Shown here: in pieces, positions 1 to 60,114 of the stretch | Layout: every line of letters starts with the position of its first letter | How positions within the stretch are numbered: position 1 is the stretch's first letter | Source: a bacterium | GTDB taxonomy: Bacteria; SZUA-182; DTGQ01 | DNA length: 60,114 nt | Direction of reading: 5' to 3' | Assembly: GCA_023512255.1 (NCBI GenBank) | Contig: JAILZY010000013.1 | Span: 1 to 60,114, forward strand | Program-made: the position numbers and the translations under genes | Notes under the pieces: generated by a model | The model's input: the letters and a program-made list of their open reading frames with translations, nothing else | Told to the model about the DNA's origin: nothing | Databases searched by the model: none

Positions 1-76
1 TAACTTTCTTCTCTCTTTATTTTCTCTCCTCCCCTTTATATTTTCAACATTATTTTTTCAACATGGGGAACATCTG
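1..76. repeat. Left copy of a 76-bp repeat, inverted at the right end
   Basis: Bases 1-76 match the reverse complement of 59990-60065 with one mismatch and no gap. The copy contains two TTTTCAACAT-like units and a pyrimidine-rich stretch. It begins at the first base, so it probably continues outside the window. At the right end the same sequence runs into a hairpin. Confidence 0.9.
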
Positions 77-151
77 GTTCATTCGGGTAATATTACTGCC
101 AATTCTCTAATTTATCCGCGTAGTCAAAATTTTTCTCACGATAAAATATTT

Positions 152-2464
152 ATGGGAATTTTTACTAAAAAAAACAAAGAGCAAGATGTCCAAGCCCTGC
201 AAAAGGCTCTGGCCTACAAGAGTCAGCTACTGGCCATAACCCACCAGATTCACGCTGCCGATAACCTGGATGAAATCTTTTTACGTCTTCAAAAATCGAT
301 TCTCGACCTGTTTGAGGCTGACCGCATTACCATCTATGCAGTGGACGAGGAAAAGGGAGAGCTATTTTCACGCTTTAAGGTCGCGGAGGAAATAGGAGAG
401 ATCCGCATCCCGATTAGCCCGGACAGCATCGCCGGGTTTGCAGCCTATTCCAAAGAGCCGGTTATGGTGAAAGACGCCTATGACCAAAAGGAGCTTGAGC
501 ATATTAACCCACAGCTACACTTTAATCAATCCTTCGATCAACAAAGTGGCTATCGGACTATGCAGATTTTGGCCTGTCCCATCATGTTTCAGGGCAACCT
601 GCAAGGGGTCATCCAGTTAATCAATAAAAAGAATGGCCAGACCTTTGAGGCCAAGGATCTTGACTCTGTTCGGGAAATTGCCAAAATCATCGGCCTTGCC
701 TTCCATAACCAGGCTCTTCGCCACAGGAAGATGCCCAGCAGGTTTCAACTCTTGGTCCAGAAAAACATCCTGACCGAGAAAGAACTTCAGGAAGCGGCTC
801 GAAAATCTCGCGAAAGCACTCGGCCCATTGAGCAAATCCTGATGCGGGACTACAAGGTGGCCAAAAAAGATCTGCTCGACTCACTGGCCCATTTCTATCA
901 GTGTCCCTTTATCGAATTTAATCCTGACGATCGGATCGATGAGGAGATTTTTGCCCGCCTGAGCCCTAATTATCTAACCAAGCACTTTTGGATGCCGCTA
1001 CGAAAAATTGGCGATAGCATCGAGGTGCTGGTGGATGATCCTCGGGATATTCAGAAAATTGATGAAATCAGACTTTCCCTAAATCAGCAGAAGATCACCC
1101 TTATTGGCGCTCTAAGAGAAGATATCGTAAAATTCATCAATGCGGCTGCTCATCCGGTGGATAAAACCATCCTCAAGGTGGATGAGCTTTTGTCTGAGCT
1201 TGACCTTGAGCAGATTAGCGCTGAAGAGCAAGCTGAGGAACAGGTCGATGATGCGCTCACCGAATCAGACAATACGATCATCAAGCTAACCAATCAGATT
1301 ATCCGCGATGCCTACAGTCGCGGAGCCTCGGACATCCATATTGAGCCCTACCCGGGAAAGCAGCCGACCATAGTCCGCTATCGAATTGACGGAGATTGCC
1401 AAAAATATCTGGAAATTCCAGCAAGTTACCGCCGGGCCATTGTTGCCCGCATCAAGATCATGGCTCAACTGAATATCGCCGAGCGAAGGCTACCCCAGAG
1501 CGGTAAGATCAAATTCCGCTACAAGCAGCGGGAGATCGAGCTACGGGTTGAGGTAACCCCGACCGTAGGAGACCTTGAGGATGTGGTGCTTAGGGTTCTA
1601 GCCTCCAGTGAGCCGATTCCCCTCGGTAAGCTCAATCTGTCTGCCTACAATCTGCACCATCTCAAGCAGATAATCAGCCGGCCCTATGGTCTGATCCTGG
1701 TGGTCGGCCCTACTGGCTCAGGCAAAACCACTACCCTGCACTCTGCCCTGGCCCAGATCAACACCCCTGAGAAAAAAATCTGGACAGCGGAAGATCCGGT
1801 TGAAATCACCCAGTACGGCTTGCGGCAGGTACAGGTGAAAAATCAGATCGGTTTGACCTTTGCCAATGCCCTGCGCTCCTTTCTGCGGGCTGATCCAGAT
1901 GTGATCATGGTTGGGGAGATGCGAGATGCAGAGACAGCAGCTATTGGCATCGAGGCTTCGCTGACCGGGCATCTTGTTTTCAGTACCCTCCATACCAACA
2001 GTGCACCCGAAACCGTTGTCCGGCTCCTGGATATGGGCCTAGACTCTTATAATTTCGCTAACGCCCTGCTGGGAATCCTGGCCCAGCGACTGATAAAAAC
2101 ATTGTGCAAATCCTGTAAGGTGGCCTATCATCCCAGGCCGGAGGAGTTTCAAGAGCTTCGGGCCGAATACGGTGAGGAGGCTTTTGATCGAAGCGGCTTT
2201 GACTACACCGATGAGCTGACCCTCTATCGTGCTCAAGGATGCGAGGAATGCTCTCAGACAGGATATCGCGGGCGGACCGGCATCCATGAGCTGCTCCTGT
2301 GTACAGAGGAAATCCGGCGCCTGATCATTCGGCGAGCAGCAGTAGAGGAAATCAGGGAGGCTGGCCTGAGACAAGGTATGACTACCCTGAAGCAGGACGG
2401 AATCGCCAAAGTTATGCTCGGGCTGACTGATTTGTCTCAGGTCCGTAAGGTGTGTATTAAATAA
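152..2464 (+). CDS. GspE/PilB-family secretion or pilus ATPase with N-terminal GAF domain
   Basis: This 770-residue protein should be the hexameric motor ATPase of a type II secretion or type IV pilus machine, acting at the cytoplasmic face of the inner membrane. Seen: a GAF-like domain at about residues 30-185, a GspE N-terminal (MshEN-like) domain at about 195-345, Walker A GPTGSGKTTT at 519-528, Walker B with VIMVGEMRD near 583-591, the His-box STLHTN near 610, and a zinc site made of two CxxC pairs near 651-700 (CKSC, CEEC). The GAF domain is not part of standard GspE/PilB and suggests control by a small ligand. No pilin or other secretion gene adjoins it. The start has only a weak ribosome site. 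The subtype (GspE or PilB) cannot be settled here. Confidence 0.9.
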   Translation: MGIFTKKNKEQDVQALQKALAYKSQLLAITHQIHAADNLDEIFLRLQKSILDLFEADRITIYAVDEEKGELFSRFKVAEEIGEIRIPISPDSIAGFAAYSKEPVMVKDAYDQKELEHINPQLHFNQSFDQQSGYRTMQILACPIMFQGNLQGVIQLINKKNGQTFEAKDLDSVREIAKIIGLAFHNQALRHRKMPSRFQLLVQKNILTEKELQEAARKSRESTRPIEQILMRDYKVAKKDLLDSLAHFYQCPFIEFNPDDRIDEEIFARLSPNYLTKHFWMPLRKIGDSIEVLVDDPRDIQKIDEIRLSLNQQKITLIGALREDIVKFINAAAHPVDKTILKVDELLSELDLEQISAEEQAEEQVDDALTESDNTIIKLTNQIIRDAYSRGASDIHIEPYPGKQPTIVRYRIDGDCQKYLEIPASYRRAIVARIKIMAQLNIAERRLPQSGKIKFRYKQREIELRVEVTPTVGDLEDVVLRVLASSEPIPLGKLNLSAYNLHHLKQIISRPYGLILVVGPTGSGKTTTLHSALAQINTPEKKIWTAEDPVEITQYGLRQVQVKNQIGLTFANALRSFLRADPDVIMVGEMRDAETAAIGIEASLTGHLVFSTLHTNSAPETVVRLLDMGLDSYNFANALLGILAQRLIKTLCKSCKVAYHPRPEEFQELRAEYGEEAFDRSGFDYTDELTLYRAQGCEECSQTGYRGRTGIHELLLCTEEIRRLIIRRAAVEEIREAGLRQGMTTLKQDGIAKVMLGLTDLSQVRKVCIK

Positions 2465-2473
2465 CTTGGTAAC

Positions 2474-2509
2474 TTGGAAGGGACCCTTTTGAAAAAGGGT
2501 CCCTTCCAA
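2474..2509. terminator. 17-bp perfect palindrome after the ATPase gene
   Basis: Arms 2474-2490 and 2493-2509 pair perfectly (TTGGAAGGGACCCTTTT and its complement) around a 2-base loop. It sits 10 bases after the stop codon and could act as a terminator. It is the first of three such palindromes in 135 bases. Confidence 0.6.
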
Positions 2510-2517
2510 ACCATCCT

Positions 2518-2559
2518 CCTAAAACTTTAATAACTATGTTATGTTATTAAAGTTTTAGG
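2518..2559. repeat. 17-bp perfect palindrome, AT-rich
   Basis: Arms 2518-2534 and 2543-2559 (CCTAAAACTTTAATAAC and its complement) flank an 8-base loop. This is the middle one of three consecutive palindromes between the ATPase gene and panC. Confidence 0.65.
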
Positions 2560-2568
2560 AAAGGGGTG

Positions 2569-2606
2569 ATAGGGGAAAACCCTTTTTCAAAAGGGTTTTC
2601 CCCTAT
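2569..2606. repeat. 18-bp perfect palindrome upstream of panC
   Basis: Arms 2569-2586 and 2589-2606 (ATAGGGGAAAACCCTTTT and its complement) flank a 2-base loop. The tip (CCCTTTTnnAAAAGGG) resembles that of the first palindrome, so the two may be related. It could be a terminator or part of a dispersed palindromic element. Confidence 0.65.
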
Positions 2607-2641
2607 CCCACAGCACTTTTTATCTTGACATTAAGAAAGTA

Positions 2642-3502
2642 ATGTCTGATTATGTAGATATGAAGATTATAACCAGCATCAGCCAGATGCAAAGTACAGC
2701 CAATGCCTTGCGGGCGGCGGGAAAGAGCATTGGGTTTGTCCCGACTATGGGCTTTTTCCATGCCGGGCACCTGTCGTTGATGGAGGCTGCTCGGCAGGAT
2801 GGACATACGGTTGTAGTCAGTATTTTTGTCAACCCCATCCAGTTTGGCCCAGGGGAGGATTTTGCTACCTATCCGCGCGATCTTGACAACGATAGCCGTC
2901 TGGCCAAAGAAGCAGGGGTAGATATCTTATTTGTTCCGCAAACCTCTGAAATGTATCCCAAGCAGTATCAGACCTCGGTTGTAGTCAAGGGACTGACTGA
3001 AACCTTGTGCGGGCGGTTTCGGCCTGGCCATTTCGAGGGAGTAACTACGGTCGTAGCCAAGCTCTTTTCGATTGTCAAACCGCATGTGGCCTATTTTGGC
3101 CAAAAGGACTTCCAGCAACTTGTGGTCATTCGAAGAATGGTGCAAGATCTCAACCTAGATATTCAGATCAAGGGATTGCCCACTGTTCGAGAAAAGGATG
3201 GACTGGCCATGAGCTCACGAAATGTCTATCTGAGCCCAGAGGAAAGACAGGCTGCCCTATGTCTTTATCGCTCAATCTGCCGGGCCAGGCAGATGAGAGA
3301 GGAGGAGGGAATTAGAGAGGTGCGGAAAATTATCGCTGACATCCAAAAGATTATGTCTCTTGAGCCGCTGGTCAAGCCGCAGTATATCGAGATCTGCCAT
3401 CCCGAAACCCTGCAAGCGCTGGAATATATCGAGGAAGCGGCCCTGCTGGCCATGGCCGTTTATGTTGGTAAAACCAGGCTGATTGACAATTGCTTTCTAT
3501 AA
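2642..3502 (+). CDS. panC: Pantothenate synthetase
   Basis: PanC condenses D-pantoate and beta-alanine with ATP to make pantothenate (vitamin B5, precursor of CoA), in the cytoplasm. The 286-residue length is normal. The HIGH-type motif is HAGH at residues 40-43 within PTMGFFHAGHLSL, and the conserved SSRN of the second nucleotide motif lies near 191. The start is uncertain: ATG 2642 has a weak AAGAAAG site, while family members usually begin at the equivalent of ATG 2660 (MKIITS). A TTGACA at 2625-2630 with GATTAT 17 bp later would fit the later start. panD follows after a 113-base spacer that contains a palindromic repeat. Confidence 0.96.
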   Translation: MSDYVDMKIITSISQMQSTANALRAAGKSIGFVPTMGFFHAGHLSLMEAARQDGHTVVVSIFVNPIQFGPGEDFATYPRDLDNDSRLAKEAGVDILFVPQTSEMYPKQYQTSVVVKGLTETLCGRFRPGHFEGVTTVVAKLFSIVKPHVAYFGQKDFQQLVVIRRMVQDLNLDIQIKGLPTVREKDGLAMSSRNVYLSPEERQAALCLYRSICRARQMREEEGIREVRKIIADIQKIMSLEPLVKPQYIEICHPETLQALEYIEEAALLAMAVYVGKTRLIDNCFL

Positions 3503-3524
3503 GCCTATATTTTTGTATTCTTAC

Positions 3525-3597
3525 GTCATTCTGAGGACAAGTTCAGAATCCAGCCCCGCTGATATTATTGGATTATAAGTTTTCGCTCAGAGTGATG
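3525..3597. repeat. GTCATTC palindromic repeat, copy 1 (diverged)
   Basis: GTCATTCTGAG at the left pairs with CTCAGAGTGATG at the right, and an inner AGAATCCA pairs with TGGATT. The same plan recurs at 36409-36478 and 59844-59918. It fills the panC-panD spacer, so an ATG at 3568 in frame with panD lies inside the repeat and is not a likely start. Confidence 0.65.
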
Positions 3598-3615
3598 TTT
3601 AGGGAGAAAAAGATA

Positions 3616-3975
3616 ATGCAGCGAATGGTCTTAAAATCAAAAATTCACCGAGCTGTAGTTACCGACACCTGTCTCCACTACGAGGGGAGCATCGGCATCA
3701 GTGCAGACCTTCTTGAGGCAGCCAATATCCTCGAGGGGGAGCAGGTTCATATCTATAATCTGAACAATGGAAACCGATTCGAAACCTACGCTCTCAGGGA
3801 AGCGCCAAACTCAGGCCGAATCATACTGAATGGAGCCGCAGCCAGGCTGGCCGCTGTGGGCGACATCATTATCATTGCTACTTATGCCCTAATGACTGAT
3901 GCCGAATACCAGAGCTTTAAGCCTATACATCTAAAGGTGGATCACCTCAACCGGATTATCCGGGAACACCGATGA
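3616..3975 (+). CDS. panD: Aspartate 1-decarboxylase (pyruvoyl enzyme)
   Basis: PanD decarboxylates aspartate to beta-alanine, the second substrate of PanC, so panC-panD form one pathway unit. The proenzyme cleaves itself between Gly24 and Ser25 to form the pyruvoyl cofactor. This site is visible as YEGSIG. Counting from ATG 3616 puts the serine at 25, the same number as in the E. coli enzyme. That position, and the AGGGAG site 10 bases upstream, decide the start. The 120-residue length is normal. The longer frame back to 3568 runs into a repeat. Confidence 0.95.
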   Translation: MQRMVLKSKIHRAVVTDTCLHYEGSIGISADLLEAANILEGEQVHIYNLNNGNRFETYALREAPNSGRIILNGAAARLAAVGDIIIIATYALMTDAEYQSFKPIHLKVDHLNRIIREHR

Positions 3976-4000
3976 AGAGGGGGGAGGGGGAAGACAAACA

Positions 4001-4798
4001 ATGCTATTGACATCCAAAATCCGGGATCAGGTATTCGTTCATCTCCCCTTAGGCTCCTTTGCCGAGTATCAATCTAAGATTGCCGATCATCAGCTCAATG
4101 TAGAAATCATGATTACGGCCGAAGACATAGATAGCCAGCCCCTAGACTCCATAGAGAAAGTTGGCCGTTTTCTCAGCGAGCATCAGCTTTACTGCACCAT
4201 TCATGGCCCCTTCCTTGACCTTGCCCCTGGCTCATCGGATAGGCTGATCAGGCAGGTTACACAGGAGCGATACCGGCAGCTGCTGGCCCTTGTATCTCCT
4301 CTTACTCCCAGGGTGATTGTCTTTCATGCAGCCTTTGATCCTCTCTTCTATGGAGACAGTGCTCAAACCTGGCTGAAGCAAAGCCTCGAGACCTGGCTGC
4401 CAATAGCCGAGGCTGTGGAAAAAATGAGAGGGGGAGGCAGGATCGCTCTTGAAAACGTCCTTGAGCGAGAGCCGCAGATAATACATGAGCTTTTGCTAAA
4501 AGTCGACTCTCCTTCAGTAGGAGTGTGTCTTGATATTGGCCACGCTCATATTTTCTCTTCTGCTCCTGTCTCAGATTGGATCAGAAGCCTAGGATCGAAA
4601 ATTTTTGAATTTCACCTCCACGACAATCACGGCCAGTGGGATGAACATCTAGCCCTGGGCGAGGGAAATATTGATATTGCAGGCTTGCTGAAAGAGGCTC
4701 AAGAGGCAAAGATCTGTGCGGCCCTGACCATCGAAGCCGTAAATGAAGAGCAGGCCATGCTAAGTCTTCAAAGGTTAGGCTCTTACCTGAGGCCATAG
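4001..4798 (+). CDS. Sugar phosphate isomerase/epimerase-like TIM-barrel protein
   Basis: The 265-residue protein has the xylose isomerase-like/endonuclease IV TIM-barrel pattern: TIHGPFLDLAPGS near residue 66, VIVFHAA near 105, IALENV near 147, GVCLDIGHAH near 175, FEFHLHDNHG near 203, and a final TIEAV. The His, Glu and Asp residues of these motifs normally bind divalent metal. The exact reaction (isomerase, epimerase or AP endonuclease) is not known. A purine-rich ribosome site lies just upstream of ATG 4001. It begins 26 bases after panD and may be in the same transcript. Confidence 0.8.
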   Translation: MLLTSKIRDQVFVHLPLGSFAEYQSKIADHQLNVEIMITAEDIDSQPLDSIEKVGRFLSEHQLYCTIHGPFLDLAPGSSDRLIRQVTQERYRQLLALVSPLTPRVIVFHAAFDPLFYGDSAQTWLKQSLETWLPIAEAVEKMRGGGRIALENVLEREPQIIHELLLKVDSPSVGVCLDIGHAHIFSSAPVSDWIRSLGSKIFEFHLHDNHGQWDEHLALGEGNIDIAGLLKEAQEAKICAALTIEAVNEEQAMLSLQRLGSYLRP

Positions 4799-4835
4799 AC
4801 CTGAGGCCATAGAGATACCATAGAGATAAAAAGAA

Positions 4836-4879
4836 AAAGGGGAGAAGATAGCGCTTTTGCCTGCTCTCTTCTCCCCTTT
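4836..4879. terminator. Bidirectional terminator between convergent genes
   Basis: Arms AAAGGGGAGAAGA (4836-4848) and TCTTCTCCCCTTT (4867-4879) form a perfect 13-bp stem with A-rich sequence on the left. It lies between the plus-strand isomerase and the minus-strand cold-shock gene, so it could serve both. Duplicated CAGAAATTATTCT units follow at about 4891-4940. Confidence 0.7.
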
Positions 4880-4941
4880 GATTTTCCTGGTCAGAAATTA
4901 TTCTCAGAAATTATTCTTCAAAATATTCTTCAAAAACCGGA

Positions 4942-5157
4942 TCAAACATTCTGAAGTTTCACCACATTCAATGCCTGGGGACCTTTTGGTCCGTCAACCA
5001 GCTCAAAAGATACAGGTTGTCCTTCTTTCAGGGTCTTATATCCTTCCGCTTGAATGGCGCTGTAGTGAACGAAGACATCCCTTCCACCTTCATGTTCAAT
5101 AAAACCATAGCCCTTTGCATCGTTAAACCATTTTACCGTTCCTTCACAACATCCCAT
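4942..5157 (-). CDS. Cold-shock domain protein (CspA family)
   Basis: This 71-residue OB-fold protein binds single-stranded RNA or DNA and usually acts as an RNA chaperone. RNP1 (KGYGFIEHE) and RNP2 (DVFVHYSAI) are both intact, and the length is typical for the family. An AAAGGAGG site lies about 11 bases upstream of the ATG. It is monocistronic and converges on the panC-panD-isomerase unit. Induction by cold cannot be read from the sequence. Confidence 0.95.
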
Positions 5158-5344
5158 AAATACATTAACCTCCTTTACAAAAAATCAATTATTTCGCCTA
5201 AAGAAACAGTGGCCACCAGGGACATGTTTCTTCTTCTGATTAATACTGATGATACTCTCCGGCTCTAGGAAACAAATGCCAGAGCTTTTTGGATGTCTTG
5301 CAGAAGGTTTTAGAAAGTTGACAAGATATCACCCTGCCTGGTTT

Positions 5345-5938
5345 TCAAATTTTGGCCCTGCTTCGCAAGATATCCCGCTGTCTGGTGAAAATGTGCTTGA
5401 TGATCGCTTCCTGATCATCTTCATGGATATCTAAAAACAAAATCCCTACTTCAAATTTTTTCACCTCCCCTATTTGTTTGGTTGTAACTCGCACTACCTT
5501 ACCCAAGGTAGTGATTAAAATCTGAGGAGTCTGAGGCAGAAGCATTCTCACCTTTACATATGTTTCAGCCGGTATGTATTCGGAGCTGCAAAAACCTACT
5601 CCGCTCGCACTCAGGCTAACCTCCTGCGGCGGCCGGCGATAGATGCTCACCTCCCCTTTCCCCTCAAGATGAGACAAAATCAGATCGACCTTCTCATTTA
5701 GACTGATAATAAGTTTCAGTAATCCTCGAACTACATCCGGATCTTCGGCTCTCCACCCTTCTCCTTCAAGCCCTTCGGGCAAAAAATTAGCATATCTGTC
5801 TTTTAGACTTCGCACCCCGCTTGGCTGATTTTCCAAACGGGCCTTTTCCGCCTCGTACTCTCCCGGTGAAAGAACCTGGTACTCAATGGCTAGGATATCT
5901 TGAATCCGATAGTCTTTCCGTTTTTCTCGAGGTAGCAA
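5345..5938 (-). CDS. PilZ-domain protein (putative c-di-GMP receptor)
   Basis: The 197-residue protein starts with REKRKDYR, which supplies the RxxxR arm of a PilZ c-di-GMP site. It has a central helical part (about residues 35-100) and then a PilZ barrel with VSLSASGVGF near 108-117. The canonical second motif is (D/N)xSxxG. Here the first position is Ser, so binding may be weaker or altered. It lies 33 bases downstream of the HD-GYP gene on the same strand, so a sensor-and-hydrolase pair acting near flagellin is a reasonable inference. The family call is firm; ligand binding is not proven. Confidence 0.8.
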   Translation of the reverse strand: MLPREKRKDYRIQDILAIEYQVLSPGEYEAEKARLENQPSGVRSLKDRYANFLPEGLEGEGWRAEDPDVVRGLLKLIISLNEKVDLILSHLEGKGEVSIYRRPPQEVSLSASGVGFCSSEYIPAETYVKVRMLLPQTPQILITTLGKVVRVTTKQIGEVKKFEVGILFLDIHEDDQEAIIKHIFTRQRDILRSRAKI

Positions 5939-5970
5939 AGCAATTTTCCTCTATAACTAAATCGGCATTT

Positions 5971-6987
5971 TTAGCAATAAGCATCGCTTCGAAATAAAGC
6001 TTTTTTTAAACTACTCACCACATACCGATCATACTTCTCATCCGCCAGCCTAGTAAGCTCCTCTAGGCCATCGGCATAAGATCTGGCCTTTCGATAAGGG
6101 CGAGCTGAGGTTATGGCATCGAAAGAATCCGCTACAGCCATAATTCTGGTACAGAGAGAAAGCTCATCTCCCTCAAGACCGTCAGGATAGCCGCTGCCAT
6201 CAAGTCTCTCATGGTGATGGCGAATGATTGATCTTTCCAAAGCCAGAAAGTCCAAGGGGCGCATGATATTTTCTCCAACCAAGGGATGGGTTTTCACCAT
6301 CTCAAGCTCATCCTTGTTCAGGGAATCTTTTTTATTCAGGATGGAGTCTGGAAGGCCGATTTTGCCGATATCATGCAGCAGGCCGCTCATGTGCAGTACA
6401 TCTTTCTCTTTTTGATCAAGGCCGAGTTCTTCAGCGATAGCCAGGGCAAATTGACTGACCCGGCGTGAGTGGGAATAAGTATATTTGTCTCTTGACTCTA
6501 GCATATTGACCATAGACAACAGCGAGTCGATCAAATCCTGGTGTACCCGCTTATACAGGAGATCATTTTCAATTTTCAGGGTAACCTGCCTGCTCAGCAG
6601 CAGGAGTGAAAACAGGTCCTTGGAATCAAACTTTTGATTGCCCTGTTTATTTTCGACCCGCAAATAGCCAAGGGGATCTTTCAGCCCCCGAAGCAGCAGC
6701 GGAATAACGATATAGGAATCCGATCGACAAAAGTTATGCATCATGGCAGGTTCATCTCTGGCCTTGGCTTCAGAGGAGGGGATATCCATCTTGTCCGTAA
6801 AAATTACCAGGGAGGAATTGCGGGCTGAGACGATTTTGGCTCCGGTATCGGCGATGAGCTGGAGGAAATGATCCATATTGGCCATGCTATCCAGTTTGGT
6901 GTTTATGATCGAGTAGAGCAGAGGCAAGATTTCCGCTTCCGAAGCAGCCTGAGTTTGATTGATATTGGTAGCTTCCTTGTTTATCAT
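5971..6987 (-). CDS. HD-GYP domain protein with N-terminal GAF-like domain
   Basis: HD-GYP proteins hydrolyse cyclic-di-GMP. The HD part (LLHDIGKIGLPDSIL) and the GYP part (HHERLDGSGYPDGLEG) are both complete, so the enzyme should be active. A GAF-like sensory region precedes them. An ATG at 7050 would add 21 residues, but ATG 6987 has a better ribosome site (GAGGG seven bases upstream), which is why I chose it. The PilZ gene follows on the same strand, and the flagellin gene is divergent. Confidence 0.85.
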   Translation of the reverse strand: MINKEATNINQTQAASEAEILPLLYSIINTKLDSMANMDHFLQLIADTGAKIVSARNSSLVIFTDKMDIPSSEAKARDEPAMMHNFCRSDSYIVIPLLLRGLKDPLGYLRVENKQGNQKFDSKDLFSLLLLSRQVTLKIENDLLYKRVHQDLIDSLLSMVNMLESRDKYTYSHSRRVSQFALAIAEELGLDQKEKDVLHMSGLLHDIGKIGLPDSILNKKDSLNKDELEMVKTHPLVGENIMRPLDFLALERSIIRHHHERLDGSGYPDGLEGDELSLCTRIMAVADSFDAITSARPYRKARSYADGLEELTRLADEKYDRYVVSSLKKALFRSDAYC

Positions 6988-7050
6988 ACAGTTTCCCTCG
7001 ATTTTCAGGGTGTTGCCTATGGATTGTTCGAATCGTTCGTTCTTCGCCAT

Positions 7051-7546
7051 CTCACGAAGAGTATTTATTCGTCATCTCCTTTTTTATTCACTTCATCCTC
7101 TGAAAGTACCTAGGCCACACCCATTTTTTCGGTTTCAAGTGCTGCTTCCTTCGCACCAATCCTCCCCAGCAAGGGCAAAAGCATTATAGAATCAACAAAA
7201 AAAGGATGCCTAAATAAACATATCCCGAAGTGTTTTTCTCCTAGGCCGATAAAGAGTATAGAGATTCTGAAAGTGGCAATAAATTGCGGAAAAAATTATC
7301 AGAATTAGACTATGGACGTGGAGAATGGACCTCTGTTTTTTTCAGCTAACATTTTTGTTCACAAAAAGAGGTGATATTCAGCATAAGAGAAACTGAAACT
7401 GATCAGATGGTAATCAAAGGGTAAAGTTGCTTTGAGCCTGTTGATCGAGGGGGTACGTTTCAAGCCAGGCCGAAAGCTCATGTTTCGATGATCGCTCTTT
7501 TCCTAATGGAACAGTATCTTGGCATCTTACTTGGGGGGCAGACACC
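7051..7546. other. Intergenic control region between HD-GYP and flagellin genes
   Basis: No gene is visible in these 496 bases. The region is AT-rich and holds candidate sigma-28 promoters for flagellin (7226-7252 and 7422-7447). A TATAAT-like box reading toward the HD-GYP gene lies near 7182-7187, without a clear -35. Confidence 0.5.
7226..7252 (+). promoter_or_regulatory. Candidate sigma-28 (FliA) promoter for flagellin
   Basis: GCCGATAA at 7245-7252 is an exact sigma-28 -10 element. Eleven bases upstream, CGAAGTGT (7226-7233) matches 5 of 8 positions of TAAAGTTT. The start would be near 7260, which gives a leader of about 285 bases. A second candidate at 7422-7447 has a better -35 (TAAAGTTG) but a poor -10 (GTTGATCG) with 10-base spacing. 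Confidence 0.5.
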
Positions 7547-9178
7547 ATGTCGATTTATGGAAAACTCGGAGTAATCAATACTAACCTCATGGCCAATGCG
7601 GCCTACCGAGGCCTGGAAGCAACCAATAGCCTACTCAATATTCACCAAAATCGGATTGCCACCTTAAAAAAGGTCAATACCTCGGCTGATGATCCAGCCG
7701 GCTATATCCACGCCACCGGCATGAGGATTGACCTTGACGGTATGGAGGTGGCCAGCAATAATATCGGCAATGCTCAAAATATGATTAACATTGCCAATAA
7801 TGGCGCAACCTCCATTAAGGGCCTGCTCATGGAAATGCGGCAAAAGGCCCTGGAGGCAAGCGACGGCTCCAAAAATGCTGCCCAGCGGCAAGCCATTCAG
7901 AATCAGATCGCCCAGTATATCGCTGAAATTCAGGATACTGTTGGGCAGACCACCTGGAATGGAGAGCTTCTCCTTAACGGAAACGCCTCATTTACCTTTC
8001 AGACCGGGCCGGAAGTCAATGATACGACCAATCTGGCCATTGGTCTCAACTTCCGCCTCGGCCTCAAACAAGCGACATTAGCCAACGGATTGAGAGAGGG
8101 CGATATCATCTTCAGCAACACAACGGCTGTGGCTGACGGGGGAAAGCCGACCGTCACTAACACCGACAGTGTCATTGACGCCGACTGGACCATAGAGTTT
8201 ACCGGAGATAACTCCTACAAGGTCAGCTATACCACTGCTGATGGTGTCTCCTATGAGTACAAAGATACCTACTATCTGGGAGCGGGGCAGCAGTTCAGCG
8301 GACGAGGCATCAGCCTAAGCGGGCTCAGACTGGCCAGCAGCGTAACAAATAAAAGTTTTGCTGAAGGGGATATCATCACCTTTACCACCAAGGCTACGGT
8401 CAGCGGTGATGTCTATGGTCTTGGCTGGGATGTTGCCGACGATGATAACTACGGCATGTCCCTGGCCAGTATGATCACGGCCAGCGGCGGTACTGGTATT
8501 GCCGGCCTGGCCGAGGCTGGAGACCTGATCGAATTTGAAATCAGAGTCGAGGACGGAGCTACTTTAAGTGGTGAAACCATCAGCAATACAGGTGCCATTG
8601 CGGCCTTGAAGATTCGCACCCGGGTCGATAAGGGAGACGGCAATGGCTGGGGTGATTGGACTGACTGGGAAGATGAGCAAACTATCCGTGCCTCAGGTAC
8701 TATTAGCTTTAATGGCACTACTCACCATGCTACCGGCCTCCAGATAAGTTTCAGTGGCCTTGATGTTTTGACCGAGGGAGATATTTTCAGGGGCAAAATC
8801 CAAACTTCCCAGGTCGGGCATGTGGTCAGCGGCAGTGTCAGCGTGGATGGCTTGACTGGAGCTGGTGGAATAAACTTGAGCACAGTCAATGGAGCCAAAG
8901 CTTCTTTGCGCAAGCTCGACAAGGCGATAGAGAAGGTGGATGCCGAGCTTGGTAATATCGGGGCCATGACCAAGCGGCTCGATATGAAATCAAATCTCCT
9001 CGAAGGGAGAAAGACTCAGACGACCGCGGCCATCTCACGAATCGAGGATGCAGACCTGATCAGCGAGCAGATGGAGATCGCCAAGCTGATGATCCTCCAG
9101 CAATCTAATATGGCCCTCCTGGCTCAGGCTCAGCAGACCCCGAGACTGGTCCTTGGCATCCTTGGCCTTGGAGGATGA
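7547..9178 (+). CDS. fliC: Flagellin
   Basis: The 543-residue protein is the filament subunit, exported by the flagellar type III apparatus. The N-terminal D0/D1 region (residues 1 to about 150, with INTNLMANAAYRGL, SADDPAGY and NNIGNAQNMINIANNGA) and the C-terminal D1/D0 region (about 445-543, with ISRIEDADLISEQMEIAK and LLAQAQQTP) are both intact. The Thr/Ser-rich middle (about 165-440) is the surface-exposed variable part, a likely place for glycosylation. A G-rich ribosome site precedes ATG 7547. FliS and a Maf-type glycosyltransferase follow, which is the usual order for a glycosylated flagellin. Confidence 0.95.
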   Translation: MSIYGKLGVINTNLMANAAYRGLEATNSLLNIHQNRIATLKKVNTSADDPAGYIHATGMRIDLDGMEVASNNIGNAQNMINIANNGATSIKGLLMEMRQKALEASDGSKNAAQRQAIQNQIAQYIAEIQDTVGQTTWNGELLLNGNASFTFQTGPEVNDTTNLAIGLNFRLGLKQATLANGLREGDIIFSNTTAVADGGKPTVTNTDSVIDADWTIEFTGDNSYKVSYTTADGVSYEYKDTYYLGAGQQFSGRGISLSGLRLASSVTNKSFAEGDIITFTTKATVSGDVYGLGWDVADDDNYGMSLASMITASGGTGIAGLAEAGDLIEFEIRVEDGATLSGETISNTGAIAALKIRTRVDKGDGNGWGDWTDWEDEQTIRASGTISFNGTTHHATGLQISFSGLDVLTEGDIFRGKIQTSQVGHVVSGSVSVDGLTGAGGINLSTVNGAKASLRKLDKAIEKVDAELGNIGAMTKRLDMKSNLLEGRKTQTTAAISRIEDADLISEQMEIAKLMILQQSNMALLAQAQQTPRLVLGILGLGG

Positions 9179-9262
9179 TCTTTTCGAGCTAATGATAAAA
9201 TCTGACCTCAAAGCCCACGGTAATTCATCCTTGATGATTCAGGAGTAGTGAATTACAAACTT

Positions 9263-9300
9263 AAAGAGGGGAGATCGGTCCTCTTTGATCTCCCCTCTTT
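9263..9300 (+). terminator. Terminator-like hairpin after flagellin
   Basis: A perfect 14-bp stem (AAAGAGGGGAGATC at 9263-9276, GATCTCCCCTCTTT at 9287-9300) has a 10-base loop and ends in TTT. It lies 85 bases after the flagellin stop, so it could uncouple flagellin from fliS or set their ratio. Confidence 0.7.
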
Positions 9301-9322
9301 CACTTAGCTGAAGGTTAATCCC

Positions 9323-9691
9323 ATGAACACGCTGATGAAGGCATACGAGCGAACAAACCGAACCACAGCAAATCCCAAACAGGCTCTCTTGCTCCTCTAC
9401 GATCATGCGATCAGCAATCTGGCCAAATGTGAGCAAATCGTAGTCAACAATCAGGGCCGGGGCGCGTACAAGCATCTTGTCAAGGCTCAGGAAATTATTA
9501 CTGGTCTGGCTAACAGCCTCTCCTACGATGGCCAACTGAAGGAGATCAGCACCCGTCTCTTTTCCCTGTATCAAAATATGATGGTTAAACTCTCAAGAGT
9601 CAATCTGGAGAGCGGGGAAACCACGATTTTGGCCGAGGTGCGCGGCATGTTGGAGGAGCTTCGGGAAGCTTGGAGACAGGCTAAAGGCTAA
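9323..9691 (+). CDS. fliS: Flagellin export chaperone FliS
   Basis: FliS binds the C-terminal D0 region of flagellin in the cytoplasm and prevents early polymerisation. The 122-residue, all-helical protein has the family N-terminus (MKAYERTNRTTANPKQALLLLYDHAI) split by no insertion, and its length is normal. GAAGG lies about 8 bases before the ATG. It sits between flagellin and the Maf-type gene, as in many polar flagellar loci. Confidence 0.93.
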   Translation: MNTLMKAYERTNRTTANPKQALLLLYDHAISNLAKCEQIVVNNQGRGAYKHLVKAQEIITGLANSLSYDGQLKEISTRLFSLYQNMMVKLSRVNLESGETTILAEVRGMLEELREAWRQAKG

Positions 9692-9733
9692 AGCCAATGA
9701 CGATCCACCTCAAGGTATGGTGAAACCCAAGAT

Positions 9734-12688
9734 ATGGTGAAATCAATGATCCCCTCACCTGAAATCTTTCAGAAAAACTGGACAGCTCTCAAGGAGAAAT
9801 CTCCCCAATTCCTCACCTGGTGGGAAAGCCAGCCGGATCAAAAAGGGATTGAGCTAATCTACACCCTATCTGGCCTGCCCGATCTTCGGATCGAAACAAA
9901 AGATGGTAAAAAAATCTCTCTCTACAACCACGACCATCCCCTCTCTCCGATTGAACAAGACCTTCAAGACCGCCAATTCTTAAAAGAAGGCGTAACCTTT
10001 CTCTTTGGCCTTGGGCTTGGGTATAAGGCAGCTCAAATCATTGACCGGATGGAGAATGGCCATATTTTATTCATTATTGAAGATAATGCGGCTATAGTTC
10101 ATCTGGCTCTCAGCCTTAACGATTTCTCAGAGGCAATAAGACAAGGGAAGCTGTCCTTTTGCCTGCCGGAAGAAGACGCGGTCCGCCAGATTATCAGCCA
10201 GCAGAGCCCAAAGCTGCTCGATGGGAAGATCAGCCTTGAGATGGAAAACTTCGCCCCGAAGATCTCCTCCTTCTATCCTGCGATCTACAAAAGCTGCCAG
10301 CGGTTTTGCAATAGCCTGTTTCTCTCCTACAATACCTTTGTCTCCCTCAGTGACACCTTTGTCATCAATGAGCTCAAGAATCTGCCCAAGATCGCTGCTG
10401 GCTGCGGCACAGAGGGCTTTTGCCGGGGAGACTTTAGCCGCATTCCCGCTATTTTGGTAGCTACTGGGCCCTCGCTTCAAAAGAACATTCACCTCCTGAA
10501 AGAGGCTAAGGGGAAGGCCCTGATCATTGCCGTAGGCCAGGCCCTGCGGGTCCTTTTGGCCTATGATATCAAGCCAGACATTATCTGCTCGATCGATTTT
10601 GGAAAGCCAAACTATCTTGACCTTGAAGATGTCATTCAGGATGCCACCATGCCCCTTGTGATCGACAGTCGGGTTTATCCTGAAATTCCCTTTGAATATC
10701 AGGGGGATCTCATCACTCCGGTCTGCGGTGATGATATTCTGGCCGAGGCTCTTTCCGAACACCAGGAGCGGGTTGACCGGGGGAAGACCGTAGCTCAGCT
10801 TGGCCTCAATCTGGCCTTGGCTATTGGCGCAGACCCGATCATATTTACTGGCCAGGATCTAGCCTTGGGGACCACTAGCCATGTCTTTGGGGCCATCGCT
10901 GATACCAAGGTGGAGCTTCAGGACGGTAAGATCTTAGAGTCAAACAGTCAAGGGAAATCGGTCAATGAGGCCTTTTGGGTCGAGGGCATCTATGGCGGAA
11001 GGGTGCTGACCACTAAGGTTCTGATGGGCTATTTGGAAGACTTTGAAAACACGATCAAAAATTTCCCCGACCGCTGCTTTATCGATGCTACCGAGGGAGG
11101 AGCACTGATTCGAGGCACCAAGGTCATGACCCTCAGGGAGGCGATAGACCAATATTGCCAGAAAGATTACGATATTCCTAACCTTGTAGAGAGGTCCCTA
11201 GCCCCTCTCAATCCTGACTTTGAAAAATTGATCGCCGATCTTGAGTCAGTGAATCTCCTGGTCAACAAGATTCTTAGAATCAATCGAAAACTAAAAAAGC
11301 CCATTACTATTCTAAAAAAACTTTTGCCCGAAACAGAAGGAGAGTCCTTTTCAGACAGCCAAAAAAAACGCTTTGAGGAGCTCAGCCAGAGAATCAGCCA
11401 CGGCTTTGAGCAAATCGCCAGAGCCATCAATTCTCACCGGATCATCCGAACCGCTCTAGGCAGGGTAAGGCATGCTCTGATGCAAAGAGAGAATAAATTC
11501 CAGGCAGGCGACTCTATCCACCGGAAGGCAAAAGTTACCCTGCGCCGCTACGAGCTGGCCTATAAGGGGTTTGAGGCCACAATTCGGCGGATAAAAAGAG
11601 TTATGGATGACATCCTCCCAGCCCTGAGGGAATACTCTATCTTTAGCCAGGAGCGACAGACAAAAGATAAGAAGCAGACGGCTGATGCGCACTTTAGGCT
11701 GGGGATGTGCTTTAAGAAAATGGGCTGTCTGAGGCGGGCTATTCCTGAATTTGAGCAAGCCGCACTCTGGGGATATAAAAGGGAAGAAAGCCTTGGCCAG
11801 TTAGTTGACATCTATATTACCCTAGAACAATTTGAGGAGGCCCAAAGCTGTCTCCAAGAGCTTCATCCCGATCCGCAGGAGGAGGAAAGGATTCGCCAGA
11901 GGATCCTAACCAAGAAGGAAAAGTGCCTGATGCGGTATCTAACCAAAGCTAAGGAGCGCTCTTCGGAGGGAGATTTCGTCAATGCCATCGTCTATGCCCG
12001 CAAGGTTTTGGCCATTGACCCTGAATCAGACATAGCCAGCCAGATCTTGGCAAAATCCCTTGACCAGCGCCAGGAAAAGATAGCGGCAACTCAGGAAGAG
12101 GTCCGACAATTCAGGGAGGAGACAGAGCGCAAGCAGGAGCTTGCCCGCAACTTGAGCAGAGCCAGAAAGCTGGTTCAGGAAAATGCCTTTGATCAGGCCA
12201 TAAGTATCTACCAGGAGATTCTAGCCACTCATCAGGATCATCCAGAGGCTCACTTTGGCCTGTCTCGGGCTTATCGGGGGAAAAAGGATTGGCAGGCAGC
12301 CTGCCAAGAGCTCCTTTGGCTCAGCGAGCGATATGCCAACAAGGCACAGGTTCACGCGGAATTAGGGGATGTTTACCTTTCAATGGCCGACTATGGCCAA
12401 TCATTCCAGGCCTACCAGAGGGCGATCGAGGTGGATAAAAACTTTGCCCACCTTTATCTGAGGATGGCCAATATCTGCATTCACCTGGGAAAAATAGAGG
12501 AGGCGATTACCCACTACGAGAGCTACCTTAACCTAAACCCAGCAGACTACCACTCACTGGTCAAACTGGGAGATTGCTATCTTCTGCTAGGAGCCAGAGA
12601 AGCAGCCAAGATAGGCTACCAGGCAGCTCTTCGCATTCAACCTAATTACTCACCGGCTATGGAAAGAATCAATCGACTGTCTTTGTAG
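9734..12688 (+). CDS. Maf-type (DUF115) flagellin glycosyltransferase with C-terminal TPR domain
   Basis: Maf proteins (motility associated factors) transfer nonulosonic acids such as pseudaminic or legionaminic acid to flagellin. The DUF115 core shows ATGPS at residues 243-247 followed by IIAVGQALRVLL and IKPDIICSIDF, the pattern of this sialyltransferase-like fold. A helical linker leads to a TPR array from about residue 645 to the end (984). The TPR tail makes it longer than ordinary Maf proteins and may bind flagellin or a partner. Its place after fliC-fliS supports the role. ATG 9734 and ATG 9746 are both possible starts; a duplicated ATGGTGAAA lies just upstream. Confidence 0.85.
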   Translation: MVKSMIPSPEIFQKNWTALKEKSPQFLTWWESQPDQKGIELIYTLSGLPDLRIETKDGKKISLYNHDHPLSPIEQDLQDRQFLKEGVTFLFGLGLGYKAAQIIDRMENGHILFIIEDNAAIVHLALSLNDFSEAIRQGKLSFCLPEEDAVRQIISQQSPKLLDGKISLEMENFAPKISSFYPAIYKSCQRFCNSLFLSYNTFVSLSDTFVINELKNLPKIAAGCGTEGFCRGDFSRIPAILVATGPSLQKNIHLLKEAKGKALIIAVGQALRVLLAYDIKPDIICSIDFGKPNYLDLEDVIQDATMPLVIDSRVYPEIPFEYQGDLITPVCGDDILAEALSEHQERVDRGKTVAQLGLNLALAIGADPIIFTGQDLALGTTSHVFGAIADTKVELQDGKILESNSQGKSVNEAFWVEGIYGGRVLTTKVLMGYLEDFENTIKNFPDRCFIDATEGGALIRGTKVMTLREAIDQYCQKDYDIPNLVERSLAPLNPDFEKLIADLESVNLLVNKILRINRKLKKPITILKKLLPETEGESFSDSQKKRFEELSQRISHGFEQIARAINSHRIIRTALGRVRHALMQRENKFQAGDSIHRKAKVTLRRYELAYKGFEATIRRIKRVMDDILPALREYSIFSQERQTKDKKQTADAHFRLGMCFKKMGCLRRAIPEFEQAALWGYKREESLGQLVDIYITLEQFEEAQSCLQELHPDPQEEERIRQRILTKKEKCLMRYLTKAKERSSEGDFVNAIVYARKVLAIDPESDIASQILAKSLDQRQEKIAATQEEVRQFREETERKQELARNLSRARKLVQENAFDQAISIYQEILATHQDHPEAHFGLSRAYRGKKDWQAACQELLWLSERYANKAQVHAELGDVYLSMADYGQSFQAYQRAIEVDKNFAHLYLRMANICIHLGKIEEAITHYESYLNLNPADYHSLVKLGDCYLLLGAREAAKIGYQAALRIQPNYSPAMERINRLSL

Positions 12689-12816
12689 ATCAACCTCAAG
12701 TAGATCAACCTTGAAGAGTTTGGTTGCCGGAAGTCTAGTCATCAGCTACAGGCGGAAAGTTCAAACTTCGAAGCGGAAACTTCCAAGCGGAAAATTCATA
12801 AGGAGGCAGAAAGTCA

Positions 12817-13824
12817 ATGAGATTCTTAGTCATAGGGCTGGGCTCCCTGGGTAAGCGCCGAATCAGAAATCTGAAATACCTGCAGTCGGGAAGCATCATC
12901 GGCTGTGATCCCCGTCTGGACAGAAGAGATGAGACCTCACAGCGATATCGGATTCAGACCTTTGAGGACTTTGCCGAGGCTATGGCTCATGAGCCTGAAG
13001 CCATCATCATTTCGGTGCCTGCCAGCCTGCGGCTTTCCTATGCACTTGAAGCAGCCGCGGCCAACAAGCACTTTTTTGTCGAACCCTGCCCGAAAGATGA
13101 GCGGCTGAGCGAGTTGGTCGACTGGCTTAAGGAAAAGAAAATCGTGGCTGCCCCCTCCTGTACCCTACGTTTTTATCCTGGTCCGAAAAAAATCCAAAAG
13201 CTGCTCCAACAGGGAGCCATCGGCCAGCCTCTGACCTTCACCTACATCTGTGGACAATACCTGCCAGGCTGGCACCTTTCAGAAGACTACTGGTCTTTTT
13301 CCACGCCAAGGTTAGACTCATCAGCCTGCCGCGAGATCATCTCCTTCGAGCTCGCCTGGCTCAGCAGCTTACTTGGCGGCCTCGAATCAATCTCTACCAA
13401 TCATGAGGACTCTACCAATCATGAAGACTCTACCAATTATGAGGAAGCGCCCACGGACAAAGCCTGTCCCCATAATTTGCTGCTCAGATTCAAGGGGGGA
13501 GTCTGCGGGCATCTGCTGCTAAATCCTGCCTCCAAGACCTCGATCCAGCATATGCGCTTTGTCGGAACAGAAGGAATTATCGATTGGAACAATAGCGAGC
13601 AGATAATCAAAATTTACTCCCCTGACCACCACCTGAAGCATTCAGAGCCACTTATTCGAGGCTGCGTGGAAAACATGTACATCAATCCAGAAGAGCCCTA
13701 TATCGAAGAGCTGCGCTGCTTCCTTAATGCTGTCTGCGGCCTATCACCCTTTCCGTATACCTTTGAGCAGCATCTAAATATCCTGACCCTACTCGATCAG
13801 GCCGAAAAAAATAGCCAGCTATAG
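12817..13824 (+). CDS. Gfo/Idh/MocA-family oxidoreductase
   Basis: This 335-residue NAD(P)-dependent sugar dehydrogenase-like protein has an N-terminal Rossmann fold (VIGLGSLGKRR, residues 4-14) and a C-terminal alpha/beta domain. The usual EKP motif with its catalytic lysine is replaced by EPCPK near residue 92, so activity may be altered. Residues of about 193-210 are a threefold TNHEDS-like repeat encoded by an 18-base tandem repeat. AAGGAGG precedes the ATG. Position after the Maf gene suggests a role in making or modifying the flagellin sugar, which is inference. Confidence 0.82.
   Translation: MRFLVIGLGSLGKRRIRNLKYLQSGSIIGCDPRLDRRDETSQRYRIQTFEDFAEAMAHEPEAIIISVPASLRLSYALEAAAANKHFFVEPCPKDERLSELVDWLKEKKIVAAPSCTLRFYPGPKKIQKLLQQGAIGQPLTFTYICGQYLPGWHLSEDYWSFSTPRLDSSACREIISFELAWLSSLLGGLESISTNHEDSTNHEDSTNYEEAPTDKACPHNLLLRFKGGVCGHLLLNPASKTSIQHMRFVGTEGIIDWNNSEQIIKIYSPDHHLKHSEPLIRGCVENMYINPEEPYIEELRCFLNAVCGLSPFPYTFEQHLNILTLLDQAEKNSQL
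13393..13449 (+). repeat. In-frame 18-bp tandem repeat, three units
   Basis: Three nearly identical units of TCTACCAATCATGAGGAC lie inside the Gfo/Idh gene and encode STNHED, STNHED and STNYEE. The reading frame is kept. Further 10-base duplications (AGCCAGCTAT) span the stop codon of the same gene at about 13810-13832. Confidence 0.9.
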
Positions 13825-14012
13825 CCAGCTATAAAATGTCATTTCTTTTTTTAAAAATAGCCGATAATGAATATATTCAAAAAATGGATAGTTTAATATT
13901 CTTATTCTTTTCAGGGAAGGAGGTAGGCTGCTATCCACCAAGCCCCAAGGCAAGAACAGGGGCAATAGTAATATAAAGGCATTAGTAATATAAAGAAAGG
14001 GGGGAATAAGGT

Positions 14013-14183
14013 ATGTGTTATACCTGTGGGTGTGGCAAATTGTCTGAAGACAAGGGAGATACCAGAAATATTACCATCAAGGATTTTGAGGAAGCGGCCA
14101 AGGCGGCCCATGAATCAGTAGAGCAGGCTAAGAGAAACGCTTTTGAATCGCTAAAGAAAGAGCTTGGAGAGAAAGTCAAGTAG
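14013..14183 (+). CDS. Small conserved-looking CxxCxC protein, 56 aa
   Basis: An ORF of 56 codons begins MCYTCGCGK and continues with an acidic, helical tail (DFEEAAKAAHESVEQAK). A strong purine-rich site (AAAGGGGGGAA) lies about 6 bases before the ATG, and a hairpin follows the stop. I recall short proteins with an MCYTCGC start in anaerobes and archaea, so this is probably a real gene. The three clustered cysteines suggest metal binding. The function is unknown. Confidence 0.7.
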   Translation: MCYTCGCGKLSEDKGDTRNITIKDFEEAAKAAHESVEQAKRNAFESLKKELGEKVK

Positions 14184-14216
14184 GAGAATTTATTTTATAC
14201 TTCATCCCTTGCAGAA

Positions 14217-14279
14217 GCGAAAAGGGCGGAACATCTCCTTGAGGAGAAAACATTAAAAAAAGAGTTCCTCCCTTTTCGC
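14217..14279. terminator. Long hairpin between convergent genes
   Basis: Arms 14217-14232 (GCGAAAAGGGCGGAAC) and 14264-14279 pair with one mismatch, and the loop holds a smaller TCTCC/GGAGA stem. It lies between the small plus-strand gene and rsmE on the minus strand. The rest of the 14184-14488 spacer has a duplicated CGACGCGTT (about 14307-14330) and no gene. Confidence 0.6.
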
Positions 14280-14488
14280 GGTGTTTAGGATTTTCCCGCT
14301 GTTTACGACGCGTTATTTCACGACGCGTTGTTCAGGAGAAGTTAATTATCCCCTTAGACTATTTTTAGATTATTTTCCCTTTTTTTTAAATTACTTCCCC
14401 CTTAACCTGCAGCAGCCTGGCCATAATTGGCCCGTAAGCTGCCCTATGGGCTCCAGCAGCGAACCTTCCTTCGCCCGCAGTAGCCTTA

Positions 14489-15259
14489 TCAGCCTTCTTG
14501 TGGTCCAAAATTAAACTCATACTGGATAATGGCTAGAGCATATAAAGCCGCAGTCTCGGTCCTAAGTATCCAAGGAGCGCAGGAGACCGGAATAAATCCA
14601 GCCTCTTTGGCTAGCTGAATTTCATCCCCAGACAGGCTCCCTTCAGGCCCAACAAGGATAAAGATCTTATCCCCGGCTCTTCCTCCCCTTCCCTCTCGCC
14701 AGCTCGCCAAGATAGATTTTAGGTGATTTTTCTGCTCCCTCTCCCACAATATAAGTAGTAAGGCATTCTTATCCTCGGCCACCTTGAGACACACCGTGGA
14801 GAGATTGGCTGGAGGGTATAGCTTTGGAATATCGCTTCGGCCGCACTGCTTGGCCGCCTCTTGGCAGATCTTTTGCCACCGCTGCCATCTTCCTTCGGAG
14901 ATGCTCCCTTGTTCATTGACAAAGCTGCGGCTTGAGGCCAGGGGCATGATTTCATTGACTCCAAGCTCGGTGGCTTTTTGAAGAATAAGGTCCATAGTCG
15001 AGTGTTTGGGAATTCCCTGGATAAGGATAAGCGGATGTTTATTCTGAAAAGAAGAAGAAAGACAAGCAATGATCCGAAGCCGAACCTCTGATGGGGAGAC
15101 CGCCTCAATCCGGGCAGCAAGATCCCTGCCCTGACAGTTTATCACTATCTCATCGTTCGCCTGAAGACGTAGAACTCGAAAGATGTGGCGGGCATCATTG
15201 CCTCTGATAATGGCTCGATCAGAGAAAAAATCCTCTGGGGGGATAAAAAATTTGGGCAC
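14489..15259 (-). CDS. rsmE: 16S rRNA (uracil1498-N3)-methyltransferase
   Basis: RsmE methylates N3 of U1498 in 16S rRNA, in the decoding region of the 30S subunit. The 256-residue SPOUT-class protein has the N-terminal PUA-like part (HIFRVLRL) and the knotted SAM site: ATELGVNEIMPL, ILVGPEGSLSGDE and WILRTETAAL. A Ser replaces the second Gly often seen in GPEGG. The start is GTG 15259, with an AGGA site. It is the last gene of the hrcA-grpE-rsmE unit, 42 bases after grpE. Confidence 0.93.
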   Translation of the reverse strand: MPKFFIPPEDFFSDRAIIRGNDARHIFRVLRLQANDEIVINCQGRDLAARIEAVSPSEVRLRIIACLSSSFQNKHPLILIQGIPKHSTMDLILQKATELGVNEIMPLASSRSFVNEQGSISEGRWQRWQKICQEAAKQCGRSDIPKLYPPANLSTVCLKVAEDKNALLLILWEREQKNHLKSILASWREGRGGRAGDKIFILVGPEGSLSGDEIQLAKEAGFIPVSCAPWILRTETAALYALAIIQYEFNFGPQEG

Positions 15260-15301
15260 TTTTTCCTGCCTGGCTTTCTTGATGAAGAGAAAGCCGCTTT
15301 C

Positions 15302-15931
15302 TTATTTCTTCTCTTCTGCTGGCTCAAAATCAGCCAATTCTCTCCCCATTCTCCTCCTGGATATGGCCACCATAGCAGGTCTCAAAAGCTGGCCATTTAG
15401 ATAATATCCCTTTTTGAACTCTTCAACCACCCTGTTTTCCTCACAGTCGCAAGATATTACCTGCATGATAACTTCATGCTTTCGAGGATCAAAGGGCTCA
15501 CCAAGAGAAGGGAAATAGCTCAAGCCCTCCTTTTGGAGGATATCCATCAGTTGGCTATAGATTAGCCGCCACCCTTCTATCTGACTATGTAGCTGACTAT
15601 AGCTCTGACTATAGAGCTGAGTATTAATTAGCCGACACCCTTCTGAAGATCCCTGCAAGTCGATGTTTTCCTCAGCCGAGGCCAAGGCCAGCTCGAAACT
15701 GTCAAGGAGGGGCAGGAGATTTTTCAGAAGACTCCTCATGCTATGCTCCCTGAGATCAGCCTTTTCTCTTTGCTTCCTTTGGCAAAAACTCTCAAACGCT
15801 GCCTGAAGACGCAAACACTTTTCAGAAAGCTTCCGATTAGCCTCTCTCTCCTTCTGAAGCATTGTTTTGTAGTTTTCAATCTCCTGATTTAGGCAGTCAA
15901 TTTCTTCTTGCTGAAAGCATTCGGCAGCCAA
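15302..15931 (-). CDS. grpE: GrpE nucleotide exchange factor with internal duplication
   Basis: GrpE releases ADP from DnaK in the heat-shock chaperone cycle. The 209-residue protein has the N-terminal coiled coil (residues 5-70) and the conserved head, seen as PFDPRKHEVIMQV and VVEEFKKGYYLNGQLLRPA. Between them, residues of about 97-130 hold two similar blocks, EGCRLINTQL and EGWRLIYSQL, separated by YSQ-type repeats. This looks like a recent tandem duplication in the gene. The start is TTG 15931, with GGAGG 9 bases upstream. dnaK and dnaJ, which usually follow, are absent here. Confidence 0.92.
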   Translation of the reverse strand: MAAECFQQEEIDCLNQEIENYKTMLQKEREANRKLSEKCLRLQAAFESFCQRKQREKADLREHSMRSLLKNLLPLLDSFELALASAEENIDLQGSSEGCRLINTQLYSQSYSQLHSQIEGWRLIYSQLMDILQKEGLSYFPSLGEPFDPRKHEVIMQVISCDCEENRVVEEFKKGYYLNGQLLRPAMVAISRRRMGRELADFEPAEEKK

Positions 15932-16015
15932 AAATTATTTCCTCCCTGCCTTTTCCTCAGGTTTTAGGGCAAATAGTTACGTTTTAGGGCAAATCGTTTC
16001 TCTTTACTCATTCCA

Positions 16016-17050
16016 CTATTCTTCAGAAGAGAAGAGATTATCAATGACTTTAGCGGTACTGTCTACCAGATCGATCACTTCCTGATAGCGCATCCTGGTA
16101 GGCCCGATAACGCCAAGTGCTCCGCTGGCACGATTTCCCATCTGATAGCGGGCCATGACAATGCTGCAATCTTGAATGTCAGGATCATCATTTTCAGCCC
16201 CGATGATTACCCTCACGCCTTCATAGTCGATGCACTTATCCAACAGCCGGATAAGCTTGATCTTTTCCTCAAAGGCATTAAAAAGAGCCTTGAGTTTCTG
16301 GACATCGGCAAACTCTGGCTGTCTCAGGATATTTGATTGCCCTTGCAGGTAAAGATTCTCTATCTGGTTTTTCGAGATTTCCTCACTGAGCAGATTAATA
16401 TGTTCACACAATTTCTTATAGAATCTCTCCTCTTCAGAGACCGCTTCCATAAGCCTTTGTCTAATCTGGATTATGGTCAGGTGCGCATAGCGCTCATTAA
16501 TGAGCTGATTCATCATATTCAGCTCTCTTTCGGTATATGACTCTCTGGCCTCAATGATTTTGTTGTACACCAGACCATTTTCAGAAACAAAGACTACCAA
16601 AATCTTATGCGGAGTTAAGGGAATAAAATCCATGTGCTTCATTCGAAGGTCGGTAACCTTTGGGGAGATGACAATCCCGACATATTTGGAGAGGAGAGAT
16701 AAGAGTCGACAGGCTCCCTCCATGAGCTCTTCCCGCTCATGAATCTTGGCCAATGGTTCAAGCCCTGCCTTTTTGACTCTTTTCCGCCCCTTCTTTTTAA
16801 GAAGATTATCTACGTAGTATCGATAACCTTGATCCGTTGGGATCCTGCCGGCAGAGGTATGAGGATGCTGGAGAAATCCTTTCTCTTCAAGATCAGCCAT
16901 AATGTTGCGGATCGTGGCTGGAGAGAGCGGCAATTTGATCTTCTTGGCAATGGTTCGGGAGCCGACAGGCTCAGCCAGACCAATATACTGTCTGATAACT
17001 GCCTCGAGAATAAACTTTTCTCTGTCAGTAAGTTCCTCAACCACTGCCAT
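16016..17050 (-). CDS. hrcA: Heat-inducible transcription repressor HrcA
   Basis: HrcA represses class I heat-shock genes by binding CIRCE. The protein has the N-terminal winged helix (LTDREKFILEAVIRQYI, then LSPATIRNIMADLEEKGFL) and the large C-terminal dimer domain. The open frame reaches 17074, but that end overlaps the CIRCE site, so a later start is likely: ATG 17050, or GTG 17044, which has GGAGG at an ideal 7-base spacing. A promoter and CIRCE lie directly upstream, so the operon should be autoregulated. Confidence 0.95.
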   Translation of the reverse strand: MAVVEELTDREKFILEAVIRQYIGLAEPVGSRTIAKKIKLPLSPATIRNIMADLEEKGFLQHPHTSAGRIPTDQGYRYYVDNLLKKKGRKRVKKAGLEPLAKIHEREELMEGACRLLSLLSKYVGIVISPKVTDLRMKHMDFIPLTPHKILVVFVSENGLVYNKIIEARESYTERELNMMNQLINERYAHLTIIQIRQRLMEAVSEEERFYKKLCEHINLLSEEISKNQIENLYLQGQSNILRQPEFADVQKLKALFNAFEEKIKLIRLLDKCIDYEGVRVIIGAENDDPDIQDCSIVMARYQMGNRASGALGVIGPTRMRYQEVIDLVDSTAKVIDNLFSSEE

Positions 17051-17067
17051 TCCTCCATGACATTTGA

Positions 17068-17094
17068 TTAGCACTCTATAAGATAGAGTGCTAA
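17068..17094. promoter_or_regulatory. CIRCE operator (HrcA binding site)
   Basis: TTAGCACTC (17068-17076), 9-base spacer, GAGTGCTAA (17086-17094): a perfect match to the CIRCE consensus. It starts a few bases after the predicted transcription start of hrcA-grpE-rsmE. Confidence 0.97.
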
Positions 17095-17103
17095 TTTAAA
17101 ATA

Positions 17104-17132
17104 AAGATAACAAGATTCACTTTTAATGTCAA
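17104..17132 (-). promoter_or_regulatory. Sigma-70 promoter of hrcA-grpE-rsmE
   Basis: On the minus strand TTGACA (17132-17127) and TATCTT (17109-17104) are separated by exactly 17 bases. The predicted start is near 17098, next to CIRCE, which fits direct repression by HrcA. Confidence 0.8.
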
Positions 17133-17166
17133 GGGGAAAAATAATGTAACTCATGCCATATTTAAT

Positions 17167-17196
17167 TTGAAAATCAAATGGGTATAGATATATAAT
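17167..17196 (+). promoter_or_regulatory. Sigma-70 promoter of mazG
   Basis: TTGAAA (17167-17172), an 18-base spacer and a perfect TATAAT (17191-17196) read toward mazG, whose GTG start is at 17255. Confidence 0.65.
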
Positions 17197-17254
17197 TTAT
17201 GTATTGTCATGCCTATAAGAATTAATCGGATCAGATAGGAGAACTAATCGACAG

Positions 17255-18067
17255 GTGAAAGAACAAGAGAATAACAGTAGCCGCCACACAATCGGCGCAT
17301 CTTTTCTACAATTGGTTCAAATCGCGGATACCCTTCGGGGAGAGCACGGCTGCCCCTGGGATAAGGAGCAGACCTACTCTTCGGTCAAGCCCCTCCTGCT
17401 TGAGGAAACCTATGAAGTTATGGCCGCGATCGATGAAGATGATCATGATCATCTGAAGGAAGAATTAGGAGATTTGCTGTTTCAAATAATTTTTCTCTCA
17501 AGACTTTCTGCTGAAGAGAAAAAATTTACCATTGCTGAGGTCATCGAGACCATATGCGCCAAGCTGATCCGCAGGCATCCTCATGTATTCGGTGAGGAAA
17601 AGGTAGCCAGCAGTCAGCAGGTGTTGGCCAGATGGGAAGAGATCAAGCAATCTGAGGGAAAAAACAGGAGGAACTCGGTCCTGGATGGAGTACCTCATCA
17701 GTTGCCGAGTCTTTTGCGGGCGCACAGAATTCAGGAGAAGGCAGCTAGAGTGGGATTTGATTGGCCGAGCGCCGATCAGGTCCTCGATAAAATTCGGGAG
17801 GAAATAAAGGAATTTGAGGATGCCTTTTTTAGCCAAAACGTACAGGAGATGGAAGATGAGCTAGGAGATGTCTTATTTGCCTTAGTAAACATGGCTCGCT
17901 TCATCAAAATCGATCCTGACCGGGCGCTCAATCGCTCTATTGCTAGGTTTATCTCCCGCTTTCAACTCATAGAGAAAAAGGCCAGGGAGAGAGGTAAGGA
18001 TATGGGCGAGATGTCCCTTCAGGAGATGGATGAGCTGTGGGAAGAGGCCAAGAGGGATAAAGCGTGA
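17255..18067 (+). CDS. mazG: Nucleoside triphosphate pyrophosphohydrolase MazG
   Basis: MazG hydrolyses (d)NTPs to NMP and pyrophosphate and may clear aberrant nucleotides or lower ppGpp. The 270-residue protein has the two tandem MazG domains. The first shows CPWDKEQTYSS, EETYEVMAAID and EELGDLLFQI; the second shows VGFDWPSADQVLDKIREEIKE and EDELGDVLFALVN. The EExxE and ExxD metal motifs are complete. The start is GTG 17255, with AGGAG about 12 bases upstream. It has its own promoter and is followed by the khpA promoter. Confidence 0.93.
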   Translation: MKEQENNSSRHTIGASFLQLVQIADTLRGEHGCPWDKEQTYSSVKPLLLEETYEVMAAIDEDDHDHLKEELGDLLFQIIFLSRLSAEEKKFTIAEVIETICAKLIRRHPHVFGEEKVASSQQVLARWEEIKQSEGKNRRNSVLDGVPHQLPSLLRAHRIQEKAARVGFDWPSADQVLDKIREEIKEFEDAFFSQNVQEMEDELGDVLFALVNMARFIKIDPDRALNRSIARFISRFQLIEKKARERGKDMGEMSLQEMDELWEEAKRDKA

Positions 18068-18112
18068 GAAGAGTCTCAATGGTTTTGCGGTTGACTATGT
18101 TGACTATTTTTA

Positions 18113-18141
18113 TTGACAAATATTACCCAAATTGTTATAAA
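18113..18141 (+). promoter_or_regulatory. Sigma-70 promoter of khpA
   Basis: TTGACA (18113-18118), a 17-base spacer and TATAAA (18136-18141). The start would be near 18148, only 5 bases before an ATG at 18153, which argues that translation begins at ATG 18237 instead. Confidence 0.75.
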
Positions 18142-18236
18142 ATGAATACATTATGTTAGGAAAATTTTTTCGAGACAGATCAAAAGAAAATGAAGATCAG
18201 AATAGGAAAGATCAAAGCACAGAGAGGTACGGTGGT

Positions 18237-18470
18237 ATGAGAGAAATTATTAGAAAAATCGTGAAGGCGATTGTGGACAGTCCAGAGGATGTGAACATCA
18301 GTGAGATCGACGGAGGCAGAACAACGATTATCGAGCTTAAGGTAGCCAAGGACGACATCGGAAAAGTTATTGGGAAACAAGGCCGTACCATATCGGCTAT
18401 CCGAACCTTGCTGGCCAGTGCTGGCGGGAAAGAAAAAGTCAGATATGTATTGGAATTAATCGAAGAATGA
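18237..18470 (+). CDS. khpA: KH-domain RNA-binding protein KhpA
   Basis: The 77-residue KH-domain protein binds RNA and in Firmicutes pairs with KhpB to affect cell length and small-RNA function. The GxxG loop is seen in GKVIGKQGRTISAIRTLL. Start ATG 18237 (MREIIRKIVKAIVD) gives the family's normal length and has GAGAGG and GGTGG upstream. The frame is open from 18153, which would add 28 charged residues. In many genomes this gene lies between rpsP and rimM; here it stands alone. Confidence 0.9.
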   Translation: MREIIRKIVKAIVDSPEDVNISEIDGGRTTIIELKVAKDDIGKVIGKQGRTISAIRTLLASAGGKEKVRYVLELIEE

Positions 18471-18637
18471 AGATATTTAACCTACTATCAGCCTAAATCC
18501 AGCCACCAAGTAGTGTTACCACTCTACTAACCACCACTTCAGATTGCCTTATATTACCTTGAAGATAATCGGTGTAGGAAATAAGTTTGGTATTTTTCTT
18601 GGTCAAGGTTAAAACCCATTACATGAGGTAAGGAGTT

Positions 18638-19468
18638 ATGCCACCATTGCCGGAGAGCAAGATTTTAGAATTGAAAGAGACGGCTCGTCAATTACGCATC
18701 GAAGTTTTACGCATGTTAACCCGCGCCGGATCTGGACATACAGGGGGGTCATTGTCCATCATCGAGATTCTCGTCGCGCTCTACATGGTGAAATTACGCC
18801 ATGATCCGAAAAATCCCCGATGGCCTGACCGTGACCGATTCGTGCTGTCAAAAGGCCACGGAGCGCCAGCCCTGTATGCCATACTGGCTCGGCTCGGCTA
18901 CTTTGATCCGGCAGAGCTCATGAATCTTCGCCGATTGGGCGGTATGCTCCAAGGGCACCCCTTCAATCTGAGCACGCCGGGAGTGGAAATTTCAACCGGC
19001 TCTCTGGGGCAAGGGCTCTCGGTGGCCAACGGCATGGCTCTGGCTGCCAAGCTGGATAAATCTGCGGTCAGAGTCTATGTTTTAATGGGAGATGGAGAGA
19101 CCCAGGAGGGACAAATCTGGGAAGCAGCTATGACCGCCGCTCATTATAAACTTGATAATCTCTGTGGTATCATTGATGCTAATAAACTACAAATTGATGG
19201 ATCATTATCTGAAATCATGAATATTGAGCCCATAGCCAGAAAGTGGGAAGCCTTTGGTTGGCAGGTATTTGAGGTTGACGGCCACGACTTTCAGGCTCTG
19301 TTAGCCGCCTTTGATCAGTGCGAGCAGGTCAAGGGTAAACCCTCGCTAATAGTTGCCCACACGGTTAAGGGCAAGGGGGTTTCCTTCATGGAAGGGAAAG
19401 TGCAATATCATGGAGTGGCTCCAACCGAGGCGGAACTAGAAAAAGCCTTGATAGAGTTGACTTGCTAG
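18638..19468 (+). CDS. Transketolase, N-terminal (TPP-binding) subunit, copy 1
   Basis: Transketolase moves two-carbon ketol units between sugar phosphates with thiamine diphosphate. This 276-residue half binds the pyrophosphate end of TPP: GHTGGSLS near residue 30, LSKGHGAPALYA, and GDGE...N (MGDGETQEGQIWE followed by DANKLQ). The partner half follows 14 bases later, so this is a split transketolase. GAGGTAAGGAG precedes the ATG. A second split pair at 53580-55381 has related sequence. Most likely the housekeeping pentose phosphate enzyme, since it is outside the glycan cluster. Confidence 0.92.
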   Translation: MPPLPESKILELKETARQLRIEVLRMLTRAGSGHTGGSLSIIEILVALYMVKLRHDPKNPRWPDRDRFVLSKGHGAPALYAILARLGYFDPAELMNLRRLGGMLQGHPFNLSTPGVEISTGSLGQGLSVANGMALAAKLDKSAVRVYVLMGDGETQEGQIWEAAMTAAHYKLDNLCGIIDANKLQIDGSLSEIMNIEPIARKWEAFGWQVFEVDGHDFQALLAAFDQCEQVKGKPSLIVAHTVKGKGVSFMEGKVQYHGVAPTEAELEKALIELTC

Positions 19469-19482
19469 AGTTGAGGTAAGCT

Positions 19483-20448
19483 ATGAGCCAAACTTTATGT
19501 ACTCGAACTTTAGGCACTCGGGATGTCTATGGAGATGTATTAGTTAGGTTAGGACAGCAAAATCCAAACATCGTAGTTCTGGATGCAGACCTTTCCTGCT
19601 CAACCAGAACCGAAAAATTCGCCAAGGCCTTTCCTGACAGGTTTTTCAATCTCGGTATTGCCGAGCAGGATATGATCTCTACGGCCGCCGGATTGGCTGC
19701 TTTCGGGAAAATACCGTTTGTGAGCACCTTTGCTGTTTTTGCTACCGGCAGGGCCTGGGATCAGATCCGACAGTCTATCTGCTATTCCATGCAAAATGTC
19801 AAGATCGTAGCCACTCATGCTGGCATTACCGTAGGCGAAGACAGCGCTACCCACCAGGCCAATGAGGATATCGCCCTAATGCGCAGCCTGCCCAATATGA
19901 ATATTATTGTGCCTGCAGATGGAATCGAAACCGAAAAAGCGCTGGAGTATCTGGTACACGATAAAAACCCTGTCTATGTAAGGTTGAGCAGATGCAAATT
20001 TCCAGTAATTCTTGACTCTGATTATGTTTTCCAGAAAGGGAAGGCTGTCTTGCTTGAAGAAGGCAGTGAGGCGACAATCATTGCCATCGGCATAATGGTC
20101 AGCCGAGCTCTTCGAGCTTGCGAGATGTTGAAAAAAGAGGGGCTCTCTACTCGTCTCCTAAATATGTCAACCGTAAAACCTATTGATCAGCAGGCTATTG
20201 TGGCCGCGGCCGAAGAGACAGGCTGTATCGTTACCGCTGAAGAGCACTCGGTGATCGGAGGGCTGGGTAGCGCGGTGGCTGAAATTATTTCAGAGCGCTG
20301 TCCGGTTCCCTTAAAGAGAATCGGGCTGAATGACTGCTTTGGCATTTCTGGAGATGCCGAGAAACTTTTGACCTACTACGGCCTGACTGCAGAGGCGATC
20401 GCCCAAGCGGTTAAGGATGTGGTGGCCAGAAAGAGAAAGAGGAATTAG
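19483..20448 (+). CDS. Transketolase, C-terminal subunit, copy 1
   Basis: The 321-residue half supplies the pyrimidine-binding domain and C-terminal domain of the split transketolase. The catalytic glutamate lies in LGIAEQDM, and the C-terminal part shows TVKPID and EEHSVIGGLGSAVAE. With the preceding gene it completes the enzyme. ftsE follows after 12 bases, so the pair may share a transcript with cell-division genes. Confidence 0.92.
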   Translation: MSQTLCTRTLGTRDVYGDVLVRLGQQNPNIVVLDADLSCSTRTEKFAKAFPDRFFNLGIAEQDMISTAAGLAAFGKIPFVSTFAVFATGRAWDQIRQSICYSMQNVKIVATHAGITVGEDSATHQANEDIALMRSLPNMNIIVPADGIETEKALEYLVHDKNPVYVRLSRCKFPVILDSDYVFQKGKAVLLEEGSEATIIAIGIMVSRALRACEMLKKEGLSTRLLNMSTVKPIDQQAIVAAAEETGCIVTAEEHSVIGGLGSAVAEIISERCPVPLKRIGLNDCFGISGDAEKLLTYYGLTAEAIAQAVKDVVARKRKRN

Positions 20449-20460
20449 GAGTATCTCACT

Positions 20461-21159
20461 GTGCAGTCTTTGTCTTCCCTGCCCCCGGCTCCCTTGTCAG
20501 CCATCGTTCAAATGTTTCATGTTTACAAAACCTTTGATGGCCAAAAAGCTGCCTTAGCCGATATTAATCTGCGGATTGAACCAGGGGAGATGGTTTTTTT
20601 GGTCGGCCCAAGTGGAGCTGGGAAGACAACCCTGCTGCGGCTCATCTTTCGGGAGGAAAAAGCCTCATCAGGACAAATTATCGTTAACGGCAAAAATGTC
20701 AGTAAGATGAAAGACAGTCAAATCTGTCAATTGCGCCGTAAAATCGGTGTTGTTTTTCAGGATTTCAAGCTGATCCACTCCAAAACGGTGTTTGAAAATG
20801 TGGCCTATGTACTTCAGGTCCTGGGCAAATCAAAATCTGAAATCGGACGAAAGGTGTGGTCTGCCTTGAGGCGGGTTGGTCTTGAGCATAAAATGGATGT
20901 CTATCCGAAAAGACTGTCAGGTGGAGAGCAGCAGCGGGTAGCTATTGCTCGAGCCGTAGTCAATGATCCGGTTTTGCTCCTGGCAGATGAACCAACAGGA
21001 AATCTTGATCTTGACACAGCCCGTGAGGTAATGAACCTTTTTATCGATATCAATATCCAGGGAACAACGGTACTGATGGCCACCCACAACCTGCGGATCG
21101 TTGAGGAGATGGGAAAGCGAGTCATTTCCTTGCGAGAAGGTAAAATTGTTCACCACTAG
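20461..21159 (+). CDS. ftsE: Cell division ATP-binding protein FtsE
   Basis: FtsE is the ATPase of the FtsEX complex, which controls septal peptidoglycan hydrolases through EnvC-like activators. Walker [10 protein letters not shown], signature [14 protein letters not shown] and Walker [14 protein letters not shown] are all intact in 232 residues. Start GTG 20461 has AGGAG 9 bases upstream. The protein carries about 17 residues before the usual MFHVYKTF-type start, so a shorter start at ATG 20512 is possible. It overlaps ftsX. Confidence 0.93.
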
Positions 21160-22051
21160 AGTTCGCCAACTTGTCTATCTCCTTCGCCAGGGGATAGCGG
21201 ATGTTCGAGCTGCTGGCATATCGGCAAGCTTTGCGGTAGTGAGTGTGGCCTGCTCGCTGCTGCTGCTCTGTCTCTACTTTATGGTCTTGGGCAATCTCTC
21301 CAAAGCCCTTGATTCAGCTCTCGATCTAAAAGTCATTCTGTATCTGCGAGAAAATCTAAGCCAAGAGCAGATCGGACGATTGCAAAAGGTACTTGAGGGT
21401 ACAGCCGAAATCGTCAATGTCCGATTTATTTCTCAGGCTGCGGCTCTTGAGGAATTTCGAGCTAGCCTTGGGAAAGAGGCCTATCTTCTGGATGCTCTTG
21501 ACAGCAACCCACTGCCTGCCTCATTTGAATTATCCCTAAATCCCAAGGTGAAGGAGCCTAATCAATTAAAGCCACTCCTAGAGTATCTTGCCAAGAGGCC
21601 AGAGGTTGAAAGCGTTCAGGGAGGGGTTGAATGGGTCGAGAGATTATCAAATCTTCTGGTCGCAGGCCGCTTGATTCTCCTCCTTCTTGGGGTTATATTG
21701 ACCATTATTTCCCTGGTTATTATTGCCACTACCATCCATTTGACGGTTGACCGCCGTCGGGATGAAATCTCGATCATGCGCCTGGTGGGAGCAAGCGAGT
21801 GGTATATACGGCTTCCCTTTATATTTGAAGGGATGCTCGAAGGTCTGCTTGGCGGCCTGCTGGCTATTGGCCTCTCAGCCGGACTATATTATGCCTTCTG
21901 CTGGAAGGTGAGCCCATTGATAAAGCTGATCTTTGGAGCCTGGTCGATTGACTTTCTAAGGCTTGAAAAGGCGCTTTTGATTCTTGTTTTAGGCTCAGCC
22001 GTAGGCGGGGCAGGGGCCCTGGTGTCATTATCCTGCCGATCGGCTAAATAG
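21146..22051 (+). CDS. ftsX: Cell division permease-like protein FtsX
   Basis: FtsX is the membrane partner of FtsE and passes the signal to the periplasmic amidase activator. It has four predicted membrane segments (one near residues 20-42, then three in the last third, including [21 protein letters not shown] in two parts around the TIHLT turn), with the large periplasmic loop between the first two. The motif [15 protein letters not shown] is typical. I chose TTG 21146, which has GAGAAGG 5 bases upstream and overlaps the end of ftsE. The open frame reaches 21101. Confidence 0.9.
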
Positions 22052-22062
22052 CAGGCTAATTC

Positions 22063-23298
22063 TTGGAAATGATTGCTTTTTGGAGAGAAAACAGATATGA
22101 TATCGTGATATGGGGCGGGCTGGTGTGCCTCTGGATGCTTTTTTTAAGCTCGCCAAGGCAGGCGGCTGGCAAAGATCAGCTTCAGCAGCGAATCAGGGAG
22201 GCTCAAGGAAAGCTCAAGGCGATCGAGCAGCGAATCAAGGAGAGTGAGAGACGAATAAAGAAAATGCAGGCCGCGGAAGAAGAGCTCCTTCGCAAGATTG
22301 AAATTTGTGATCAGTCGATTGACCGATACAAGTATAAACGAGCCGTATTGGACGATAAAATAAATAGCATTAAACTGAAGCAAAAAAGTCTTGACCTTGA
22401 AATCGCCAAAGGGCAGGATGGTGCGGCCAGGCAGAAAAATCTCCTGGCCAGGCGTCTTCGAGCCTTATATAAAGCTGGCCCCTTGAGATTTTGGCGGCTA
22501 ATCCTAGAAGCTCGCTCTGCGGCTGAAGTTTCTCAAAGGGTGCATTTTATGAAATTGCTTGCCGAGCAGGATGCTCAGCTTATAGAGAGCTTTTCCCGAC
22601 AGATAGGAGAGCTGCGGGCCAAAAAAGAGCAGATTAGCCGCTATCAGCAGGAAATTGAGGAGCTTCAAAAAAGTGTCGCCGAAGAGGAAAGAGCGTGGAT
22701 CCAAAAGAAAACCGAAAAAGAAAATTACCTAAAAGCGCTTCGAGATGAGAAAAATAAATACTGCCGCGCCCATGAGGGATTATCGTCCAGGCTAAGCGAG
22801 CTTCAGGCCTTGCTGACTGATTTAGAAAAGAAACGGCGCCTGCAGCCAACTCCCCCCTTGCCTTCTTCGCCTGAATTTTCAGCCAAAACTGGATTTGCAG
22901 CCAGAAGGGGCAAGCTCTGCTGGCCAGCCGAGGGGAAGATTATTTCCACTTCCCCATTCGGCAAACAATCTGCCGACCTGGAGACAAATGCCGCTTGGAC
23001 CAAGGGGATCAGCATTAAGGCACGAGCAGGGTCTGAAATTCGCTCTATTTATTCGGGACGAGTGGCTTATGCGGATTGGTGTCTAGGATATGGAAAATTA
23101 CTAATTGTCGATCACGGGGAGGGCTATTGCAGCATCTATGCTCATGCTTCGGAATTTCTGGTTGAAGCTGGTGATTTGGTCAAAGAGAGACAGCCCATTG
23201 CTCGGGTTGGGGATACGGGAGGAGTAAGCGAGCCGCAGGTCTATTTTGAGATTCGCTTTCGGGGAAATCCGCTCGATCCCCTGAAGTGGCTCCAATAG
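22063..23298 (+). CDS. EnvC-like murein hydrolase activator (degenerate LytM/M23 domain)
   Basis: The 411-residue protein has an N-terminal membrane anchor or signal (VCLWMLFLSSPRQAAG), a long coiled coil (about residues 40-250) and a C-terminal LytM fold (about 285-411). The LytM zinc ligands are not conserved: the H-x(3)-D region reads TKGISIK and the final HxH region reads PQVYFEIR. Such degenerate LytM proteins, like EnvC, activate amidases and do not cut peptidoglycan themselves. Its place directly after ftsEX supports this. Start TTG 22063 or ATG 22069. Confidence 0.87.
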   Translation: MEMIAFWRENRYDIVIWGGLVCLWMLFLSSPRQAAGKDQLQQRIREAQGKLKAIEQRIKESERRIKKMQAAEEELLRKIEICDQSIDRYKYKRAVLDDKINSIKLKQKSLDLEIAKGQDGAARQKNLLARRLRALYKAGPLRFWRLILEARSAAEVSQRVHFMKLLAEQDAQLIESFSRQIGELRAKKEQISRYQQEIEELQKSVAEEERAWIQKKTEKENYLKALRDEKNKYCRAHEGLSSRLSELQALLTDLEKKRRLQPTPPLPSSPEFSAKTGFAARRGKLCWPAEGKIISTSPFGKQSADLETNAAWTKGISIKARAGSEIRSIYSGRVAYADWCLGYGKLLIVDHGEGYCSIYAHASEFLVEAGDLVKERQPIARVGDTGGVSEPQVYFEIRFRGNPLDPLKWLQ

Positions 23299-23457
23299 CT
23301 GTTTTTAAGGGCAGGGGAAAATCCCTTAAGCTGCCACCGTGTGCGGAAGCAAAATTTTTCGGCTGCGATAGGTGTTTGAGGGCAGGAATAGAATGCGATA
23401 GGCCAGGAATAGAATATAATTATAAAATTTATGGTGAATCATGGCAAGGAGATAACA

Positions 23458-24840
23458 ATGGAAAAAGCAGGGCACAAGAAGAAAAGGATTATCTTATATA
23501 CTCTTCTAATTATAGCGTTATTCGCGGGAGGAATCTTTAGCCTGGGTAGTCGGGCTACTGTCTGCGGGAAAGAATCCTACGAAGATCTTAGAATCTTCAG
23601 CGAGGTACTCTCCAAGGTGCAAAATAACTACGTGGATGAGTTCCAGGTCAAGGACCTAATTTATGGCGCGATCAAAGGTATGCTCCAGACCCTCGATCCT
23701 CACAGCTCCTTCATGACACCAGATATGTACAAGGAGATGCAGGTTGACACCCAGGGCAAGTTTGAAGGCATTGGCATTGAAATCTCCATCCGGGATGGAG
23801 TGCTGATCATTGTCTCTCCAATTGAAGGCACCCCGGCCTTTCAGATGGGGCTAAAATCCGAGGACCAGATTTTAAAAATCGATAATGTTTCGACCCGCGA
23901 CATGTCTTTGACCGAGGCGGCCAAGAGGATAAAGGGCCCCAAAGGGACTAAGGTAACCTTGACTATCATGCGCAAGGAGTTTGAAAAGCCAAAAGATTTT
24001 ACCATTACCAGAGGAGTCATCAAGCTGGCCAGTGTGGTCTCAAAGGTGATTGATAAGAAAATCGGCTACATCCGACTGCGGCAATTTCAAGAAAATACGG
24101 CCAAGGATATGGTCGCGGCGATGAAGGATATGAAGATTCAGGAACTTGATGGTCTCATTCTCGATGAGCGATTCAATGCTGGTGGACTGCTGAGTGTGGC
24201 CGTAGAGGTAGCTGATAAGTTTTTGCCCAAGGGATTGGTGATCGTCTCCACTAGGGGGCGGGGAGAAGAGCAGACCGTTACCTTTAAATCAACCCACGAC
24301 CCTCTCATCCCCAAGGGGATGCCGATGGTCGTTCTGGTCAATGCAGGCAGTGCCAGTGCTTCGGAGATCGTGGCTGGAGCTTTGCAAGACTGGGGCCGGG
24401 CCGTGATTGTGGGCACGAAAACCTTTGGCAAGGGGTCGGTCCAGACTATCTATCCCCTGTCAGACGGATCTGCCCTGCGGCTGACTACGGCCAAATACTA
24501 TACTCCAAAAGGGACCTCCATTCATACCAAGGGGATTACCCCGGATATTATCGTTGAAAATATGCGCTTGGAAGACAAAAAGCTGATCATTTCCGAAGAA
24601 CATGCTATTCGGGAAAAGGATCTGGTTGATATGGAAAACCGCAAAAAGAACACACAGCAGGAGGAGGATGAAGAGAAGACCGCTCCAGATAAGCCACAGC
24701 AGCAGCCGCAGCCGTCCGATCCAAACTCACCGAAACCCAAAGAGGACGAGGAGGCCAAATACTTTGAGGACCTGCAATTGCAACGGGCCATTGATATCAT
24801 CAAAGCTGCCAAAATTCTAGAGGCTAGCAAAAAGCTGTAG
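23458..24840 (+). CDS. ctpA: C-terminal processing peptidase (S41 family)
   Basis: This periplasmic serine protease cuts near protein C-termini. Seen: a signal or anchor (IILYTLLIIALFAGGIFS), a PDZ domain around GIGIEISIRDGVLIIVSP, and the S41 core with the serine in SASASEIVAG and the lysine in GTKTFGKGS. The usual LDLRNNPGG reads LDERFNAGG here. The tail has a Gln/Pro/Glu-rich spacer. Start ATG 23458 has AAGGAG at good spacing. In diderm bacteria this order (ftsEX, envC-like, ctpA) is common and links the protease to envelope growth. Confidence 0.93.
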   Translation: MEKAGHKKKRIILYTLLIIALFAGGIFSLGSRATVCGKESYEDLRIFSEVLSKVQNNYVDEFQVKDLIYGAIKGMLQTLDPHSSFMTPDMYKEMQVDTQGKFEGIGIEISIRDGVLIIVSPIEGTPAFQMGLKSEDQILKIDNVSTRDMSLTEAAKRIKGPKGTKVTLTIMRKEFEKPKDFTITRGVIKLASVVSKVIDKKIGYIRLRQFQENTAKDMVAAMKDMKIQELDGLILDERFNAGGLLSVAVEVADKFLPKGLVIVSTRGRGEEQTVTFKSTHDPLIPKGMPMVVLVNAGSASASEIVAGALQDWGRAVIVGTKTFGKGSVQTIYPLSDGSALRLTTAKYYTPKGTSIHTKGITPDIIVENMRLEDKKLIISEEHAIREKDLVDMENRKKNTQQEEDEEKTAPDKPQQQPQPSDPNSPKPKEDEEAKYFEDLQLQRAIDIIKAAKILEASKKL

Positions 24841-24851
24841 GCTTGTGGCTA

Positions 24852-24992
24852 AGTGGTCCTCTCGCTAAGTGCGTAACATAAGTTGCGCAGCGGATCAATT
24901 ACGCTATCAATTGCAGCCTGCGGATAAGCTTAATTGTAGGGATAGACCTTGTGTCTGCCCCTATTGCGCACTTTGTTAGCGAAAAGACCACT
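24852..24992. repeat. MITE-like element, copy 1 (orientation A, 141 bp)
   Basis: Terminal inverted repeats GTGGTCCTCTCGCTAA and TTAGCGAAAAGACCAC bound the copy, with TAA on both sides as a possible target duplication. Inside are GTGCGTAACA and GGATCAATTACGCTATCAAT. It fills the ctpA-deacetylase spacer, and an artificial ORF extension at 24949 lies in it. Confidence 0.9.
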
Positions 24993-25083
24993 AAGCTTTG
25001 GCAAAGAATATCCTGAAAAGAAGAGGTCCTCTCTCACACAAAGAAAGAGCCGCATCTTTCTCTTTGTGTGCCTTGAGAAAAAG

Positions 25084-26358
25084 ATGGGAAGAAGGAAAAA
25101 GAAGAATAGTGCGGCCAGGGTTATATGGCCTTTGACCCTGGCCGCAGCTTTTCTGATGGCTGGTTTTTGGTTTATTGGGGGCCGCAACAGGCTCTCATTA
25201 AGCAGGCTGCCTCAGCAGCCGCAGGGCGCACGGTATGTAAAGTCAGTGTTCAGGGGCCAGATGAAGAACTTGCCCCTTATCCCACCGCAGCCTGAGCTTT
25301 TAAATGAAGAAGAGAAAGCCTTTCTTTGGACGCAAGAATTCGATTCGGCTATCCAAAAGGCCCTACCCAAGATGGCCTCAGGGCTTGGGCATCTGGCCAT
25401 AAGCAGCGACACAAAAGGCAAATTCTTGCTGCCGATCAAGCGGGTAATTGAAGTGCGGGCTAAGGTGCCACCCTGGATGAGCATTCGTCGGACAGTGTTT
25501 GATCTGGTTCAAACCTGTGGCGGAAAAGTTTTCCAAGAGCCGAGGGAGAATATCTCATCTTCAGCTCGCAAGATGATTTTCTTGCTAGGAAGCAGCCAGG
25601 CGCATATTCCAAGCTATATCCTGATCTTTCAGCTTCCTCCCGAAGAGCCACCATCGACTAATCGTGAGGCTGGGGCAAGGGGCAGGCGCTCATACAAGCC
25701 AGCAGTCGCCCTGGTAATCGATGATCTTGGCTATAGTCTCAGCTTGGCCAAGGAACTTTTTTCCCTGAATCTGACTTTGACCGTATCTGTTTTGCCCCAT
25801 CATCCCTTCTCCAGAGATTGCGCCGAGCTTGCCCATGAGCACTCATGTGAAGTGATCCTTCATCTTCCCATGCAGCCCAGGCGGTGTGCTTTGGCCTATT
25901 GGGAAAAAAATACCCTACAGGTTAATATGAGGAAAGAGCAAATTATTGAAATACTTGATTCAGGGCTTCGCGATGTCCCCTGGGCAGTCGGGGTTAACAA
26001 CCACATGGGCTCTCTTATGCTGGAGGATCGAGCCTCCATGCAGGTGATTCTCGATGAGCTAAAGAGCCGAGGATTATATTTTCTGGACAGCCGGACCACG
26101 CCAAAAAGTATCGGCTATGAGCTTGCCCAATCTCTTGGAGTTCCAAGCGCTTTTCGGCACATCTTTCTGGATAACAACAAAAGCATCGGCTCCATCCGCC
26201 ACCAGATTGATCTTCTAATCGAGATGGCCATAAGGAATGGCCAGGCAATCGGCATCGGGCATCTTCATCCGACCATGATTCAGGGGCTGAGGGAGTCGGC
26301 TCAAAAATTCCATGATCGGGGTATCACCCTGGTCAGGTTATCGGAGCTTGTAGAATGA
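25084..26358 (+). CDS. Divergent polysaccharide deacetylase family protein
   Basis: The protein has an N-terminal membrane segment (VIWPLTLAAAFLMAGFWFI) and a C-terminal divergent polysaccharide deacetylase (YibQ/DUF610) domain: VALVIDDLGYS, LTVSVLPHHPFS, VILHLPMQP, VGVNNHMGS, LDSRTT and AIGIGHLHPT. These hold the Asp/His residues of the NodB-like fold. The substrate is unknown. It is commonly found after ctpA. ATG 25084 gives the family-like start; the upstream frame runs into a repeat element. It overlaps tsaD by 4 bases. Confidence 0.88.
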   Translation: MGRRKKKNSAARVIWPLTLAAAFLMAGFWFIGGRNRLSLSRLPQQPQGARYVKSVFRGQMKNLPLIPPQPELLNEEEKAFLWTQEFDSAIQKALPKMASGLGHLAISSDTKGKFLLPIKRVIEVRAKVPPWMSIRRTVFDLVQTCGGKVFQEPRENISSSARKMIFLLGSSQAHIPSYILIFQLPPEEPPSTNREAGARGRRSYKPAVALVIDDLGYSLSLAKELFSLNLTLTVSVLPHHPFSRDCAELAHEHSCEVILHLPMQPRRCALAYWEKNTLQVNMRKEQIIEILDSGLRDVPWAVGVNNHMGSLMLEDRASMQVILDELKSRGLYFLDSRTTPKSIGYELAQSLGVPSAFRHIFLDNNKSIGSIRHQIDLLIEMAIRNGQAIGIGHLHPTMIQGLRESAQKFHDRGITLVRLSELVE

Positions 26359-27428
26359 GAAGTGTGAATATCTTAGGAATTGAATCATCCTGTGATGAGA
26401 CCTCAGTGGCCATTGTCCGGGACGGAGTGCAGATTGTCGCTCAGGAGATAGCCTCACAGATTGCTCTACACCACCGGTTTGGTGGGGTAGTGCCAGAGAT
26501 CGCTGCCCGAAAGTCTATGGAAACTATCATTCCCATCCTAGAGCAAGTGATGCTGGAGTCGGGGATAGATTTTGACGACATTGAAGCCATTGCCGTAACC
26601 ATTGGCCCTGGACTGATCGGATCACTACTGGTGGGAGTATCGGTAGCCAAAGCGCTTTGCTATGTCAAACACAAGCCGCTCATTCCGATCAACCATATCG
26701 AAGGGCATATCAAGGCCATCTTCCTGACTTATCCTCACCTCGAATTTCCCTTTATCGCCCTGGTGGTTTCAGGTGGTCATACCAGTCTGTTTGCTGTTTA
26801 CGGTCATACGGATTATGAATTCTTAGGAGGAACAAGGGATGATGCTGCCGGGGAGGCGTTTGATAAGGTAGCCAAAATTCTTCAGCTTGGCTATCCAGGG
26901 GGGCCGGTGATTGATCATCTGGCCAAAGCGGCCAATCCGGCCGCGGTGCAATTTCCCCGGGCCTATCTGGAAAAAGATAGCTTTGATTTTAGCTTCAGTG
27001 GACTTAAGACTGCTGTCTTACAGTATGTCCGCTCCCAGACCAAGGCTCTAGCGAGGCTTGATGCGGGCTCATCGGCCGAGATTTTCCCCAAGGAGGTGCC
27101 CCCTGAAATAGCCGACATTGCCGCCTCCTTCCAGGAGGCCGTGGTGGATATTCTGGTCGCCAAGGCTATTTCAGCCTGCCGCTATAAGCAGATGGAGCAG
27201 CTAGTTGTGGTTGGTGGCGTAGCCTCTAACTCCAGGCTGCGAAGCAAGATGGAGCAAGGTGCTCAAAAATTGAACGTGAGGGTTTATTACCCTCCGCCGC
27301 TTTTGTGTACCGATAATGCAGCCATGATTGCCAGCGCAGGCTATTTTCGGAAATTAGCCGGAAATTTTCTCGAGGGAAAAGAGATTTTCCCGCTCAATCC
27401 GATGAGCAACCTTCCCCTTGGCGGTTAA
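26355..27428 (+). CDS. tsaD: tRNA N6-adenosine threonylcarbamoyltransferase TsaD
   Basis: TsaD transfers the threonylcarbamoyl group to A37 of ANN-decoding tRNAs (t6A), with TsaB and TsaE. The 357-residue protein has the ASKHA fold and Fe-binding His114 and His118 in HIEGH. Other motifs are GIESSCDETS, LVVSGGHTSL, DDAAGEAFDKVA, and VVVGGVASNSRLR with DNAAMIA. The ATG overlaps the preceding stop (ATGA). It converges with an antiterminator gene, and their ends overlap by 4 bases. Confidence 0.96.
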   Translation: MRSVNILGIESSCDETSVAIVRDGVQIVAQEIASQIALHHRFGGVVPEIAARKSMETIIPILEQVMLESGIDFDDIEAIAVTIGPGLIGSLLVGVSVAKALCYVKHKPLIPINHIEGHIKAIFLTYPHLEFPFIALVVSGGHTSLFAVYGHTDYEFLGGTRDDAAGEAFDKVAKILQLGYPGGPVIDHLAKAANPAAVQFPRAYLEKDSFDFSFSGLKTAVLQYVRSQTKALARLDAGSSAEIFPKEVPPEIADIAASFQEAVVDILVAKAISACRYKQMEQLVVVGGVASNSRLRSKMEQGAQKLNVRVYYPPPLLCTDNAAMIASAGYFRKLAGNFLEGKEIFPLNPMSNLPLGG

Positions 27429-27979
27429 AAATTTATCGGCTCAACCTCGATCGTATTTAGTTCAACGCAGACCGATTGCTGGAGAAGATCTACCGAGAGA
27501 ATAAGTCTTTGTTTATTGGGCTTAAATCGTAGCAAAATTCCCTCTACTCCCCTGAGGGGACCGGCTACGATCCGCACCCTTTCCCCGACATTTAAATAAG
27601 GGTAAGGCGTAACCACCGTATCATTTTCGAGAATAGTTTGGATGGAAGCGATCTGATTTTCTGGAATCGGCACCGGTTTGCCGTTGCTGCTGATGATCCG
27701 AGCAACGCCCGGGGTTTGCAGGACCGTAAGCCAGAGTCGGTTTTCCAGATTGGCTCGAATGAACAGATATCCTCGAAACATCGGCACCTGAATCCGTTTT
27801 TGTCGATCTTTCCTGGCGCTCCAGACCTCAATTTTGGGCAAGAAGGCGTAAATGGACTTATTTTTCAGCCGCTCATAGACTGCCTGTTCGTGTCGAGATC
27901 GGGTATGTACAGCATACCAGTGTTCCTCGGCTGGTGATGGCTGCTGGATGATAGGTTCAAGTTGAGCTATTTCTACCAT
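27425..27979 (-). CDS. NusG-like (UpxY/RfaH-type) transcription antiterminator
   Basis: The protein has a NusG N-terminal (NGN) domain (HWYAVHTRSRHEQAVYERL, FLPKIEVWS, PMFRGYLFI) and a C-terminal KOW domain (VGERVRIVAGPLRGVEGIL). Specialised NusG paralogues of this type bind RNA polymerase and let it read through long polysaccharide operons. No glycan operon is directly downstream, so its target may be elsewhere, perhaps the cluster at 41.8 kb. ATG 27979 has AGGAG 13 bases upstream; a GTG at 27991 is too close to it. Confidence 0.85.
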   Translation of the reverse strand: MVEIAQLEPIIQQPSPAEEHWYAVHTRSRHEQAVYERLKNKSIYAFLPKIEVWSARKDRQKRIQVPMFRGYLFIRANLENRLWLTVLQTPGVARIISSNGKPVPIPENQIASIQTILENDTVVTPYPYLNVGERVRIVAGPLRGVEGILLRFKPNKQRLILSVDLLQQSVCVELNTIEVEPINF

Positions 27980-27991
27980 ACTCGATATCAC

Positions 27992-28392
27992 ACTCCTAAC
28001 AATGTTTAAAGGGGGAAAAAGTATATTGGAGAAGGTATATTATTATTTACCTTGGCTAGTTTATCGTATTGAGATCAGAAAATCAACAGAGAAGATGACT
28101 AGGAGTTCGTAAAATTTCCACTATGAATATAAATATACTAATAACATTTTATTATGCAATTATTTTCATATATGAAATATTATTCACAGCCAAAGCCTCT
28201 TTCCCATTGACTGCCGCGGTTTTCGGCTTTATGATCCCATACAGCTTTTCCAAAGAATTATGACTCAACCATAAAATGAGGGGGGTAAAATTTAAGCTGG
28301 CATAGGAATTGCTCACCTTATTAGAGTGCATGAGATAAACCGCTTATGGAAACTGGAACCTGTTCACATTGATCGCGGGGGATGTATTGACT
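27992..28392. other. AT-rich intergenic region with sigma-54 promoter
   Basis: No gene is visible. The region holds a 14-bp perfect palindrome, TTTCATATATGAAA, at 28164-28177, a possible activator site about 120 bases upstream of the -24/-12 promoter at 28298-28313. Confidence 0.5.
28298..28313 (+). promoter_or_regulatory. Sigma-54 promoter of the activator gene
   Basis: TGGCATAGGAATTGCT matches the -24/-12 consensus: GG at 28299-28300 and GC at 28311-28312 with 10 bases between. The start would be near 28324, about 70 bases before ATG 28393. It suggests that the activator controls itself. Confidence 0.78.
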
Positions 28393-29418
28393 ATGGTTCA
28401 AGATTACGTTCAAGCAGATATCATCGGGAAAAGCGAAAAGATTAAAGAGATTTGCCGTCTGATTGGAATCATTGCCAAGACTAAGTCCACGGTTCTGGTC
28501 CAGGGAGAGAGCGGAACAGGCAAGGAAGTGGTGGCTAATGCAATTTACAAGCACAGTTTGCGAAACGGCCGTCCCTTTATCAAGGTAAATTGTGCAGCTC
28601 TAAGCGAAACGCTGCTAGAGAGTGAATTGTTCGGTCATGTGAAAGGATCCTATACCGGCGCCTTGTCGGATAGAAAAGGTCGGTTTGAGCTGGCCAATAA
28701 AGGGACCATACTGCTAGATGAAATTGGAAATATGCCCCTGGCTGGACAAGCCAAGCTGCTGCGCGTTCTTCAAGAAGATGAAATCGTGCCAGTGGGGAGC
28801 AGTAAAACCATCAAGGTGGATGTGCGGGTTATTGCCACTACTAATGTCATTCTCAAGGATGCGGCCCAAAAAGGAACCTTTCGCGAGGATCTCTACTATC
28901 GACTGAGCGTAATCACTATCTTTCTTCCTCCCTTGAGAGAACGTCGTGAAGATATCCCTTATCTGGTTGAGCATTTTATTCAATTAAACAGCAATGAAAT
29001 GGAGACCAAGGTGAGGGGGGTTGACCCTGAGGCTATGGAGCTGCTTATAAAGTATGATTGGCCAGGCAATATCAGAGAGCTGAAAAATGTTATTGAGAAT
29101 GCCATGATTATCGAGAGTAGGGATAAGATATATCCCGACATTCTTCCCTCCTACATAAGGGAAAATCACCAGCCTGTAGTAGTCAGCCCGACCGAAAGTA
29201 TCCCCATAGACAAAAGGCTGCTAAGCAAAGATCTCAATCTTCGCAATCAGCTCCTGATGTACGAAAGGATTCTGATCCTGAATGCCCTGGATCGGGCCAA
29301 TTGGGTTAAAAGCAGAACGGCTAAGCTGCTTGGGATTGACCGAAGAAACCTAGGATATTTCATGAAAAAGCACCATATTCTGATGCCGCCGAACCGAGGA
29401 AGCCGCTCGGATGCCTGA
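28393..29418 (+). CDS. Sigma-54-dependent transcriptional activator without receiver domain
   Basis: The 341-residue protein is a short enhancer-binding protein of the PspF size: an AAA+ domain from about residue 8 to 235 and a Fis-type helix-turn-helix at the C-terminus (NWVKSRTAKLLGIDRRNLGYFMKKH). Walker A is GESGTGKE (38-45), Walker B ILLDEIG, and the arginine finger region FREDLYYRLS. The GAFTGA loop that touches sigma-54 reads GSYTGA (85-90). There is no receiver or sensor domain, so control must come from a partner protein or from expression. It has a sigma-54 promoter of its own. ATG 28393 is my choice; TTG starts at 28369 and 28387 are possible. Confidence 0.9.
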   Translation: MVQDYVQADIIGKSEKIKEICRLIGIIAKTKSTVLVQGESGTGKEVVANAIYKHSLRNGRPFIKVNCAALSETLLESELFGHVKGSYTGALSDRKGRFELANKGTILLDEIGNMPLAGQAKLLRVLQEDEIVPVGSSKTIKVDVRVIATTNVILKDAAQKGTFREDLYYRLSVITIFLPPLRERREDIPYLVEHFIQLNSNEMETKVRGVDPEAMELLIKYDWPGNIRELKNVIENAMIIESRDKIYPDILPSYIRENHQPVVVSPTESIPIDKRLLSKDLNLRNQLLMYERILILNALDRANWVKSRTAKLLGIDRRNLGYFMKKHHILMPPNRGSRSDA

Positions 29419-29435
29419 TAGTGCGAGCCCTCTAA

Positions 29436-29551
29436 GTGGTCCTCTCGCTAACAAAGTGCGCAAGCTACGGCGGCACAAGGTCCACACTTACAATTGATTG
29501 GGTAATTGGATCTGCTGCGCACTTGTGTTACGCACTTAGCGAAAGAACCAA
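29436..29551. repeat. MITE-like element, copy 2 (orientation B, 116 bp)
   Basis: Ends are GTGGTCCTCTCGCTAA and TTAGCGAAAGAACCAA, with TAA on both outer sides. The inside carries CAATTGATTGGGTAATTGGATC and GCGCACTTGTGTTACGCAC. It lies between the sigma-54 activator and selA; the rest of that 282-base spacer shows no gene. Confidence 0.9.
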
Positions 29552-29700
29552 TAAGTGAGCTTTCAAATTAAACCTTGAGAAAACCTTGAGATTTTGACCT
29601 GGCTATGATATTTTATAGTTAAGTAGGGGTTAATCTCTTGAAATTAATTACTGATAGTTTATGAGCACCTTTATCTCCTATCCGGGGCGAGAGCTGTTTT

Positions 29701-31152
29701 ATGCTGAGTGAGCTACAGACCGCCTGCCTCAGGTCAATTCCTTCAGTAGAGTCGATTCTACAGCATGAGATGGCCAAAGAGGAGAGGTTTTCCCGCCTCC
29801 CCAGATGGGTCCTGGTTGAGGGAATCAGGCAGGTACTAGATCTTAAAAGGAAATGGATTTTATCTCCTCAGACTAACCGACAGGAGCTTGAGGAATGGCA
29901 GATTTCGGCTAGTCTAATCTTGGATGAGGTTGACCGCTACCTTCAAAAAATCCGCCAGGCTGAGTTAGGCAGGGTGATCAACGCTACGGGGATCATTTTG
30001 CACACTAACCTTGGTCGGGCTGTTTTGGCTTCTGAAGCTATGGAAAAAATGACTCTGGCGGCCAGATGCTTCACTAACCTTGAGTTTGATCTCATCACTG
30101 GTACAAGGGGAAAAAGAGGTGAGGCGGTCACAAGGCTACTCTGCCATCTGAGCGGTGCTCAAGATGCTCTGGTGGTGAACAACAATGCGGCCGCGGTCCT
30201 CCTGGTGCTCAATACCCTGGCTGAGGGTCGCCAAGTGATCGTTTCCCGAGGAGAGCTGGTTGAAATCGGCGGCTCTTTCAGGGTCCCAGAGATCATGAAA
30301 AAGGGGGGCGTCAGGCTGGTCGAGGTTGGGACGACCAATAAAACCCGCCTTGATGATTACCGGCAGGCGATTACCTCAGAGAGTGCGGCCATCCTGAAAG
30401 TTCACCCCAGCAATTTTCAGATCGTAGGCTTTAGTGAAGAAGCAAACCTGCCGGAGTTGGTACACCTTGGGCAAGAGCATGGGCTTGTGGTCATCTATGA
30501 CCTTGGAAGCGGTATGCTGGCAGATCTTGCCCCTTATGGGCTTAGTCGGGAGCCCCTTGTCTCCCGAATCGTTCAGCAGGGTGTAGATATTATAACCTTC
30601 AGCGGCGATAAACTCCTTGGCGGACCCCAGGCAGGGATTATCCTATGTCGGCCAAAATATGGCCGGCTTTTGCGGCAAAATCCTCTGGCTAGGGCCGTGC
30701 GAGCAGACAAGATGACCCTGGCTGCTCTTGAGGGCACGCTAAGGCTTTATAGTGAGCCCGATGTCTTTGACCGAATTCCTACCCTGCGGATGATCACTGC
30801 TTCGCGGCAGCACCTTGAGGAGCGTGGTAGGCAGATTATGGAAGCTCTAACCTTATCTTCAGGGTGGAGTAGTGATACGATCAGCCTTGAGATAGTCGAG
30901 GATGAGGCTCAGGTAGGTGGTGGCTCCTTTCCCCAGCAAACCATTCCCTCACTCTCTTTGGCCATTTCCTCAACCAGAGGAGAGGTTAATCAGCTTGAGG
31001 AGCGGTTTCGCCTCCGTCAGCCCCCGATTTTAGGGCGAATTAACCAGGGACGGTTTCTCTTGAGCCTACGCACCATACAGGATGAGGATATAGCGGAGAT
31101 TATCCGGGCAGCCAAAGAGATTTTGGGGCAGTGGGAAAGGAGCAAAGAGTGA
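29701..31152 (+). CDS. selA: L-seryl-tRNA(Sec) selenium transferase
   Basis: SelA converts seryl-tRNA(Sec) to selenocysteyl-tRNA(Sec) with selenophosphate, using PLP. The 483-residue length is normal. The PLP lysine is K304 in TFSGDKLLGGPQAG. Other family motifs are INATGIILHTNLGRA and VNNNAAAVLLVLN. selB follows 30 bases later. selD and the tRNA gene selC are not seen in this window, but selenocysteine use in the organism is implied. Confidence 0.96.
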   Translation: MLSELQTACLRSIPSVESILQHEMAKEERFSRLPRWVLVEGIRQVLDLKRKWILSPQTNRQELEEWQISASLILDEVDRYLQKIRQAELGRVINATGIILHTNLGRAVLASEAMEKMTLAARCFTNLEFDLITGTRGKRGEAVTRLLCHLSGAQDALVVNNNAAAVLLVLNTLAEGRQVIVSRGELVEIGGSFRVPEIMKKGGVRLVEVGTTNKTRLDDYRQAITSESAAILKVHPSNFQIVGFSEEANLPELVHLGQEHGLVVIYDLGSGMLADLAPYGLSREPLVSRIVQQGVDIITFSGDKLLGGPQAGIILCRPKYGRLLRQNPLARAVRADKMTLAALEGTLRLYSEPDVFDRIPTLRMITASRQHLEERGRQIMEALTLSSGWSSDTISLEIVEDEAQVGGGSFPQQTIPSLSLAISSTRGEVNQLEERFRLRQPPILGRINQGRFLLSLRTIQDEDIAEIIRAAKEILGQWERSKE

Positions 31153-31182
31153 TGCTTTTTTTATTTAAAATAGGATGGTGGG

Positions 31183-33120
31183 ATGGACTCTCAGCGGATT
31201 ATCCTTGGAACCGCCGGGCATATTGATCATGGAAAAACGACCCTGGTCCGAGCCTTAACCGGTATTGACACGGACAGGTTAAAGGAGGAAAAAGAGCGGG
31301 GAATTACCATCGAGCTCGGATTTGCCTATCTGGATCTAGCCAGCGGAGGCCGCCTTGGCATTGTGGATGTGCCGGGGCATGAGCGGTTTGTACGGCATAT
31401 GGTGGCTGGAGCGACTGGCATTGATGCGGTCATGCTGGTTGTGGCTGCTGATGAGGGGATCATGCCCCAGACCAGTGAGCATTTTGATATCTGCCGTCTG
31501 CTCAAGGTGCAGCGGGGTATGGTGGTGGTTACCAAAATCGACCTGGTGGACCCAGAGTGGCTAAAGATGGTTATTGAGGATATCAGGAGGTTTGTGCAGG
31601 GGTCCTTCCTGGAAAATGCCCCTATTTTCCCTGTCTCGGCAACATCCGGCCAGGGGCTTGAAGCTTTGCGCAAGGGTTTGGAGGAGCTGGTGGAAGCCAT
31701 TTCCCCAAGGAACCTACAAGGCATCTGCCGCCTGCCCATTGACCGGGTATTCACCATCAAGGGATTCGGAACAGTAGTTACCGGAACACTGCTTGCCGGA
31801 GCCTTGAAAAAGGGGATGAGCGTTGAAATATTCCCCAGCGGAAAGCAGGCCAGGGTGCGGGGAATTCAGGTTTATAATCAGCCGGTGGAAGAGGCCCTAG
31901 CCGGCCAGAGAGTGGCCATTAACCTGCACGGTGTGGACAAGGAAGAGCTGGCCCGGGGTGATGTGGTTTCACTGCCCGGCCATCTGCAGGCTTCCTATCT
32001 TCTCGACGGGCGGATCGCTCTTTTGCCTTCTGCGCCCAATCCCCTGAAAAACAGAACCCGAGTGCGATTTCATGCCGGCACATCTGAGGTGCTAGCTCGG
32101 ATAATTCTGCTCGATCGGGAAGAGCTTCTGCCCGCAGATGAGGCTTTGGTTCAATTTCAGCTTGAGTCTCCCTTGGCTCTGATGGCTAAAGACCGCTTTG
32201 TGGTCCGCACCTACTCTCCGGTAATTACCATCGGCGGGGGCAGTGTGATTGACAATCTTCCGGCCCGCCATCGGCGCTTTGATCAGGCGGTCTTAGACGG
32301 GCTGCGGGTCCTTGAAGGGGGAGATAATCTTTCACGGCTTGAGCTGATCATTCGTCAGGCCCATGCTGCCGGCACCAAGGGCATACAGCTCTCAACCCGG
32401 CTCAACCTGGATCAGGCCCAAGTGGCTGAAAGCCTAGAGCATTTACAAAAAAAGCAGCGTATTGTAATGGTTGATCCGCTCGATCAGTGGGTTATCCATC
32501 AGGATATTTTTCAAAGCCTCTTGAGCCGAGCGATCGACATCCTAACAGGCTTTCATCGGCGATTTGCGCTAAAGGCAGGAATGTCCAGGGAAGAGTTAAA
32601 GGCCCGGCTGCAACCAGACCTAGATGCTCGGCTATATAATAAGATTTTGGCCACCCTGCTAGAGCAGGGCAAAATTGTCATTCAGGAGAAAACCCTTCGC
32701 CTTTCTTGGCATCAGGTCAGGCTGACACCAGAGGAGGAAAGACAGAAGGCCAAAATCCTAGACATATGTCATCGGGCCGGCTTTCAGCCTCCGAGTATTG
32801 ATGAGGTGATGCAGCAGACCTGCCAGGGGGGGCTAAGAGGCGAGGCCGCAAATAGGCTGATTCAGCACCTGATTGATGAAGGTCTGCTGGTCAAGCTGAA
32901 AGAGGGGCTTTTATTCCATCAGCAGGCCTTAGCCCAAATTCAGCAGCAGCTTGAAGGCTATCTTCAGGACAAGGCACAGATCTCGGTAGCCGAATTTAAG
33001 GATTTATTCGGATTTTCCAGAAAATATGCTATTGCCCTGCTTGAATATTTCGATTCTATAAATTTGACCATGAGACTGGGGGATAAGAGAATTTTGAAAA
33101 AGAGAAGGGAAGCACCATGA
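31183..33120 (+). CDS. selB: Selenocysteine-specific elongation factor SelB
   Basis: SelB brings Sec-tRNA to UGA codons that carry a SECIS hairpin. The 645-residue protein has an EF-Tu-like GTPase part (G1 GHIDHGKT at 12-19, [18 protein letters not shown]), domains II and III, and four C-terminal winged helices (from about residue 380) that bind SECIS RNA. All parts are present and the length is normal. It follows selA closely and its stop overlaps the next gene (ATGA). Confidence 0.96.
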
Positions 33121-34886
33121 GACAGGAAGCAGATTTGATATTGCTTCATCCGCCAACTGTGTATGATTTTCGGGAAAAAGTGATCCTCTTTGGCCCGATC
33201 AGTGATCTAGTTCCATCAACACCAGTTTTTGAGATGTATCCGATTGGCTTTACCAGTATTTCGGAATACCTTGGCCGATTTGGGTTCCATGTCAGGATCA
33301 TCAATATCGCCCTGAAGATGCTGCGAAGTAAACGATATGATGCCGAAGAGGAGATAAAAAACCTCCATCCTCGAATGTTTGGAATCGATCTGCACTGGAT
33401 GCCTCACGTCCAGGGGAGTCTGGCTCTGGCTGAGATAGTGAAAAAATATCATCCTACGACTCCGGTTATTTTCGGTGGACTCTCATCTACCTACTACCAT
33501 GAAGAGCTGATCCGAAACTATCCTCAGATTGACTACGTCATGCGGGGAGACTCGACCGAGGAGCCACTGCGCCAGCTCCTTTCGGCGATCAAAACAGGAG
33601 GCCCTCTTGATCAGATCCCTAATCTGACCTGGCGGGACAGTGAGGGGAAGGTGAGGGTCAATCCCCTGAGCAATATAGTCGATAATTTGAACGGCATCAA
33701 GATCGACTATTCTCATATCATGAAAAAGGTTATGAGATACCGAGACCTGGCTGGCTATACCCCATATCAGAAGTGGCTTAATTATCCCGCCACGGCGGTT
33801 TTCAGCGTCCGAGGCTGCACCCACACCTGCTGCATCTGTGGAGGAGCGGCCTATGCCTTCCGTAAAAACTGCAACCGTCAAAAACCAGCCTATCGCGACC
33901 CTGAGCTTTTAGCTCAAGACATGAAAACTATTGATCACAATCTCAATGCTCCGATTATCATTATCGGTGATATGATGCAGCCTGGCCGAGAATATGCCCT
34001 CAGACTGCTAAAGGCGCTAAAAAAACTAAAAATCCGAAATCCTGTAGCCGTAGAGTTCTTTGTCCCACCTGCTGACGACATCCTGGAGCGGATCGCCGAG
34101 GCGATTCCTAATTTCAATATCGAGATGTCTCCTGAATCCCATGATGAGGAAATCCGAAGGACCTTTGGGCGCCCCTACGGTAATGAAGAGCTTGAGCGAA
34201 TGATCGACACCTCACTGCGCCTTGGCTGTCAGCGGATCGATCTATTTTTCATGATCGGCCTGTCCAAACAGACATATCAATCGGTTCTGGATACCGTTGA
34301 CTACTGCCGCCTACTGCTAGAGAGGTTTGGTCATACCAAGCGCTTGATCCCCTTTATTTCCCCCTATGCCCCCTTTATCGATCCAGGAAGTGAAGCCTTC
34401 GAGAACCCGGAAAAATTCGGCTACAAGATTCTCTGCCGGACCGTGGAAGAGCACCGCCGAGCTATGGAAAATCTCAGTTGGAAGTATGTTCTCAGCTATG
34501 AAACCAAGTGGATGACTAGAAGCGAGATCGTTGACAGCTCCTATGAGGCGGGCATGATTCTTAATCGGCTAAAGGCTAAGTACGGCCTGATCAATCCGAA
34601 AAAGGCCGAGCAAACAGAGCGGCGGATGCAACTGGCCGTAAAGGCCATGAAGGAAATCGATGAGATTATGCTCCTGCCTGATGAGGCCGAGCGAGAGCGA
34701 CGTTTGCAGGAGTTAAAAACTAGAGTTCGGAAGTTGAGCGAATCAACTATCTGTGAGAAAAAAGAGCTCGAGTGGCCTACTCGTTTGCTGCGGATGAATA
34801 TCGGCTGGATTTTGAAAAACTGGTTTCAGATTGAGATCTGGCACCGCCTCCTAGCCCTCAAAAATCGCGGACAGTGGAGCTGCTGA
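33117..34886 (+). CDS. B12-binding domain radical SAM protein
   Basis: The 589-residue protein has an N-terminal cobalamin-binding-like domain (GFTSISEYLGRFGFHVRIINIA, FGIDLHWMPHVQG, VIFGGLSSTYY) and a radical SAM core with the cluster cysteines Cys234, Cys238 and Cys241 (CTHTCCIC). It resembles the Ta0216-like family of B12-binding radical SAM proteins, whose reaction I do not know. Translation is coupled to selB by an ATGA overlap, which is unusual and may point to a link with selenium or merely to a shared transcript. A terminator follows. Confidence 0.85.
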   Translation: MRQEADLILLHPPTVYDFREKVILFGPISDLVPSTPVFEMYPIGFTSISEYLGRFGFHVRIINIALKMLRSKRYDAEEEIKNLHPRMFGIDLHWMPHVQGSLALAEIVKKYHPTTPVIFGGLSSTYYHEELIRNYPQIDYVMRGDSTEEPLRQLLSAIKTGGPLDQIPNLTWRDSEGKVRVNPLSNIVDNLNGIKIDYSHIMKKVMRYRDLAGYTPYQKWLNYPATAVFSVRGCTHTCCICGGAAYAFRKNCNRQKPAYRDPELLAQDMKTIDHNLNAPIIIIGDMMQPGREYALRLLKALKKLKIRNPVAVEFFVPPADDILERIAEAIPNFNIEMSPESHDEEIRRTFGRPYGNEELERMIDTSLRLGCQRIDLFFMIGLSKQTYQSVLDTVDYCRLLLERFGHTKRLIPFISPYAPFIDPGSEAFENPEKFGYKILCRTVEEHRRAMENLSWKYVLSYETKWMTRSEIVDSSYEAGMILNRLKAKYGLINPKKAEQTERRMQLAVKAMKEIDEIMLLPDEAERERRLQELKTRVRKLSESTICEKKELEWPTRLLRMNIGWILKNWFQIEIWHRLLALKNRGQWSC

Positions 34887-34970
34887 AAAGTATTTTGGAG
34901 GAGTCACTGCTCAGATCATCAAGCTGGCAGTGGAATAAGCATCTTTCTCAAACCCAGCAAGAATAAAAAA

Positions 34971-35007
34971 TGGAGCCCCGCTCTTCCTCATTTTGAGCAG
35001 GGCTCCA
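34971..35007. terminator. Terminator between convergent genes
   Basis: TGGAGCCCCGCTC (34971-34983) and GAGCAGGGCTCCA (34995-35007) form a 13-bp stem with one mismatch and a TTTT in the loop, preceded by an A tract. It ends the selA-selB-radical SAM unit and could also serve the minus-strand gene beyond it. Confidence 0.72.
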
Positions 35008-35084
35008 TCCTCTTTGGTCGAAAGACTAGGCTGATCTAATCTTTAAAGACTACTAGGCCGATCTAATCTTTAGACTAGATTAGA

Positions 35085-35993
35085 CTAGATAAAGGGAAAC
35101 AGCAGCCCGGAAATAACTGCTGGCGCTACTGTAGTAGTTGGCAGCACGACCGCGGTCGGAGCAGTAAGCTGTAAGATAATGGCTGTTGGAGCAATTGCGG
35201 TTGGAGCAAGAACCGTAGGCGCAATAGCGGTCGGAACGGGCAGAGGAGCAATAGCAGTCGGAGCAAGAACCGTAGGTGCAACCACGGTCGGAACGGGCAG
35301 CGGTGCAATAGCGGTCGGAGCGGGCAGCGGAGTGATAGCAGTAGGAGCGGGCAGAGGAGCAACCACGGTCGGAGCGGGCAGAGGAGCAATAGCAGGAGGA
35401 GCCACAGGAAGAAGAGCACTCGGATTTAGGAAGTAGCCGGGCGGATAAGGTACCCCTGGAAGAGGAGGCGCGGTTATCGGTCCAAGCGGACCAACTGGAC
35501 CGGTAAAGCCCGGAATAGTCATAAGATAATTCCAAGCAGCTATATTACCCAACGGGACATAAGTATTTATCCAACTGGATGAGGTCGGTGGCAAATAGCC
35601 ATAGTTGAGTGGAAGGCTGATAGGCAGCGGAGCGCCGAAAGGATCGCGCAAATAGGATGGTGGCCACAGGTTTACTCCACCGACAGGATCATAGTAGGCC
35701 ATGCCAAGGGGAGTGTTATAAAGCAGCCAGGGATTTGCCGCGGCAGGATCCCAAGTCAGCCCCGGCTGGACAGGCAAAATCGTGTCAGGGGTTAATTCAT
35801 GCACGATCGGAGTAGGCAGCCCAGATGATGGATCAATAGGTGACAGGGCTGGTGCCCACAGTGGCCACAGAGTGTTGTAGGGAGGCAGAGCAATCCAGTT
35901 TTGGGCCTGTGAAACCGGTGAATAAACCAAAGATAAAGCCACGAAACCAACCATGATTAAGAAGAAATACCCAAGTTTTTTATTAGCAAACAT
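35085..35993 (-). CDS. Secreted Pro/Ala/Thr-rich repeat protein
   Basis: I do not recognise the family. The 302-residue protein has a signal peptide (LGYFFLIMVGFVALSLVYS, cleavage near SQAQ), a Pro/Trp/Tyr-rich middle (residues 30-190) and a C-terminal array of about a dozen units such as APLPAPT and IAPTVLAPTA. The repeats are near-identical at DNA level, so length changes by slippage are likely. Start ATG 35993 has GAGGG 9 bases upstream. It may be an extended cell-surface or wall-spanning protein; this is inference from composition. Duplicated GATCTAATCTTTA units lie just past the stop. Confidence 0.7.
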   Translation of the reverse strand: MFANKKLGYFFLIMVGFVALSLVYSPVSQAQNWIALPPYNTLWPLWAPALSPIDPSSGLPTPIVHELTPDTILPVQPGLTWDPAAANPWLLYNTPLGMAYYDPVGGVNLWPPSYLRDPFGAPLPISLPLNYGYLPPTSSSWINTYVPLGNIAAWNYLMTIPGFTGPVGPLGPITAPPLPGVPYPPGYFLNPSALLPVAPPAIAPLPAPTVVAPLPAPTAITPLPAPTAIAPLPVPTVVAPTVLAPTAIAPLPVPTAIAPTVLAPTAIAPTAIILQLTAPTAVVLPTTTVAPAVISGLLFPFI

Positions 35994-36189
35994 TTTCAAA
36001 ATCCCTCTCTTTAGCTAACCTGTAACTTATTGATATAATAAGTAATATTATAATAACTTATCATACTCCTCATGACACTCATCACTTTACCCGTTTGTTT
36101 TTAAAATCTCTTCTCTCTTCTCTATTCACCCTCCTCAAATCACCCTCCTCAAACACTTCTGCTTCTGTCATGGGTAGATACTTAAGCAA

Positions 36190-36284
36190 CCGACCATAAA
36201 TATTTATAACTCATCATTAATGGCCAGGCTATTGACAATGGTGATGATTATCTCACCCAGGATGTTATAACTCATTATGGTCGG
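36190..36284. repeat. Element with 10-bp inverted ends
   Basis: CCGACCATAA and TTATGGTCGG bound 95 bases. A direct repeat TATAACTCAT lies near both ends. It may be a remnant of a small palindromic element; only one copy is seen here. Confidence 0.4.
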
Positions 36285-36408
36285 GCACTTACCGCCTCCC
36301 TGGATTCCCCTAGTAATCTTGTTCTCTCTTTCACCCCCTTCCTCATACAGTAAATTATCCTGACTCCCCTGCCAAGCAATCTTTCAATGCCTTCGGTATT
36401 CAATTACC

Positions 36409-36478
36409 GTCATTCCTGCGAAAGCGTAAATCCACCAAGCCTAACTAATTCCTGGATTCCCCCTTACGCGGGAATGAC
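36409..36478. repeat. GTCATTC palindromic repeat, copy 2
   Basis: GTCATTCCTGCG at the left and CGCGGGAATGAC at the right pair, and an inner AAATCCA pairs with TGGATT. Related copies are at 3525 and 59844. Confidence 0.8.
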
Positions 36479-36503
36479 AAATAATGAATTGGTGGTTAAC
36501 CAA

Positions 36504-36619
36504 TTGGTTTTCTCGCTAAGTGCGTAACACAAGTGGGCAGCGGATCAATTACGCTATCAATTGCAGCTCGCGGGCCTTGGGCCGCCCAAAATTGCGCACT
36601 TTATTAGCGAGAGGACCAA
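36504..36619. repeat. MITE-like element, copy 3 (orientation A, 116 bp)
   Basis: Ends TTGGTTTTCTCGCTAA and TTAGCGAGAGGACCAA; the interior shares GTGCGTAACACAAG and CAATTACGCTATCAATTG with copies 1 and 7. Confidence 0.9.
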
Positions 36620-37669
36620 CTAATATTAGCTTGTCTTTTTAAGCTTTCACACTTTTCGCACTATGAGAGCAGGAGAGTCTAACTTAGCTACAGCAGCAAT
36701 AAGCAAAAAAGAGCATATGAAAAAAACAGCTTTTTCAGCAGTGAGCGATAAGCGAGAGTCAAAAATAGCGCCCTTTGTAGCTTAAGGATTAAAATATACT
36801 TCTGAATGGCTATGCTGTTAGGTCAGGTAATCAAGATAATATCTCCTAACTAAAAATATCCCTTATTCTAGTTCTATTCTATGCTGATGAATTCGAAATA
36901 ATTTTTTAAATTTGAATAAGGCAAGTCCCATACCAAAGGGCAATCAAGGATTGAGACAAGGATGGTATCAAGGTAAGCTTTTGTTTTTTGGGTAAAAATA
37001 GCTGTTCATAAATAAGCTCTGTTTTTAATTCGACTTTCTAGATGGGGAAAATACATAAAAATAGCGAAAAACATGATGGGAGAAAAAGACTGCTGGTGAA
37101 ATATTTGCTGGCAAATAGTAATAAACTATTCACTCTACTATTAACTAATCATCCTCCATAACTAATATGTGTAAATTCATACTTCTTATGGGCTCCGTTA
37201 TCCTATCTTGTATCATCAAGCTGTATTATCAACTTGTTGTAGAATTTCCCTTTTACGAATAAAAAACTCGTAAAAGCTCAATTAATACTCCATATAATAT
37301 ATGTATTAGCTCCATATCTTTTTGAACCCCTATCTGATTGATATTACTGCCTCAGACGATCCCTATCTTTCCATGTCCATACTTTTTTCGTCTCACTGGC
37401 TTCTCTCAACCCTCAAATCTGTGTGCCGGCAATGATGAAAATCAAGCCTAATCAGCCACTTAGCCTACTCAAAATCGCATGGCATAAAAATTGAGGACAA
37501 TAAGATCATAAGAAGAAATAAAAGAATGAAAAGGAGTATATCACAAAAGCTAATATTATCCACTCAATATCATCACAATATCAATTAGTTATTATATCAA
37601 TTACTTTCAATATCAAGTCCCCAATAAAAAACAGGAAGTAAGAAGTTTTCTTCAAGGAGGACAGGAAAG

Positions 37670-37924
37670 ATGGACACAAAAAACGATGAAAGACTGCTGG
37701 GAATAGAAATAGAGGAGTTAGATGAGGAGATCAGAGCATTGGGCTATAGGCTGAATGAATTGCTCAGTGTGGATTGCTCCTTCGGTCTGTGTCATTTTAA
37801 TCCAGAAATAGATCTTATCCTTGATAAAATCAAGGAGATTCAGGAAAGAAAGGAGCTTCTGGAACGCCTTAGGGATAGCCTAGTCTCCTTAAATGAACAA
37901 GAGACGGAGGACATATTTAGGTAA
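37670..37924 (+). CDS. Small acidic coiled-coil protein, 84 aa
   Basis: I do not recognise it. The protein is nearly all helical and charged (LGIEIEELDEEIRALGYRL and IKEIQERKELLERLRDSL), with two cysteines near residue 36-41 (CSFGLC) between the helices. This suggests an antiparallel coiled-coil hairpin with a CxxxxC turn. A strong AAGGAGG site about 12 bases upstream of the ATG supports translation. It stands alone after a long AT-rich spacer with tandem AATATCA repeats. A weak sigma-54-like motif lies 180 bases upstream. Confidence 0.65.
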   Translation: MDTKNDERLLGIEIEELDEEIRALGYRLNELLSVDCSFGLCHFNPEIDLILDKIKEIQERKELLERLRDSLVSLNEQETEDIFR

Positions 37925-38123
37925 CATATTTATGTAAATGAGTAAGCTCTCCCGCTCTTATATATCAGAACCATAAACCCTATATCAAAACAACCATAAA
38001 CCCTCTAAGGGGCTTAGCTCTTACTAGGGTTATGTTTCTTAATGGTAGCTAATAAATAAGAGCGAGCTCTCCTCAATAAATAAGAGGGCTCCTGTAATAA
38101 GAGGGCTAGCGATTATGCTTGGC

Positions 38124-39491
38124 TCAGAGTTGACTGATCCGAGATAGATAGTGGGCTATGCTCCTTATTCCCCCTGAGGCCTGGGGCCAGTCGAAATATT
38201 CATTCGGCGCATGATAGCCGTGCTCAGGCAGACTAAGGCCAAGCAGGACAATAGGCACTGGCCACAGGCTTTGCATGCTGACTACACTACCAATCGACCC
38301 ACCTCCCCGGATAAAGACAGGCTTTAAGCCAAATCCTAGGCTGACAGCCTCTCTGGCTGCCTGGGCATAGGGGCCGGAAAATTCGGTCAGATAAGGGGCA
38401 AGGGTACTCTCAAGCTCGACTACCACATCAGGGTTGATTTTGGCCACATGATCTTTCAATAACTCGAAGATCTCCACTGGCTCCTGATCAGGCACCAGCC
38501 GGGTGCTGATTTTGGCCTCGGCCTTATGTGGGACAATGGTCATGACTCCACTACCAATGTAGCCGCCTACCAGGCCATGAACTTCAAAGGTAGGCTCGCA
38601 CCAGGTAGCCAGCAGGATCTGGCCGGCCCCCTCCATTCGAAGCGATCGAAGGCCGTTAGCCTTCTTAAACTCAGAAACATTAAACTGAAGGCTTTCGAAC
38701 TCTTTTAGCTCCTGCGGAGTAGGCTTTCGCACCTTGTCGTAGAATCCGCTGATCTTGACCCTGCCGGTTAAGGGATCGAGGCATTGGCTGATCACCTGAC
38801 AAAGCTCAGCCAGCGGATTTCTGGCTGCTCCGCCAACCAGCCCCGAGTGAGCATCCCGCTCAGCCGTGGTCAGGGTCATGGTCGCAGCCATCAGCCCCCT
38901 GAGCCCATAGGTTATCGCCGGCTTGTCACGGGAAATCCAGATGGTGTCTGAAACCAGGATCGAATCGGGGTGAAGGTCTGCGCTTTTTGACCTTATAGCG
39001 GCCTCAAAATGCGGGCTGCCGATCTCCTCTTCCATCTCCCAAATGAATTTTATGTTGATCGGAATCCCCTCCTCATGGGCGAATCTGGCGGCAAAGAGGG
39101 CGGCTAAGGCTGGCCCCTTGTCGTCGGTCGTGCCTCGGCCAAGGTAGTGCCCATCCAGAGTAGTTGTGAATTTAAATGGCGGATGGAGCCATCGCGAGGG
39201 TGAGGCTGGTTGAACGTCGAGGTGATTATAGATAGCGATCGTGGGAGCATTGGCCTGAGCATCGAAGTGGCCTAATACCAAGGGATATCCTTCAGTCTTG
39301 ACAATTTCTGCCCTAGCTCCCATCTCGGTCAGGTATGAGGCGGCCAGAGCGGCACCTTTGAGAATATCATCCTGATAGGCAGGGTCTGCGCTCACCGTAG
39401 GAATCTCGACCAGCTCTCCAAGCCAGCGTTCGTATAATTTCCGGGATTCAACTATAAAGCGATCCAATCGAGCGGTATTGATATTGATCAT
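38124..39491 (-). CDS. M20-family metallopeptidase (dipeptidase), copy 1
   Basis: M20 peptidases are di-zinc enzymes that cut dipeptides or acyl-amino acids in the cytoplasm. The 455-residue protein has the metal motifs HLDVQP, GTTDDKGP (bridging Asp), WEMEEEIGS (catalytic and ligand Glu), and a late EHGYHAPNEYFDW. The dimerisation domain is present. GGAGGAG lies 10 bases before the ATG. The neighbouring gene on the same strand is a close paralogue that shares a 181-base identical tract. Substrate unknown. Confidence 0.9.
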   Translation of the reverse strand: MININTARLDRFIVESRKLYERWLGELVEIPTVSADPAYQDDILKGAALAASYLTEMGARAEIVKTEGYPLVLGHFDAQANAPTIAIYNHLDVQPASPSRWLHPPFKFTTTLDGHYLGRGTTDDKGPALAALFAARFAHEEGIPINIKFIWEMEEEIGSPHFEAAIRSKSADLHPDSILVSDTIWISRDKPAITYGLRGLMAATMTLTTAERDAHSGLVGGAARNPLAELCQVISQCLDPLTGRVKISGFYDKVRKPTPQELKEFESLQFNVSEFKKANGLRSLRMEGAGQILLATWCEPTFEVHGLVGGYIGSGVMTIVPHKAEAKISTRLVPDQEPVEIFELLKDHVAKINPDVVVELESTLAPYLTEFSGPYAQAAREAVSLGFGLKPVFIRGGGSIGSVVSMQSLWPVPIVLLGLSLPEHGYHAPNEYFDWPQASGGIRSIAHYLSRISQL

Positions 39492-39884
39492 ATACTCTGT
39501 TCTCCTCCAACTTATGGCAAGTTATGGGCTGCTAAACCTCCAGCCAGTTACGGCTAGATCTCATCTGACCACAATCTCGTCTGAGCCGCTCAAAGCCCCC
39601 TCGCCCGACCTGTCTGGCTGATTCGGTCAGGGCACAATCACATGAAAATCTACCAATATCCAAAGATATTAAATGCTTAAAAGATATCAAATACTTATAT
39701 GGATCACCTATTAATTTTAGGATAACTCTTTAACTGGTCTTTTCGCTAATAAAGTGCACAATTTGGGCGGCCCCAAGGTCCGCCTGCCCTACAATTGATT
39801 GGGTAATTGGATCTGATCTTACATTTAGCGAAAGAACCACTAACATCTTGATATTATTGGCTAACCAATTTATCATGCAATTTA
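39492..39884. other. Spacer between the two M20 genes
   Basis: It holds the MITE-like copy at 39734-39840, AGATAT-type duplications near 39660-39700 and a doubled CAATTTATCATG just after the stop of the upstream M20 gene (about 39869-39894). No gene is visible. Confidence 0.6.
39734..39840. repeat. MITE-like element, copy 4 (orientation B, 107 bp)
   Basis: Ends CTGGTCTTTTCGCTAA and TTTAGCGAAAGAACCAC, flanked by TAA on both outer sides. The middle has GGGCGGCCCC/AAGGTCCGCC, a local palindrome. It is shorter than the others near its right end. Confidence 0.88.
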
Positions 39885-41264
39885 TCATGCAATCCCCTTG
39901 CTGATTCGATGAAAATAGTAAACTAGGGTCTTGATTCCCCCTGAGGCCTGGGGCCAGTCGAAATATTCATTCGGCGCATGATAGCCATGCTCAGGCAGAC
40001 TGAGGCCAAGCAGGACAATAGGCACTGGCCACAGGCTTTGCATGCTGGCTACGCTGCCGATCGACAATCCTTCACGAATAAAAACAGGCTCAAGATCAAA
40101 TCCAAAGACAATCGCCTCTTTGGCTGCCTGGGCGTAGGGACCGGAAAATTCGGTCAGATAGGGGGCAAGGGTGCTGTCTAGCTTAACTACCACCTCAGGG
40201 TTGATTCTGGCCACATGATCTTTCACTAGCTCGAAGATCTCAACTGGATCCTGATCAGGCACCAGCCGAGTGCTGATCTTAGCCTCGGCCTTGTGTGGGA
40301 TGACGGATGCAATCTCACTGCCAGGATAGCCACCCACTAGACCATGCACCTCAAAGGTAGGCTCATACCAGGTGGCCAGCATGATCCGCCTGGCTTCCTC
40401 CACTCGAAGCAGCCTGAGTCCGTGGGCCTTTTTGAACTCGCAGATCTGAAAATCAATTTTCTCAAGCTCTTTTAGCTCCTGCGGAGTAGGCTTTCGCACC
40501 TTGTCGTAGAATCCGCTGATCTTGACCCTGCCGGTTAAGGGATCGAGGCATTGGCTGATCACCTGACAAAGCTCAGCCAGCGGATTTCTGGCTGCTCCGC
40601 CAACCAGCCCCGAGTGAGCATCCCGCTCAGCCGTGGTCAGGGTCATGATGGCGGTCATAAGCCCCCTGATCCCGTAAGTGATGGATGGTTTTTGTCGAGA
40701 AATCCAGGCATCGTCCTGGACCAGGATCGAATCGGGGTGAAGGTCTGCGCTCTTTGACCTTATGGCGGCCTCAAAATGCGGACTGCCGATCTCCTCTTCC
40801 ATCTCCCAAATGAATTTGATGTTGATCGGAATCCCCTCCTCATGGGCGAATCTGGCAGCGAAGAGGGCGGCTAAGGCTGGCCCCTTGTCGTCGGTCGTGC
40901 CTCGGCCAAGGTAGTGCCCATCCATAGTAGTTGTGAATTTAAATGGCGGATGAAGCCAGTCTGAAGAAGGCGTGGCTGGCTGAACATCGAGATGATGGTA
41001 GATAGCCAAGGTAGGATCGTCAGAAGAGGCATCGAAGTGGCCTAAAATCATGGGATATCCTTCGGTCCTGACGAGTTCTGCCCTGGCTCCCATCTCAGTC
41101 AGGTATGAGGCAGCCAGAGCAGCCCCTTTTAGAATATCTTTCTCCCGAGCAGGGTCTGCACTCACCGTAGGAATCTCGACCAGCTCTCCAAGATAGCGTT
41201 CAAAGAGCTTTCGAGACTCAGTAACAAAGTTATGCAATCGGCTGATATTGATCTGCGGCATCAT
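39885..41264 (-). CDS. M20-family metallopeptidase (dipeptidase), copy 2
   Basis: This 459-residue paralogue of the 38124-39491 protein keeps the same metal motifs (HLDVQP, GTTDDKGP, WEMEEEIGS, EHGYHAPNEYFDW). The genes are in tandem, separated by 393 bases that include a MITE-like element. Identity varies in patches along the pair, with a 181-base identical block, which suggests gene conversion after duplication. The protein begins with two ATG codons (MMPQI). Substrate unknown. Confidence 0.9.
   Translation of the reverse strand: MMPQINISRLHNFVTESRKLFERYLGELVEIPTVSADPAREKDILKGAALAASYLTEMGARAELVRTEGYPMILGHFDASSDDPTLAIYHHLDVQPATPSSDWLHPPFKFTTTMDGHYLGRGTTDDKGPALAALFAARFAHEEGIPINIKFIWEMEEEIGSPHFEAAIRSKSADLHPDSILVQDDAWISRQKPSITYGIRGLMTAIMTLTTAERDAHSGLVGGAARNPLAELCQVISQCLDPLTGRVKISGFYDKVRKPTPQELKELEKIDFQICEFKKAHGLRLLRVEEARRIMLATWYEPTFEVHGLVGGYPGSEIASVIPHKAEAKISTRLVPDQDPVEIFELVKDHVARINPEVVVKLDSTLAPYLTEFSGPYAQAAKEAIVFGFDLEPVFIREGLSIGSVASMQSLWPVPIVLLGLSLPEHGYHAPNEYFDWPQASGGIKTLVYYFHRISKGIA
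40467..40647. repeat. 181-bp tract identical to 38700-38880
   Basis: By eye the two M20 genes are identical over these 181 bases, while the sequence directly outside differs. Other parts of the pair show scattered differences. Confidence 0.85.
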
Positions 41265-41798
41265 CTCCCTTATGGTCTCCCTAAGGAATAAGGCAGCGGT
41301 TCAATCCGCTTGACCATAAGACCATTATCTATCTTTTTCGGCATTTAGGCTAAATCTACCACATCCGCTGAGTAGCTGCAACTGTCAACTTCTAGGAGAT
41401 AATCTGATCAGTATGCACTTTATTCAGGCAGGAAACTGGGGAGAAGGGGATATCGTGCGAGAGATTTGCACTAAAAGAGAGCCTTTTTAGTGTAAGCAAG
41501 CTCTTTTCTTCTCTGATGCGTATTAGATATTTTTGATTTTATTCTTTTAAAAACAATAAGTTTTATAATTCTATAACTGACGGCTTTCCTGTGGCATAAA
41601 AATTGCCTAAATAAAATAGCAACTACCTTGCGGCCGTGGAATAAGAAACTCCATACTCGAGCACCCACATCCGATTTCTAGTTTTTCTTCTTGATCGTGC
41701 GATAAACTCGATATTTCTCCTGCACTAAGACTCTTTGCTAAGACTCAAATTTGCTGACTCAAAAATAACCTTGTGCCTTTTTCAAGGAGTGGGGGGAT
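41265..41798. other. Upstream region of the nonulosonate cluster
   Basis: No gene is supported in these 534 bases. It contains the sigma-54 promoter at 41592-41607 and a leader of about 180 bases before pseB, whose ATG has AAGGAG upstream. Confidence 0.6.
41592..41607 (+). promoter_or_regulatory. Sigma-54 promoter of the nonulosonate cluster
   Basis: TGGCATAAAAATTGCC has GG (41593-41594) and GC (41605-41606) separated by 10 bases, the required spacing. The start would be near 41618, about 180 bases before pseB. The only sigma-54 activator in the window is at 28393. Confidence 0.8.
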
Positions 41799-42836
41799 AT
41801 GTTAAACGGTAAAGTGATCCTGATTACTGGCGGCACTGGATCCTTTGGGCAGCAGTTCTGCAGGACCGTTCTCCGTCGCTACCGACCCAAGAAGCTGATC
41901 GTCTTTAGCCGCGACGAGCTCAAGCAGTATGAAATGCGGCAGAAATTTCCCGATGACACTGAGGAGCGCAGATCACCGATGCGCTATCTAGTCGGTGATG
42001 TCCGAGACCAACAGAGGCTTTTGCACGCCTTTCGGGAGGTTGAGATTGTTATCCATGCCGCCGCTCTCAAGCAGGTGCCATCATGTGAATATAATCCTAT
42101 GGAGGCAATCAAGACCAATGTCATCGGCGCCATGAATGTGGTTACTGCGGCCATCAATGCCGGAGTCAAAAAGGTAATCGCCTTGAGTACTGATAAGGCC
42201 TGCAATCCGATCAACCTCTATGGGGCCACCAAGCTCTGCTCGGACAAAATCTTCACGGCGGCCAAATCCTACGCTGGCTCCCAGGACATCAAATTCGCCG
42301 TCGTGCGCTACGGGAACGTAATCGGCAGCCGTGGATCGGTCATCCCTGTCTTTCTCCGGCAGAGAAAGAGCGGGGTGCTGACCATTACTGATGAGCGGAT
42401 GACTCGCTTTTGGATCACTCTTCAGCAGGGAGTGGATTTTGTTCTTGACTGCCTTGAGAGAATGCAGGGGAACGAGGTTTTCGTCCCTAAGATCCCGAGT
42501 ATGAGGCTGGTTGATCTGGCTAAGGCGATTGCTCCAGAATGCACCTTTCGAATTATTGGCATTCGGCCAGGAGAAAAGCTCCATGAGATCATGATTGATG
42601 AAAATGACAGCCGCATTACCAGAGAATATGACAAATATTTTGTAATTGGCTGGAGTGGCTATCGGGGGAATCACGATGCTGGCCAGCCCTGCCCGCCTGG
42701 CTTCAGCTATCGTAGCGATACCAATACTGACTGGCTAACGGTCGAGCAGCTTCAGGAATACGTGAGAGAATTCATTGAAGAGCATCCGGAGTATCAAGAT
42801 GAATATGATCCCATACAGCCGGCAGTGGCTCGATGA
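41799..42836 (+). CDS. pseB: UDP-GlcNAc 4,6-dehydratase (inverting), PseB-like
   Basis: PseB starts pseudaminic acid synthesis: it turns UDP-GlcNAc into UDP-2-acetamido-2,6-dideoxy-beta-L-arabino-hexos-4-ulose. The 345-residue extended SDR has GGTGSFG near residue 10, a YxxxK pair in NLYGATK and the substrate motif RYGNVIGSRGSVIP. Length and C-terminus fit PseB. The next gene overlaps its 3' end by 38 bases, so translation is probably coupled. The enzyme is the committed step of the cluster. Confidence 0.93.
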   Translation: MLNGKVILITGGTGSFGQQFCRTVLRRYRPKKLIVFSRDELKQYEMRQKFPDDTEERRSPMRYLVGDVRDQQRLLHAFREVEIVIHAAALKQVPSCEYNPMEAIKTNVIGAMNVVTAAINAGVKKVIALSTDKACNPINLYGATKLCSDKIFTAAKSYAGSQDIKFAVVRYGNVIGSRGSVIPVFLRQRKSGVLTITDERMTRFWITLQQGVDFVLDCLERMQGNEVFVPKIPSMRLVDLAKAIAPECTFRIIGIRPGEKLHEIMIDENDSRITREYDKYFVIGWSGYRGNHDAGQPCPPGFSYRSDTNTDWLTVEQLQEYVREFIEEHPEYQDEYDPIQPAVAR

Positions 42837-44031
42837 AGAGGAAATTGCCTCTGTAGTCGAAACCCTAAAAGGTAACTATCTTACCCAGGGGCCAAAGGTT
42901 GAGGAATTTGAGGAGGCAGTAGCCGAAATCTGCGGAGCAAAATATGCGGTGGCAGTTACCAACGGCACGGCTGCTCTGCACCTTGCGGCTCTGGCCAGTG
43001 GCCTAAAGCCTGGTGATGAGGGGATCACCTCCCCTAACACCTTTTTGGCTTCAGCCAATTGCCTGCTCTACGTCGGGGCTCGAGCAGAATTCGCCGATAT
43101 TCAGCCTGAAACCTACTGCCTTGATCCTGAAGCGCTTAAAAAGAAAATAAACTCCAGAACCAGGCTGATCATTCCGGTCCATTTCGCTGGCCAGCCCTGC
43201 GATATGGAACGTATCTGGGAAGTGGCTAAAGAAAAAAATTTGATGGTCATTGAGGATGCCTCTCACGCTCTAGGCTCCAAGTGGCGGGATAAAAAAGGTG
43301 AATGGCATATGGTTGGCTCCTGCTCTCATTCTCATATGACCACGTTCAGCTTTCATCCGGTCAAGACAATTACTACCGGTGAGGGGGGGATGATTCTCAC
43401 CAATGATCCGAACATTGCCCGCAAGCTTCGCCTTCTTCGCAACCACGGGATCAGCAAAGATCCTTCAGAATTTATGAATCTGGAGTTCGCTTATCCTGCT
43501 GACTGCTCACCGCTTACTGCTCAAGGCTCATGCGGTACCAATTTTGCTCACGCTCCCTATTCTTTCCCCCCCTGGTATTACGAAATGCATGAGCTTGGCT
43601 TCAACTATCGGATAACCGAGCTGCAGTGCGCTTTAGGCCTAGTGCAGCTTAAGCGACTTTCTTTTTTTGTGGCTCGAAGACGGCAAATCTGGGCCAACTA
43701 CCAGGAGCGGCTCTGCGGCCTCAAAGAGCTTACCCTGCCGCGAGAGCGTGACGGAGCACAATCCTGCTGGCATCTGTATGTGGTCCAGGCCCAAGAGCGG
43801 GATAGATTACTGAGCCATCTTCGCTTGCGGGGAATAGGCGCTCATGCCATGTATATCCCGATTCATCTTCAGCCCTACTATCAGCGGCGCTTCGGGTATA
43901 AGCGAGGAGATTTTCCCCAGGCAGAGCGCTATTTTGCTAGATGTCTTATTCTGCCCCTCTATCCTGGCCTGAGCGATGAAATGCTAGACTTTATTGTTAA
44001 GACGATCAAGGAGTTCTATGGAGTGGCCTAA
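42799..44031 (+). CDS. pseC: PseC-like UDP-4-keto sugar aminotransferase
   Basis: PseC adds an amino group at C4 of the PseB product, using PLP and glutamate. The DegT/DnrJ/EryC1 fold is clear: NGTAALHLAALA, SPNTFLASANC, VIEDASHALGS, and the PLP lysine in FSFHPVKTITTGEGG. Start ATG 42799 or 42805 (MIPYSRQW) matches the family N-terminus. Compared with the family there are about 30 extra residues (around ADCSPLTAQGSCGTN) before PWYYEMHELGFNYR. The gene overlaps pseB. Confidence 0.92.
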   Translation: MNMIPYSRQWLDEEEIASVVETLKGNYLTQGPKVEEFEEAVAEICGAKYAVAVTNGTAALHLAALASGLKPGDEGITSPNTFLASANCLLYVGARAEFADIQPETYCLDPEALKKKINSRTRLIIPVHFAGQPCDMERIWEVAKEKNLMVIEDASHALGSKWRDKKGEWHMVGSCSHSHMTTFSFHPVKTITTGEGGMILTNDPNIARKLRLLRNHGISKDPSEFMNLEFAYPADCSPLTAQGSCGTNFAHAPYSFPPWYYEMHELGFNYRITELQCALGLVQLKRLSFFVARRRQIWANYQERLCGLKELTLPRERDGAQSCWHLYVVQAQERDRLLSHLRLRGIGAHAMYIPIHLQPYYQRRFGYKRGDFPQAERYFARCLILPLYPGLSDEMLDFIVKTIKEFYGVA

Positions 44032-44066
44032 AACGGAGGCCCTTTGCGAGATAAGAGTCGACTTTT

Positions 44067-45053
44067 ATGAACCAGCCTGAATTTGTAGCCGAGGTTTCGA
44101 GCAATCATCATCAGGATTTGGCCCGATGCCTGCAATTTGTCGATCGAGCTGCTCAGATTGGATGCAGCACAGTCAAATTTCAGCTTTTCAGAGTCGAAAA
44201 ACTCTTTGCGCCTGAGATTCTGAAGATTAGTTTAAGGCATCGAGCCAGAAAGCAGTGGGAGATTCCCTTATCTTTCATTCCGGCAATTCGGGACAGGTGC
44301 CACCAAAAGGGAATTAGGCTCTCCTGCACTCCCTTTTATCTTGAGGCCGTAGATGAGCTTCTTCCCTACGTCGATGTTTACAAGATCGCCTCCTATGAGC
44401 TTTTATGGACTGATCTTCTCACTGCCTGTGCCCGGAGCGAAAAACCCGTTGTTCTTTCTACCGGCATGGCCACAGTGTCTGAGATCAGGCAAGCTGTGGA
44501 TACGCTGGCCGAGGCAGGATGCCGCGATCTGACCATACTTCATTGTGTCTCGGGCTATCCGACGCCGGTTTCAGATTGCAATCTAGCAGCCATCGGCACG
44601 CTGCGAAAAGAGTTTGCCGCAACAAGGGGGACGGAAATAGGCGGGGAAATAGGAAGCGATGAGCCTAGGCCAACTATCCCGAAATCTCTCCGCACAGAGC
44701 GGGCTAAGATGAGAGTCAGGGTGGGCTGGTCTGATCACAGCCTCAGACCTGCCGTGCTCTATCGGGCCATTCATGCCTGGCAGGCCGAGGTGATTGAATT
44801 TCACCTTGATCTTGACGGCACCGGCGAAGAATTCCCCCTTGGGCATTGCTGGCTTCCAGAGCAGATCGCCGCGGTAATCGAGCAAGTTAGGGAGGGTTTT
44901 AGGGCGGATGGCTCAGGGGTGAAAGAGCCAGCCAGCAGTGAGCTACCAGACCGCAACTGGCGAAGGGACCCTAGGGATGGGCTTCGGCCACTTGAGGAGT
45001 TTCGGCAAAAATGGCTGAGCAGCGTGCAGGCCGAAAACCTTTGTAGGTCGTAA
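44067..45053 (+). CDS. NeuB/PseI-like nonulosonic acid synthase lacking a SAF domain
   Basis: This family condenses phosphoenolpyruvate with a 6-carbon sugar to form a 9-carbon nonulosonic acid. The TIM barrel is clear: AEVSSNHHQDL, STVKFQLF, SCTPFYLEAVD, YKIASYEL, VVLSTGMAT, LHCVSGYPTP and GWSDHS. Two oddities are visible: about 34 extra residues (AATRGTEIGGEIG onward) before GWSDHS, and no C-terminal antifreeze-like (SAF) domain, which normally completes the active site. It may need a partner or act on another substrate. Confidence 0.87.
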   Translation: MNQPEFVAEVSSNHHQDLARCLQFVDRAAQIGCSTVKFQLFRVEKLFAPEILKISLRHRARKQWEIPLSFIPAIRDRCHQKGIRLSCTPFYLEAVDELLPYVDVYKIASYELLWTDLLTACARSEKPVVLSTGMATVSEIRQAVDTLAEAGCRDLTILHCVSGYPTPVSDCNLAAIGTLRKEFAATRGTEIGGEIGSDEPRPTIPKSLRTERAKMRVRVGWSDHSLRPAVLYRAIHAWQAEVIEFHLDLDGTGEEFPLGHCWLPEQIAAVIEQVREGFRADGSGVKEPASSELPDRNWRRDPRDGLRPLEEFRQKWLSSVQAENLCRS

Positions 45054-45172
45054 AGTACGGTGGTCAAAAGCTAGCCAATGGCAGGGAAATGCTCAGATAA
45101 CCTGCTCGGATAACAAGTACGATGATAAGCGCAAAAAAGTACGATAATAAGCAAACTATGAGGATAAGCACA

Positions 45173-46084
45173 ATGGAGAAAGCCTCCCGACTGGCCCTTG
45201 GAACTGCTCAATTGGGGATGGCCTACGGAGTAGCCAATCGCCGGGGGCAGCCATCGCCTGACGAGGCTTGCCAAATTGTCTCTACCGCCCTTGACTGCGG
45301 AGTGAAAATCTTTGATACGGCTCAAAGCTACGGCCAAAGCGAATCGGTCCTGGGCAGATGCTTCCAATCCTTGGGAGTGCGTGGCGGGCAGGTAAAGGTT
45401 ATTTCCAAGCTGGATCCTGAGCTAAACTACCATGACCCATCGTGCTTGCGGGAAAGTGTTCTGGCTTCCCTGGACAGGCTTGGCCTTGATTCGCTCTACG
45501 GCCTGATGCTCCATCGGGCCTCCTGGTTGGCTGAATGGGACAAAGGGCTTGGGGAAAGCCTTGCTGAGCTAAAAAAACAGCGTCTGACTACCTTCTTAGG
45601 GGTTTCGGTCTATACACCGCAGGAAGCCCTCAATGCCCTGGCCATCGAGGGGATTGATTTGATTCAGGCTCCATTCAATATCTTTGATCGTCGACTGCTC
45701 TGCTCCGGGGCGCTTGAGCAAACCCAGGAAAGCGGAAAGCAGCTCTTTGTGCGCAGTATCTTTCTCCAAGGTCTGATCCTTATACCGAAAGAAAGCCTAC
45801 AGGAGCATCTTTCCTTCGCTAGGCCAGCCCTGGCTAGGCTTGAGGCCTTCTGCTCGGAGTATAGGCTAAATCGCCAGGAATTCGCCTTAGGCTATGCCTG
45901 GCAAAGGACAGATGAGGCGGCGGCAATTTTGGTCATTGGAGCTGAAAGCGCAGAGCAGGTCAGAGAGGATATCGAGCTTGTCTTGGAGCGGGCCAGCAGG
46001 CTCGATCCAAGGATATTGGATGCTTGGGATGCTCTTGAGCTTAAGGTCCCGCAAAAGTTGATTCACCCGCCCCTGTGGGGATAA
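45173..46084 (+). CDS. Aldo/keto reductase family protein
   Basis: The 303-residue NADPH-dependent reductase has the AKR barrel: LALGTAQLGMAYGVANRRG, the Asp and Tyr of FDTAQSYGQSE, the Lys of VISKLD and the His of LMLHRAS. All four catalytic residues are present. Similar reductases occur in nonulosonate and spore-coat sugar clusters, where their substrate is unclear. ATG 45173 has AGGA 8 bases upstream; the open frame reaches 45122 through a duplicated AGTACGATAATAAGC stretch. Its last codons overlap a degenerate tandem repeat. Confidence 0.85.
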   Translation: MEKASRLALGTAQLGMAYGVANRRGQPSPDEACQIVSTALDCGVKIFDTAQSYGQSESVLGRCFQSLGVRGGQVKVISKLDPELNYHDPSCLRESVLASLDRLGLDSLYGLMLHRASWLAEWDKGLGESLAELKKQRLTTFLGVSVYTPQEALNALAIEGIDLIQAPFNIFDRRLLCSGALEQTQESGKQLFVRSIFLQGLILIPKESLQEHLSFARPALARLEAFCSEYRLNRQEFALGYAWQRTDEAAAILVIGAESAEQVREDIELVLERASRLDPRILDAWDALELKVPQKLIHPPLWG

Positions 46085-46350
46085 AGAAAAGGCACGGATG
46101 TAGGCACTGATATGAGCACCAGATGTGGGCACCAGCACTAAGGTGGGCACCGGCATCTTGCCGGTGCCATCTGACCCTGGGGTGGATAAAGAAAAAAGGG
46201 CTCAAAAAAACCAGGTATGGTTGACTTATAACACCCACCCCTGGGGGATAAAGACAAAGCTTATAACACTTATCTAGGGGTAAAGATAACATCTGCCGCT
46301 GGGTAAGATAAAGATAACACCCGCCCCTGGGGGGATAAAGAAAAGAGTAC
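46064..46350. repeat. Degenerate tandem repeat, about 28-30 bp units
   Basis: At least five partial units of CACCCGCCCCTGGGGGGATA followed by AAGAAAA are spread from the end of the reductase gene to the cytidylyltransferase gene. Each has a CCCCTGGGG core. A separate perfect hairpin, GGCACCGGCA/TGCCGGTGCC with loop TCT, sits at 46146-46168. Confidence 0.75.
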
Positions 46351-46361
46351 AACAGCGACTT

Positions 46362-47174
46362 ATGAAAACCGTAGCTATTATCCAGGCCCGGATGGGATCG
46401 AGCCGGCTTTTCGGCAAGGTGCTTCGGGATATTCTGGGAAAACCCATGCTCTGGTATATCGTAGAGCGGCTCAGGTCCATAACTGAGATCAATAAGATTA
46501 TCGTGGCCACCTCACAGCATGAGACTGATGAGGCTATCGCCCACTTCTGTCAAGCTCATGGTCTGGCCTGCTTTCGGGGGAGTCAGACCGATGTTCTCGA
46601 CCGCTTCTATCAGGCGGCCAAAAGCGAGCAACCCGAGGCAGTCATTCGGATAACCGGCGACTGTCCGCTCATTGATCCGCAGCTGATCAGAAGGCTGCTG
46701 CTCATGTTTATCGAATCAAACAGCTTTGATCATCTCGGCCTAGCCACTGGGGCCGGTGTGGCCAATGATGAATTTGCCCAGGGGAGATTCCCAGATGGTC
46801 TTGACGCTGAGGTGATCCGCTTCAGTGCCCTTGAGCTGGCCTGGCTGGAAGCCAAAGATCCGCTTGAGCGGGAGCACGTTACCCCATTTATCTGGAAGCA
46901 CCCTGAGCGGTTTCGGGTGGGCTGCCTGGCCAGTGAAAAGGATTTCTCCGCGTTGCGCTTGACGGTTGATAACGGTGAAGACCTTGAGCTGATCAGGGAA
47001 ATCTACCGCGGCCTCTACCATCAAAACCCTTGCTTTGGGCTGGCCGAAGTGGTCGATTATCTGGACCAAAACCCTGCACTTAGGGAGAAAAACGCCCGAT
47101 TTATCGGCCAGGAAGGGTATGAGGCTTTCTGGCCACAGAAGGGAGAAAATTATAAAAAATTTCCAATCAATTAA
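46362..47174 (+). CDS. SpsF/PseF-like cytidylyltransferase
   Basis: The 270-residue protein belongs to the CMP-sugar synthetase-like family (IIQARMGSSRLFGKVL, LRDILGKPMLWYIVERL, RITGDCPLIDP). It probably activates the nonulosonic acid with CTP, the last cytosolic step before transfer to flagellin. The family also includes SpsF of spore coats, so CMP-sugar production is likely but the exact sugar is not shown. It begins just after a run of degenerate repeats. Confidence 0.88.
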   Translation: MKTVAIIQARMGSSRLFGKVLRDILGKPMLWYIVERLRSITEINKIIVATSQHETDEAIAHFCQAHGLACFRGSQTDVLDRFYQAAKSEQPEAVIRITGDCPLIDPQLIRRLLLMFIESNSFDHLGLATGAGVANDEFAQGRFPDGLDAEVIRFSALELAWLEAKDPLEREHVTPFIWKHPERFRVGCLASEKDFSALRLTVDNGEDLELIREIYRGLYHQNPCFGLAEVVDYLDQNPALREKNARFIGQEGYEAFWPQKGENYKKFPIN

Positions 47175-47545
47175 ATTTCAATTAGTTAAATATTTAAATA
47201 AACATATGTCGAATTCAAGTTTACAAAAATTATCAACATTATATAAAAATTGTTGTTAACATGGCCTTTGGTCCCCTTTTTCTTTGGCTTTAAATACTTT
47301 GGCTTTGAATATTTAAGTTAATTTTACCAAGATTGGGGAAGGTAGTGGTCTTTTCGCTAACAAAGTGCGCAAGCTGGGCGGACCTAAGGTCCGCCCATAC
47401 AATTGATTATCTACCCCCTAGAATTGATTGGGTAATTGGCTCTGCTCTTGCACTTGGCGAAAGAACCATTGGCGAGAAAACCACTTAGCTATATCAAGCT
47501 CATGTTTTATGAGGACTAATTATAATTTCTCTCTGGTTAAATTCT
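47175..47545. other. Spacer with a MITE-like copy
   Basis: No gene is visible in these 371 bases. Besides the MITE-like copy at 47345-47484 there is a doubled CTTTGGCTTT(A/G)AATA near 47283-47312. Confidence 0.6.
47345..47484. repeat. MITE-like element, copy 5 (orientation B, 140 bp)
   Basis: Ends GTGGTCTTTTCGCTAA and a right end that appears twice (GCGAAAGAACCA, then GCGAGAAAACCAC). The middle has a perfect palindrome GGGCGGACCT/AGGTCCGCCC. An AATTGATT block is also doubled, which explains the greater length. Confidence 0.88.
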
Positions 47546-48868
47546 ATGGGCAAAGGACAAGAGCTTTATAAAAGAGCAAAAAAACTTATCCCTGGCGGCA
47601 CACAACTGCTGTCTAAAAGACCCGAGATGTTTCTCCCCGATCAGTGGCCAGCTTATTATTCTAGGGCCAAAGGGGTGCAGGTCTGGGACCTTGATGGCCG
47701 CAGCTACACGGACATGAGCATCATGGGCGTTGGAGCCTGCATTCTTGGCTATGCGGATCCGGACGTCGATGCCGCGGCTCACCGGGCCATTGATTGCGGC
47801 ACGCAGTGCACGCTCAACTGCCCTGAGGAGGTAGAGCTGGCCGAGCTGCTTCTTGAGCTTCACCCTTGGGCTGAGATGGTCCGCTATGCCCGCACGGGAG
47901 GCGAGGCTGCGGCCATAGCCATTCGACTTGCTCGCGGGGCCACAGGCAGGGACAAGGTGGCTATCTGCGGCTATCATGGCTGGCATGACTGGTATCTGGC
48001 GGCCAACCTTGGCGATGGCTCAGCCCTTGATGCGCAACTTCTCCCTGGGCTTGAGCCGGCAGGAGTGCCAAGGGCACTAAGAGGCTCAGCTCTCACCTTC
48101 CCCTACGGGGATAGGGAAAGCTTTGAGCGGCTGGCGGCCGAACATGGCCAGTCTCTTGCGGCTATTATCATGGAGCCTGCCCGCGGGCATGAGGCTTCGC
48201 TGGATTTTTTGAAAGGCATTCGGGCAAAAGCTCAGCAGCTTGGTGCAGTTTTGATCTTCGATGAAATCACCTCCGGCTTTAGGATGTGCTGCGGCGGGAT
48301 TCATCTGCGGTATGGAGTTGAGCCTGATCTGGCTGTTTTCGCCAAGTCAATGAGTAACGGCTATCCAATGGCTGCTGTTGTGGGGCGGCGAGAGGTCATG
48401 GAGGTAGCTCAAAGAAGCTTCATCAGCAGTACGAACTGGACCGAGCGCATCGGCCCAGCCGCGGCCCTAGCCACGATTCGCAAATATCGCCGCTGTCAGG
48501 TCGATGAGCATATTATCCATATTGGTAGCCAAATGCAGAGCCTGTGGTGGAATCTATCCGATGAAACTGGCCTTGCCATCCGGGTTGGCGGCCTGCCTAC
48601 GCTGAGCCATTTTGAGATCAAGGGGGTTGAGGGAAATGACCCGCTGGCTCTTCGGACCCTGTTTACTCAACTTATGCTGGAGCGTGGGTATCTGGCCTGG
48701 TGCCAGTTCAAGCCAAGCTATGCCCACAGGCAGGAGCACCTTGCGGCCTACAGAATTTCCTGCCGCGAGGTCTTTGCCATTATTCATCGGGCTATCGAGC
48801 AAAGAACCGTAGCCAAGATGCTGAAAGGGCCGATCAGCCACGCCGGATTCAGACGCCTAGTGAGCTAA
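47546..48868 (+). CDS. Class III aminotransferase, glutamate-1-semialdehyde aminomutase-like
   Basis: The 440-residue PLP enzyme resembles glutamate-1-semialdehyde 2,1-aminomutase (IPGGTQLLSKRPEMF, YARTGGEAAAIAIRLAR, YHGWHDWYLA, IFDEITSGFR) with the PLP lysine in FAKSMSNGYP. In a sugar cluster it is more likely a sugar or keto-acid aminotransferase than a haem enzyme. It lies between the cytidylyltransferase and PseG genes, with repeat elements on both sides. Its stop codon TAA coincides with the edge of the next repeat. The substrate is not known. Confidence 0.85.
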   Translation: MGKGQELYKRAKKLIPGGTQLLSKRPEMFLPDQWPAYYSRAKGVQVWDLDGRSYTDMSIMGVGACILGYADPDVDAAAHRAIDCGTQCTLNCPEEVELAELLLELHPWAEMVRYARTGGEAAAIAIRLARGATGRDKVAICGYHGWHDWYLAANLGDGSALDAQLLPGLEPAGVPRALRGSALTFPYGDRESFERLAAEHGQSLAAIIMEPARGHEASLDFLKGIRAKAQQLGAVLIFDEITSGFRMCCGGIHLRYGVEPDLAVFAKSMSNGYPMAAVVGRREVMEVAQRSFISSTNWTERIGPAAALATIRKYRRCQVDEHIIHIGSQMQSLWWNLSDETGLAIRVGGLPTLSHFEIKGVEGNDPLALRTLFTQLMLERGYLAWCQFKPSYAHRQEHLAAYRISCREVFAIIHRAIEQRTVAKMLKGPISHAGFRRLVS

Positions 48869-48973
48869 GGGGTCTCTTCGCTAAGTAAATATACTTTAAA
48901 CGATAATCTATTAAGGTCAAAACCTTAAAGATTGGCCTTTAGTTAGTGATTACATACCTGGCGAGGAAACCAC
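48869..48973. repeat. Diverged MITE-like element
   Basis: The ends (GGGGTCTCTTCGCTAAG and TGGCGAGGAAACCAC) match the family and TAA flanks both, but the inside is unrelated, with a TTAAGGTC/AACCTTAA inverted pair. It abuts copy 6. Confidence 0.65.
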
Positions 48974-48976
48974 TAA

Positions 48977-49092
48977 GTGGTCTTTTCGCTACCAAAGCGC
49001 GCAAGCTGCGGCGGCACAAGGTCCACGAGCTACAATTGATAGCATAATTGATCTGCTGCGCACTTGGGTTATGCACTTAGCGAAAGAACCAC
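48977..49092. repeat. MITE-like element, copy 6 (orientation B, 116 bp)
   Basis: Ends GTGGTCTTTTCGCTAC and TTAGCGAAAGAACCAC with TAA on both sides. It is very similar to copy 2 inside (CGGCGGCACAAGGTCCAC). Confidence 0.9.
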
Positions 49093-49128
49093 TAAGGGTG
49101 AGTTAAAAAGAAGCTGGAGCAAAGTCTT

Positions 49129-50373
49129 TTGAGCAGAAAATCTGTTTTGATTCGCTGCGATGGGGCATCTGAGATCGGCCTTGGCCACCTGGTCCGCTGT
49201 CTGGCCCTGGCTGATGAATTTAGCCGAAGGCATAATATTTGTGCTGCCTTTGCCATGCGCCACTCTCCCCTAGCCTTTGAGATGGTGCGACAGAGAGGGT
49301 ATAGGGTTTTTACCCCGCAAGAGCAGAATGGCCTTGCTACTGGCTTGAAGCCAATGGCTGGAAACACTTTTGCCCCGCAAGACCCGCAAGAGCAGAACGG
49401 CCAGGATAGCCAAGATAGCCAGCCCAGATGTTCTCCATTAGCGGGGGTGAATAAAAACACTACCCTTCCCACATCCTTCACGTTGAGAGAGGGGGATAGG
49501 AGAAACATCTGTGGCCATCAGCGGCAGCCGGATGCCCTTGCCTTTGGCCGCTGGCTTGAGGAAGCAATCAGCCAGATCAATGCTGGAGCCCTAATCTTGG
49601 ATGTGCGGGATGAGCTGCCTGGGCAAGTAGTCAATGAGCTGCGCCAGCAGGGAATAGTGACCGTAGTCCTGGATGATCCGAGCGAGCGAAGGCTCTATGC
49701 AGACCTAGCCTTCTATCCGCCGGTGCCTCAGGTGCAGCGCCTTGATTGGAGCGGATTCTGCGGCCAGGTATATATAGGCTGGGAGTGGGTGGTGCTGCGG
49801 CCCGAAATCGCTCACTATCTGCCGCGGCCACATTCCCCATCTCATCGTCCGCATCCTCTGGTGCTAGTAACCATGGGCGGAAGCGACCCTTGTGGGCTGA
49901 CCCTCCTGGCCGCTCGTGGGCTTGATCTTCTGACTGAAGAGTTTGAAACCGTTTTGGCTCTAGGACCAGCCTTTAAGCAGCGGGAGGCCCTCGAGACCCT
50001 GCTCTCTAGAGCGCGGCGCAAAATGGCCGTGCAATGGCCAGGCGATAAGCTTTTTGACCTAATGGAGCAGGCTGATCTAGCCATCGTTTCATTCGGAGTT
50101 ACGGCCTATGAGCTGGCTGCCCTGGGTGTGCCGGCTATTTACTTGTGCCTAACCAAAGACCATGCTGAATCAGCCAAAGCGCTGGTCGAGGCTGGCTTTG
50201 GCCAAAGCTTGGGCCTATTCAGCCAAGTGAGCGAGAACGCGCTGGCTGAGGCAGTCAGGGAATTTTTAACCGCAAAAGCTGCCGGCAAGACCACGACAAC
50301 AGCCGCTCGGCGCCTGATTGATGGCCGGGGAGCTGAGAGAGTCGCTCGGCTGGTGGCTGAGAGGCTCTGCTGA
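49129..50373 (+). CDS. pseG: PseG-like UDP-sugar hydrolase with internal insertion
   Basis: PseG removes UDP from UDP-2,4-diacetamido-2,4,6-trideoxy-beta-L-altrose, the substrate of PseI. The GT-B-like protein has IRCDGASEIGLGHLVRCLALA at the start (split here as two motifs), LVTMGGSDPCGLT and the late SFGVTAYELAALGVP. Family members are about 300 residues or a little longer; this one has 414 because residues of about 62-130 are a low-complexity insert with repeats such as PQEQNG and QDSQDSQ. Start TTG 49129 has TGGAG 10 bases upstream. Confidence 0.87.
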   Translation: MSRKSVLIRCDGASEIGLGHLVRCLALADEFSRRHNICAAFAMRHSPLAFEMVRQRGYRVFTPQEQNGLATGLKPMAGNTFAPQDPQEQNGQDSQDSQPRCSPLAGVNKNTTLPTSFTLREGDRRNICGHQRQPDALAFGRWLEEAISQINAGALILDVRDELPGQVVNELRQQGIVTVVLDDPSERRLYADLAFYPPVPQVQRLDWSGFCGQVYIGWEWVVLRPEIAHYLPRPHSPSHRPHPLVLVTMGGSDPCGLTLLAARGLDLLTEEFETVLALGPAFKQREALETLLSRARRKMAVQWPGDKLFDLMEQADLAIVSFGVTAYELAALGVPAIYLCLTKDHAESAKALVEAGFGQSLGLFSQVSENALAEAVREFLTAKAAGKTTTTAARRLIDGRGAERVARLVAERLC

Positions 50374-50388
50374 GGGGGCGGGTATTGC

Positions 50389-51372
50389 ATGAGCGTAGGG
50401 GAGGATTCAATGTCCGCTGAAGTGAGCAGATCTACAAGGCCTGCTGAGCTTCGTGAGTGGCAGGAGCATAAGGGGCCGATGCTTGATACCATCAATGGTT
50501 TTGAAGTGATTAACTGCCAAAGATGCGGATTCAGCCACATCCTGCCGATCCCAACGACTGAGGAGCTTGAGCGCATCTATCGCCAGGAATACTATACAGT
50601 GGAAAAGCCACACTATCTTGAGCGGCACAGGGAGGACCTTGACTGGTGGAATCTAGTCTATGAAAGACGCTATAGGCTGTTTGAAAAATTACTGCCACCT
50701 CACCGAAGGCGTATCCTGGATGTAGGCTCAGGTCCTGGCTTCTTTTTACTCTATGGCCAACAGCGGGGCTGGGAGACGCTTGGAATTGAGCCTTCAGCTC
50801 AGGCCGCAGCCGCAAGCCGCCAGATGGGACTTAAGATTATCGAAGGGTTTCTGGACCGCTCCATCTTTGAGCAGCCTGCCACCCGAAGCCTTCTTGCCAG
50901 GTTCGATGTAGTTCATCTTCAGGAGGTTTTAGAGCATATCCCCGATCCTGTCGGTATGCTAGAGCTCATCTACAACCACCTCCTAAATCCCGGTGGATTG
51001 TTGTGCGTGGTTGTGCCGAATGATTATAATCCCCTCCAGGAGATTCTTTCTAAGTTTCTGAATTATCAGCCCTGGTGGTTAGCTCCGCCGCACCACATCA
51101 ACTATTTTTGCTTCGAGTCTGTGGAGCGCTGCATCCGAGCCGCGGGTTTCACTCCCCTCCACCTGGAAGCGACCTTCCCGATGGAGATCTTTCTCCTGAT
51201 GGGAGAAAACTACGTAGGAAATGATCCTGTTGGCCGAAGGGTACATGGGATGAGAAAATCTCTTGAGCTTAACCTTGCAGCCGCAGGGGCCGAGGAGCTA
51301 TTATCTGAATTCTATTCGGCTTTGGCCAGCCGCGGCCTTGGCCGTGAGTGCCTGGTGGTGGCAGCCCGCTAG
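50389..51372 (+). CDS. Class I SAM-dependent methyltransferase
   Basis: The 327-residue protein has a short N-terminal CxxC motif (NCQRCGFSHILP), a linker and a methyltransferase domain: motif I ILDVGSGPGFFL, an acidic LGIEPS, and LQEVLEHIPDP with LLNPGGLLCVVVPN. This arrangement is typical of methyltransferases in glycan clusters that modify sugars or chain ends. ATG 50410 has a better ribosome site (GGGGAGG, 5-base spacing) than ATG 50389. The target is unknown. Confidence 0.87.
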   Translation: MSVGEDSMSAEVSRSTRPAELREWQEHKGPMLDTINGFEVINCQRCGFSHILPIPTTEELERIYRQEYYTVEKPHYLERHREDLDWWNLVYERRYRLFEKLLPPHRRRILDVGSGPGFFLLYGQQRGWETLGIEPSAQAAAASRQMGLKIIEGFLDRSIFEQPATRSLLARFDVVHLQEVLEHIPDPVGMLELIYNHLLNPGGLLCVVVPNDYNPLQEILSKFLNYQPWWLAPPHHINYFCFESVERCIRAAGFTPLHLEATFPMEIFLLMGENYVGNDPVGRRVHGMRKSLELNLAAAGAEELLSEFYSALASRGLGRECLVVAAR

Positions 51373-51430
51373 TGTCAGCGTTAACGATATGTTTTATCAA
51401 ACCAAATCAGACTGAACGGATGTGTGATAT

Positions 51431-52306
51431 ATGAGCTTGAAGACCCAACCCTTTTTCATTGTTTCCAGTGGCCGCTCAGGTACCCAGATGATGGAAAAGC
51501 TCTTGAGCGTTTTCCCTGAGGTTGAAATCTACCATGAATACCTGTGTACCCATGTACAACCATTAGCGGTGCGATATTACATGGGACTGGCTTCACTCGA
51601 TGAAGTATGTGAAAATCTAGCCAGACTCCACGGCCGCGCTGTCTACTATAGCCCCTGTAGGCTATGGGGAGATTCATCAAACAAACTGTCCTGGCTTATC
51701 GAAGGGCTAAATATCCTTTTCCCAACCGCTAAGTTCATCCACCTAGTGCGTGATGGGCGAAAAGTTGTCAGCTCTTTTTATCACAAACTCGCTGCCGAGT
51801 GTTATGATGACCGCAGCACCGCTATTCTTCAGGCCTATGTGGACGACCCTGTCAGGCATCCGGCTCCGCCGCCTGAAAAAAAATACTGGTGGAATCTTCC
51901 CCGCCCCGGCAGCCCTCTGGCTGAAGATTTCCGCCGCTATAGTCAATTTGAGCGAATATGTTTCCACTGGGGTGAGGTCAATCGGTTCATCCTGGATAAA
52001 CTCAAACTGATCGACCCTAGTCGAAAGCGTACTTACAAGCTCGAAAATCTGGTTTCAGATCGCAGGTGGCTGGCCGATATGCTGGATTTTTTGGATCTTC
52101 CTTATCAGGATGAGCTGTTTAACATGCTAAAGCGGCCCCACAACGTCAACGTACCAGAAGATCACCTGCTGACCGAGGAGCAGAAAAGTACTCTTATGGC
52201 TATAGCCGGCGACATGATGCGCTATTTTGGCTATGACCAGACTGAAGAGTACCGGATGGTCTATGAAAACAAACCGCCGCACCACAGCCCTGGGGGTGAA
52301 TCGTAG
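51431..52306 (+). CDS. Sulfotransferase family protein
   Basis: The 291-residue protein has both PAPS-binding motifs: SSGRSGTQMMEKLL (5'-phosphosulfate loop) at residues 12-25 and FIHLVRDGRKVVSSF (3'-phosphate site) near 97. It would move sulfate from PAPS to a hydroxyl or amino group, probably of a sugar in this cluster. Sulfation in a nonulosonate cluster is uncommon. No PAPS synthesis gene is in the window. Confidence 0.85.
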   Translation: MSLKTQPFFIVSSGRSGTQMMEKLLSVFPEVEIYHEYLCTHVQPLAVRYYMGLASLDEVCENLARLHGRAVYYSPCRLWGDSSNKLSWLIEGLNILFPTAKFIHLVRDGRKVVSSFYHKLAAECYDDRSTAILQAYVDDPVRHPAPPPEKKYWWNLPRPGSPLAEDFRRYSQFERICFHWGEVNRFILDKLKLIDPSRKRTYKLENLVSDRRWLADMLDFLDLPYQDELFNMLKRPHNVNVPEDHLLTEEQKSTLMAIAGDMMRYFGYDQTEEYRMVYENKPPHHSPGGES

Positions 52307-52360
52307 CCGGCTTTGATATGAGCTTTGATATTATTTGATTTGATAAGAGGAGCAATGGTT

Positions 52361-53575
52361 ATGGAGAGCAAAGAGAGAAGCTCATCTTGCGATCTATGCG
52401 GCAGCAGTAAACTGAGACCTGTATATCAGCCAACAAAGAGTGTGCGGGGGCTGACGGTTTTCTTGTGTCAAGAATGCGGTCTGGTCCAGAGCCTGCCTCG
52501 TATTGATCATGTCGCTTCAAGGCAAGTGAGAGTATCGGCAGGTGCAGACTGGGGGAATATCCGCTATGGCAAGGGATTCAGAGCACAGAAGGCTCTTAGG
52601 CTTTTAGCCGCAGTCTGTGATCTTAAAACCATCGGCCACTGTCTGGATGTGGGAGCTAACCGTGGCTCTTTTGCCCTCCTCCTCCATGAGATTGCTCCCT
52701 GGGTCAGGATATTGGCGGTTGAGCCTGACACTAAGGTTGTTACTAACTGGGTACATACTTCTGGAATTGAACCTATTCTTGAGCGCATCGAGCAAGTAGC
52801 CCTGCCCAAAGAGCAATTCGATCTTGTTCATTGCAGTCATACTCTGGAACATCTAGGCTCACCCCACAAGACCCTGATTCAGCTAAAAGAGGCGATGAAA
52901 CCAGAAGCTGTTTTGTTGATCGAGGTTCCTAACCTAAATTTCATTGGCCGCAGCGATGTAGTGGAAGAGTGGTTTATAGATAAACATCTCTATCATTTTT
53001 CTCTACAAACACTTCATGAATATCTGCGGCTAACAGGCTTTCGGGTGGTTGATACCCTGATTGATGAAGAAGATATTACGGTTATTGCTCGGCGAGTCGA
53101 ATCTGAAATCGACAGCCTCTGCCAAGCAGGTCAAAAGCATAACCTAATATCGGCCAGCTTTGATTTGATCAGACAGTATCAGGCCACTATCCAAGCAAAC
53201 CGGATGGCCCTGAAGCAGACCGTGCGATTTATCCATGAGCAAGCACGGTCTAAGCGGGTGGTCATATGGGGTGCAGGCCGAATTTTTGATAGCCTGGTAG
53301 AGTATGGTCAACTTCGGGCATCTCTGCTGGCAGGAGTTGTGGATAAGTACCTGGTCGATTTTGTGGATACGGTTCATGGCTGTCCCCTACTGAGTCCGGT
53401 AAAACTGCCAGAGCTTGCCCCTGATCTGGTCATTATTGCTTCGCGCAGCTTCTTCGAAGAGATAAAAAAAGAGCTTTTAACCCTGTATCCTGGCTGTAGT
53501 CTTCTTAGCCTTGACGACCTTCTGGTCACTTCACTAAGGAGCCCCGAAAAGCAGATGGGGATGTTGAGGAGATGA
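52361..53575 (+). CDS. C-methyltransferase-like protein with zinc motif
   Basis: The protein of about 405 residues has an N-terminal zinc-binding-like motif (CDLCGSSKL ... LCQECGLVQSLP), a SAM domain (HCLDVGANRGSFALL, VHCSHTLEHLGSP, LLIEVPNLNF) and a C-terminal Rossmann-like domain (VVIWGAGRIFDSLVEYG). This three-part plan is that of sugar C-methyltransferases such as TylCIII-type enzymes. ATG 52361 has AGGAG 8 bases upstream. It ends 4 bases before a transketolase gene, so the two are in one operon. Confidence 0.85.
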   Translation: MESKERSSSCDLCGSSKLRPVYQPTKSVRGLTVFLCQECGLVQSLPRIDHVASRQVRVSAGADWGNIRYGKGFRAQKALRLLAAVCDLKTIGHCLDVGANRGSFALLLHEIAPWVRILAVEPDTKVVTNWVHTSGIEPILERIEQVALPKEQFDLVHCSHTLEHLGSPHKTLIQLKEAMKPEAVLLIEVPNLNFIGRSDVVEEWFIDKHLYHFSLQTLHEYLRLTGFRVVDTLIDEEDITVIARRVESEIDSLCQAGQKHNLISASFDLIRQYQATIQANRMALKQTVRFIHEQARSKRVVIWGAGRIFDSLVEYGQLRASLLAGVVDKYLVDFVDTVHGCPLLSPVKLPELAPDLVIIASRSFFEEIKKELLTLYPGCSLLSLDDLLVTSLRSPEKQMGMLRR

Positions 53576-53579
53576 GCTT

Positions 53580-54419
53580 ATGGACAAAGATGAAAAAGAG
53601 CAACTTGAGCGGCTAGCAGCCGAGCTGAGAAAGTATATCGTGATTATGAACTGTTATGCAGGCTCAGGGCATCCAGGGGGAGCCCTTTCGGCGGCTGATA
53701 TCGTAGCCTATCTGTTCCATAAGGAACTCAATTTTTCTCCAGCTAACTACCAGGATCCTAATCGAGACCGATTCATTCTATCAAAAGGGCACTCCTGCAT
53801 GGTCTTATATGCTGCCCTAGCCCAGAAGGGATTTTTCAGCACTGAAGAATTCAAGAAATTACGCCGCATAGATGGCATGCTGCAAGGGCATCCAGACCGC
53901 CTGAAGACGCCAGGGGTGGAGTTTAGCTCTGGCTCTCTGGGGCAGGGGTTTTCCTTTGCCCTAGGGGTAGCTTTGGGAGGAAAGCGGGCTGGCCTCGACT
54001 TTCGGGTCTATGTCCTGCTAGGTGATGGAGAACTTAATGAAGGCCAGGTTTGGGAAGGGTTTATGTTCGGTGCCCACTATCGGCTGGATAATCTGGTGGC
54101 GATCATAGATTACAATAAATTCCAGAGCGACGATTTGACCAGCAATATCACCTCTCTTGAGCCTTTGCACGATAAGCTGGCCTCATTCGGCTGGCAGGTA
54201 GTGGAAATCAATGGCCATGATTTTCTAGACCTTGAGCAGGCCTTCTCCCAGGCCCGCAAGACCAAGGGTAAGCCATCGGTTATCGTGGCCCATACGGTCA
54301 AGGGAAAGGGAATTTCATTTATGGAAAACAATCCGAAGTGGCACGGCAGCCTGGCTCCTGTGGGGGCGGAAAGACACCGTGCCTTGCGGGAGTGCGGCTG
54401 TGAGGACCTTAGGCTATGA
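53580..54419 (+). CDS. Transketolase, N-terminal subunit, copy 2
   Basis: This 279-residue half of a second split transketolase binds the pyrophosphate of TPP: SGHPGGALSAAD, LSKGHSCMVLYA, GDGELNEGQVWEG and IIDYNKFQ. It is clearly related to the copy at 18638 but differs in many residues. Its place between a C-methyltransferase and an SDR suggests a task in sugar synthesis for the glycan, for example adding a two-carbon unit. This role is inference. Confidence 0.92.
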   Translation: MDKDEKEQLERLAAELRKYIVIMNCYAGSGHPGGALSAADIVAYLFHKELNFSPANYQDPNRDRFILSKGHSCMVLYAALAQKGFFSTEEFKKLRRIDGMLQGHPDRLKTPGVEFSSGSLGQGFSFALGVALGGKRAGLDFRVYVLLGDGELNEGQVWEGFMFGAHYRLDNLVAIIDYNKFQSDDLTSNITSLEPLHDKLASFGWQVVEINGHDFLDLEQAFSQARKTKGKPSVIVAHTVKGKGISFMENNPKWHGSLAPVGAERHRALRECGCEDLRL

Positions 54420-55381
54420 AAACCATGAGGGAGGCCTTTGGTTTGGCTTTAGCCGAATTAGCCAAGAGCAGAGATGATTTTGTGGTCTTGGATGCTGATG
54501 TAGCAGGAGGAACTGGCACTCATATTTTCCGTGAAGCCTTTCCTGACCGTTTTATCCAGTGCGGAATAGCCGAGCAAAACATGATGTCTGTGGCTGCTGG
54601 ATTATCCACGACTGGAGTGCTGCCCATCGTTACCTGCTATGCGGTCTTTGCCTCCTTGCGGGCTATTGAGCAGGTGAGGAACTCAATTGCCTATCCTCGG
54701 TTTAATGTCAAGATTGCCGCCAGCCACTTGGGACTAGATGTCGGCCCGGATGGCCCTACGCATCAGGCCATTGAGGATCTTGCTGTGTATCGTAGCATTC
54801 CCAATATTACCATTGTCTCACCGGCTGATCCTGTTGAATTGTACAAAGCCTTGCCTGTGGTCCTCGACCACGATGGGCCAGTGTATCTTCGGACCGGTAG
54901 AAGCCCACTGCCGACCATTTTTGACGATAGGCTGTCTTTTGAATTGGGTAAGGGCAAAATTATCAGGGAAGGCCGGGATGTAACCATCATTGCCGTCGGG
55001 GTCATGGTTCATCGGGCGATTGAGGCGGCTGATAAGTTGCAGAAGGAAGGCATATCCTGCCGGCTAATCAATATGTCTACTGTAAAACCGATTGATCGAG
55101 AGCTTATCGTCGAGTCAGCGGCTAGAGCCGGCTGTCTGGTAACAGCCGAGGATCACAATATCATCGGCGGGCTTGGAAGTGCTGTGGCCGAAGTCCTGGC
55201 TGAGACCATACCGGTGCCTATGGAGCGGGTAGGTATAAGAGACCTTTTTGCCGAGTCGGCAGATCCGAATGATCTAGCCCGCAAATACCACCTTCTGCCA
55301 GATGATATTGTGCTGGCGGCTCGATCGGTTTTGAGAAGGAAAAAAAATGAGCGAACGACAGGTGAAGGCACTGGAAAATAA
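54416..55381 (+). CDS. Transketolase, C-terminal subunit, copy 2
   Basis: The 321-residue half supplies the catalytic glutamate (CGIAEQNM) and the C-terminal domain (TVKPIDRELI, EDHNIIGGLGSAVAEVLAE). The start overlaps the previous stop (ATGA), so the subunits are made together. The next gene starts inside its last 35 bases. Confidence 0.92.
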   Translation: MKTMREAFGLALAELAKSRDDFVVLDADVAGGTGTHIFREAFPDRFIQCGIAEQNMMSVAAGLSTTGVLPIVTCYAVFASLRAIEQVRNSIAYPRFNVKIAASHLGLDVGPDGPTHQAIEDLAVYRSIPNITIVSPADPVELYKALPVVLDHDGPVYLRTGRSPLPTIFDDRLSFELGKGKIIREGRDVTIIAVGVMVHRAIEAADKLQKEGISCRLINMSTVKPIDRELIVESAARAGCLVTAEDHNIIGGLGSAVAEVLAETIPVPMERVGIRDLFAESADPNDLARKYHLLPDDIVLAARSVLRRKKNERTTGEGTGK

Positions 55382-56111
55382 GGTTGCCCTGGTAACCGGA
55401 GGAAGTAGAGGGATTGGCCGAGCCATCTGCCTTGCCCTGGCCAGAGAAGGAGCATCTGTGGCCTTAACCTGCCAAAGCAGGCTGGATGCAGCCAAGCTGG
55501 TGGCCGAGGAAATCAATAACCTGGGAGGCAGGGCTTTGTCTCTCCTTATGGAGGTTACAAACAGAGAATCGGTCAGGGCCGCTATCCAGGCAACCGAGCA
55601 GACCTTTGGTGGCCTTGATATCCTGGTTAACAATGCCGGAATTAACAAACCAGCCGATTTTGATCAGATCACGGATGCAGACTGGGACGAGATTCTAGCC
55701 GTAAACCTAAAAGGGCCGTTTATCTGCTCTCAGGAGGCCATCCCTGCATTACGCCGCCGCGGGGGTGGCAGCATCATCAATATCGGCTCAGTTAGCGGGC
55801 AGTACGGCGGGCCAAGAACAGCCCACTATGCAGCCAGCAAGGCTGGCCTTATCTCGCTCGGGCAAGTCATCGCCCGCTTCGGAGCCAGGGATAATATCCG
55901 CTGCAATACGGTAGCGGCCGGTCTGATCGCCTCACCCATGGCTACATCTGCTATGCAAGCTGGCTCTGTGAGCCGGATTGCTGAAAATATCCTACTTGGG
56001 CGGCTTGGCACACCAGAAGAGGTGGCCAAGGTGGTGGTGTTTTTGGCCTCTGAGGCCAGCAGCTACATAACTGCTCAGACAATCAACGTCAATGGAGGGC
56101 TCTACTTTTGA
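55347..56111 (+). CDS. Short-chain dehydrogenase/reductase (FabG-like)
   Basis: The 254-residue classical SDR has the cofactor motif TGGSRGIGRA, the NNAG motif, catalytic Ser in INIGSVSG, and YAASK with the catalytic Tyr and Lys. It resembles 3-oxoacyl-ACP reductases but sits in a glycan operon, overlapping the transketolase gene by 35 bases, so it more likely reduces or oxidises a sugar intermediate. Confidence 0.88.
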   Translation: MSERQVKALENKVALVTGGSRGIGRAICLALAREGASVALTCQSRLDAAKLVAEEINNLGGRALSLLMEVTNRESVRAAIQATEQTFGGLDILVNNAGINKPADFDQITDADWDEILAVNLKGPFICSQEAIPALRRRGGGSIINIGSVSGQYGGPRTAHYAASKAGLISLGQVIARFGARDNIRCNTVAAGLIASPMATSAMQAGSVSRIAENILLGRLGTPEEVAKVVVFLASEASSYITAQTINVNGGLYF

Positions 56112-57412
56112 GACCGAAAACCACTCTGCCATTCCACCACCTTTCTACAGCGAAAGAGAAAAAAACCGAGGCAAGAGCGCTGCTCATCATCAGCGGTGGC
56201 CTTGAAGCTGTGCCTGGCATTATCCGAGCCAAACAGATGGGGCTCTATGTTGTGGTCAGCGACCAAAATCCTGAGGCGCCTGGTTTTGCTTTGGCTGACG
56301 ATCATATAATTGCCAGCACTTACGATCTTGAGGCCACAGTTGCTGCTGCCTGGCACTATCAGCGGACAGTGCGGCCTATTGATGGAGTGATCACCATTGC
56401 CGCAGATGTTCCGCTCACCGTAGCCAGCGTGGCCGAGCAGCTAGGCTTGCCTGGCATTAGCCTTGAGTCAGCGCGACTGGCTTCAGATAAGCTGGCCATG
56501 AAGCAAAAATTTGCCGCCGATGGGGTGCCGATCCCATGGTTTTCTCCTGTTGACTCAAGCGAGCATCTTCGCCAAATTGTGGCCGAGCAAGGGTTTCCCC
56601 TGGTGCTAAAGCCTGTTGATAGCCGGGGAGCTCGCGGGGTACTGCGGCTTGTTGGGCCAGATATTGATCTTGACTGGGCCTATCAGCTCTCTCGCAGCTT
56701 TTCTCCAACCGGCCGGGTCATGGTTGAGCGATTTTTGCCCGGGCCGCAGGTCAGCACCGAGTCTATCATGATCGATGGCCTAGCCTATACCCCCGGCTTT
56801 TCTGATCGAAACTATGAATACCTTGATCGCTATGCACCCTATATCATAGAAAACGGAGGAGATCTGCCAAGCAGACTCCCTGATCAAATCCAGCAGGCTG
56901 TTCGTGAGCTGGTGCAGCAGGCCGCTCTCAGCCTTGGCATTACCCAAGGAGTGGTCAAGGGCGATATCGTGGTCTTTGAAGGCCAGCCAAGAGTAATCGA
57001 GCTAGCCGCTCGGCTAAGCGGAGGGTATTTTTGCACCCATGAAATCCCATTAAATACTGGTGTTGATCTAGTTGGCCAAGCAATCCGTCTGGCGCTGGGG
57101 GAAAAACCTGAACCATCATCGCTCATCCCACGCTTTCAGCGCGGGGTGGCCCAGCGCTATCTAATGCCTGAGCCTGGTCGGGTGGTCCGCATCTCGGGAG
57201 TCGATGAGGTTAGCCGATGGCCTGACATTGCCCTGTGCGAGATTAGGGTCAAGGTCGGCGATCTTGTCAGGCCAATCACCAACCATCCAGCCCGAGCAGG
57301 GGTGGTTATCGCCACTGCAGAACACCGCCAGCAGGCTATTGACCGGGCAGTCGAGGCTATCGGTTGCCTAAAGATTGATACCGTGCCAGTTGTAGAATCT
57401 CCCCCTAAGTAG
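56108..57412 (+). CDS. ATP-grasp family ligase
   Basis: The 434-residue protein has a pre-ATP-grasp domain (LLIISGGLEAVPGIIRAKQMG, broken here into its Rossmann-like start, and LADDHIIASTYD) and an ATP-grasp core (KQKFAADGVPIPWF, FPLVLKPVDSRGARGV, VMVERFLPGPQVSTESIMIDG, and VIELAARLSGGYF). Such enzymes join a carboxylate to an amine or other nucleophile with ATP. Start TTG 56108 overlaps the SDR stop and has GGAGGG 9 bases upstream. The substrates are unknown; linking an amino acid to a sugar is one possibility. Confidence 0.87.
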   Translation: MRPKTTLPFHHLSTAKEKKTEARALLIISGGLEAVPGIIRAKQMGLYVVVSDQNPEAPGFALADDHIIASTYDLEATVAAAWHYQRTVRPIDGVITIAADVPLTVASVAEQLGLPGISLESARLASDKLAMKQKFAADGVPIPWFSPVDSSEHLRQIVAEQGFPLVLKPVDSRGARGVLRLVGPDIDLDWAYQLSRSFSPTGRVMVERFLPGPQVSTESIMIDGLAYTPGFSDRNYEYLDRYAPYIIENGGDLPSRLPDQIQQAVRELVQQAALSLGITQGVVKGDIVVFEGQPRVIELAARLSGGYFCTHEIPLNTGVDLVGQAIRLALGEKPEPSSLIPRFQRGVAQRYLMPEPGRVVRISGVDEVSRWPDIALCEIRVKVGDLVRPITNHPARAGVVIATAEHRQQAIDRAVEAIGCLKIDTVPVVESPPK

Positions 57413-57493
57413 CCAGCGCCTATGCCCTAGCCGTTCGTTGATACCGTGCCGGTGTAAGGATATCTTCGCTCTCATATTATAGACCATGCTTAA

Positions 57494-57611
57494 TTGGTCT
57501 TTTCGCTAAGTGCGTAACACAAGTTGCGCCGCGGATCAATTACGCTATCAATTGTAGTGGCGGCCCTCGGGATCCGCCGCAGCTTGCGTACTTTATTAGC
57601 GAAAAAACCAC
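57494..57611. repeat. MITE-like element, copy 7 (orientation A, 118 bp)
   Basis: Ends TTGGTCTTTTCGCTAA and TTAGCGAAAAAACCAC, flanked by TTAA on both sides. The interior matches copy 3 (GTGCGTAACACAAGTTGCG, CAATTACGCTATCAATTG). It lies between the ATP-grasp and GH57-like genes; a doubled CTGTCAGGCAA follows at about 57635-57660. Confidence 0.9.
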
Positions 57612-57700
57612 TTAATCGAAAGCAGAGTACAGATGCTGTCAGGCAAGACTGTCAGGCAAAAGCTTTATAACTTTTTCATCAACTGAAGGTAAAACCTACA

Positions 57701-59743
57701 ATGGCTAGCCCTATTCTTTTTATCTACGCGGTCTTTCATCTCAACCTGGCTTACTCCTCGATTGAGGAGGAGGAGCGCCGCAAGGTGCTAGAGCGCTGCT
57801 ACTGGCCGCTGCTGCACCTTGTCCGTAAATATAGCCTGCCGTTTGGCATAGAGGCCACAGGCTATACCCTGGAGGTAGCCGCTGACCTTGACCCTGCCTG
57901 GCTGGATGAGCTCAAGGCCCTGACGAGCAGCCGCCGCGGCCCTGGCGAATTTATCGGCAGTGGCTATGCCCAGCTTATTGGTCCGCTGGTGCCAGCTTGG
58001 GTAAATGCAGCTAACCTGCGCCTTGGACATCAGACTTACCAGCGACTTTTAGGCCAAAAGCCCCAGATCGCCCTGGTCAATGAGCAGGCCTACTCTGCCG
58101 GGCTGATCGGCCACTACCTTGATGCTGGCTATCGAGCCATAATCATGGAATGGGATAATCCAGCCTCCTGCCACCCTGACTGGAACCCCAACTGGCGATA
58201 CCTGCCTCAGATTGCCTGTGGACAAGAGGGGCGGGAAATCCCTCTCATCTGGAATAAGTCGATCGCTTTCCAGAAGTTCCAGCGCTATGCCCACGGTGAT
58301 CTAGACCTTTCAGACTACCTCAACTACCTTAGCAAACACCTAGCAGACCAGCCCCGAGCTTTTCCGCTCTATGGCAATGATGTTGAAATTTTTGACTTTC
58401 GACCGGGCAGATATCATACTGAGGCTCCTCTTAGCCAGACGGAGAGCGAATGGGAGCGGCTTGCCCAGCTCTTTGAATGCCTTTTAGCTGACGGACGCAT
58501 CCAATTTATCAAACCCAGCCAAGTACTTGAGATGATGCCGCTGGCCGGTGCGGGCAATCGGCTGCGCCTTGAGTCCCCTGAGCAGCCGGCTCCAGTCAAA
58601 AAGCAGGGCAAGTATAACCTTACCCGCTGGGCAGTTACAGGGCGGGATGATCTTAGGATCAATACGGTCTGCTGGCGTATCTATGAGGCGCTGCGGGAAA
58701 ATCTAGCTACAGCTTCTGACGATGAGTGGCGAGAGCTTTGCTTTTTGTGGAGCAGTGATTTTCGCACCCACATAACTGAAAAGCGCTGGGCCGCTTATCG
58801 AGACAAACTGCAAGGCTTTGCCGAAAAAGTTAGAGCCGCAGAGGAGAAGCGAAAAGAAACCTCTCCTTTGGAAAAGAAAAACCTACACTTTCACCACCAA
58901 GGCTATCAGCCCGCGGCCAGCAGCAGGGTCGAGCACACCGGCCGCTACCTGCTAGTTGAGACAGACACCCTGGTGCTGAAACTAAATATTCGCCGAGGGC
59001 TTGCCTTTGACGGGCTGTGGTTTAAGGAAGTATCAGACCGGCCGCTTGTGGGCACGCTGCCTCACGGATACTATGATGACATCAGTCTGGGGGCTGATTT
59101 CTATACTGGCCACCTAGTGCTGGAAGCTCCTGGCCAGCCCAAGATAGCTGATCTCAATCCGGTCGATCCTCTGATTGAACAAAGCGAGCTGGGAATTGAA
59201 ATAAGTGCAGAGGTCGGCACTCCCCTAGGGCTGGTTAAAAAGCGCATCCTGGTTTACCGCAAGGCCCCCATGGTAGCGCTTGAGTACCGCCTAGCTTGGA
59301 AGAGCCTCCCTTCAGGCTCTCTTCGGCTGGGACACATCACCCTGAATCCAGAAGCCTTTGAGCGCTCTTCGCTCTTCTTTCGTACTCATAACGGTGGCTT
59401 TGAATGGGAGCGGTTCAACCTAACTGAAGCAGCAGGCGGTTTCGATCACGGAAGGCCAGTCTCATTTCTGGTTTCAGCCAGCCAGGGGCTTGGCCTTACC
59501 GAAGGGGTGATAGAGCTTGGGGACAGCCAAAGGTCTCTGCTGATCGAAGTAGACAAGATAGCCGCAGCTCTGATCGGTCTGATTACCTATCGACCGGTCG
59601 GCCAAAGCTACTTTTATCGTCTAAGCCTATCGGCTAGGGAGATGGATGAAACACGCTCAGAGGAAGAGCGGCCTGGGACAAGAGAGGTTATTTCAGCCTT
59701 CAGACTCAGGATAAGGGCAGGCTGTGCCCCCTCTTCAGGATAG
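57701..59743 (+). CDS. Glycoside hydrolase family 57-like protein
   Basis: The 680-residue protein resembles GH57 enzymes, which act on alpha-glucans or galactosides by a retaining mechanism. Visible parts: VFHLNLAYSSIEEEER in the region-1 position, GSGYAQLIGPLVP (region 2), IALVNEQAYSAG with the likely nucleophile Glu (region 3), and PLYGNDVEIFDFRPGR (region 4). The C-terminal third is a beta-rich domain (VETDTLVLKLNIRRG onward). The usual HQP of region 1 reads HLN. No signal peptide is seen, so it should be cytoplasmic. It ends the glycan cluster. Confidence 0.8.
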   Translation: MASPILFIYAVFHLNLAYSSIEEEERRKVLERCYWPLLHLVRKYSLPFGIEATGYTLEVAADLDPAWLDELKALTSSRRGPGEFIGSGYAQLIGPLVPAWVNAANLRLGHQTYQRLLGQKPQIALVNEQAYSAGLIGHYLDAGYRAIIMEWDNPASCHPDWNPNWRYLPQIACGQEGREIPLIWNKSIAFQKFQRYAHGDLDLSDYLNYLSKHLADQPRAFPLYGNDVEIFDFRPGRYHTEAPLSQTESEWERLAQLFECLLADGRIQFIKPSQVLEMMPLAGAGNRLRLESPEQPAPVKKQGKYNLTRWAVTGRDDLRINTVCWRIYEALRENLATASDDEWRELCFLWSSDFRTHITEKRWAAYRDKLQGFAEKVRAAEEKRKETSPLEKKNLHFHHQGYQPAASSRVEHTGRYLLVETDTLVLKLNIRRGLAFDGLWFKEVSDRPLVGTLPHGYYDDISLGADFYTGHLVLEAPGQPKIADLNPVDPLIEQSELGIEISAEVGTPLGLVKKRILVYRKAPMVALEYRLAWKSLPSGSLRLGHITLNPEAFERSSLFFRTHNGGFEWERFNLTEAAGGFDHGRPVSFLVSASQGLGLTEGVIELGDSQRSLLIEVDKIAAALIGLITYRPVGQSYFYRLSLSAREMDETRSEEERPGTREVISAFRLRIRAGCAPSSG

Positions 59744-59843
59744 CCAGGGAAGGAAAGGATTGGAGACTCCCCATAAGAAAGTCTTACTACCGACACATTT
59801 TATCTTCCGATTTTGTATACCTTCCTAAGTGCAGGCATTTCAT

Positions 59844-59918
59844 GTCATTCCCCGCGTAGTGCGGGAATCCAGAGGGTTGCTGCAACCATACATGGATTAC
59901 CACTTTCGCGGGAATGAC
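59844..59918. repeat. GTCATTC palindromic repeat, copy 3
   Basis: GTCATTCCCCGCG with GCGGGAATCCA on the left and TGGATT with CGCGGGAATGAC on the right form nested inverted repeats over 75 bases. The core resembles the ATTCCC-N8-GGGAAT repeats known in Neisseria (dRS3). Confidence 0.85.
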
Positions 59919-59989
59919 GATAAAAGTGTTGGTAGTGAAAAGAAAGTATAAGGAGTTTCCCATAAAAATGGGAATATCTATACAATTTA

Positions 59990-60065
59990 CAGATGTTCCC
60001 CATGTTGAAAAAATAATGTTGAAAATATAAAGGGGAAGAGAGAAAATAAAGAGAGAAGAAAGTTA
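59990..60065. repeat. Right copy of the 76-bp repeat (inverted relative to base 1)
   Basis: It matches bases 1-76 in reverse complement with one mismatch (TCTCTTCC here, TCTCCTCC there, read on the same strand sense). Confidence 0.9.
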
Positions 60066-60088
60066 CCGTGGGTTTCTTTCTTCTCTCT
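60050..60088. terminator. Hairpin inside the right-end repeat
   Basis: AGAGAGAAGAAAG (60050-60062) pairs perfectly with CTTTCTTCTCTCT (60076-60088) around a 13-base loop, followed by a T-rich run. The left copy starts in what would be this loop. Confidence 0.6.
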
Positions 60089-60114
60089 CTTCTTTCTTTT
60101 TTAAGATTAGGGAG

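Follow-up and report, generated by a model that had tools for sequence, protein, structure and literature searches.

What does a second transketolase do among genes for a sugar? The question is raised by a 60,114-nucleotide stretch of bacterial DNA (contig JAILZY010000013.1, assembly GCA_023512255.1; hereafter the window), in which a preliminary description had placed a split transketolase, here called TK2, within a glycan operon. We lean, at somewhat better than even confidence, toward TK2 being a dedicated split transketolase of a pseudaminic-type flagellin-glycan pathway that makes an acyl side chain ligated to the sugar amine. The genes on which this reading is built are collected in Table 1.

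Table 1. Genes of the window that bear on the role of TK2, with supporting profile matches.
Feature	Position	Strand	Evidence and remarks
Flagellin	7547..9178	+	PF00669 E 3.3e-21, PF00700 E 1.4e-15
Maf/MptE-like protein with TPR repeats	9734..12688	+	PF01973 E 3.7e-37; PF20157 Maf N-terminal domain 20.8 bits (cut-off 23.5)
TK1, housekeeping split transketolase pair (18638-19468, 19483-20448; comparison, outside the system)	18638..20448	+	Groups with the phylum's transketolases
PseB, UDP-GlcNAc 4,6-dehydratase (inverting)	41799..42836	+	TIGR03589 495.1 bits (cut-off 407.75)
PseC transaminase	42775..44031	+	TIGR03588 463.2 bits (cut-off 423.5)
NeuB/PseI-like nonulosonate synthase	44067..45053	+	PF03102 E 6.2e-53; below NeuB and PseI equivalog cut-offs (PseI 151.7 vs 340.25 bits)
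Aldo/keto reductase	45122..46084	+	PF00248 E 8e-27
PseF-like cytidylyltransferase	46362..47174	+	PF02348 E 4.1e-36; TIGR03584 (PseF) 28.4 bits (cut-off 205.7)
Class-III (GSA-type) aminotransferase	47546..48868	+	PF00202 E 3.7e-39; PRK06209 267.2 bits (cut-off 486)
PseG-like UDP-sugar hydrolase	49129..50373	+	TIGR03590 E 3.6e-34, 118.6 bits (cut-off 153.55)
SAM methyltransferase MT1	50389..51372	+	PF13489 E 2.8e-21; recurrent in sister clusters
Sulfotransferase-family protein	51431..52306	+	PF13469 E 7.1e-13
SAM methyltransferase with C-methyltransferase C-terminal domain	52325..53575	+	PF13489 E 4.4e-19, PF08484 E 2.6e-05
TK2 N half (279 aa)	53580..54419	+	Transketolase_N PF00456 E 1.3e-52; thiamine-diphosphate binding domain; closest solved structure 6yak
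TK2 C half (321 aa)	54416..55381	+	Transket_pyr PF02779 E 1.3e-45, Transketolase_C PF02780 E 2.3e-36; signature DADVAGGTG and VGPDG
FabG-like SDR	55347..56111	+	PF13561 E 2.8e-63; proposed reductase of the TK2 ketone product
ATP-grasp ligase, L-amino-acid-ligase C-terminal domain	56108..57412	+	PF18603 E 1.2e-18, PF02786; closest solved L-amino acid ligase 3vot
GH57/GH38-like protein, recurrent in the module	57701..59743	+	PF03065 E 9.1e-14; alignment A3; AlphaFold model and fold search

By its sequence, TK2 is a split-gene transketolase of predicted activity, with adjacent N and C chains, the expected domains and the catalytic residues in place. Both halves find their best Protein Data Bank match in the characterized split-gene enzyme of Carboxydothermus hydrogenoformans (6yaj/6yak; E 4.7e-101 and 1.2e-84). 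That transketolase likewise consists of two chains and keeps the catalytic residues, but comes from an organism reported to have no other transketolase, unlike the genome studied here (PMC7661550). Assignment of TK2 to DXS or to the E1 component of 2-oxoacid dehydrogenases (PDH-E1) was rejected on profile scores (Transketolase_N 179 bits vs 46 for DXP_synthase_N and 36 for E1_dh), as was assignment of the C half to DXS (NCBIfam transketolase 292 vs dxs 200). TK1, the separate split pair of the preliminary description, is present as two open reading frames; its C half is 49% identical to that of TK2, and both pairs retain the residues aligned with the catalytic glutamate (E53 of the TK2 C half), R5, H104, D112 and R162. 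The domains and aligned residues thus agree with the thiamine-binding and catalytic motifs first read from the DNA, and the reported coupling to neighboring genes was borne out as well. The TK2 halves overlap by 4 bases, the upstream C-methyltransferase frame ends 4 bases before TK2, and the SDR frame overlaps the C half by 35 bases. The ATP-grasp frame in turn overlaps the SDR by 4 bases, although its TTG start is probably placed about 20 codons too early, judging from alignment A1.

Three proteins with a Transket_pyr domain are encoded in the genome, which is 96.6% complete, namely the two pairs of the window and a 661-aa frame on contig C122 that is a DXS (TIGR00204 873.6 bits, cut-off 465.95); the Transket_pyr search thus found no full-length transketolase. 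In FastTree phylogenies, TK1 falls inside the clade of its phylum's transketolases, a lineage present in eight relatives (the phylum is represented by nine genomes), and TK2 falls outside it. TK2 belongs instead to a single clade of what we call module transketolases, separated from 74 other split transketolases (19 of 19 tips, SH-like support 0.998; one locus for which no N half was found, L071, and one with none on the locus, G003, are absent from the tree). The hosts of this clade include Desulfobacterota, Alphaproteobacteria, a Bacteroidetes metagenome-assembled genome, a Nitrosopelagicus record and the cultured Solidesulfovibrio carbinolicus. TK2 might have been an ordinary duplicate of the housekeeping enzyme that landed in a glycan locus by chance, and the shared split architecture and similar C halves of the two pairs would fit such an origin. 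However, the two are not sisters, each lying in its own clade, and TK2 keeps the same company in other phyla; the tree leads us to reject the duplicate, which we regard as very improbable. The outcomes that would have overturned the preliminary description, a housekeeping cluster copy or plain duplicates, were not seen, and its view of the cluster copy as specialized stands: TK1 represents the housekeeping lineage of the phylum, and TK2, on phylogeny and gene context, is probably a specialized copy that is unlikely to serve central metabolism.

The neighborhood survey proposed in the same description shows that this clade keeps its partner genes across phyla. Gene content was read by six-frame tblastn, as picking the longest frames misreads several GC-rich loci. 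Among 16 further loci with a module transketolase, an SDR and an ATP-grasp ligase were found in 15 and a GH57-like gene in 14, with the order transketolase, SDR, ATP-grasp, GH57 in 13; flagellin lay within the stretch in eight. Two additional loci (L034, on a 6-kb contig, and L071) have a module-type C half with the partners not in view, and L071 is also without an N half. A scan of 80 loci found the ligase in 8 of 10 with glycine at TK2 position 32 and in none of the 70 without it (p = 1.6e-9, a guide only, as related loci were treated as independent). A survey anchored on GH57 rather than on the transketolase covered 19 Desulfobacterota loci, of which seven have a transketolase and one a DXS-family enzyme. 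All eight of these also hold the SDR, as do five of the remaining 11; the ligase occurs in 16 of the 19 and flagellin in 13. On these three surveys, chance co-location was rejected. Our queries for thiamine enzymes found none in the other 11 Desulfobacterota loci, two of which (L173, L186) are cut by contig ends; the rest indicate that the ligase can occur without a transketolase. Variation within the module includes two loci (L038 and L143) with two transketolase pairs of the clade, and the locus of S. carbinolicus DSM 3852, on plasmid pDCAR1, where the SDR precedes the transketolase and a methyltransferase gene lies between transketolase and ligase. A genome of the same order as the window's bacterium (G004) has the whole module and no flagellin match, and the Nitrosopelagicus record (L053) has transketolase, SDR and ligase without GH57, so flagellin is possibly not the sole target.

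The module transketolases also differ from other split enzymes in sequence. In the alignment column of human Ser345 they have Gly (17) or Ala (2), whereas the 74 others have Ser (64), Ala (9) or Pro (1), counts that omit two full-length transketolases (L026, L027) and a second L248 pair outside the clade. The C. hydrogenoformans enzyme has Ser where TK2 has Gly32. Further residues specific to the clade lie nearby in sequence, and all such residues were identified after the clade had been picked from the tree. We take S385 of E. coli transketolase to be the equivalent of human Ser345. S385 sits at the active-site entrance, and changes there alter acceptor use (PMC10787763). E53, H104, D112, R5 and R162 are kept in all 19 module enzymes. 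R5 and R162 bind substrate phosphate in other transketolases, and their retention means that phosphorylated substrates are still conceivable for the clade. Together with H104 and D112 they would suit a TK2 of unchanged chemistry that supplies an ordinary phosphorylated precursor locally, such as a pentulose, tetrose or heptulose phosphate. We consider this improbable, since TK1 is already at hand in the genome, its lineage is shared by eight relatives in the phylum, and the module clade has given up the Ser345 equivalent and acquired residues of its own around it.

The sugar genes beside TK2 give its context. The preliminary description was right in calling them glycan genes; more exactly, they form a pseudaminic-acid-type nonulosonic-acid cluster, probably for flagellin. 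The canonical pathway of Campylobacter and Helicobacter consists of PseB, PseC, PseH, PseG, PseI and PseF. PseB and PseC of the window exceed their cut-offs and PseG-, NeuB- and PseF-like genes are present, although the latter three, unlike their Campylobacter and Helicobacter counterparts, fall below the equivalog cut-offs; the window also differs in having no PseH match and in carrying the additional module. Flagellin, FliS and a Maf-like protein are encoded in the same window, flagellin and the Maf-like protein being separated from the sugar cluster by some 29 kb or more; flagellin is likely the glycan acceptor and the Maf-like protein likely its glycosyltransferase. The PseH model finds nothing in the genome of the window and exceeds its cut-off in none of 23 genomes with such clusters; weak matches occur in 16 of these, and in 13 of 14 control genomes, one of which has a match above cut-off. 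The best weak matches, of 69.6 and 69.1 bits (cut-off 93.1), come from G1033 and G659, both of which have a DXS-family locus, and the weak matches could be divergent PseH enzymes. MT1 recurs in four sister loci (L114, L141, L036 and L248) in copies that are 46-77% identical.

From the genes and their order, the clade and its residue changes, the recurrent partners, the missing PseH match and the flagellin and Maf-like genes, all of which are observed in sequence, we infer every substrate and reaction step of the following pathway. A ketose would donate a two-carbon ketol unit, which TK2 would pass to an omega-oxo acid, a non-phosphorylated aldehyde bearing a carboxylate, to yield a hydroxy-keto acid; speculatively, the class-III aminotransferase is a possible source of the aldehyde acid. 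The SDR would reduce the ketone of this product, and one of the cluster's methyltransferases may methylate it. The ATP-grasp ligase would then form an amide bond between the acid and the free amine of the pseudaminic-acid precursor, the one otherwise acetylated by PseH, and the Maf-like protein would place the finished sugar on flagellin.

The closest parallel is the sfmABCDE set of Shewanella oneidensis, which encodes a NeuB, a thiamine-diphosphate (ThDP) enzyme, an SDR, a methyltransferase and an ATP-grasp protein (PMC3765264, the source of the following points on Shewanella, which also summarizes the Campylobacter and Helicobacter pathway). Deletion of each gene shifts the mass of flagellin, whose glycan is most likely a mono-N-acetyl pseudaminic acid carrying a nitrogen-free group of 236-264 Da; in that paper the outer group was unsolved and no reactions are assigned to the sfm genes. 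The window likewise has a NeuB-type synthase, a ThDP enzyme, a FabG-type SDR, a SAM methyltransferase and an ATP-grasp ligase (the two ligases being compared at the level of family), a link to flagellin and Maf, and no PseH match; the Shewanella genes lie downstream of a Maf gene, with no clear PseH orthologue reported. In contrast, the Shewanella thiamine enzyme is of IlvB type (581 aa), where the window has a split transketolase; a GH57-like gene belongs to the module but is missing from the five sfm genes; and clear PseG, PseI and PseF orthologues are reported missing there, whereas the window has related genes. No IlvB-type sfm-like locus was recognized in the order of genome G369, in a scan that scored up to four candidates per genome and may have missed some; six of seven weaker matches were inspected by tblastn, five also by their lists of frames. 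The SDR and the carboxylate-amine ligase as partners, the absence of a PseH match and the Shewanella precedent, in which a mono-acetylated pseudaminic acid carries a group free of nitrogen (PMC3765264), together favor an acyl side chain on the amine over an altered sugar skeleton.

The preliminary description had instead expected a sugar product, namely a ketose or a sugar with a branch or an extended chain; TK2 would then move ketol units onto or off an aldehyde, either of a nucleotide sugar or of a nonulosonate. Branched-sugar pathways do have an SDR and a C-methyltransferase, and one of each adjoins TK2. Yet what regularly accompanies TK2 and its relatives, apart from the SDR, is an ATP-grasp ligase, a carboxylate-amine enzyme that requires both groups; in other loci this ligase is joined by a DXS-family or Ppd-like enzyme instead of the transketolase, or by none of these; and the pse genes already yield a C9 sugar without a transketolase. 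A role in glycan synthesis is probable, but action on the sugar itself appears unlikely. That a transketolase can take free sugars as acceptors speaks for such action (PMC8317047). The same source bears on the side chain that we favor, since the Thermotoga maritima enzyme extends an aldehyde acid, galacturonic acid, to 7-keto-octuronic acid, which puts the ketol transfer proposed for TK2 within reach; that case is in-vitro biocatalysis with a full-length enzyme, whereas TK2 is split and probably serves a glycan pathway. The non-central role proposed for TK2 also has counterparts among split enzymes. Rif15A/Rif15B of rifamycin biosynthesis (rif15A/rif15B) and AptA/AptB of apulose metabolism are split transketolases with non-central roles; the likeness lies in the split architecture and the non-central role, and their gene context differs.

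A flagellar sugar of Treponema denticola is reportedly a nonulosonic acid with a 2-methoxy-4,5,6-trihydroxyhexanoyl group. A 4,5,6-triol end like that of this sugar might arise if succinic or malic semialdehyde received a ketol unit and the product were reduced. Among 118 genomes of the family of Treponema lecithinolyticum, 112 encode a relative of the ATP-grasp ligase; in 14 neighborhoods from these genomes, queries for transketolase, DXS and Ppd found nothing, and seven have a cytidylyltransferase neighbor.

Members of the TK2 clade beside the same partners in distant phyla suggest an unusual side chain for the sugar. In some sister loci the place of the transketolase is taken by a DXS-family enzyme (the DXS-like proteins exceed the dxs cut-off) or by a Ppd-like enzyme that comes with a second NeuB. 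We entertain, tentatively and at somewhat less than even confidence, a widespread modular route to the N-acyl side chains of flagellar nonulosonic acids, in which a variable ThDP enzyme (split transketolase, DXS-family, Ppd-like with a second NeuB, or IlvB-like in Shewanella) would build a polyhydroxy or deoxy acid from an aldehyde acid and two-carbon units, and an SDR (with transketolase or DXS-family enzymes) and the recurrent ATP-grasp ligase would finish it and attach it to the amine, replacing acetylation by PseH.

If this modular route is real, it would make TK2 the first known case of a transketolase engaged in the synthesis of flagellar glycan side chains, and the loci with two pairs would add two units. 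The transketolase version of an sfm-like gene set points to a concrete chemistry of ketol transfer, reduction and amide ligation, which is testable in S. carbinolicus DSM 3852, a cultured carrier of the module. Our findings also caution against annotating such split transketolases as enzymes of central metabolism.

The second split transketolase of the window, TK2, lies in a run of + strand glycan genes, and we propose that it may build an acyl side chain for a pseudaminic-type sugar. As the preliminary description had claimed, both ORFs are present and encode the N and C parts of a transketolase, and the nearest solved structure to each half is the split-gene enzyme of Carboxydothermus hydrogenoformans (PMC7661550). 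The run begins with PseB, PseC, a NeuB-like protein, an aldo/keto reductase, a PseF-like protein, a class-III aminotransferase, and a PseG-like protein, and continues with a methyltransferase, a sulfotransferase, a C-methyltransferase, TK2-N, TK2-C, an SDR, an ATP-grasp protein, and a GH57-like protein. PseB and PseC score above their family cut-offs, and the PseG, NeuB/PseI, and PseF matches below theirs. The flagellin, FliS, and Maf-like genes lie at least 29 kb upstream; together with the cluster they can be read as a predicted pseudaminic-acid-type flagellin-glycan locus. Just upstream of the cluster stand two closely alike M20 peptidase genes. Elsewhere, another long ORF overlies a repetitive ORF in a different frame, and a B12-binding radical SAM gene follows SelA and SelB with a 4-base overlap; comparable radical SAM proteins adjoin the transketolase module in the sister loci L034, L036, L037, L038, and L114.

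Positions of the features discussed, in the window unless another locus is named
Feature	Locus	Position	Strand	Remark
Flagellin		7547-9178
FliS		9323-9691
Maf/MptE-like protein		9734-12688		984 aa, with TPR repeats
TK1 pair		18638-20448		downstream of MazG and KhpA/B-type genes, upstream of ABC-ATPase and FtsX
SelA, SelB, radical SAM protein		29701-34886
Repetitive ORF		35080-35999	-	C-terminal half low-complexity, Pro/Ala/Thr-rich
M20 peptidases, tandem		38124-39491, 39885-41264	-
Glycan cluster		41799-59743	+	contains TK2
TK2-N		53580-54419	+	N part of split transketolase
TK2-C		54416-55381	+	C part, adjacent to TK2-N
GH57/GH38-like protein		57701-59743
Fused transketolase and partners	L053	6991-10930
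Ppd-like locus	L135	10750-13939
ATP-grasp-like gene pair	L141 (G004, contig C271)	4012-6443
Second transketolase pair	L248 (pDCAR1)	21134-22883

By sequence comparison the housekeeping copy is TK1, not TK2. A TK1-type transketolase is present in the window genome and in all eight phylum relatives examined, and the phylogeny suggested in the preliminary description places TK1 inside the phylum's transketolase clade (eight of nine genomes, SH-like 0.943) and TK2 outside it; the ninth genome (G003), with only a C half on its locus L008, stood outside the tree, and this half is 75% identical to TK1. The ABC-ATPase following TK1 is FtsE-like, judged by position. A same-genus relative keeps the location of TK1 and, judging from translations, the same kind of neighbor genes. 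The third Transket_pyr protein of the window genome is DXS (873.6 bits, cut-off 465.95).

Relatives of TK2 were collected by a DNA scan of a public genome collection with TK2-C, taking the best 80 of 489 loci encoding a relative and adding loci from whole-genome and plasmid searches. Transketolases of the TK2 type, most of them accompanied by an SDR, an ATP-grasp protein, and a GH57-like protein (hereafter module transketolases), formed one clade in a first tree of 88 pairs (12 members, SH-like 0.994) and again in an enlarged tree of 96 pairs, where the 19 module tips, contributed by the window and 16 further loci, all grouped together (SH-like 0.998). Its members nearest by taxonomy are L114 (same genus, C half 83% identical) and L141 (same order); others come from Desulfobacterota, a Bacteroidetes MAG (L039), and L046, an Alphaproteobacterium by record title, whose nearest tree neighbor is L137 of the same phylum. 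L038 and L143 have two such pairs each, and L039 has a transketolase plus a DXS-family gene. In L053, from a record titled Candidatus Nitrosopelagicus, the transketolase is one fused full-length chain, divergent from the adjacent SDR and ATP-grasp genes, with nucleotide-sugar genes alongside; no GH57-like gene was found at this locus. The clade also includes a named, cultured strain, Solidesulfovibrio carbinolicus DSM 3852, whose plasmid pDCAR1 (L248) encodes on one strand pseF, acylneuraminate cytidylyltransferase, methyltransferase, FabG, TK-N, TK-C, methyltransferase, ATP-grasp, glycoside hydrolase, PseB, and PseC, with a divergent NeuB gene immediately upstream. A second split pair on this plasmid falls outside the clade; its C half is listed in the gene table and its N half was seen by tblastn only.

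The neighborhood survey envisaged earlier found most loci of the TK2 clade with the same SDR, ATP-grasp, and GH57 partners. SDR and ATP-grasp genes occur in 15 of the 16 further loci and the GH57-like gene in 14, the exceptions being L034, a 6-kb contig lacking all three, and L053, which lacks the last. The order TK-SDR-ATP-grasp-GH57 is found in 13 of 16, including L143, where an extra gene separates transketolase from SDR; L248 reads SDR-TK-methyltransferase-ATP-grasp-GH57. Ten of the 16 stretches also contain a match to PseB, PseC, or NeuB (weak in L035 and L053), and eight contain flagellin. Upstream of the module in L141 are two tandem genes distantly similar (25-26%) to the ATP-grasp gene, one with ATP-grasp and LAL_C2 domains and the other without a Pfam match.

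Module transketolases keep R5, E53, H104, D112, and R162 (TK2-C numbering) in 19/19 and differ at other positions. Position 32 is Gly in 17 and Ala in two (in L038 and L143, the second pair of each), versus Ser in 64, Ala in nine, and Pro in one of 74 other split transketolases. Four more residues also mark the clade: G31 (19/19 versus 5/74), D108 (18/19 versus 0/74), P111 (17/19 versus 6/74), and S163 (18/19 versus 2/74). Among the best 80 of 489 loci, ATP-grasp accompanies 8/10 with Gly at position 32 and 0/70 without; the two Gly loci lacking it are L034 and L071, and the L071 genome has SDR and ATP-grasp genes on a separate short contig. In the alignment, position 32 falls opposite Ser345 of the 6ha3 chain (numbered by counting along the chain), which we take to be human transketolase; this residue presumably touches the substrate phosphate and is, we assume, the counterpart of E. 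coli Ser385. In the E. coli enzyme, S385 sits at the entrance to the active site, and substitutions there alter acceptor use (PMC10787763). The change would fit a changed substrate, although a loss of phosphate binding is not proven, since both arginines (R5 and R162) are kept.

Searches with the partner proteins suggest that the thiamine enzyme is the variable part. The GH57-like bait matched 19/395 genomes in the phylum to which the Desulfotignum MAG L036 belongs. Seven of these loci carry a transketolase (L035, L036, L038, L143, L175, L176, and L187; four known beforehand from the transketolase scan), and one, L185, a DXS-family enzyme; the remaining 11 have neither, although contig ends cut off L173 and L186. 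Of the 15 loci not known from that scan, three hold a transketolase and one a DXS-family enzyme. SDR is present in 8/8 loci with either enzyme versus 5/11 others, ATP-grasp in 16/19, and flagellin in 13/19. In the order of G369, taken as gammaproteobacterial, 3/394 genomes matched, two with a DXS-family enzyme (L136 and L188) and a third cut short; the genes adjoining L136 are, as we read their translations, flrABC and fliEFG. In L136 and L039 the DXS-family proteins score 488.6 and 535.6 bits, above the dxs cut-off and below the window genome's own enzyme, and both may be products of ordinary DXS genes. The ATP-grasp bait gave five matches in 398 genomes of the phylum of L046. One, L135, has in place of transketolase and SDR a Ppd-like thiamine enzyme, an iron alcohol dehydrogenase, and a second NeuB, with flagellin adjoining; the Ppd-like enzyme comprises two short ORFs, one half recognized by Pfam and the other presumably its partner. 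It seems, then, that the recurring elements are ATP-grasp and the GH57-like protein, and that SDR accompanies transketolase or DXS. In the Treponema lecithinolyticum family (L139, L140, L228-L241), an ATP-grasp relative occurs in 112/118 genomes, often within a longer protein, near a cytidylyltransferase-like match in 7/14 stretches plus L139 and L140; a 902-aa protein of L139 combines cytidylyltransferase and methyltransferase domains.

ATP-grasp ligases of the window's type couple a carboxylate with an amine. The window protein carries a C-terminal domain of the L-amino-acid-ligase kind, and the PDB entry that it matches best is 3vot, an L-amino acid ligase. A PseH model found no match in the window's own genome and exceeded its cut-off (93.1 bits) in 0/23 genomes with such clusters; weaker matches occur in 16/23 versus 13/14 control genomes, one control being over the cut-off, and the two best among cluster genomes (69.6 and 69.1 bits) could be divergent PseH enzymes. 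A comparable system is the Shewanella oneidensis flagellin-modification operon sfmABCDE, which encodes NeuB, an IlvB-type thiamine enzyme, a FabG-type SDR, a methyltransferase, and an ATP-grasp protein (PMC3765264). Flagellin takes on the size of the unmodified protein when sfmA-D are deleted and shifts slightly less far when sfmE is deleted; the most likely glycan is a mono-N-acetyl pseudaminic acid of 274 Da that carries a further group, free of nitrogen, of 236, 250, or 264 Da (PMC3765264). Subtracting the ion formulae printed there gives C9H16O7 for the 236-Da group; an amide-linked saturated polyhydroxy acid would fit this formula, and so would a sugar. That a transketolase can lengthen an aldehyde acid is shown by the Thermotoga maritima enzyme, which converts galacturonic acid and hydroxypyruvate to 7-keto-octuronic acid (PMC8317047). 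Less probably, TK2 acts on the sugar skeleton itself.

In the side-chain pathway we propose, the cluster aminotransferase or reductase might, speculatively, supply an aldehyde acid, on which TK2, from its family and context, would perform ketol transfer. Reduction could fall to the regularly adjacent SDR, and the two methyltransferases suggest a methylation step. Because of its family and the missing PseH, the ATP-grasp protein would form an amide with the PseC product, at its 4-amine, or with the finished sugar, at its 7-amine, and the Maf-like protein, judged by family, may move the glycan onto flagellin. In flagellin-glycan loci from several phyla, the GH57/GH38-like protein is a regular companion of ATP-grasp. 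The AlphaFold model of this protein (mean pLDDT 85.8) matches a GH57 4-alpha-glucanotransferase and GH38 mannosidases; E128 and D227 are invariant in 12/12 aligned sequences and are, we assume, the kind of positions held by the GH57 catalytic pair, which is apparently intact. Against a flagellin side chain, the G004 genome carries the whole module, yet gave no flagellin match, L053 is titled as an archaeon, and many GH57 loci lack a thiamine enzyme.

A search of the open-licence literature turned up no description of transketolase taking part in the synthesis of nonulosonic acids or flagellin glycans; the enzyme figures in PMC539331 as an MLST gene and in PMC12342839 under the pentose phosphate pathway. 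The window cluster differs from Sfm in having a transketolase versus the IlvB-type thiamine enzyme of Shewanella, the ligases being compared by family description. The component parts are already known; in combination they make up a new variant of an Sfm-like system.
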